Made by a program: the position numbers and the translations under genes
Virus record (IMG/VR): IMGVR_UViG_3300046543_000407
Location: 1 to 22,896 of that record
Length of the DNA stretch: 22,896 bases
Direction: 5' to 3' (one strand)
DNA from: a virus
Notes under the pieces: generated by a model
Told to the model about the DNA's origin: nothing
Database searches by the model: none
The model's input: only the letters and a program-made list of their open reading frames with translations
Part shown: in pieces, positions 1 through 22,896 of the stretch
How the letters are laid out: each line of letters begins with the position of its first letter
Numbering within the stretch: the stretch's first letter is position 1

Positions 1-1
1 A

Positions 2-1960
2 ACCATAAGCAATACGTGGATCTACTGGACTGGCACTGCTATTAAGTTTGCTCCTCTTGCTCCTTACCCAATTACTGACGGTCTTATTAGTTACTTTCCC
101 AATCTGGCTCCAGTATACGATCTGAGCTATGACGACTTTGTGTTTGACTCGACCTCCAAGGATTCGGACCCAATCACCTTTGAGAGACTAGATCCTCGTG
201 ACGGTTATAACCGTGTTGAGATAGACTGTCTGGATCGGAACAACTACTATGACTCCAACCCTCAGTACTGGGAGGATCTTGGATCAATTCAAGACTACGG
301 GTTATTGCAGTCTCAGGTAGTGTCCGCTAGCGAGATATGCGATCCTAACGTGGGCAAGATCATTGCTACCCTTGTCGGTCAACGCCTGACTACAATTCGC
401 AATACCTACTCATTTAAGTTGGGGTATTCCTACATCCTGCTTGAGCCCGGAGACCTTCTTACTATAACCGATCCTAACCTTGGCATCAACAAACTCCCCA
501 TACGCATTACAGAGGTTAGCGAGGACGATAAGGGCAATCTGGATATTAAGGCAGAAGAATTCCCCTGGGCTGTAGGTCCTACTCTACACAGTACACCTGT
601 TTTGGTAGGCATCCCGAACCAGCCGTCATCGACATTCGATCCTGGCATTGATCAGTATGCCGATCCTGGTAATGTTAATCAGCCTATGATCGTCGAACCT
701 CCAGCTAGCGTTACTGGAGGACCTCCCGAGATCTGGATAGGTGCATCTGGGGGCTCGAACTGGGGTGGGGCAACGGTCTATCTCAGCATCGACGGGTTGA
801 ACTATGCGAACGTAGGAAACATAACCTCATCTACCGCACAGGGACACTTAACGGCTGCTCTGCCTGCAGGAACTGCTGATCCAGATACTACACATACAAT
901 CTCAGTGGATATGACTATCAGTGGGATGGATTTGCCTACTGGCATTACCCATACTGATGCCGATCAGGGAACGACAGCGAGTCTCATTGACGATGAAGTT
1001 CTGTCATGGGGTACTGTCACACCGACTGGGAGTATGTCATACAATCTGACCTACTTGCGTAGAGGCATATACAGTTCTGCGAATGCAGCTCACGTTAGTG
1101 GGGCCGTGTTCTCACGCATCGATCCTGGCGTGGTCCTGAAGTTCAATCTCCCAAGCCAGTGGATAGGCGTTCCAATCCACGTCAAGCTGACTAGCTTCAA
1201 TACGTTCGGTCTGAATACACAGGACATCTCCACCGTCGTAGACTACGTGTACACTCCAGCAGGCGTAGCTTACACGATCAATCCTCCTACAGCTGCTACT
1301 CTGACTGCGTCTCATGTCACTCAGTCTGACGGTACTTCTTGGCTAGCGATGAACCTAAGCTGGACTGGATCTACTGGTCCGTCTCTAGGAAGTTATGAGG
1401 TGCAGATATCTGGTGATGGCGGGACGACTTGGACGGCAGCAGATAATACTACTGGTCCTACTGCTACCTATTTCCAGTTCTCTCCTGCTACACCTAGTAC
1501 AAACTATCAGGGTCGTGTTAGAGCAGTAAGTACTAACGGTCTAGCGATGAGTGCTTGGTCTACAAGCTCTGTAGTGAACTCTGGCTCGGCTCCTTCGTAC
1601 ACCAACAAGTTCTCTCCTTACTACAGCTTGCAGGCGAGGAAGCCCTTAGCCAGCGAGATCCTATTCAGTCTCCCCATAGGCTTCAACGTTCAGTTCCCTG
1701 CTAACTTTAGCGGCAGCCGCGGTGATGTAGATACTACAGCTGCGGCATCTACAGTTAACCTCTCTGTTCGCCAGAACGGTTCTAATGTAGGGACTATCAC
1801 ATATGCTGCGAGCACCTCAGGGCGCAACGTAGCTACGTTCACTACGGTAGGAGGGTTAGCTTTGAACCTTATTGCAGGTGATGAGCTATCTGTAGTAGCC
1901 CCTACTACTCCTGACACAACGTTCTTAGGGTTCAGCTTCTCTCTGGAAGGTCTGAGGTAA
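2..1960 (+). CDS. Tail-tip / host-specificity protein (GTA-like phage tail protein), 5' end outside window
   Basis: The reading frame is open from base 2, so the protein starts upstream; the GTG at 140 is internal. The visible 652 residues begin with a segment typical of the C-terminal half of phage and gene-transfer-agent tail-tip proteins. It has an aromatic-rich stretch (YNRVEIDCLDRNNYYD), then a YGLL segment, a conserved helix (ATLVGQRL) and LLEPGDLLTITDP. A fibronectin type III-like module lies at about bases 1284-1580. The C-terminus is a beta-sandwich ending AGDELSVVAP...FLGFSFSLEGLR, a pattern common at the ends of phage tail appendage proteins. Such proteins form the distal tail hub and carry receptor-binding modules. 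It is the first gene of the rightward late module and ends 6 bases before the next. The family call is from remembered motifs; the host-recognition role is inferred. Confidence 0.8.
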   Translation, partial: TISNTWIYWTGTAIKFAPLAPYPITDGLISYFPNLAPVYDLSYDDFVFDSTSKDSDPITFERLDPRDGYNRVEIDCLDRNNYYDSNPQYWEDLGSIQDYGLLQSQVVSASEICDPNVGKIIATLVGQRLTTIRNTYSFKLGYSYILLEPGDLLTITDPNLGINKLPIRITEVSEDDKGNLDIKAEEFPWAVGPTLHSTPVLVGIPNQPSSTFDPGIDQYADPGNVNQPMIVEPPASVTGGPPEIWIGASGGSNWGGATVYLSIDGLNYANVGNITSSTAQGHLTAALPAGTADPDTTHTISVDMTISGMDLPTGITHTDADQGTTASLIDDEVLSWGTVTPTGSMSYNLTYLRRGIYSSANAAHVSGAVFSRIDPGVVLKFNLPSQWIGVPIHVKLTSFNTFGLNTQDISTVVDYVYTPAGVAYTINPPTAATLTASHVTQSDGTSWLAMNLSWTGSTGPSLGSYEVQISGDGGTTWTAADNTTGPTATYFQFSPATPSTNYQGRVRAVSTNGLAMSAWSTSSVVNSGSAPSYTNKFSPYYSLQARKPLASEILFSLPIGFNVQFPANFSGSRGDVDTTAAASTVNLSVRQNGSNVGTITYAASTSGRNVATFTTVGGLALNLIAGDELSVVAPTTPDTTFLGFSFSLEGLR

Positions 1961-1966
1961 CAAGCT

Positions 1967-2617
1967 ATGACCGGATATACAGACTACTGGGCTAGAAAGA
2001 TCCAGGATCACTCTACTGGAAAGACAGCTATTGGGAGTGCCCCAGTAGTCTCGGTAGGCCTGTTTACTGCTGTAGGTACGGATGCAGGAACTGGCTTTAC
2101 GGAGGTTAGCGGTGGGGCTTATGCCCGTGTTACAACGAGCGGCGCGAACTGGAATGCCAGTAGCGGATCTGCTCCTGCCATTACCTCTAACCTGAACGAT
2201 CTTGTCTTTCCGACCGCTAGCGCTGGCTGGGGAACGATCCTAGGTCTAGGTGGCTTTGATGCGAGCTCTGCCGGCAACCTATTATGGTGGGACTATTTGG
2301 GGAACTTCACATGGCTACCCTTTACTTGCAACCTGGCTAGTCCAGGCGTACTAGTATCTCCTGCACACGGGTTCGCAAATGCCGACTCGGTAATTGTGAC
2401 GGCCGAGTATGGAGGGGTACTTCCTACTACAGGAGGATCTTGGGCTGGAACTCTAACGGTAGCAGGTGTTACAACCGATACATTCAACGTAGGGGTAAAC
2501 ACTACCGGATCGGGCAATGGATCGATTCGAAAGATATCTCCTGTGGCTGTATCCTCTGGGCAGGCACCTACACTGACAGGCGGTACTCCAGGCAGCCTAA
2601 TCCTATCACTCGCATAA
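1967..2617 (+). CDS. Small tail-fibre family protein
   Basis: 216 residues. The N-terminus (YTDYWARKIQDHSTGKTA, then VVSVGLFTA, then TEVSGGAYARV) matches a widespread phage tail-fibre/appendage family whose members start with a short helix ending in DH..G. That is followed by a beta strand reading VALFTA and the segment GTEVSGGGYAR. About 65 residues near the middle (from NLASPGV to GSIRKI) look like an inserted beta module, containing AHGFANADSVIVTAEYGG, which resembles small domains found repeatedly in virion proteins. This makes it longer than the usual 120-150 residues. It sits directly behind the tail-tip gene and ahead of two larger virion proteins, consistent with a structural tail component. 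A TGAGGT-like Shine-Dalgarno lies in the end of the preceding gene. Confidence 0.7.
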   Translation: MTGYTDYWARKIQDHSTGKTAIGSAPVVSVGLFTAVGTDAGTGFTEVSGGAYARVTTSGANWNASSGSAPAITSNLNDLVFPTASAGWGTILGLGGFDASSAGNLLWWDYLGNFTWLPFTCNLASPGVLVSPAHGFANADSVIVTAEYGGVLPTTGGSWAGTLTVAGVTTDTFNVGVNTTGSGNGSIRKISPVAVSSGQAPTLTGGTPGSLILSLA

Positions 2618-2628
2618 GGAGACCGGCT

Positions 2629-4125
2629 GTGGCATACTTCTTTGCCGACAGTTTTGACCTCTACGCAGCTAATGCTGACATGAATAACTACTGGGACTCA
2701 GGAGTGTCGACGGGGTTCTTTACTATGGGCACTCCTGGACGTTTCGGTACTAGTCAATATGTCAATATCTCCGCTGGCAATACTGGCACAATGTGGTTCG
2801 GTAAGTCTAGTGGCGTGAACGACTCCGTGCATCATGTTGTATGCTCTTTCCGGCAGACATCAGCGCTGTCTGGAACTAACATAGGCATCAACTTCCAGTT
2901 ACAGGATGGTACTACAGCTCAATGCTCAATCTGTTTTCGTCAGGACGGTGCGATCCTACTAACGTCAGGCAATCCAGCAGGAACCGTTCTAGCTACTTAT
3001 ACTGGAGCCGTAACAGTTGTGAACTTCTGGTACGGGTTTGAGTTTGAGGTAGTGATCAGTAATACAGTAGGATCGTTTACGGTTCGTAAGAACGGTAATA
3101 CATCGGCTGACTTTACAGCAACAGGACTGAACACTCGAGGTGGGACAGCAAACAACTACGCAAACCGTATGGCTGTCAATTCCTACAACGGTGTCGCTTC
3201 TCACAATCTTGACGACCTCATCTGGCGCTCCGATGCTTCTAGCGTGCCGTGGATGGGTGATGTCCGCTGTTATGTTAGGATGCCCGCGAGCGACGTAAGT
3301 GTACAGTTCTCGAGAACGCCTACTAGTGTCTTGTCGCTGGCGTTTCCTGGGGGCTCGAGCGGTGCATTAGCAGCGAACGTTATACGATTCGCTCCTACCT
3401 TAGCGACAATGGGAGGCCAGCTAGCGAGTTTGTCTTTTAACTCCAGTGCTGGAGTGACTGGACACGTTAAGATGGCACTCTACGATAGTGCCGGATCAGG
3501 AGGTGGTCCAGGAGCATTACTAGCCGTCTCGTCAGAGCTCGTCAATCCAGGATCAGGACTTCTTACGTTTCCTGTCACTGGAGGACCTAACATATTACGA
3601 GGGACGACTTACAACGTAGCACTATGGTCTGATATCTCTATTACAGCTGCCGCCAGTAATGCTCTTTCTGGTTCTTTCCTGAATCTAACTTACACAACAT
3701 CCTTTCCTTCTACCGGAGTAGGATTCACATCAGCTGGAATGTTTATCGGCAGTTTCGGTATGAACATAACGTCGACTAACTCTGGTTGCGTAGCAGATCC
3801 TCAGCAGGATGGTTCTGCTACCTACGTCTACGACTCTAATCCTGGCGACGCAGACTTCTATGGATTAGCTAGTATAGGTATAGCTCCAGCTAGCGTTGTT
3901 GCAGTTACCACCAGAGGCTACATGCAGAAGAGTGATGCAGGAGGCCGTACTGCATCAGTTCAGCTTAAGAGTGGGGCTACAACTGTCGCTACTCCTACAC
4001 TCTCGCTTAGTGCATCGGGTTGGCAGTGGACGTGGCGTAACGATCTTACTAACCCGAATACGGGCTCGGCCTGGACTCAAGCAGCTGTGGACAGTATCAA
4101 CGTCGGACCTCTGGTAGTGAGTTAA
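2629..4125 (+). CDS. Beta-rich virion protein (lectin-like N-terminus), probable tail appendage
   Basis: The frame is open further upstream, but GTG 2629 is the chosen start. It lies just after the stop of the preceding gene and behind a good Shine-Dalgarno (AAGGAGA at about 2616-2622). This gives 498 residues. The first 220 (FADSFDLY ... LDDLIWRSD...MGDVRCYVRMP) look like a concanavalin-A/LamG-type beta-sandwich: shape-defining alternation of hydrophobic strands and a closing LDDL segment followed by GDVR, seen in many phage structural proteins. The middle 3306-3780 part is Ser/Gly/Ala-rich beta sequence. The C-terminus (YGLASIGIAPASVVAVTTRGYMQKSDAG...) resembles a recurrent C-terminal domain of tail proteins. 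The binding partner is unknown. Position among tail genes supports a virion role; carbohydrate binding is only an inference from the fold guess. Confidence 0.65.
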   Translation: MAYFFADSFDLYAANADMNNYWDSGVSTGFFTMGTPGRFGTSQYVNISAGNTGTMWFGKSSGVNDSVHHVVCSFRQTSALSGTNIGINFQLQDGTTAQCSICFRQDGAILLTSGNPAGTVLATYTGAVTVVNFWYGFEFEVVISNTVGSFTVRKNGNTSADFTATGLNTRGGTANNYANRMAVNSYNGVASHNLDDLIWRSDASSVPWMGDVRCYVRMPASDVSVQFSRTPTSVLSLAFPGGSSGALAANVIRFAPTLATMGGQLASLSFNSSAGVTGHVKMALYDSAGSGGGPGALLAVSSELVNPGSGLLTFPVTGGPNILRGTTYNVALWSDISITAAASNALSGSFLNLTYTTSFPSTGVGFTSAGMFIGSFGMNITSTNSGCVADPQQDGSATYVYDSNPGDADFYGLASIGIAPASVVAVTTRGYMQKSDAGGRTASVQLKSGATTVATPTLSLSASGWQWTWRNDLTNPNTGSAWTQAAVDSINVGPLVVS

Positions 4126-4128
4126 GCA

Positions 4129-5652
4129 ATGGCAGACTGGTATGTTTCAAGTGCAGCTTGGACTGCTATAGCGCAGTTCGCTGTTAGTGGTGTATACACT
4201 GTTGGTCAGATCGTCCGACCTCTGACGGCACCTTCGTTTAATGCGCAGCATGCATTTCGCTGCACTACAGCTGGAACAGCAGGTGCAGAGCCGAGCTGGA
4301 TCAGTGCAGCATCTAACAACAACACCGTTACTACTGGAGGAGCGACGTTTACTAACGTCAGTGGACAGTCCACTTATGGATGGTCAGCCCCTTCTGGCAA
4401 CATCTATGCCATATCTAGCAACGGAGCTGGAGGTAGTCGAGTAGTAGTCGGAGACAGGATGTTCCTTAGTAGTGACCATACTGAAACTCCTACTACTCCT
4501 ATCTACCAAATTCCTAACAGTGCAAGTTATGGCGTCATCCAACTCATTTCGGTCAACCGAGCTGGTTCTGTACCACCAGTCGCTGCTGACGCCCTATCTG
4601 GAGCTGCTATTGTTGCTACGAACAGTCTGACGTTAGACAATCTCTGCAACTTGCTATGGCAGGGTGTGACTATTACTCTAGGTGGCGCTGGAGGAAATAT
4701 AACCTTTGGCAACAGCAACTACAAGACACATTACTTTAGGAACTGCGCCTTCGTATTCACTACTAGCACTACCAATGCCTTTCTTGGTACGAATAACCCA
4801 ACAAAAGTCACCTTCGATAACACTACAGTGTCATTCAACAATGCAGGTCAGCATTTTGCTCCTTCTAGCTACCCATTCGATTTCCTCTGGATCAATACTC
4901 CTGCTGCTATACCTGGTACTGTACCGACAATTCTGTTTAACTCCAGCACCAACTTGATGGGGACCTTTACTTGCAGAGGTGTAGATTTCAGCGCTGTTAA
5001 CACGACACTATGCTACGGCAGCGGTGGTAGTAACGCCACAAAAGCGTTGTTCGATAGCTGTAGGATCAATTCGGCTGTTGTACGATTAGGTACTGCTGCC
5101 TATGCCAATAGCTCTGACGAGATCGAACTAGTCAACTGCTATGACGGTACTAACTTCCTTGCTGAGCGTCATACTCCGGCTGGCGACGTCACAACAGAGT
5201 TCACGATCACACTAACAGGAGGTGCACAGGATAACGTAGGCACGTTCTCTCACAAGATGATCTCCAGTGCGCGCAGCGATATGTATGCAATGCCGCTCGA
5301 GGGCTTCTGGATGGATGTGAACAATACACTCATTGGAAGCGCTCGTACTGCGACCGTTGAGATCATCTCAAGTGCGAGTCTGAACAACAATGACATTACT
5401 CTACTGCTGGAGTATGAGGGGACAAGCGGGTCGTCTTTGGCTAGCTTCGTAAGCAGTCTAGCATCCCCTCTTACTGCAACAGCCGCCGTCCCTACTTCTA
5501 CCGCGACCTGGAATAGCTCTCCTGCCACTCCAGTTAAACAGCACCTTCAGGTTACCTTCACTCCGTTAGTTGCCGGTCGCGTACGCGGATTGGTTCGTCT
5601 TGGGAAGGTTAGTACTACAGTCTACGTCAATCCGGTTATTACAATCACCTGA
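4129..5652 (+). CDS. Large virion protein, probable beta-helix tail appendage
   Basis: 507 residues, starting 3 bases after the preceding stop. No strong Shine-Dalgarno is visible, so translation may be coupled to the upstream gene. The N-terminus (WTAIAQF...YTVGQIVRPL..P....HAFRCTTAGTAGAEPSW) is a module seen at the front of many phage tail proteins: a carbohydrate-binding-like start with GTAGxxEPxW. The centre is rich in Asn, Thr and Gly with short repeated strands (for example ITFGNSNYKTHYFRNCAFVF and VSFNNAG), suggestive of a right-handed parallel beta-helix as in tailspikes. The C-terminal 120 residues resemble a beta-sandwich. I cannot identify enzymatic residues. Likely a tail appendage exposed on the particle; whether it degrades a surface polymer cannot be judged from sequence alone. 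Confidence 0.6.
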   Translation: MADWYVSSAAWTAIAQFAVSGVYTVGQIVRPLTAPSFNAQHAFRCTTAGTAGAEPSWISAASNNNTVTTGGATFTNVSGQSTYGWSAPSGNIYAISSNGAGGSRVVVGDRMFLSSDHTETPTTPIYQIPNSASYGVIQLISVNRAGSVPPVAADALSGAAIVATNSLTLDNLCNLLWQGVTITLGGAGGNITFGNSNYKTHYFRNCAFVFTTSTTNAFLGTNNPTKVTFDNTTVSFNNAGQHFAPSSYPFDFLWINTPAAIPGTVPTILFNSSTNLMGTFTCRGVDFSAVNTTLCYGSGGSNATKALFDSCRINSAVVRLGTAAYANSSDEIELVNCYDGTNFLAERHTPAGDVTTEFTITLTGGAQDNVGTFSHKMISSARSDMYAMPLEGFWMDVNNTLIGSARTATVEIISSASLNNNDITLLLEYEGTSGSSLASFVSSLASPLTATAAVPTSTATWNSSPATPVKQHLQVTFTPLVAGRVRGLVRLGKVSTTVYVNPVITIT

Positions 5653-5672
5653 TGTAACCCGAACCGAACTGA

Positions 5673-6644
5673 ATGTCCCGCAGCTACTCCATCTCCGCAT
5701 CAAGAGCGGGCATAGGCTCTGTACTACTTACAGAGATAGCCGGCGGAGGGTCATTTAACCTAGCTGATACCGGTACTACTACTGAGTTACCTCCTGCAGT
5801 TCCAGCAGGTCAGAAGAGTCCTGTTCTTTCAGCGTCAAGAGCAGGCATCACTTCTGTTGTAGTAACAGCGGCCAGTGGTGGTACATTTAACGTCGTCGAT
5901 ACAGGTGTAGTCCCAGAAAGCGTTACTACTGCAGAACGAGCCACGCAGGTAAGTGTAGAGGAATGGGTTGTTCCCGTTGCTCTTGCCCAGGTCACTCAGG
6001 TTGCTATCGAAGAGTGGACTAGCTCAGCAGCCTCCCCCTTCATCAACCTTACCGCTAGAGTATCAAGTAGATCTGCAGCTCGATCACTCGTAGCCACTCC
6101 TACCCCACCTCGTAAGGTAGACTTTGTCCTCTCTGCGTCAAGAGCAGGTATAGGCTCTGTAGTACTAGCAGACAACGGTAGTGGCACATACAACATTTCA
6201 GATGTTGGTGTAGTACCCGAGAAGGGCTACACCCCTCTTGGAGTTGGTCTTACTGCGAGAGTATCAAGCAAGTCAGTAGTCCGGTCTAACGTAACTGGCG
6301 TTACCGGGATCATCCACCTTAGTGCAAGGGTGTCGAGCAGATCAGCGGTTCGTCCTCTTCTAGTTGTCCCTGCCACTAGAGCATTCGTTACACAGGTTAG
6401 TACAGAAGAATGGGTCGTTCCAACTCCTTATGCACAGGTCACGCAGGTTAGTATTGAAGAGTGGGTGTCCATCGCTGGTAATCTTCCTATTACTGCTAGA
6501 GTAACAGACAGGTCGTCTGTACGAGCATCAATAATTGAGCATGTAAGCATCAGGTCTAGAGTTACAAGCAGATCATCAGTTCGGCCGAACTTAGTAGCTC
6601 CTGCCGTAGCTACAGGTGATGGTTGGTTATGGGTCCTCACGTGA
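5673..6644 (+). CDS. Repeat-mosaic virion-associated protein of unknown function
   Basis: 323 residues, ATG immediately after an in-frame TGA, so the start is certain if the gene is real; no clear Shine-Dalgarno. The protein is built almost entirely from three short repeated modules in shuffled order. A module of about 35 residues containing SASRAGIGSV and ending DTGVVPE occurs three times. A module containing ARVSSRSAVR occurs five times, with TDRS and TSRS variants. A module containing TQVSVEEWV occurs four times, as two tandem pairs. Repeats of the TQV..E.W type are known to me from the ends of phage structural proteins. It is the last gene before the late terminator. Function is unknown; an elongated fibrous or adhesive virion component is a reasonable inference. 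Its codon use is not obviously different from its neighbours. Confidence 0.65.
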   Translation: MSRSYSISASRAGIGSVLLTEIAGGGSFNLADTGTTTELPPAVPAGQKSPVLSASRAGITSVVVTAASGGTFNVVDTGVVPESVTTAERATQVSVEEWVVPVALAQVTQVAIEEWTSSAASPFINLTARVSSRSAARSLVATPTPPRKVDFVLSASRAGIGSVVLADNGSGTYNISDVGVVPEKGYTPLGVGLTARVSSKSVVRSNVTGVTGIIHLSARVSSRSAVRPLLVVPATRAFVTQVSTEEWVVPTPYAQVTQVSIEEWVSIAGNLPITARVTDRSSVRASIIEHVSIRSRVTSRSSVRPNLVAPAVATGDGWLWVLT

Positions 6645-6659
6645 TGTGACCCTCTCAGA

Positions 6660-6724
6660 GTAGCCCTACAGGCCCGTTTCCTCCCCGGTAGGGTTACAGT
6701 AGGCCTGGCCACCTCCTAGGCCTA
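6660..6724. other. Two tandem hairpins in the convergent intergenic region
   Basis: GTAGCCCTAC (6660-6669) pairs with GTAGGGTTAC (6688-6697), a 10-pair stem with one wobble. TAGGCCT (6700-6706) pairs with AGGCCTA (6718-6724). Neither is followed by a T-run on either strand, so they may act as processing or anti-exonuclease structures next to the terminator at 6743. They lie between the convergent late and early modules. Confidence 0.5.
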
Positions 6725-6742
6725 TTGACGTGCTACAACTTA

Positions 6743-6780
6743 AGGGGAGTTCAGGTCAGATCTGAGCTCCCCTCTTTTTC
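6743..6780 (+). terminator. Intrinsic terminator of the late operon
   Basis: A 12-pair stem (AGGGGAGTTCAG with CTGAGCTCCCCT, one G-T wobble) with a 7-base loop (6755-6761) is followed by CTTTTTC on the + strand. It sits about 100 bases after the last + gene and 30 bases before the end of the convergent polymerase gene. The T-run is only on the + side, so it should stop rightward transcription best. Confidence 0.85.
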
Positions 6781-6805
6781 CTTCCTTCTACTTCACGCCG
6801 CACTG

Positions 6806-9469
6806 CTATGGTGAGATGTCATTACGATCAAGTTCTGAAGGTGGCAGAGGGCCCCATACAGCCTCGGAGTCATAATCGGCCCAGTCTTCGTCAGCACGAT
6901 CTCTGTCAACACCCTGGTAACTGTCGGCCGTTCCCATTCCATCTCCGGGTGGAGGCACGATCGGCTTACGTACCAATAGTTCAAGGTTGCGACGGCTAGT
7001 TCTGATCGCATCAAGCACGGCGGTGCTTGGGACCCACCATTCGTCTGCATGATTGGCAGGAGGAACATAGTCATAGGGAAACTCCTTCGGATTGCGGTAT
7101 ATGTTCCAGCGTCGTCCTACATCTGCCTCGGCAAGAAAAGGTATCTCGGTTAGACCCCAGGATGGCGCTATCGATTCCATGCACTTAGTGATCACGTACT
7201 TGGCGAAACTTATCAGCTCTGGGATGTCTGGACATTCGAACATTACTTCGTCGTGTACTTCATTGCAAGGGTACACGCCGTAGGGTCTGAGTAGTGGTGT
7301 TGCCTTTATACCACCATGCAAGCAGATGTCATGGGACATTGATTGATGCGGGAAGTTACTGGCCTCGTTCTGAAGGTTCGATACATTCTCCCTCGTCACT
7401 AGCCAATGTCGCTTTCGTCGTCCAAACATAGTTACCAGGTTCTGTCCTTTGATAGGTGCATTACGACACTTAGTCATGAAGTCCCACGCCTTAGGAGATC
7501 GGCTAGCCCACTTGTCAATGAATGACTGAGCTACAGGCAAAGCGATCCTGAACTCCTCAGCGATGCTAGGCGCCTGTCGTCCATACACGATGCCGAAGTT
7601 AACTGCCTTCGCTCGGATTATTTGCTCGTATCCTTCGTAGGTCTTGTCTCGTCCTCGTGAGAGCCACCCTGGGTAGAACTCTTCTGCAGTCTCCCAATGA
7701 AGCTTTCTCTTGCTGCCTGGTGCGTATACGCCAAGCAAGTAATCGTCCCCCGAAAGTATCGCGAGACTTCGGAGCTCGGCTTGGTTGAGATCTGCCTTGA
7801 TGAATACATGGCCCGGTGGCGCCATATACATCCCCCTGATACTGGTACCTCGGGGGATATTTTGCATATTGGGTCCCCGACTAGATAGCCTTCCAGTGCG
7901 GGTACCGTGTATAAGAAACGTAGGGTGCACACGACCATCAACGTTCACATTCCTTTCTAGCGAGGTCACGTACGTGCTCTTTGCCTTAGCAGCCTTGCGA
8001 AACCCTAGTAAGGCTAGTACTGCAGGATGCTTAGGCAGAGCATCAAGTACTTCCCGTCGAGTCGATCTGTCATTAGGCTTAGGCGGCTTGAGCTTCAGCC
8101 TATCCCAGAACAGATGTGCAAGCTGCTTGGGGCTGTTCGGGTTAATCTCACCAATGAGGCCGCTAGCTCTCGCTGTCTGCTGCATCTGGATATAGGCATG
8201 ATCGATCTCGCGCTGCAATACTTTCGACTGATGCTGTACCCTATTCTGGCAGACCATCAAACCTCGAGTCTCGACCTGATATAGGAACTCGCTAGCTGGC
8301 ATCAAGGTCTTGGTATAGAGCTTTTCCATGTTAGCGTCAGCAGCCACTCGAGGTCTAAAGACTCTGAAGATCTGGAGGGTATTGCTTGTATCGAGTGCAA
8401 GGTAATGGTACAAGACTGGCCTGGGAATAACACGGAAGCTAGTTTTTCGATTGGGCAGCCAGGGCTTAAGCATGCGTTTGTAGTCTGGAGCCCCGAGGAT
8501 ATCGTTCCCGATCTGCTCGAGATCGTGGATTCCACCTTGCTCGTCAATTGTGTAAGACATAAGCATCGTGTCATCATCGCACCTAGCCTCCGGTATTTCT
8601 CGCCTCATGAACCGCATGTCGAACTTACCGTTATGCCAGATGAATCTAGGTCCGGACTGCTGGAATAACGGCATGAGATGTTTGGTGAGCTCACCTGGAA
8701 CGATGTATACTAGTTCAGGACTTGCACATAGACCTACAGCTAGTATCTCATCTGTCAGGTGATTGAAGCCCCCTGTCTCAGTATCGCACGCGATAAAATC
8801 GTTATCTTTCAACAGGTTACACAGTTGAGATACTTGGTACCTGTTTCTGAGCACGAGCCATCTTGGCGTCACTTCTTTCTTGCGAGGTCCACCTGCCAAT
8901 AATGACGAGGCGTAGCGAATGTCCTCTTTGAACAGTCGATAGTTTCCAGTACCCCTCAGGAGCGCAGCCGGGTGGATAACAGGCAGTAAGCCATTCGATG
9001 CTAGGTCGCTTGATAAGAGCTGCCCACGTATTTGCGTGATCTTGTAACCATAATTCCCAGTCAACGAGCGTAATGCAAAGTTCCCCATCGCAACTACTAA
9101 ACGGCGGGGGAATTGTTGTACCTGACTTCTCAATCGCATAGAGCAAGCTTGAGTGGCTCTTAGGACGATGGCGAGTCTTTTCTGTGTATCCTTCTCCTGA
9201 GGAGGTAGGCACTGACAAGCGTTCAGAATCAGTACGTTGTCTGGATCCCATTCTGGCATCTCCCTCGCTAGAGTCTTCCAGAACACTTCCCCGCTCGGTC
9301 CCACTAGAGGAATCTTATGCTGGATCTCTTGGATCCCTGGAGCCTCACCTACGAACACGATAGGTGCTTCTGGATTGCCACGTGAGCCTACTTTCGGCCC
9401 TCCGTATGGACAATTAGGACAAGCTAGTCTTTCTGTTGCATGGACTATTGGTGGCCCTGCTAGCCGCAT
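6806..9469 (-). CDS. DNA polymerase I-type replicative polymerase with N-terminal uracil-DNA glycosylase-like domain
   Basis: 887 residues behind a strong Shine-Dalgarno (AAAGGAGGAG). Residues 1-195 match family 4/5 uracil-DNA glycosylases: GEAPG at 41-45, HPAALLR at 166-172, and cysteines 17, 20, 85 (or 87) and 109 placed like the four 4Fe-4S ligands of family 4. Residues 200-380 are a DnaQ-type 3'-5' exonuclease: D229/E231 (DTETGG), HNGKFD (D284), and Y356xxxD360. Residues 385-790 are a family A polymerase: motif A with D560 (DLNQAELR), motif B with K621 and NFGIVYG, and motif C HDE 739-741. No 5'-nuclease domain is present. Motif A has Leu and Ala where E. coli Pol I has Tyr and Ile. The C-terminal 100 residues are a poorly conserved Pro/Asp-rich tail. 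It is the distal gene of the deazaguanine operon, which suggests a polymerase copying modified DNA. Confidence 0.93.
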   Translation of the reverse strand: MRLAGPPIVHATERLACPNCPYGGPKVGSRGNPEAPIVFVGEAPGIQEIQHKIPLVGPSGEVFWKTLAREMPEWDPDNVLILNACQCLPPQEKDTQKRLAIVLRATQACSMRLRSQVQQFPRRLVVAMGNFALRSLTGNYGYKITQIRGQLLSSDLASNGLLPVIHPAALLRGTGNYRLFKEDIRYASSLLAGGPRKKEVTPRWLVLRNRYQVSQLCNLLKDNDFIACDTETGGFNHLTDEILAVGLCASPELVYIVPGELTKHLMPLFQQSGPRFIWHNGKFDMRFMRREIPEARCDDDTMLMSYTIDEQGGIHDLEQIGNDILGAPDYKRMLKPWLPNRKTSFRVIPRPVLYHYLALDTSNTLQIFRVFRPRVAADANMEKLYTKTLMPASEFLYQVETRGLMVCQNRVQHQSKVLQREIDHAYIQMQQTARASGLIGEINPNSPKQLAHLFWDRLKLKPPKPNDRSTRREVLDALPKHPAVLALLGFRKAAKAKSTYVTSLERNVNVDGRVHPTFLIHGTRTGRLSSRGPNMQNIPRGTSIRGMYMAPPGHVFIKADLNQAELRSLAILSGDDYLLGVYAPGSKRKLHWETAEEFYPGWLSRGRDKTYEGYEQIIRAKAVNFGIVYGRQAPSIAEEFRIALPVAQSFIDKWASRSPKAWDFMTKCRNAPIKGQNLVTMFGRRKRHWLVTRENVSNLQNEASNFPHQSMSHDICLHGGIKATPLLRPYGVYPCNEVHDEVMFECPDIPELISFAKYVITKCMESIAPSWGLTEIPFLAEADVGRRWNIYRNPKEFPYDYVPPANHADEWWVPSTAVLDAIRTSRRNLELLVRKPIVPPPGDGMGTADSYQGVDRDRADEDWADYDSEAVWGPLPPSELDRNDISP

Positions 9470-9509
9470 TCCGTTCTCCTCCTTTAGAGTTAGGGTGGTT
9501 ACTCACTAA

Positions 9510-9588
9510 CCTGTTTCTTCCACCCGAGGACGCGTTTTCGTTCTCCTAAGAGAACGATTCCGCCTTCCCGGGGGTGAAAAGAAGGTAG
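9510..9588. other. Structured leader between dpdA-like gene and polymerase gene
   Basis: The 123-base gap 9470-9592 holds a perfect 7-pair hairpin, CGTTCTC (9539-9545), loop CTAA, GAGAACG (9550-9556). Around it are longer complementary flanks (TTCTTCCACCC near 9515 and GGGGGTGAAAAGAA near 9570). No T-run follows on the minus strand, so a simple terminator is unlikely. It lies in the 5' leader of the polymerase mRNA. Confidence 0.4.
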
Positions 9589-9592
9589 TTGG

Positions 9593-10411
9593 TTACAGTA
9601 GTTGTTTACCTGGTACTCTGCCTGGAGCTTGCTTCTCGAACTGAAGCCATCCCCTTACCAGACCGAGATTGGCCAGCGTCTCTGGGTAAATGTGGGATGT
9701 CGCGTTCTCCCACCAATCACTTCTGGGGACATGTGTCTTCTGGTGTCTGTTGATCATCTGTCTGTGTTGACCCATCCTCAGAGGCACAGCTGAGTCAATC
9801 CCCATTACTCCTGGCAGTCTACAACAGGCGAGATCATCCTCCATGTCGTCGCTGAAGCCGAGTAGGTGGATGAATGGACCGTGACGTCGATAGGCTAGGT
9901 GCATATCGAAGTCATCCCAGATCCACTTGGTGAATTCTAGGCGACTCCCTAGTAGTTCTGTGATATGCCTTGGGACTCCCCAACATCCTACTCCCTCGAT
10001 GTATCGTAGCTCTTGTGCGCTCTTCTGCAGCTCGGCGAGAGTTTGGCCCTGTGGAACAGCCATATACATCGTCTTGTTGAAGTCAATGAACTCGTGGTAC
10101 TGATCTGCCGCCATGAAGCTGAGCTCGAGAGTCTGGTCGAACTCACGTATCATGTCAGGCAGGACCACCACTTGGGACGGAACTATCTCTAGAGCCCTAC
10201 GCATAGTTCGAGCATCAACAGGATAGCCAAGCTCAATGATACTATTGTCCATGACAATAAAGGATCCTGGCGGGAGAAGGTCCTTATACAGGTGTGGGTG
10301 ATCAACGACGTCATGAGCGAGAAGAAGATGGTATCGACCGACGACATGCTCACCCATCTCGCGAAGTGCGCGTAGTACTTGTGGTGGTGCTACTGGTGCA
10401 AACTGGGTCAT
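9593..10411 (-). CDS. dpdA: DpdA-like DNA (7-deazaguanine) transglycosylase
   Basis: 272 residues from ATG 10411, 5 bases after the preceding gene's stop and preceded by GGAGAAGGAG at a long spacing. ATG 10447, inside the preceding gene, remains possible and would give 284. The protein looks like a compact TIM-barrel relative of tRNA-guanine transglycosylase, as in phage DpdA proteins. It has MDNSIIELG (D55), LPDMIRE (D86), VPQGQT, and near the C-terminus GIDSAVPLRMG, which resembles the TGT active-site segment preceding the P-(T/L)-R turn. DpdA enzymes exchange guanine in DNA for preQ0 or a derivative. The clustering with folE, queD, queE and queC, which together make preQ0, is the strongest support; a tRNA-modifying TGT normally has a C-terminal zinc site that I do not see here. 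Exact catalytic residues are inferred. Confidence 0.8.
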   Translation of the reverse strand: MTQFAPVAPPQVLRALREMGEHVVGRYHLLLAHDVVDHPHLYKDLLPPGSFIVMDNSIIELGYPVDARTMRRALEIVPSQVVVLPDMIREFDQTLELSFMAADQYHEFIDFNKTMYMAVPQGQTLAELQKSAQELRYIEGVGCWGVPRHITELLGSRLEFTKWIWDDFDMHLAYRRHGPFIHLLGFSDDMEDDLACCRLPGVMGIDSAVPLRMGQHRQMINRHQKTHVPRSDWWENATSHIYPETLANLGLVRGWLQFEKQAPGRVPGKQLL

Positions 10412-10416
10412 GGTGT

Positions 10417-10605
10417 TTAGATTAGCTCCTTCTCCATAGCGAGCCATTCGGGCATCGTCATCACCTTAGCCCTGTCGTCCCACTCGCATTGGCTCTTAGG
10501 CAGCCAGACCTCCTTGTTTCCGTCGTAGAAGTGGTATGCTCTATCTGTCTCGTATGGAGCACACAGCTCACCAGAGATGTCTACAAGCTCACGACGATTT
10601 GCCAT
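10417..10605 (-). CDS. Small conserved phage protein between folE and dpdA, unknown function
   Basis: 62 residues, ATG 10605 behind AAGGAGAT, which overlaps the folE stop; it ends 5 bases before the dpdA-like ATG. The sequence is a compact alternating pattern (ELVDISGEL, then YHFYDGNKEVWLPKSQCEWD, then MTMPEWLAMEKELI) that I have seen in small phage proteins, where WLPKSQ..WD and a C-terminal PEWLA.EK.LI are the conserved parts. It looks like a small beta-barrel followed by a helix. No catalytic residues are evident. Its tight placement inside the modification operon suggests co-regulation and perhaps an accessory role (sequence recognition, DNA delivery), but that is a guess. Confidence 0.75.
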   Translation of the reverse strand: MANRRELVDISGELCAPYETDRAYHFYDGNKEVWLPKSQCEWDDRAKVMTMPEWLAMEKELI

Positions 10606-10608
10606 CGG

Positions 10609-11217
10609 TCATCTCCTTGACCGATTGATGATGCTGAAGAACTCCGATCGGGCTGCTGGTACATCTCTGAACACGCCACGGACGCAGGATGTAGTGGAAA
10701 TTATCTCGGGTGTGTTGATACCTCGGCACGCCATGCAGGTGTGCATCGAGTCGATTACGCAGATGACCCCTTTGGCGCGGGTATGCGTGTTGAGTGTATC
10801 CGCTATCGTCTCGCATATACGCTCCTGCATGCTAGGCTTACTGAGACTGATTGCGTCCACTAGGCGAGCTAGTTTGCTGAGCCCTACGACCTTACCATCT
10901 GGGATGTACCCTAGGAAGGCACTACCTGTAGCAGGGAGTAGGTGATGTTCACACATCATCCTAAACGGGATGTTAGATTGGACGACCAAGCCGTGGATGC
11001 CTTCAGCGAGCGGTCCGTCGAATAGATCACCTAAGACTTCGGCAGCATCACATGGCTGGTTGAACTCGTACAGATACCGGAGCAATCTGCTAGGAGTTTT
11101 ACTGTACGCTTCAGCACCGAGGTTAGGACCGAATACGTACTCCAGTAGGTATCTGATGTGTATTTCAGGATCGTAGTATTCGGCTCTTCCGTCATTCGTT
11201 ACTCTGTAGTCGTCCAT
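10609..11217 (-). CDS. folE: GTP cyclohydrolase I
   Basis: 202 residues, the usual length. FolE converts GTP to 7,8-dihydroneopterin triphosphate, the first step toward both folate and 7-deazaguanines. The zinc site is visible: C89 and H92 in CEHHLLP and C161 in MHTCMACRG. The other signatures are complete: PSRLLRYLYEF near the N-terminus, GYIPDGKVVGLSKLARLVD at 103-121, and QERICETIADTL. This corresponds to the type IA enzyme rather than QueF, which shares the tunnel fold but has a different signature. It starts 6 bases after the queE stop and its stop lies in the Shine-Dalgarno of the next gene. Given its neighbours, the job is to feed QueD during infection rather than to make folate. Confidence 0.95.
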   Translation of the reverse strand: MDDYRVTNDGRAEYYDPEIHIRYLLEYVFGPNLGAEAYSKTPSRLLRYLYEFNQPCDAAEVLGDLFDGPLAEGIHGLVVQSNIPFRMMCEHHLLPATGSAFLGYIPDGKVVGLSKLARLVDAISLSKPSMQERICETIADTLNTHTRAKGVICVIDSMHTCMACRGINTPEIISTTSCVRGVFRDVPAARSEFFSIINRSRR

Positions 11218-11223
11218 GATACG

Positions 11224-11952
11224 TTACTTCCCTTTCATGTTACCCCAGAGCATAGCATGCAGCTGCGGAAGAACTGTTACGTCAGTTAGCTCTGACTTTC
11301 CTATAGTTTGTTCTGTGAGCCACCTATAGCGCTCCATGATCTCGGTGGTCATGAGGAAAGGTGATCGGCCTTCTGCATGCACTTCGGTACCGCATGAGAT
11401 ATAGAACGGTACTCCAGGATAACGCATGTGGATGCTCACGGCGAACTCAAGGTCGTCCTCGTCAAACACAACTACCTTGAAGGCTATCTTGCTGTACAGA
11501 TCGGCGAACTGATCGAGGATTGTATAGTCTGTCCTGCTAGACATACCAGACGAAGGGGGCTTAGGAGAACAGGTGACCAGATCACAGTACTTCAGCCAAG
11601 GGTTGAAGTAAGCTCCCTGTGTCTCCACCGCTATCTGAAGTCGAAGATCCATGCCGATCATGAGGGTGAGTCTCTTGAGATCCCAGTGCAGAGGATCGCC
11701 ACCGCTTAAGGTGACCCATTGGGCACTTTGGGAACCTCCAAGTTCGTGGACGCTGCTTATGATCTCGTCTTCGTCCATCCGTTTGGCAGTGTTGTGTATG
11801 AGATCCGGGTCCACAGCGTGCATGCTGTCACACCAGGAGCATCGATAGGAGCATCCTGCGAATCTGATGAAGTGACTGGTTTGCCCGATGAGGGCACCCT
11901 CTCCTTGGATTGTAGGTCCGAATATCTCGGACACGAGGAGTTTATCCGGCAC
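11224..11952 (-). CDS. queE: 7-carboxy-7-deazaguanine synthase (radical SAM)
   Basis: GTG 11952 is preferred because GGAGG lies five bases upstream of it. The longer GTG at 11970 would include that Shine-Dalgarno in the coding region. The result is 242 residues, overlapping the queD end by 11 bases. QueE converts 6-carboxy-tetrahydropterin to 7-carboxy-7-deazaguanine. The N-terminal IFGPTIQGEG is a QueE signature, followed by the cluster-binding C34, C38 and C41 in the shortened CSYRCSWCD motif (CX3CX2C) for the 4Fe-4S cluster and S-adenosylmethionine. LSGGDPLHWDL is the radical-SAM GGE-type loop with Asp in place of the usual Glu. TCSPKPPSSG is also typical. Third gene of the deazaguanine set; all expected core motifs are present. 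Confidence 0.94.
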   Translation of the reverse strand: MPDKLLVSEIFGPTIQGEGALIGQTSHFIRFAGCSYRCSWCDSMHAVDPDLIHNTAKRMDEDEIISSVHELGGSQSAQWVTLSGGDPLHWDLKRLTLMIGMDLRLQIAVETQGAYFNPWLKYCDLVTCSPKPPSSGMSSRTDYTILDQFADLYSKIAFKVVVFDEDDLEFAVSIHMRYPGVPFYISCGTEVHAEGRSPFLMTTEIMERYRWLTEQTIGKSELTDVTVLPQLHAMLWGNMKGK

Positions 11953-12502
11953 TTGCTCCTCCTGCACCACCAGTCGGCACCGAGACGTACGAGTGAGAAG
12001 GGAAGATGGCTACGCTGTTAGGCGTCTCCCATACATACAGTCGGGTGAGTTTGAGATTAGGGTCGTGCTGTTCGATGGGAATCCTTAGCCGTGAGAACCA
12101 GAACTCCGCTAAGTGCTCAGCAGTTGGAACGAATGGAACCACTAGCAGCTTGAACTGACCACGCTGTTTGTCCTCGGGAATGAAGCACCACCCTTCATTC
12201 TCGCAGACCTTTGTGACCTTTTCTATCTCGAACTTGTCAAGAAAGCTGGTCAGCAAGTCGTCCTTGACCCACAGGCATAGACCGTGATCACCGAAGTCAT
12301 GGATCTGTGACATCATGAACTGCTTCAGGAAGCCGAAGTCTACCACCATCCCAGTCTCGACGCCTTTAGTCTGTAGCTTGAGAGACCTGACTTCTGCTTC
12401 AATCACGTATCGATGGCCGTGAAGGTTCCAGCACTTTGAGCCATGTGTTGGCACACGATGCCCCATGTCGATCTCAATAGTACGCCTGATGCTAAACGAC
12501 AT
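11942..12502 (-). CDS. queD: 6-carboxy-5,6,7,8-tetrahydropterin synthase
   Basis: 186 residues, longer than the usual 120-140. QueD turns dihydroneopterin triphosphate into 6-carboxy-tetrahydropterin, the substrate of QueE. Zinc ligands H15, H28 and H30 and the catalytic C24 are seen in MGHRV and CWNLHGHRY. MVVDFGFLK carries the conserved Asp-Phe, DHG (72-74) supplies the catalytic Asp/His, and PTAEHLAEFWFSRL the conserved Glu. The extra length comes from an internal insertion between the DHG region and PTAEH (about residues 75-130) and a short C-terminal tail rich in Gly and Ser. The tail end overlaps the queE start. The insertion is seen in some phage and bacterial QueD homologues; I regard the enzyme as probably active. 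Confidence 0.94.
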   Translation of the reverse strand: MSFSIRRTIEIDMGHRVPTHGSKCWNLHGHRYVIEAEVRSLKLQTKGVETGMVVDFGFLKQFMMSQIHDFGDHGLCLWVKDDLLTSFLDKFEIEKVTKVCENEGWCFIPEDKQRGQFKLLVVPFVPTAEHLAEFWFSRLRIPIEQHDPNLKLTRLYVWETPNSVAIFPSHSYVSVPTGGAGGASAG

Positions 12503-12522
12503 TGCGCTTCCTCCCCTTGCTG

Positions 12523-12723
12523 CTACTGGTAGAGTCTTGCCCTCACTGCACAGTCTTTCGCCTCTAGCAGCTTGCGTAGTGCTACTGTTCGCTCTGGGTT
12601 CCTGGGTAGGATGTTCACAAGATCGTGTGCCAGATCGTGGAACCGTTGAGAGACGGTTTGAAGATTATCGGGCAGATGTTCGTAGCCGAAGAACTGCAGT
12701 AGTGGTTCTTGTTCTGGTGTCAT
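12523..12723 (-). CDS. Acb2/Tad1 hairpin-like small protein, candidate cyclic-nucleotide sponge
   Basis: 66 residues from ATG 12723, which has AGGAGCAAGAG just upstream; the open frame continues farther upstream over queC, but that part is low-complexity and overlaps queC. The protein reads as two helices: a front with FFGYEHLPDNLQTVSQRF, a middle LAHDLVNILP and a C-terminal helix ERTVALRKLLEAKDCAVRA. This pattern (HLP..LQ.VS..F..LA......LP...ERT.ALRKLLEAKDAAVRA) is widespread in small phage proteins and, as I recall, belongs to the group named after the Acb2/Tad1 hairpin. Acb2 binds cyclic di- and trinucleotides and blocks CBASS; Tad1 binds cADPR-type signals of Thoeris. The family membership is from memory and function in this member is inferred. 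It lies 32 bases after queC and 20 before queD, in the modification operon. Confidence 0.72.
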   Translation of the reverse strand: MTPEQEPLLQFFGYEHLPDNLQTVSQRFHDLAHDLVNILPRNPERTVALRKLLEAKDCAVRARLYQ

Positions 12724-12755
12724 CTCTTGCTCCTGCTCCTGTACCTGTGAAGGGC

Positions 12756-13478
12756 TCACGCTGCATACCTTGTGGGATCGTAGACGCCTGAGTTGACGAA
12801 GGCTTCCTTGCGAGCAATGCATGTAGGACATTTGCCGCAATGCAGCTCTTCTCCTTTGTAACACGACCACGTCATCTCGTACGGCACAGCTAGACCGAAG
12901 CCCTCCTTAACAATCTGGGCTTTACTGTAGTGCATGAATGGAGCTACCAGCCGTACTTTGAAGTACGTGCCAATGTAGATGGCGTTAGCCATCGCGCCAA
13001 TGAATTCCGGCGTACAATCTGGATATGCCCAGTTATGTGCATCTTCAGCGTGGGCTCCAAACCAGATCGTAGCTTCTCGTGGTCCACTATCTGAATCTGT
13101 ATTGCCTCTCAGGATCCACCCTTGAGCAATACCGGCGACCCTTGAGAGTAGCTGTCCATTCCTGAAAGGGACGTAAGTGGGAGACATCCCCTCGATCTTG
13201 TCGTATGAGGTCTCGGGGATAGGTGCGTGAGAGTCCGTGAGCATGCTTTTTGGAGGTCTAGACATATCAACGATAAGACGCTCTATGCCTAGATGCTCAG
13301 CCAGCTGATTGGCATAGTCAATCTCCTTCAGGTGTCTCTGACCATAGTTAATTGAGACGGAGATGACCTCATCAAACGCGTCCGTATCACGGATCGCCTT
13401 AGCAAGTGCTGTGGAGCTATCAACACCCCCACTATGAAGAACATACGTACGACGCGCTACGTGTGCTGTTGTCATCAT
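12756..13478 (-). CDS. queC: 7-cyano-7-deazaguanine (preQ0) synthase
   Basis: 240 residues, close to the usual 220-235. QueC uses ATP and ammonia to turn 7-carboxy-7-deazaguanine into preQ0. The PP-loop SGGVDS is at 16-21, INYGQRHLKE at 43-52 and the zinc site is C206, C214, C217, C220 (CX7CX2CX2C in SCYKGEELHCGKCPTC). GAHAEDAHNWAYPDC is the family's conserved middle segment. An insertion rich in Asp/Ser (about 124-136) is unusual. No glutamine amidotransferase domain is fused to it, unlike the Gat-QueC that leads to archaeosine in phage 9g. ATG 13478 is followed by a second ATG; only a weak AGGTGA is upstream. It is the first gene after the terminator at 13496-13534 and opens the deazaguanine operon. 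Confidence 0.95.
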   Translation of the reverse strand: MMTTAHVARRTYVLHSGGVDSSTALAKAIRDTDAFDEVISVSINYGQRHLKEIDYANQLAEHLGIERLIVDMSRPPKSMLTDSHAPIPETSYDKIEGMSPTYVPFRNGQLLSRVAGIAQGWILRGNTDSDSGPREATIWFGAHAEDAHNWAYPDCTPEFIGAMANAIYIGTYFKVRLVAPFMHYSKAQIVKEGFGLAVPYEMTWSCYKGEELHCGKCPTCIARKEAFVNSGVYDPTRYAA

Positions 13479-13484
13479 TTTGTC

Positions 13485-13496
13485 ACCTGATCAGGT
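13485..13496. promoter_or_regulatory. 12-base palindrome at the queC start
   Basis: ACCTGATCAGGT is a perfect palindrome 6 bases upstream of the queC ATG; its right half supplies the weak AGGTGA ribosome site. It abuts the T-tract of the terminator for the upstream gene. It could be an operator or an RNA hairpin hiding the ribosome site; only the palindrome is directly seen. Confidence 0.4.
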
Positions 13497-13534
13497 AAAA
13501 AGAAGGAGCAGCCGAGGTATCTTTCGACTGCTCC
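13496..13534 (-). terminator. Intrinsic terminator after the ssDNA-binding gene
   Basis: On the minus strand GGAGCAG...CTGCTCC (13534-13528 with 13511-13505) forms a 7-pair stem extended by TCG/CGA after one mismatch. It is followed by TTCTTTTTA (13504-13496). It closes the recombination set and separates it from queC. No sigma-70 promoter is seen between it and queC, so read-through or antitermination may feed the modification operon. Confidence 0.75.
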
Positions 13535-13548
13535 AGTTGCGTGGTTGT

Positions 13549-14049
13549 CTAGACGCCGGCGAAGCCGCCCGACTCAGAGCCTGTGGCCTGTGGAGGGAGG
13601 ACATCCCTCACGTTGTTGCGGTTCTGACCCTCGTACTTACGAATGTCAATCCGCAGACGAGCACGTGCCCCTAGCAGACGTCCTTCGTTAGCCACGTTCT
13701 CAGGAGAGAAACGTGGAGCAGCAAGGAGCTCTGCCTCGTAGCCATCGTCAGTCTTGATCCGAGCAAGAGTCCGCTTGACTCTTGGCATCCCCTGCTCATT
13801 GAAGACCGTGTGATAGAAGAACTTGCGACCTGCATGCTCTCCCTCTTCCACCTCCCACACCCACGTCCACATTGGGTTGTTGGAGCGCTGACTGAAGCCG
13901 AAGTCCAGCTGAGCCAGAGCCACGTCGTAGAGGCCTCGAGCTACCGGCTTAAAGCCGGAATCGTCGACTTCTCCCATGGACACGTATAGGGTGTCGCCGG
14001 AATCCTCCGTCTCCATCCCAAACCGGTCCTCTTCAAACGTACCACTCAT
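13549..14049 (-). CDS. DUF669-like phage single-stranded DNA-binding protein
   Basis: 166 residues, ATG 14049 behind AGAGGAGAA. The sequence fits DUF669 proteins, which in many phages sit beside Sak4-type ATPases and act as ssDNA-binding proteins. It has an acidic N-terminus (DSGDTLYVSMGEVDDSG), then GLYDVALAQLDFGFSQRSNNPMW, WVWEVEEGEHAGRKFFYHTVF, and the basic C-terminal RARLRIDIRKYEGQNRNNVRDVLPP. The strand pattern suggests an OB-like beta barrel that coats ssDNA for replication or annealing. It is immediately downstream (62 bases) of the ATPase and ends at an intrinsic terminator. Family assignment is from the G.Y-S..GNP-W..EV-G...GR pattern; ssDNA binding is known for some relatives and inferred here. 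Confidence 0.78.
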   Translation of the reverse strand: MSGTFEEDRFGMETEDSGDTLYVSMGEVDDSGFKPVARGLYDVALAQLDFGFSQRSNNPMWTWVWEVEEGEHAGRKFFYHTVFNEQGMPRVKRTLARIKTDDGYEAELLAAPRFSPENVANEGRLLGARARLRIDIRKYEGQNRNNVRDVLPPQATGSESGGFAGV

Positions 14050-14110
14050 GTTATTCTCCTCTTTCTAGCGCCGTTAAGGCCTAGCTTTAGGTGTTGATGA
14101 AGTTAGCCAG

Positions 14111-15262
14111 TTACTCTGCAGCTACTCTTGTTGTTGTAGTTGTTGTTGTAGTTGCAGCCGTCGTCTTCTTCAACAGGCCCGTCCTCAGGAGAATGTCCCC
14201 CATAGTTGGGTTGTCGAAGTAGTTGCCGCGGAAGGGTGTTAACCGACACTTCGCTGCGTAGCGAGTGTTGGGACGGACGTATAACCTCCGCGGCGCAGGC
14301 GTGTCGTCCGTTTCTGCTTGCCCGAGAACAAGATAGCCAACCACATCCATAAAGCCTTGGATTAGGCTTGACAACTTCCCTGTCATCATTGGGCTGAATA
14401 GCTGACGCTTCTGTTCGTCCTGGATGTATCCTCTCGCTGCTGTGAACATGACATGCATAGGAAGGTTTCGGAAGTTGCGGATCAGACGTTGGATCATCGT
14501 ATGCTGTTGGCGATACTGTGCCCACTCAGCAGGTGTCACCTCTTCGTCCATCCTAGTATCGTTTGTGACTCCCGTCAACTGGTTCATGCAGTACACTTCA
14601 GTCTCAGTCAGTGAGTCCAGGATGACAGTTCGATATCGTCTGATGCGTTCGTCTTCTTCCATATCGGGCATGACGATCTTCTGAAGCCTCTTGAGGCGTT
14701 GGGTGCTCTCGAGGTCGATGTTGTCGCGCAGACTGCAATGAGCCTTCAGAAAGTCGTAGATGCGGGCAACGGTCTTATAGTCGAAGGCCTTAACAACGTC
14801 GATCTTCTCAAAGTCATGCACACCTTCTGGATCGTGCAGTGTGAGATCACCTCCTTCAGCGCTGATCATCAATACATCGTTCATCTCTGGAACGCTTACG
14901 CTTGTACCACAGAGGTAAGTCTTCCCTGCACCGTACTCCCCGTAGAACAGACTTTTGATGTATGGCAGAGGAGCTTTCTTGGTAGGAATGATAAATGCAG
15001 GTGCTGCAGGTGTTCCTCCAGGTTGAGTGATTGCTGCTGTAGCTAGGTTAGCAGTCTGGTTAGCTGGTGCACCTTGTTTGGTACTAGGTGGAGCTGTTGT
15101 TGATACCTGAGTACCGCCCGCTGCTCGTACGTTAGCTCCTTCTCTTAGGGCGGATTGACTAGTGCTAGTCGCCGTCGTGGTGGAGGACGTCGTAGGATTC
15201 GCCTCTGTCGTTGTTGTGGAAGATATAGCTCGGTCTCCGGATACTTCACTCTCTGACGCCAT
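14111..15262 (-). CDS. Sak4-like RecA-fold ATPase (recombinase / annealing mediator)
   Basis: 383 residues. ATG 15262 has AGAGGAAA upstream. Residues 1-95 are a disordered Thr/Ser/Ala/Gln-rich tail. The core follows: Walker A GEYGAGKT at 108-115, MISAEGGDLTL at about 132-142, and Walker B VILDSLTE with D216. A typical Sak4/AAA_24 core continues through QRLIRNFRNLPMHVMFTAARG and the MTGKLSSLIQGFMDVVGYLV segment. The C-terminus is a Thr run coded by repeated GTTGTTGTA-type triplets at about 14130-14155, prone to slippage. These single-domain RecA-like ATPases help load or anneal ssDNA in phage recombination. The first 118 bases overlap the 3' end of the upstream nuclease gene in another frame. 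The partner ssDNA-binding protein follows. Confidence 0.85.
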   Translation of the reverse strand: MASESEVSGDRAISSTTTTEANPTTSSTTTATSTSQSALREGANVRAAGGTQVSTTAPPSTKQGAPANQTANLATAAITQPGGTPAAPAFIIPTKKAPLPYIKSLFYGEYGAGKTYLCGTSVSVPEMNDVLMISAEGGDLTLHDPEGVHDFEKIDVVKAFDYKTVARIYDFLKAHCSLRDNIDLESTQRLKRLQKIVMPDMEEDERIRRYRTVILDSLTETEVYCMNQLTGVTNDTRMDEEVTPAEWAQYRQQHTMIQRLIRNFRNLPMHVMFTAARGYIQDEQKRQLFSPMMTGKLSSLIQGFMDVVGYLVLGQAETDDTPAPRRLYVRPNTRYAAKCRLTPFRGNYFDNPTMGDILLRTGLLKKTTAATTTTTTTTRVAAE

Positions 15263-16380
15263 GCTGTGTTTTCCTCTTCACGGTCTTGAGCGCTCATCTC
15301 GAGCTCATGTTGCCAATCAAGGCCGCTGTCTAGGTGCAGACAAGCTGTCCGAAATCCACAGTCCCATGAACAATCTCGAGTGGGATTGGGATACAGCGGC
15401 AGGTCCGGATTTAACATTTCGGTCGTCTCGGCTAGTATCTTCAACCCCTCAGCCTCGATCTGATTCTGGTTACGTTCGGTAGTTGCGAACCCGATGAAGC
15501 TATCAGCCCTCTCGTTCTCCTGACCTTGCAGATAGTCAAGAAACTGCCGATTAGGTAATGGAGCCCTATCAGTGGACTCGTACATATTCATGAGGGCCTT
15601 CTTGTACAAGGCGTAAGTGGTGATCTGGTTCTTTGCCACTGAGAATGTGCCGGTAGATTTCAAGAATGCCGGCTCGTGAGGAATGACTTTCTTGAACTGC
15701 ATATAGAAGAAGCCAGCTACAGGCATGTTGTAGATGTGCTGTGCTGCCCAACAATAGGATGAGATCTGGGGGTCTGTATCAAGATGTGCTGTGCTGATCT
15801 GCTTGGCAGTCTTGTAATCTCCGGGCCATATACGACCAAGCTCATCAACCACCACGCGATCAATAGTGCCACAATATACAGCACGATCAAAGCCATATTG
15901 ATTGAGAAGCTCAGTAGGCAGCGGGATAGGAATCTGGAAATTGACTTCGACCTGAGGTACGCCATCGATGTACAACGTCTCTAGGCTGCCGCGAAAGTCA
16001 AGCCATTCCTCGTAGTAACCGAGCATTGATTGCCCTAGCTCAACGAGCTCGTTCACGTCTGAAGGAGGAGGATAGCTAGGTGTACGCTTAGTCGCATCAA
16101 CGTATGCCATGAAGGCGTCGGCTGGGCTAGCAAACCTTCTGTAGCCGTGATAGTCCTCAAGTGCGAAGTGAAAGCCCGTCCCAAACCAGAAGTAACCTGG
16201 AGGCTCTTTCATAGTCAGGTTGTTACGATGTATGTACCACCAATTGAACTTGCGCCTACAACGTCTGAATGAGCTCCGATCAGACTGACGTATAATCGCC
16301 ACTCTATCCGGAGTTGTGAGGCTAGGCAAGTAATCAGGAACAAGATCTTCCGGCTCATAGAAATGAAAGTCATCGTCCAT
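15145..16380 (-). CDS. Cas4/RecB-like PD-(D/E)XK exonuclease with 4Fe-4S cluster
   Basis: 411 residues. The nuclease motifs are readable: SSFRRCRRKFNWWYI with C41, FGTGFHFALEDYHG (H71), GTIDRVV (D174), PGDYKTAK (D188, K190) and QISSY (Q205). Three cysteines near the C-terminus (C337, C341, C347 in CSWDCGFRTAC), together with C41, make the iron-sulfur staple of Cas4/AddB-type nucleases. Such phage enzymes resect dsDNA ends to feed recombination; here it precedes a Sak4-like ATPase and ssDNA-binding protein. The last 40 residues are Arg/Pro/Gln-rich and are encoded across the overlap with the next gene's start. Promoter A lies 37-66 bases upstream of the ATG, making this the first gene of its transcription unit. 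Confidence 0.85.
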   Translation of the reverse strand: MDDDFHFYEPEDLVPDYLPSLTTPDRVAIIRQSDRSSFRRCRRKFNWWYIHRNNLTMKEPPGYFWFGTGFHFALEDYHGYRRFASPADAFMAYVDATKRTPSYPPPSDVNELVELGQSMLGYYEEWLDFRGSLETLYIDGVPQVEVNFQIPIPLPTELLNQYGFDRAVYCGTIDRVVVDELGRIWPGDYKTAKQISTAHLDTDPQISSYCWAAQHIYNMPVAGFFYMQFKKVIPHEPAFLKSTGTFSVAKNQITTYALYKKALMNMYESTDRAPLPNRQFLDYLQGQENERADSFIGFATTERNQNQIEAEGLKILAETTEMLNPDLPLYPNPTRDCSWDCGFRTACLHLDSGLDWQHELEMSAQDREEENTAWRQRVKYPETELYLPQQRQRRILRRPPPRRRLALVNPP

Positions 16381-16416
16381 GACCTATAGAGCCCCTGGCT
16401 GCCTTTCTATGACAAC

Positions 16417-16460
16417 ATTATATCATAAAGCACTAGGGGGAATCAAGTGTCCAAATGATA
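16417..16460 (-). promoter_or_regulatory. Promoter A with flanking inverted repeat
   Basis: On the minus strand -35 TTGATT (16446-16441), an 18-base spacer and -10 TATAAT (16422-16417) face the nuclease gene at 16380. TATCAT (16460-16455) and ATGATA (16426-16421) form an inverted repeat over 40 bases that brackets the promoter and overlaps the -10. The same arrangement recurs at 21279-21322 (promoter B). Sigma-70 type; the repeat may be a repressor site. Confidence 0.8.
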
Positions 16461-16496
16461 GTCGACCACAAAATAATTTGCAATGGTAGTAACATA

Positions 16497-16568
16497 TGGG
16501 GGCGTGTGTCGGAATTGAACCGACAGACCATTTGGCTGTAAGACCCAGGCCCGCAAACCTGCCACGCC
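16497..16568 (-). tRNA. tRNA-like gene, isotype uncertain (possible Val-UAC)
   Basis: 72 bases with CCA encoded. The acceptor stem is GGCGTG with CACGCC (the seventh pair is G-A). The D-arm is CAGG/CCTG with a GGG-containing loop. The T-arm is perfect: GTCGG, loop TTCAATT, CCGAC (16524-16508). The predicted anticodon loop CTTACAG (16542-16536) gives U33 and anticodon UAC, but the flanking five-base arms pair at only two positions. Length is 4 short of usual. It is either a divergent or decaying tRNA, or a tRNA-like RNA with another role. It begins 1 base after a small ORF and precedes promoter A. Confidence 0.6.
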
Positions 16569-16569
16569 A

Positions 16570-16668
16570 TCATAGTTCGTCCTCGTCACTTATGTCGCTT
16601 TGGTTTTGTCTGGGAGACACAAAGCCAATGAGGACAAGTACTGCCCATACAATGAGCAGACTAAACAC
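16570..16668 (-). CDS. Tiny single-pass membrane protein (possible)
   Basis: 32 residues from GTG 16668. The first half is a clear transmembrane helix (FSLLIVWAVLVLIGFV) and the second half a polar acidic tail (QNQSDISDEDEL). The hydrophobic-then-acidic design looks selected rather than random. The preceding base context has only GAGAA as a weak ribosome site, and the start overlaps the end of the 31-residue ORF upstream by 8 bases, suggesting coupling. It ends 1 base before the tRNA-like gene. Function is unknown; small phage membrane peptides of this kind include holin-like, superinfection-exclusion and anti-defence proteins, but nothing here picks among them. Confidence 0.45.
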   Translation of the reverse strand: MFSLLIVWAVLVLIGFVSPRQNQSDISDEDEL

Positions 16669-16756
16669 CGCATATCGTTCTCAACCACCAGTCGAAAGCT
16701 GTGAACGAGATCTTACCTTCAAGCCACAGTTTCTCGATACGTTGGTTAGCCTCCAC
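16661..16756 (-). CDS. Tiny ORF after the helicase gene (possible)
   Basis: 31 residues from GTG 16756, which begins 4 bases after the helicase stop. It starts MEANQRIEKLWLEGKISF and ends FDWWLRTICGV, an amphipathic helix followed by an aromatic segment, like small phage helical proteins with a DWWL ending. No good Shine-Dalgarno; translation would need coupling to the helicase. A competing ATG overlaps the helicase stop (ATGA) in another frame and yields only 27 residues of less protein-like sequence. I do not recognise a family. Confidence 0.4.
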   Translation of the reverse strand: MEANQRIEKLWLEGKISFTAFDWWLRTICGV

Positions 16757-16760
16757 TGCT

Positions 16761-18140
16761 TCATTTGACTGCTGTGAGGGCTCTTCTGACGGCGTCGATG
16801 TTGGTGAGGAAGCTGAGGGCATTGTTCACCTTCGTGTCTAGAGCAGGAAGCATCAGTTCCGAGTCCACTCCATACTCATGCCGTATGTAGTATAGACTAA
16901 TCGGGTCTGTGATTTCCCCCCGGTGAAGTCTATCTTCAGCCTGCAGATTGTCCCAGGCATCCCATTCGTATCCAACGAACACACCCCAAGTGGCCGGTGT
17001 GAGGTCAAATGATTCAGCATATCGTATGCTGCATAGAGCAATGCCACGTACTTCCCTGAAGTGAGCAACTCGTTGCATGAGTTCCGTAAAGGACAATCCG
17101 CCGGAGAGCTGAATGATAGATCGATCGGCGAATCCAGCCTCAATGAGGCGGCGACGTATAAAAGGCAAGGCCGATGTAAACGGACTGAAGACGACCATAT
17201 GTTGATCTGTCGCTTCATCGAGAAGCTCAACGAGCCTTTCGATACTCGCCCCATACTCGAACTCCGGATCAAGGATCTTAGGGCAGAGGAGCACTTGGCG
17301 CAGTCTGATGATCTGTGTAAGCACATTTTGCGCTACTAGCACTCCGTTAGAGGGAAGTTCTGCCATCATGTCACGAGCCAGCTTTGAGTACAGCCTACGC
17401 TGTGGGAGGCTCATCTGTAGGACGTTGCTATCCAGATCGCGAACCTTCGGAGGCATATTAGGACGTACCTCCTTTTTAGTCCGAGCAATCATGATCCTCG
17501 CCATGTCTGCTTTGAACTTGGCTTCGTCCTTAGTGCCTATGATCTCCCAGCCATAATCTCCTTCTCTGTCTACGATGCAGTACTGATCTACGAACTTCCA
17601 GTAGCTGGGATATCTTGATCGGCTTAGTATGTTCAGAAGACCCCAAATGCCTGGAGGTCCCTTACGCATAGCGCTACCTGATGTCAGAAAGACGTAAGTG
17701 GCACCAAAGGCTAGGCTTTTCAGCTGTTTGAAGTTCTTGGTCTTGCGGTTCGAATCCTTATGAGCCTCGTCACTGATCACGCACCTGAAGATATGCGGGT
17801 CTACTAGACCTGTGAATATGTCGTTCCTGAGTGACTCTCGCGTGACGATGACAAAGCTAGAGCTATTTTGCTTGCTCCACAGTGCATTACGTTGTGCAGC
17901 GCTACCGTAGATGCGCATCGGAGGTCTGCATCCCCAGTCTTTAGCTTGATTGATCCAAGCCATCTGAGCATTGACGCCTGCCAGAATGATACATGGAGTT
18001 GGGAAGCCGAGTTGTTTCCACGCAAGGTATACTGATCCAGTTTTGCCGAGCCCCATGTCATCTGCGCATAATAGTCGTCCTCGAGCTACCTTAGTAGCCC
18101 AATCGACAAACTCCAGTTGGTGTGGCCAAGGTTCTCTCAT
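16761..18140 (-). CDS. SNF2-like DEAH-box helicase
   Basis: 459 residues, a short superfamily 2 SNF2-type helicase or translocase as in many phage replication modules. Helicase N-lobe: HQLEFVDWA (Q-like motif), Walker A DMGLGKT at 28-34, motif Ia IILAGVNAQMAWI, DEAH at 124-127, motif III LTSGSAM. C-lobe: MVVFSPFTSALPFIRRRL, IQLSGGLSFTELMQRVAHF, and motif VI ...NLQAEDRLHRGEITDPISLYYI, the degenerate SNF2 form of Q..GR.HR.GQ. It would unwind or translocate on DNA during replication, repair or recombination. It follows the small hypothetical gene with a 12-base gap; the Shine-Dalgarno is weak (AGG 12 bases upstream). Some relatives act in fork remodelling; the exact role is unknown. Confidence 0.9.
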   Translation of the reverse strand: MREPWPHQLEFVDWATKVARGRLLCADDMGLGKTGSVYLAWKQLGFPTPCIILAGVNAQMAWINQAKDWGCRPPMRIYGSAAQRNALWSKQNSSSFVIVTRESLRNDIFTGLVDPHIFRCVISDEAHKDSNRKTKNFKQLKSLAFGATYVFLTSGSAMRKGPPGIWGLLNILSRSRYPSYWKFVDQYCIVDREGDYGWEIIGTKDEAKFKADMARIMIARTKKEVRPNMPPKVRDLDSNVLQMSLPQRRLYSKLARDMMAELPSNGVLVAQNVLTQIIRLRQVLLCPKILDPEFEYGASIERLVELLDEATDQHMVVFSPFTSALPFIRRRLIEAGFADRSIIQLSGGLSFTELMQRVAHFREVRGIALCSIRYAESFDLTPATWGVFVGYEWDAWDNLQAEDRLHRGEITDPISLYYIRHEYGVDSELMLPALDTKVNNALSFLTNIDAVRRALTAVK

Positions 18141-18152
18141 ATCGTCGGCCTA

Positions 18153-18479
18153 TTAGTCCATCCTTGAGACTTCGAAACTTCCATCCGTCTGTAGGATCAA
18201 TACCCAGTCGCCTGGATACACCAGTATCATCTCGCCCCTCAGAGCAGCTTGAGCCCACGGCCTCAAGGGAGGATCTCCTGGATAGAGGAGATGGTAGTCA
18301 GGAGCAGGAGACAGGCCGAATCCTTTCATCGATCTCCAGCCTCCTTGCTGTCTGTAACCTGAATTGAGCTGCTCCTTAACAGGTTTGGGACTGAGCTCTG
18401 ACAAGAAGCCTGGAAGGTAGCCCAGATCGGCTACTGACATCCTGCTGTCTAGTATGATGAAGGGGTAGGGTGTCATCAT
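18153..18479 (-). CDS. Conserved phage protein of unknown function
   Basis: 108 residues, overlapping the ligase stop by ATGA. The text MSVADLGYLPGFLSE, then YRQQGGWRSMKGFGL, YPGDPPLRPWAQAALRGEMILVYPGDWVLIL and FEVSRMD matches a family I have seen beside replication genes of phages (SM.DLG.IP.FL with a GGGW..F.GF and YPGDPP element). It is rich in Pro, Trp and Tyr with no nucleic-acid enzyme motif. The conserved position between ligase and helicase suggests an accessory role in DNA metabolism, which is only an inference from context. Confidence 0.75.
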   Translation of the reverse strand: MMTPYPFIILDSRMSVADLGYLPGFLSELSPKPVKEQLNSGYRQQGGWRSMKGFGLSPAPDYHLLYPGDPPLRPWAQAALRGEMILVYPGDWVLILQTDGSFEVSRMD

Positions 18480-19411
18480 GTGATGTCCTCCGGATGTCTG
18501 AACCCCATGAAGATCGGATGCCTTGGAGCATCTAACGTCCCAACTGGGAGATAACGATACCGAATGATTTTCCCGGAATAAGCTTGATGGTTATCCCATA
18601 TCTCTTTCCTGAGGGCATGGTCGAATCCACTCCCAACTCCAAAAACCCAGGAGGCGTTTTTAAGGTCTCGTACTCGCAGAGTTCCAAGCATTCCCGAAGG
18701 ACGTTGACCAGCTTTGTGTGAACTTCTGGTGGTAAACCCTCTCGCGTCAGTAGTGGCAGGATTGTCATTGTGCATGAGCTCCTCGAACCCTTCGATGATG
18801 GCTTCGGAGTCTTTGAAGCGTTTGAGCTTCCCCATGTAGCCTTCTTTGGGAGTCGACCTCCCCTGTTTGTAAGGTGCGTGAGGATCTCGGATGATCACGC
18901 CTTCATATCCCCAGCTGACGTACGCATCTTCAGCTCTTGTCAGCTCGTCTGGGTCGACAACTATCGCCTGCTGTAGTAGCTCAACTCGGTGGTTGACTCC
19001 TGTATCTGTTAGGTTTCTTTGTCTGGTTGCGAGGTTCTTATGCCTTTCGACGAATCGTCCTTGAATCGTGATGTCATCGAATACGTAGTACCTAACATCA
19101 GGCTCTCCGTCTGCTGACATCACGCCGCTGCTAGTCCTTGCAAAGACGCCTTCGCCATACGGCTCCCCTACGACTAGCTCGCCATCCAGACCTTCGAGCT
19201 GGTACAGACCAAATATCTCTTGTGTGTACTGGTTGCGGATTGGCTTCATCGTTCGAGAGTACAGCTTGCCGTCCCTGACGATAGCTCTGATGCCATCCAG
19301 CTTGGGAGATACCCAGTAGGCAACGCCTACTCTCTCGAGGTTGGCATTGTAGTAGTTAATGTCCGCATCGAATGCCAGCATCGGCCGAAACGGTTTGACA
19401 GTAGTACTCAT
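18476..19411 (-). CDS. ATP-dependent DNA ligase
   Basis: 311 residues, typical of minimal phage ligases. Motif I SPKLDGIR gives the adenylated K37; motif III LDGELV at 75-80; motif IV YEGVIIRD with E170; motif V MGKLKRFKD with K195 and K197. After the nucleotidyltransferase core the region GTLRVRD...FGVGSGFDHALRKEI...GKIIRYRY is a small OB-fold that includes motif VI-like basic residues. It joins nicks using ATP, sealing Okazaki fragments or repaired DNA. The start is ATG 19411 with AAGGA upstream, and it overlaps the upstream HNH gene by 4 bases (ATGA) and the downstream gene by 4. The family call is firm; T7-like rather than NAD-dependent. Confidence 0.95.
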   Translation of the reverse strand: MSTTVKPFRPMLAFDADINYYNANLERVGVAYWVSPKLDGIRAIVRDGKLYSRTMKPIRNQYTQEIFGLYQLEGLDGELVVGEPYGEGVFARTSSGVMSADGEPDVRYYVFDDITIQGRFVERHKNLATRQRNLTDTGVNHRVELLQQAIVVDPDELTRAEDAYVSWGYEGVIIRDPHAPYKQGRSTPKEGYMGKLKRFKDSEAIIEGFEELMHNDNPATTDARGFTTRSSHKAGQRPSGMLGTLRVRDLKNASWVFGVGSGFDHALRKEIWDNHQAYSGKIIRYRYLPVGTLDAPRHPIFMGFRHPEDIT

Positions 19412-19908
19412 GTGCTTGTTTCCTTGACAAGGAGGGATTCAAAACGAAGCTGCTCCCAGGAGCCCTCCTTCATCATCCTGAGCCGCAAGGTTGAGAAGCT
19501 GACGCCCAGCTCCCTAGCTAGATCTGACGCTACTATAGGCACCCCCGTCTTAGGGTGTCTAACCCAACGATTGTTACGTCTATTGACTCCTTGTACAGCC
19601 GGAGTAGCCCACCGAACGTTTCCCGGAACGTAATGCTCTTCAACTTTTATCCGGTCAAGTGTATGCCTCCACGTAGGTTTAATTCCTGCGTGACTGATAA
19701 ATGCTCTGTAGGCAGCTTGCAGCCTCTCTTCGGGTTTCAATGCCTCGTAGAATTCAGACCTCCAAAGTGCATGCACCTTAATCCCACGCCCGCCATACTG
19801 TTTGTAGCTGACATGATCAGGATTGTAGCACCGCTGGAGCATCATGTACCAGCTACGATACGTCCGCTGGTTCAGGTCAGCTCGGGAGTTCTTACGAGGC
19901 TTCTTCAT
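19408..19908 (-). CDS. HNH/AP2-type DNA-binding endonuclease-like protein
   Basis: 166 residues. The N-terminal half matches free-standing phage HNH-type proteins: TYRSWYMMLQRCYNPDH, YKQYGGRGIKVHALW, then HTLDRIKVEEHYVPGNVRWATPAVQGVNRRNN. These are the short-loop 'YGGRGI ... DRI ... Y.PGN.RWAT...Q..N.R.N' pattern. The C-terminal part (SDLARELGVSFSTLRLRMMKEGSWEQL) is a helix-turn-helix or NUMOD-like DNA-binding region. A homing endonuclease or DNA-binding regulator is likely; whether it cuts DNA is not shown. It is joined by 4-base ATGA overlaps to both neighbours, so it is a resident operon member rather than a recent loose insertion. Ribosome site: AAGAAGGAAG. Confidence 0.75.
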   Translation of the reverse strand: MKKPRKNSRADLNQRTYRSWYMMLQRCYNPDHVSYKQYGGRGIKVHALWRSEFYEALKPEERLQAAYRAFISHAGIKPTWRHTLDRIKVEEHYVPGNVRWATPAVQGVNRRNNRWVRHPKTGVPIVASDLARELGVSFSTLRLRMMKEGSWEQLRFESLLVKETST

Positions 19909-20159
19909 GCTTCCTTCTTCGCCGGTACGCTCTCGAAAGGCTCGCGCAGTGCTCCAGGAGCGAGTACGGTTACACTAGCAGGCTCATTGCAATGCGAGCA
20001 TATGATGTCTAATGACGGATTGTGTCGAAGCGCTGCCTGACCTGATGGATAAATGCCTACCCTCTCACCACATTTGAGACACACTCGGGAGTTGTCCTGC
20101 TGAGGATGAACTCGATGCATGTCGGCTAGACGCATCACTATTAAGGCAGCAAATTTCAT
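19905..20159 (-). CDS. Zinc-ribbon small protein, unknown function
   Basis: 84 residues. Two Cys pairs, CLKCGERV (residues 27-30) and CSHC about 25 residues later, make a zinc ribbon with a short basic helix before it. The hydrophobic start (FAALIVMRLADMHRVH) is not long enough for a membrane segment. The C-terminus is Pro/Ala-rich. ATG 20159 has GGAGAACATGAC upstream. Sits between the tiny membrane gene and the HNH gene, overlapping the latter by ATGA. No family recognised; probably nucleic-acid or protein binding. Confidence 0.7.
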   Translation of the reverse strand: MKFAALIVMRLADMHRVHPQQDNSRVCLKCGERVGIYPSGQAALRHNPSLDIICSHCNEPASVTVLAPGALREPFESVPAKKEA

Positions 20160-20160
20160 G

Positions 20161-20241
20161 TCATGTTCTCCATATCAGGAAGATCATGATGACGCCGAGT
20201 ATCAGGATGCTTACGATGTTCATGTTCATGTTCATGTTCAT
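20161..20241 (-). CDS. Tiny hydrophobic membrane peptide with repeated Met-Asn start
   Basis: 26 residues, too short for usual annotation. ATG 20241 overlaps the HAD gene's TGA as ATGA, and the stop at 20161 lies just before the next gene's ATG, so it fits the operon's coupled pattern. The start is four tandem Met-Asn pairs, then a strongly hydrophobic helix (IVSILILGVIMIFLIW) and a short basic tail. This looks like a single-pass inner-membrane peptide. Each of the four ATGs could serve as a start. Function is unknown; holin-like or membrane-targeting roles are only possibilities. Confidence 0.55.
   Translation of the reverse strand: MNMNMNMNIVSILILGVIMIFLIWRT
20218..20241. repeat. Hexanucleotide tandem repeat (GTTCAT)4
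   Basis: Four perfect copies of GTTCAT on the + strand, equal to ATGAAC on the minus strand, form the first codons of the tiny membrane gene. Copy-number change keeps the frame but alters the number of Met-Asn pairs and start codons. Confidence 0.9.
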
Positions 20242-20678
20242 CGACGGGTATCGTTCCACGGTCTGAAGTACATCAATCGCTCTGGTTTCAGATCTCTATC
20301 ACCCCACCTGCCTTGAAACTGAATAGCTCGATCATCAATGGTAAGGAAGGCTGCAGGCTTCTCTGCCGACATAGTAAACTCGACAGGTTGGCGCGTTCCT
20401 CCCTTATCCAGGAGCCATTCATGCATCTTGATGGCTAGCCACTTACCCATCGCTAGGCGACCAGCATCTGTTGAGGATCGAGAGCTGTAGATCACCAGCT
20501 TGAAGTACTTCTGAGCCTCTGCTGCCCACTCAAGAAAGCCAGGCACCATTCCGTCGTATATCGTTCCATCTTGCCAGCCCTTGGAGTAGAGATGGATGAC
20601 ACCATCAAAGTCTAGGCAGAGATTAGGCTTCTGCACTTCAGACTCAGCTGAGGTCTCTAGGGGTTTGGACTCCGACAT
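20238..20678 (-). CDS. HAD-superfamily phosphatase-like protein
   Basis: 146 residues. Motif I CLDFDGVIHLY with D23 (nucleophile) and D25, motif II at about residue 64 (VIYSSRSS), and motif III FLTIDDRAIQF with D115/D116. These are complete, so a phosphatase or phosphotransferase activity is likely. A conserved Lys between motif II and III is less obvious (K-rich region EK near 106). The C-terminus (DLKPERLMYFRPW) matches a phage HAD group also found in NIF- and PNK-like phosphatases. Substrates in relatives include 3'/5' nucleic-acid phosphates and nucleotides; the adjacent kinase, ligase and resolvase suggest a DNA-end or nucleotide processing role, inferred only. Start ATG 20678 has AAGGAG upstream and overlaps the preceding gene by 35 bases. 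Confidence 0.8.
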   Translation of the reverse strand: MSESKPLETSAESEVQKPNLCLDFDGVIHLYSKGWQDGTIYDGMVPGFLEWAAEAQKYFKLVIYSSRSSTDAGRLAMGKWLAIKMHEWLLDKGGTRQPVEFTMSAEKPAAFLTIDDRAIQFQGRWGDRDLKPERLMYFRPWNDTRR

Positions 20679-20871
20679 ACTTCGCTTGCTCCTTGCTGGT
20701 GATTAGGACCGCGTTACTTTTGTGCATCTGGATGCTCGGGTAGTAGTTCTTACCGTCTGCGCAGTTCCTGCACCAATGAAGCCCAAGAGCCCACCGCCTT
20801 GGGTTCACTATCTGCTCGCAGTTGAGTTCCCTCTGTCTCAGGCATGTCGGCCACTCTTCCTCCATCAACAT
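20644..20871 (-). CDS. Small cysteine-rich protein, unknown function
   Basis: 75 residues from ATG 20871 (a second ATG lies 6 bases on), with GAGGGAG about 11 bases upstream. Four cysteines (CLRQRELNC and WCRNC) suggest a zinc knuckle, followed by GKNYYPSIQMHKSNAVLI, a pattern I associate with small phage proteins of the type 'W.C..C..GK..YP...MH..N'. It overlaps the upstream gene by 122 bases and the downstream HAD gene by 35. The reading frame looks more protein-like in its downstream half than in the overlapped part, so the true start could be later, but no good start is seen there. Confidence 0.6.
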   Translation of the reverse strand: MLMEEEWPTCLRQRELNCEQIVNPRRWALGLHWCRNCADGKNYYPSIQMHKSNAVLITSKEQAKYVGVQTPRDLS

Positions 20872-21010
20872 GACTTTGTTGCTCCCTCACCTTCTTTTGA
20901 CGTGCTGCGTGACAGATTAGGCACCTCTTCCATGTTCTGCCGCTTGTACTGTGAGTGACTAACACAGTGTTGTTCGCATGTAGAAGATGCCCATTTCGGC
21001 ACCGCTTCAT
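20750..21010 (-). CDS. Zinc-finger (HNH-like) small protein
   Basis: 86 residues from ATG 21010, which follows the upstream stop by 2 bases; a TTG at 21025 would only add 5. The N-terminus (CRNGHLLHANNTVLV, then RTWKRCLICHAARQKKVR) is the C..GH...N......R.C..C...R pattern of small phage zinc-finger/HNH-like proteins that are common in actinobacteriophage genomes. The C-terminal half is unlike those and is overlapped by the next gene in another frame. Likely nucleic-acid binding; cleavage residues beyond the zinc ligands are not evident. Confidence 0.7.
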   Translation of the reverse strand: MKRCRNGHLLHANNTVLVTHSTSGRTWKRCLICHAARQKKVREQQSHVDGGRVADMPETEGTQLRADSEPKAVGSWASLVQELRRR

Positions 21011-21012
21011 TG

Positions 21013-21243
21013 TTATGTTCCCCAAGGGTTCAGTAGTTTCCTGATCTCTACGTGGGTGTGACTCTCACAAACGTAAGGTATCTGTTGTCCACCTCTAACA
21101 ACCCAAGTAATCGGTCTGAAGTTTGGACCTGCTGTCTCTGAGAGGTAAGCACCCCTGAATCTGGCCTTCTTCTTCTGGATCAGAAACCCAAGATCCTCAT
21201 TGGTAATGGTGAACCTCTTATTCTTAGTCTTGGTCTTTATCAT
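21013..21243 (-). CDS. Small basic protein, first gene after promoter B
   Basis: 76 residues from ATG 21243, chosen because AGAGG lies 8 bases upstream; GTG 21252 is the alternative. The N-terminus is very basic (KTKTKNKRFTITNEDL), followed by IQKKKARFRGAYL and a Trp/Gly-rich middle and a CESHTHVEIRKLL helix. It is the first gene after the second promoter and ends 2 bases before the next start. No family recognised. A nucleic-acid-binding or early regulatory role is plausible from charge and position, nothing more. Confidence 0.65.
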   Translation of the reverse strand: MIKTKTKNKRFTITNEDLGFLIQKKKARFRGAYLSETAGPNFRPITWVVRGGQQIPYVCESHTHVEIRKLLNPWGT

Positions 21244-21278
21244 GTGGGTCACCTCTGGTTGTTCTTCAATTATACCAT

Positions 21279-21322
21279 ATTATATCATAAGGTCATAGGG
21301 AACATCAAGTGTCAAAATGATA
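21279..21322 (-). promoter_or_regulatory. Promoter B with flanking inverted repeat
   Basis: On the minus strand -35 TTGATG (21308-21303), an 18-base spacer and -10 TATAAT (21284-21279). TATCAT (21322-21317) and ATGATA (21288-21283) bracket it over 40 bases, exactly as at promoter A. About 38 of 46 positions match between the two copies. An A/T-rich stretch (21331-21339) upstream could be an UP element. Drives the run from 21243 leftward. The rest of the 166-base gap to 21418 shows no gene. Confidence 0.8.
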
Positions 21323-21418
21323 GTCCGTCCAAAAATTTTGAGGCACACCTGGTCGCCTTACGAGAGTGGGAATCAAGTAGAGGCGGAGCCTTCTGACCGG
21401 AGAGGGAGATCGCATCTT

Positions 21419-22012
21419 TTACGTCTCTCTTCGTATGTTCGTTAGACAGGCCATGATAAATTCAACACGTTCCTCCGGGGTTAGTACCGGAACAACCGTG
21501 ACCGGTACGTTGAATATGCTGATCAGCCCATACAGGATACAGTCAAAGGCTAACCGCTCGCCCTCTCTTAAGGTGCGCATTGAGTCGTCATTAGTGGGGA
21601 ATGTCGTCAGAGGGAAGTAGAAGATCATCCGGTAGAACTGTAGAGCCCTCTCTACGAGGTCACGCAACCACAGAAGGTCGGCTGCTGATAAGGTGGCACT
21701 GCAGTACTGGAGAGCGTACGCGTGCTGGTCTAATTGCGTACGATCTGTGATCATACGTTGACCGAAGAAGTCCGACATCGAAGTCATATGAGCGACTTGG
21801 ATGTTACGCTGTAAGAGCCAGCGCTCGTAAGGTTCTAGCTTGTCCTGATCGGTTTCTCGTTGGTAGCCCATGCGCTTAAATACGTCTCGACTAGCACTCG
21901 GTAGGTAACTCCAACAGAGAGATGTGGATAGGAGCTTAGCGGTCGTTGTCTTTCCAGTCCCGCCTGCTCCGCAGAAACCTATGAACGTCCCGTTGAGCTT
22001 CCTGAGTGCCAT
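21419..22012 (-). CDS. P-loop nucleotide/nucleoside kinase-like protein
   Basis: 197 residues, ATG 22012 with AAAGGA upstream. Walker A GAGGTGKTT at 15-23, then a segment ITDRTQLDQHAYAL which is the 'DRS..D..AY' element of the AAA_28/NadR-like kinase group, and a lid-like acidic/basic region. The family phosphorylates nucleotides or nicotinamide riboside, or acts as a general phage NTPase; I cannot pick the substrate. A dNMP kinase serving modified or unmodified precursor supply is a possible role but unproven. It follows the resolvase by 16 bases and ends the transcription unit upstream of promoter B. Confidence 0.75.
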   Translation of the reverse strand: MALRKLNGTFIGFCGAGGTGKTTTAKLLSTSLCWSYLPSASRDVFKRMGYQRETDQDKLEPYERWLLQRNIQVAHMTSMSDFFGQRMITDRTQLDQHAYALQYCSATLSAADLLWLRDLVERALQFYRMIFYFPLTTFPTNDDSMRTLREGERLAFDCILYGLISIFNVPVTVVPVLTPEERVEFIMACLTNIRRET

Positions 22013-22028
22013 TATGTGTGGTTGTCCT

Positions 22029-22574
22029 TTATCCTACATGGTGTGAGCCTGAACTTGCTGGTACTCGCTGGATGACTTCGCTAGTACGAGTCTTGGGAGG
22101 GAAGAGCAGGTAGAAACAACCATGTCTGATAGCATCACGAGCGTGCTTCAGACCCGTGTAATAGAAGCCCCACTCTTTCAGTTTTGTATCGGTCACAAAC
22201 CGCTTAGGGTCTCCCGCCATCTGCTTGTGATATGGGATGCCGCGCTGATCGCAGAGGACCTCAATTGCCCCTATGAGGCGCGGGGTAAGAAGATTTGACC
22301 CGACGTGTTGTTTGGCATAGTGTGGATAGACTTTGTAGTCCTCCATCACTACCTCGATGCCGTTAGTGGAGTACCTTTCAATGAACCTGGTGTATGCAGT
22401 CACTGCCAGACTTAGATCGGCTGATGGAAGGTGTACAGCATACGTCAGCTTAGTACCTTCGAACACACAGGCACCTGTAGTAGCTCCTGGATCGAAGCCG
22501 AGTAAGGTCGGAGGAGCGCCCCTAATCTTGAGGCGCTCCGTCCTTACCCAGTGAAGTTCTTCGAACGAGATCAC
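22029..22574 (-). CDS. RuvC-like Holliday junction resolvase
   Basis: 181 residues. RNase H fold motif 1 GFDPGATTGACVFEG with D28, then motif 2 VVMEDYKVY with E78, and the C-terminal GLKHARDAIRHGCFYLLF with H144 and D147. These are spaced as in phage RuvC-type resolvases, though a fourth acidic residue is not obvious. It would cut Holliday junctions or branched DNA before packaging. It overlaps the upstream gene by 4 bases (ATGA). Within the C-terminal half, QRGIPYHKQMAGDPKRFVTD is the usual loop between motifs 2 and 4 (VxxQ-PSxVK in relatives). Family call is good; the exact substrate is inferred. Confidence 0.82.
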   Translation of the reverse strand: MISFEELHWVRTERLKIRGAPPTLLGFDPGATTGACVFEGTKLTYAVHLPSADLSLAVTAYTRFIERYSTNGIEVVMEDYKVYPHYAKQHVGSNLLTPRLIGAIEVLCDQRGIPYHKQMAGDPKRFVTDTKLKEWGFYYTGLKHARDAIRHGCFYLLFPPKTRTSEVIQRVPASSGSHHVG

Positions 22575-22894
22575 TCAGCTGCAGTCGGCTGCTCAGCGGT
22601 GACTGCCTGAGTCTCAGTCGCCACCTTCGGAGGGCCACCAGGGATGTCCTTCGTGGCGCTGAAGATGATCTGGTACTGCACGTCCTTCGAGCCCGGGGTC
22701 TTCATGGCATTCACCTCCTTGGTGATCTGCCCACGGCTGACGCCTTCCTTCCACCGCTTCCGGATGTAATCAATCCGTGCCTCTCCATTGGTCAGAAGGA
22801 TCTTCGCTCCGTCCTTCCCCGACTCCGCAGCCATCTGAGCAGCAGCAGTAGCCTGAGCTCGCGCCTCGACCTCGTTCACGACGTTCGCGTTCTG
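22571..22894 (-). CDS. Small conserved phage protein, HTH-like, 5' end outside window
   Basis: At least 107 residues; the frame is open to the window edge, so GTG 22879 may be internal. The N-terminus is an Ala/Gln-rich helix (EARAQATAAAQMAAE). The centre reads ARIDYIRKRWKEGVSRGQITKEVNAM, a helix-turn-helix-like pair, then KDVQYQIIFSATKDI. I have seen similar 'R.EYIR.....G.SR..I...L......V.YQ.V..ATK' proteins in actinobacteriophage genomes. The tail is a Thr/Pro/Glu-rich flexible end. Overlaps the resolvase by ATGA. Likely DNA-binding; role unknown. Its codons look more G/C-ending than its neighbours'. Confidence 0.65.
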   Translation of the reverse strand, partial: QNANVVNEVEARAQATAAAQMAAESGKDGAKILLTNGEARIDYIRKRWKEGVSRGQITKEVNAMKTPGSKDVQYQIIFSATKDIPGGPPKVATETQAVTAEQPTAAE

Positions 22895-22896
22895 TG

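Follow-up and report, generated by a model that had tools for sequence, protein, structure and literature searches.

A gene for a 66-residue protein lies between the queC- and queD-like genes of a viral deazaguanine operon, and the question raised by this arrangement is what so small a protein does there. The window, that is, the whole stretch of DNA analyzed, comprises the 22,896 nucleotides of the viral record IMGVR_UViG_3300046543_000407. Acb2 and Tad1 are hexameric proteins that sequester cyclic nucleotides or gcADPR and block CBASS or Thoeris, and a sequence-only reading of the window had described the 66-residue protein as Acb2/Tad1-like and as a candidate sponge.

The translation of positions 12523-12723 on the minus strand is exactly MTPEQEPLLQFFGYEHLPDNLQTVSQRFHDLAHDLVNILPRNPERTVALRKLLEAKDCAVRARLYQ*, in which the motif HLPDNLQTVS occupies residues 16–25 and ERTVALRKLLEAKD occupies residues 44–57. 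An alternative, longer ORF opens at a GTG at 12870; the ATG at 12723 is preceded by a strong ribosome-binding sequence (CAGGAGCAGGAGCAAGAG-ATG), and the gene that begins there lies 32 bases past queC and 20 bases ahead of queD. A comparison with the nearest relative (L002) yielded a dN of 0.066 and a dS of 1.44; therefore, the 66-residue ORF is a real coding gene under strong purifying selection. In an alignment-based AF2 model (pLDDT 93.1), helices span residues 7–12, 19–38, and 43–65, with no strand, and the predicted fold is a short helix followed by a two-helix hairpin. The description of a 66-residue two-helix protein between queC and queD, including its coordinates, strand, translation, motif, and predicted helices, was thereby confirmed.

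After queD come queE, folE, and two further genes, of 62 and 284 residues (Table 1). The product of the last gene is taken here, from the usual make-up of such operons only, to be a DpdA-like base transglycosylase, and it gave no match in Pfam/NCBIfam (E ≤ 1), PHROGs (E ≤ 0.01), or the PDB (E ≤ 1). A folE match was present in the fetched stretch of 26 of the 30 loci found with the DpdA-like protein profile. An ORF of 61 residues, similar to the 62-residue phrog_8389 gene, was observed in L273. Beyond the cassette, positions 6806-9469 (minus strand) encode an 887-residue protein, in which a uracil-DNA-glycosylase domain (PF03167, 1.8e-23) is placed ahead of a 3′-5′ exonuclease and a family A DNA polymerase (PF00476, 2.8e-62); among the 30 loci retrieved through the DpdA-like gene (L271–L300), the fetched stretch contains a match to this fusion protein in 29.

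Table 1. The 66-residue protein gene and the surrounding deazaguanine genes, with positions in the window
Feature	Position	Strand	Basis or remark
Hairpin-protein gene, 66 residues	12523..12723	(-)	phrog_1761 / phrog_5120 family; very probably divergent Acb2/Tad1-type
Shine-Dalgarno-like region CAGGAGCAGGAGCAAGAG, abuts the ATG	12724..12741	(-)	Sequence read directly
queC-like, upstream neighbor	12756..13478	(-)	PF06508 1.6e-49; TIGR00364 148.2 bits vs cut-off 150.3
queD-like, downstream neighbor	11942..12502	(-)	PF01242 1.4e-24; TIGR03367 67.5 bits vs cut-off 89.25
queE-like	11224..11970	(-)	TIGR03365 248.2 bits, exceeds cut-off 206.1
folE-like (GTP cyclohydrolase I)	10609..11217	(-)	PF01227 3e-43
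62-residue gene, phrog_8389 (unknown function)	10417-10605	(-)	Just before the DpdA-like gene
DpdA-like gene, 284 residues, last gene of the cassette	9593..10447	(-)	Name from the usual make-up of such operons; folE companion in 26 of 30 loci

Direct comparisons did not place the protein among the recognized sponges. The profile search against the Acb2/Tad1 hairpin family, which had been proposed as a check, was performed with the Pfam model PF24729 (Acb2_Tad1_hairpin; curated cut-off, 27 bits) and returned no match at E ≤ 1 for the 66-residue protein, with T4 Vs.4 as the positive control at 71.4 bits. Among 73 diverse family members, PF24729 was matched by six, none of which reached the cut-off (best value 0.022); models of unrelated families did equally well, with Occludin_ELL in nine (best 0.031) and HEAT_2 in two (best 0.0093). 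The motif HLP..LQ.VS, quoted in the sequence-only reading, is accordingly not a signature of the Pfam Acb2/Tad1 family. Aligned directly with Acb2 by hhalign, the family reached 0.4–0.5%, and with the limit raised to E ≤ 100 the family profile still recovered none of the 31 Acb2 rows. A search of PDB sequences with the protein itself gave a plant cytochrome subunit (E 0.049) and nothing else, the family profile found nothing there below E 0.33 (best 14.4 bits), and NCBIfam yielded DPS models only (0.016–0.02, far under their cut-offs). The N-terminal beta-sheet domain expected of Tad1 is absent from the protein, which has 66 residues and helices only in its model, and the Tad2-like family PF11195 had no match in the window record.

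The residues of Acb2 that bind the ligand, which we take to be Tyr11, Lys26, and Arg67, were also considered. In the numbering of 8h2j, R67 is the Arg that precedes the Trp at the beginning of helix 2; it lies opposite P43 of the 66-residue protein, a position at which Arg is absent from the four commonest residues in the family; the N-terminal part, which would correspond to Tyr11 and Lys26, is not reliably alignable. The supposition that the trinucleotide residues of Acb2 are T56 and R67 and correspond to R50 and R61 was dropped, as it is T74 and R85 of 8h2j that face R50 and R61.

By sequence, the protein belongs to both phrog_1761 (4.2e-28) and phrog_5120 (8.5e-21), neither of which carries a function. 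Relatives were found in 324 of 50,697 phage records (tblastn, E ≤ 0.01), and a motif-pattern search identified at least 571 viral-contig stretches and 197 stretches of bacterial genome contigs encoding a family member, which is labeled hypothetical in nearly all of the annotated rows listed. Two alignments were prepared: A1, consisting of the window's protein and 69 of 80 viral loci (70 rows), and A3, consisting of the window's protein, 68 of 80 genome loci, and four phage proteins. The family profile comprises the 70 A1 rows and 55 genome loci, to which a variant (Qdiv) adds four divergent phage proteins; a single contig is behind each of the sets L008/L270/L272, L033/L276, and L269/L271.

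Conservation in this family is concentrated in helix 2. In 13 named phages from tblastn lists, all but three of them selected by similarity alone with no motif filter, L52 and E54 occur in 13, E44, R50, K51, and K56 in 12, and D57 and R61 in 11, while H16 is kept in 10; the exceptions include phiAS5, with Q at positions 44 and 50, and RLP1 and DFL12phi1, which have N57 and lack R61. In 141 distinct sequences, E44, R50, L52, and E54 are conserved at 100% and K51, K56, D57, and R61 at 99%, values that are inflated because the loci were chosen by motif patterns. Such strong conservation suggests one conserved partner, which may be a small signal that is common to the hosts or else a protein of the host. 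A remote Acb2/Tad1 homologue might bind a protein through its charged helix-2 face, acting in host takeover or inhibiting a defense enzyme; the retention of the seven charged residues E44, R50, K51, E54, K56, D57, and R61 in 11 to 13 of the 13 phages is consistent with this, as are the lack of a counterpart to Arg67 of Acb2 and a zinc-finger-like extension in one homologue. The same conservation may also be explained by a common small signal, however, and the canonical hairpin genes found in sister-phage operons (described below), one of them beside a Tad2-like gene, point to a sponge role, so that binding to a protein is considered rather unlikely. The homologue with the extension, p62 of Ochrobactrum phage vB_OspP_OH (L313:765-1133), carries the N-terminal zinc-finger-like domain CPACGGTG...CNICEGHG and is encoded about 0.8–1.1 kb from the terminal repeat.

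The gene neighbors of the family vary widely among loci, as determined in a survey that kept the family ORF in 56 of 160 loci at first and in 160 of 160 in the repeat. Some of these positions would fit a minor virion or morphogenesis protein: DumpsterDude gp8 is located between capsid and head-tail genes, Puppers gp19 between minor tail and lysin genes, and large genes resembling terminase or portal genes (names read from sequence) are found just downstream in some loci. In addition, the RLP1 record (L321:3417-3680, FR682616) labels the homologue “structural protein,” and a proteomics paper, which uses the gene numbers of RPP1, lists RPP1 gp28 as structural (PMC4193335). However, RPP1 orf28 is a different gene of 387 residues located just upstream, and the homologue is orf29, which is annotated as hypothetical; therefore, the RLP1 label seems to be shifted by one gene, and the assignment of a virion role from this label was dropped as an apparent numbering slip relative to RPP1. 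Since the gene studied here lies within a modification operon and the neighborhoods of the family are so variable, a virion role is very improbable.

Kinship to the sponges emerged through intermediates. The profile phrog_1454 is matched by both the 66-residue protein (E 3.1e-4) and T4 Vs.4, which is Acb2 (7.1e-4), in the same helix-2 register, and with the limit relaxed to E 10 it is matched by all 70 A1 members (best 6.8e-5); in 190 genomes, phrog_1454 had two weak matches. A second link is provided by gp14 of Gordonia phage Gray, which matches PF24729 (5.2e-12), phrog_1454 (1.1e-7), phrog_1761 (0.005), and phrog_717 (0.0098). This protein was chosen from a weak tblastn match (E 7), and its match to PF24729 is independent of that choice. 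Four further bridges were found from Gray, namely ChisanaKitsune, ScarletRaider, Sunfish, and Saintus, and all five exceed the PF24729 cut-off; gp10 of the Curtobacterium phage Sunfish is annotated as a “cyclic nucleotide sequestering protein.” A viral scan for relatives of Gray gp14 found none.

When the family profile was searched against 25,922 sequences, in which the bridge genes were also present in the background as untrimmed ORFs, the five bridges were the top matches beyond the family itself (E 5e-4 to 0.046), and the first background match appeared at E 4.4. Conversely, a profile of the bridges picked up family members at about E 1e-4 and T4 Vs.4 at 0.023, its best value among the 6 of 31 Acb2 rows that it recovered at E ≤ 1. 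Profile alignment by hhalign gave 94% for family and bridges (score 40.6; maximum of 200 column shuffles, 16.8) and 77% for bridges and Acb2 (score 30.1; maximum of 200 shuffles, 21.0). With a set of 11 bridges, six of which were not tested against PF24729 and in which the AddiRose protein was trimmed to 110 residues, the values were 83% and 91%, respectively. The untrimmed protein of Curtobacterium phage AddiRose, gp60 (L263:614-1132), is a “cyclic nucleotide sequestering protein” of 172 residues with an extra C-terminal part, and its gene adjoins a nicotinate ribosyltransferase gene.

A search for structural neighbors was performed with the predicted model. In BFVD, the top six Foldseek matches are apparently family members (47–56% identity for five and 30% for the Dickeya phage JA13 protein), and the best 50 of 177 matches include 11 proteins named as Acb2/Tad1 hairpins (ranks 7, 10, 12, 13, 15–20, and 28); the best of these has a probability of 1.00 and an E of 0.027, and from rank 12 onward E is 0.69 or worse. 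Among the matches listed, Acb2/Tad1 hairpins are thus the best named viral matches outside the family. A control model of a genuine Acb2 (L175) retrieved 8h2j, 7uq2, and 8h2x at the top of the PDB (Z 8.0–8.4), and seven named hairpin proteins are common to the BFVD matches listed for it and for the 66-residue model. For the 66-residue model, Acb2/Tad1 chains were absent from the best 50 of 65 Foldseek PDB matches and from the VIA matches listed, which contain generic bundles only, indicating that, at the level of the predicted fold, the resemblance to Acb2 itself is weaker than that to the named intermediate hairpins.

The generic bundles, together with the lack of a direct PF24729, hhalign, or profile match to Acb2, are what would be expected if the similarity were coincidental and the protein an unrelated small helical hairpin. 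Such a coincidence is judged quite improbable, given that the bridges match the family as well as Acb2 with scores beyond every shuffle and lead the non-family matches in the search of 25,922 sequences, and that Gray scores 20.9 bits with the family profile as compared with the 14.4 bits of the best PDB sequence. The 66-residue protein fails the individual tests of Acb2, Tad1, and PF24729 and is read, via the intermediates, as a remote branch of the same superfamily; this distant kinship to the Acb2/Tad1 hairpins is regarded as very likely. Of the earlier claim that it shares the Acb2/Tad1 hairpin, the remote kinship stands, with support from the intermediates, the fold neighbors, and the alternation of genes within the operon described next, and membership in PF24729 and a direct match to Acb2 do not.

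The DpdA-like protein profile identified 30 viral contigs, which together with L002 gave 31 records to be searched, some of the contigs being short fragments. The 66-residue family is present in four of these records, PF24729 in two, both in none, and neither in 25. The eight closest relatives, defined as the window and seven records with a DpdA-like identity of at least 57%, include five with the 66-residue family, which is positioned between queC and queD in four and between folE and the DpdA-like gene in L276. This latter slot is occupied in L273 by a PF24729 gene (7.6e-18), and in L275 a PF24729 gene (2.1e-18) follows the DpdA-like gene; both records are devoid of the 66-residue family. 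Neither hairpin was detected in L271, the contig of which starts at queD, leaving the queC–queD slot uncovered, or in the remaining 24 records, several of which are short fragments. In L275:9101-9742 (G526:42408-42833), the canonical hairpin gene is directly followed by a Tad2-like gene (PF11195, 2.3e-23), forming a tandem of two sponge families. PF11195 was found in 1 of the 32 records searched, namely G526, and in none of 30 other viral records carrying the family. Outside the operon, PF24729 was observed beside the family in 0 of 30 viral records, 1 of 29 genomes, and 0 of 10 named phages, a mutual exclusion that is weak evidence because PF24729 is rare anyway.

The strongest functional hint obtained is that canonical and divergent hairpins replace each other within one operon, in one case at an identical slot, although this exchange was recognized post hoc and involves two contigs. 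Because the protein is remotely related to sponges and sister operons contain a canonical sponge gene, the 66-residue gene is probably a counter-defense gene. The proposal that the operon couples DNA modification with counter-signaling gained support from the PF24729 genes of L273 and L275 and the Tad2-like gene of L275; it does not extend to the family as a whole, the usual neighbors of which are not modification genes. This last observation also bears on whether the protein plays an accessory role in deazaguanine modification. Such a role could account for the occurrence of the gene, in two different slots, in the operon of five of the eight closest relatives (window included); yet 25 of the 31 DpdA-like records are without any hairpin (many showing other pathway genes, and some being fragments), and a match to the window's que genes is present in only 3 of the 80 viral loci of the family and in 0 of its 80 genome loci. 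An accessory role is therefore extremely improbable.

According to the reading favored here, which is given a probability of roughly 0.57, the protein represents a divergent, unannotated branch of the Acb2/Tad1 superfamily that acts as a nucleotide-signal sponge, with a function, ligand, oligomeric state, and helix-2 site that we infer. The hairpin protein would oligomerize, and the oligomer would bind a nucleotide alarm signal of host defense, whether a cyclic oligonucleotide or an isomer of cyclic ADP-ribose, via a conserved polar face on helix 2 (R50, E54, D57, and R61, with K51 and K56). The bound signal would be kept from its effector, and the surrounding deazaguanine operon would protect the phage DNA itself. 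It is more tentatively suggested that the family forms a separate, very large class of sponges, with its own pocket (R50/K51/E54/K56/D57/R61) for one alarm signal common to many bacterial phyla, and that these sponges would be interchangeable with Acb2/Tad1- and Tad2-type sponges in a counter-defense slot of a DNA-modification operon, one transcript thereby defeating both restriction and signaling immunity. No description of this branch was found in the open-licence PMC literature. If the sponge reading is correct, a testable function would be available for a family encoded by hundreds of phages and prophages and mostly labeled hypothetical, and the reach of viral sponges would extend well past the proteins recognized by the present Pfam profile. 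The operon comparison offers an example of DNA modification bundled with a likely signal counter-defense, in which the latter module is exchanged, and may serve as a guide to others.

Among the known systems, Acb2 (T4 Vs.4 and the protein of Pseudomonas phage p26; PF24729; 8h2j, 7uq2) is likewise a small phage protein in which, as described in PMC10419184, a short N-terminal segment precedes two long antiparallel helices. In T4 lacking acb1 and acb2, the SPO1 gene acb4 has been substituted for acb2 (PMC11722364). Through the intermediates, the two proteins share one helix-2 register, in which R50 and R61 lie opposite T68 and R79 of Vs.4. They differ in that no direct profile match connects them, the Arg67 that we take to contact the ligand of Acb2 is without a counterpart, and the LRKLLEAKD block is peculiar to the family of the 66-residue protein. 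Tad1 (anti-Thoeris 1) resembles the protein in its C-terminal pair of long helices, and the name of PF24729 pairs it with Acb2; however, it carries an N-terminal beta-sheet domain, according to the review PMC12043709, whereas the 66-residue protein has only helices in its model. The actinophage PF24729 proteins (Gray gp14, Sunfish gp10, and Mycobacterium phage Saintus gp45), which exceed the PF24729 cut-off and lack the LRKLLEAKD block, are the nearest relatives found outside the family, and hhalign aligns them with it over the whole hairpin.

Follow-up and report, generated by a model that had tools for sequence, protein, structure and literature searches.

The window analysed here (the whole stretch of DNA, a linear virus record of 22,896 bases) is organised as two convergent gene arms: a plus-strand end (positions 1-6644), and an extended series of minus-strand genes (6806-22896) comprising replication, queuosine-type and small genes. 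Between the arms, at 6743-6773, lies a hairpin of 14 pairs with a T-run, which is likely a terminator. Within the minus-strand series, a set of QueC-, QueD-, QueE- and GTP cyclohydrolase-like genes (9593-13478) is located beside an unassigned gene for a 284-residue protein that is conserved in related phages and in phages of Brevundimonas, and together these genes form a probable 7-deazaguanine DNA-modification cluster.

Two similar promoter-like elements, both on the minus strand, precede separate groups of genes within this arm. The first (copy A) lies upstream of a PD-(D/E)XK exonuclease gene (15145..16380, minus strand), the ATG of which is found 37 nucleotides past the end of the -10 hexamer, and which is followed by genes for Sak4-like, SSB-like, QueC, QueD, QueE, FolE and DNA polymerase proteins. 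Just upstream of copy A, a minus-strand segment at 16500-16573 displays a perfect tRNA-like T-arm (TGTCGGTTCAATTCCGACA) and tRNA-like acceptor ends; ARAGORN reported no tRNA there, the top Rfam match was weak (tRNA-Sec, E 0.82), and a similar T-arm end occurs in the matching place in the related contig G003. The second element (copy B) is separated by 27 nucleotides from a small reading frame of 79 codons (21013..21252, minus strand) that heads a group of HNH, ligase and helicase genes. That frame opens with a GTG at 21252, but translation more likely begins from an ATG at 21243, which AGAGGTG closely precedes; its product displayed no match to a known protein family, and recovered zero relatives when used as search bait. 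Elsewhere in the window, at 20216-20240, a GTTCAT hexamer is repeated four times in tandem.

Copy A (16410..16478, positions -68 to +1 of a predicted extended early promoter) consists of an A/T tract, a GGTCGACT box, ATTTGGACAC, TTGATT, an 18-nucleotide spacer and TATAAT. Its -10 hexamer TATAAT occupies 16417..16422, with a putative start site near 16410, and its -35 hexamer TTGATT (preceded by a C, to form CTTGATT) occupies 16441..16446. Further upstream are found the box GGTCGACTATCATTTGG (-57..-41; 16451..16467), in which GAC occurs at -53 and again from -41, and a tract (-68..-58; 16468..16478) that is A/T-rich and resembles an UP element. Copy B (21272..21340, -68 to +1) similarly comprises an A/T tract, GACGGACTATCATTTTGACAC, a -35 TTGATG (21303..21308), an 18-nucleotide spacer and a -10 TATAAT (21279..21284), with a putative start site near 21272. 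The hexamers and the spacer agree with a preliminary description of this DNA, and in both elements the -35 and -10 (TTGATT or TTGATG, 18 nucleotides, TATAAT) match the sigma70-type consensus at 10 of 12 positions.

The two copies share the string GACTATCATTTkGACACTTGATk...CCCTA...TTATGATATAAT. The similarity noted in that description was borne out, at a slightly lower figure than the 38 of 46 bases quoted: identity is 36/44 between 16417-16460 and 21279-21322, and 42/54 and 48/63 over longer spans. A search of the record with copy A retrieved copy B at E 1.3e-9, and both copies scored 39 against a matrix of the wider family described below, for which the maximum in 50 shuffles was 17.5. Further copies, which had been suggested as an object of search, were absent from the window, where a scan with the same matrix returned no independent site above 9 (versus 39 for the two copies) and thus no third member. 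The number of bare sigma70 matches in the window is unremarkable (14 found versus 13.6 expected), and the evidence for copies A and B is therefore the long sequence that they share.

That shared sequence was found to extend well beyond this record. Related contigs, mostly metagenomic fragments, were identified via the helicase gene that lies between the two copies (eight contigs) and by subsequent pattern scans, and were searched with a matrix of the element trained on the relatives, which gave 0 matches at a score of at least 18 in 1.3 Mb of shuffled sequence. In place of the two early units originally envisaged, each large related contig carries 4-11 copies, and 71 were collected from 12 contigs (duplicates dropped and the window's two included). 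Their consensus corresponds to A/T-tract(-68..-58)-GGTCGACCATCATTTTGACwCTTGATT-N18(17)-TATAATA, or in a longer form AAAAAWWTT-nn-GGTCGACCATCATTTTGACwCTTGATTnCCC-n-TATAATA. The spacer measures 18 nucleotides in most copies (56), 17 in 14 others and 16 in a single copy. In the aligned set, conservation begins abruptly near -70 and is lost past -6, and the sequence outside those limits is random save for a weak purine bias downstream; the claim that conservation continues upstream of -35 is thereby upheld. Paralogous copies within single genomes display 0.7-1.2 bits per position across the box at -57..-37, against about 0 for an upstream control, and the similarity is consequently not just the shared ancestry of one locus. 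While some of the matrix comparisons include training copies, box scores remained high in most genomes when one genome at a time was left out.

The placement of these copies is similarly consistent. Orthologues of copy A precede the exonuclease gene in G002, G003, G007, G008/G009 and G011 (and, in diverged form, in the Brevundimonas phages MaInes and StAshley), and keep that position where the sequence further upstream differs; the operon corresponding to that of copy B is preceded by copies in G002 (at 38756) and G003 (at 17017). In the scan set, the median distance from the end of the -10 to the next reading frame is 47 nucleotides, and 40 of 81 sites (duplicate contigs included) are intergenic, a lower bound, because the relatives' genes were called by a simple longest-ORF rule. 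In G001-G006, every one of the 47 copies is oriented toward the early or replication arm. The several copies per genome, the orientation matched to genes, and the conservation past the -35 and -10 hexamers are those of a phage-wide promoter family, and support the initial view of a promoter-type element that faces early and replication genes. On these comparative grounds we regard the window's copies as real members of a predicted family of extended promoters, located before early genes in largely uncultivated phages. A megablast of the whole window against a phage collection yielded no match to a close isolate, blastn with the consensus returned weak, unrelated matches only, and literature searches turned up no description of such an early promoter element. 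A single pattern match in bacterial genomes (Papillibacter, score 20), which harbors no GGTCGACC-type box upstream, is probably due to chance.

Within the 71 copies, the -10 (TATAAT at -12..-7) is nearly invariant, and the -35 (TTGATT at -36..-31) is preceded by a C. Upstream of that core, an A-tract (four A/T bases without TpA) is present at -47..-41 in 66/71 copies, versus a background of 2.8%, most often as TTTT or ATTT and sometimes as AAAA, and a second A/T tract is present at -70..-58, again in 66/71 (background 5.7%). Between the two is found a specific box, GGTCGACC, at -57..-50, which is matched at six or more of its eight positions in 38/71 copies (background 0.5%). The motif GACC, with up to one mismatch, recurs at -53 (70% of copies), -41 (76%) and -31 (31%), at spacings of 12 and then 10; in 75 further copies from other contigs, which were found with a matrix limited to -47..-31 and the -10 and so without reference to -53, GACC is present at -53 in 43%. 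The best supported structure is one of GACC repeats at -53, -41 and partly -31, arranged between A-tracts near -64 and -44. Two alternative symmetries were discarded. The box GGTCGACC does not behave as a strict palindrome, as its half-sites lack covariation and copy B matches it poorly. The 40-nucleotide TATCAT/ATGATA inverted repeat, which had been put forward as an operator, is present letter for letter in both window copies, but both arms are found in only those two of the 71 copies, and the repeat is for that reason taken as coincidental.

The separability of the upstream box from the core is most evident at the junction between the gene arms. There, G002-G005 each harbor a single promoter that faces the opposite way, toward terminase and structural genes, and that possesses the same core (CTTGATT-18-TATAAT). 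The -57..-47 scores of these late promoters run from -6.6 to -12.4, whereas the early copies have a median of 8.1 and the background averages -7.7. Since the late promoter displays the core without the box, the box would constitute a separate early-gene module that is dispensable for the polymerase, and no other observation argues as strongly for an independent role of the box as this contrast between early and late promoters. It follows that a shared regulator, as first proposed, is the simplest reading, and the box probably binds such a phage protein.

The best candidate for that regulator, on correlational grounds, is a family of small helix-turn-helix (HTH) proteins with the core KSAKIRxLxxxGYxxxQIxKxLGIxYQHVRNVL, which is encoded, usually as several paralogs, in all of the larger motif-bearing contigs except G011. 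In MaInes, StAshley and G001-G005 the longer paralog is headed, at the 5' side, by the element; most of the short paralogs near the late junction are without it. An AlphaFold2 model of the HTH core is a confident three-helix fold (pLDDT 93-97). Searches of Pfam, NCBIfam, PHROG and PDB sequences gave no confident match, Foldseek returned generic HTH similarity with nothing at E<0.001, and members bear a weak resemblance to PHROG families annotated as transcriptional repressor or D5-like regulator. The core element, at a score of at least 18, accompanies 42/67 other viral loci that encode this family, versus 5/80 thymidylate-synthase loci (a control that replaced loci picked by motif pattern); common descent explains this co-occurrence equally well, because further proteins, too, are common to the training phages and all 67 of those HTH loci. 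The protein suggested at the outset, the HTH-like one at 22571, belongs to another family with marginal similarity to the small HTH proteins, and is a weak candidate by comparison.

We favor, with moderate confidence, a model in which each copy is a sigma70-type early promoter joined to an early-specific upstream module that is bound by a phage protein, likely an activator. Host RNA polymerase (sigma70-type) would use the core CTTGATT-N18-TATAAT at each early unit, and the upstream module would consist of the A-tracts near -64 and -44 and, flanked by them, the GACC-type repeats (at -53, at -41 and, weakly, at -31). Those A-tracts, about one helical turn to either side of the GGTCGACC centre, might serve as sites for the alpha-CTD, so that a phage DNA-binding protein on the -57..-37 box would occupy the same DNA face as sigma region 4 and the alpha C-terminal domains. 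The bound protein would raise, or time, transcription of all early units in concert; it would most likely act as a class-II-type activator, and could be a member of the small HTH family that also controls its own gene. Activation is favored over repression because the box is placed upstream of the -35, although the sequence alone is not decisive. Nor would activation be absolute, because the earliest genes, including the regulator gene downstream of some copies, precede any phage protein; the first genes would need some basal or separate expression, and absolute activation would be conceivable if the short HTH paralogs that lack the element were expressed first. The sequences themselves show the family, its anatomy, its orientation and a late promoter devoid of the box; that the copies act as promoters, that a protein binds them, which protein this is, and that it activates instead of repressing, we infer. 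A more specific version, in which a YQHVRNVL-type protein, from a new family of small homeodomain-like HTH proteins with several paralogs per genome, sits on tandem GACC sites between alpha-CTD A-tracts and makes a shared core early-specific across a widespread set of mostly uncultivated phages, would represent a switch not previously described, and is offered tentatively.

Three other explanations can be weighed against this model. It is possible, though doubtful, that the copies are strong, factor-independent early promoters, in which an optimised host sigma70 core and UP-element A-tracts are repeated in order to outcompete host promoters, as is described for the early promoters of phage T4. 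The perfect TATAAT, the TTTT/AAAA tracts at -46..-42, the A/T tract upstream and the need for immediate action after injection would all fit, as would the resemblance of CTTGA to the alphaproteobacterial sigma70 consensus (PMC2873474); however, the tracts enclose a specific, G/C-containing GGTCGACC/GACC box unlike an UP element, and these phages have a late promoter with the same core and no such box. An operator for repression or feedback, through which a phage HTH repressor bound at the box, which overlaps the upstream side of the -35, would shut off the early units (its own gene included) or hold them off during latency, seems unlikely: HTH genes often follow directly behind a copy, and the weak PHROG similarities noted above point in that direction, but a box upstream of the -35 and flanked by A-tracts occupies the usual place of an activator, and the region from -10 to +20 is devoid of conservation save for the weak purine bias. 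Finally, chance, or a recent local duplication of an intergenic stretch without regulatory meaning, might account for a fragment that holds only two copies, but is highly implausible and is refuted by the family copies in relatives, by the shuffle control, and by orthologous placement at matching positions in phages with 57-94% helicase identity, where the conserved stretch has abrupt limits near -70 and -6 and the flanks differ.

The family provides a genome-wide map of predicted early units for a group of phages that are mostly uncultivated and whose genes include some of queuosine/7-deazaguanine type, together with a named candidate regulator. The early promoters of phage T4 are likewise present in many copies per genome, of sigma70 type, conserved upstream of the -35, and located on early genes. 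The present element shares with them this multi-copy, early-gene arrangement and the upstream conservation, and differs in its GACC box with G/C and A-tracts and in a core that is common to a late promoter. In the middle promoters of T4, a MotA box at about -30 replaces the -35 beside a TATAAT; here too a phage-specific box accompanies TATAAT and would allow one protein to control many units together, but the TTGATT -35 is retained, with the box placed on its upstream side. Promoters of the PhoB/OmpR type contain 11-bp direct repeats beside the -10, and the phage element may be comparable, with putative half-sites in direct repeat, separated by A/T tracts and aligned along a single DNA face, upstream of a sigma70 -10. 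The repeat spacing in the phage element, at 12 and then about 10, is different, and its candidate regulator is a small homeodomain-like HTH protein, unlike a winged-helix response regulator.

The nearest isolates, as judged by DNA polymerase (38% identity), are the Brevundimonas phages StAshley and MaInes, in which the gene order of the replication arm is similar to that of the window. Both contain diverged copies of the element, several per genome scoring above 15 (versus 0-0.4 expected), most of which are followed within 20-40 nucleotides by a co-directional annotated gene, one such gene being the exonuclease gene that is the counterpart of that behind copy A; the paper on MaInes and StAshley makes no mention of promoters. 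The rhizobial, or alphaproteobacterial, sigma70 consensus is CTTGAC-N17-CTATAT (PMC2873474). The phage element resembles it in the CTTGA at the -35, and differs from it (PMC2873474) in an 18-nucleotide spacer, TATAAT and the upstream module; from that likeness, the window plausibly derives from a phage of an alphaproteobacterial host. With a late promoter of the same core and no box as an internal contrast, the function of the box is directly testable in MaInes and StAshley. MaInes (L046) also harbors, at about 21990-22043, a late-facing variant that comprises GGTCGACCATC, GGACTC and CTTGACA-18-TATAAT, in which the box is retained and its spacing to the -35 (TTGACA) is altered.

Two additional sequence features accompany subsets of the copies. 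An extra leader, TATAATAGAAAGAAAATACC, follows directly after the -10 in G002 (24618, 26145 and 27973), G003 (3531 and 5901), G004 (14220) and G005 (42708). A separate sequence, ATCTCAAAAAAGAGA, is located upstream of the box (beyond -60) in G001 (3090), G002 (37028), G005 (54404) and G006 (19574), and the copies in G002, G005 and G006 lie at the 5' end of genes for homologues of the 22571 protein.
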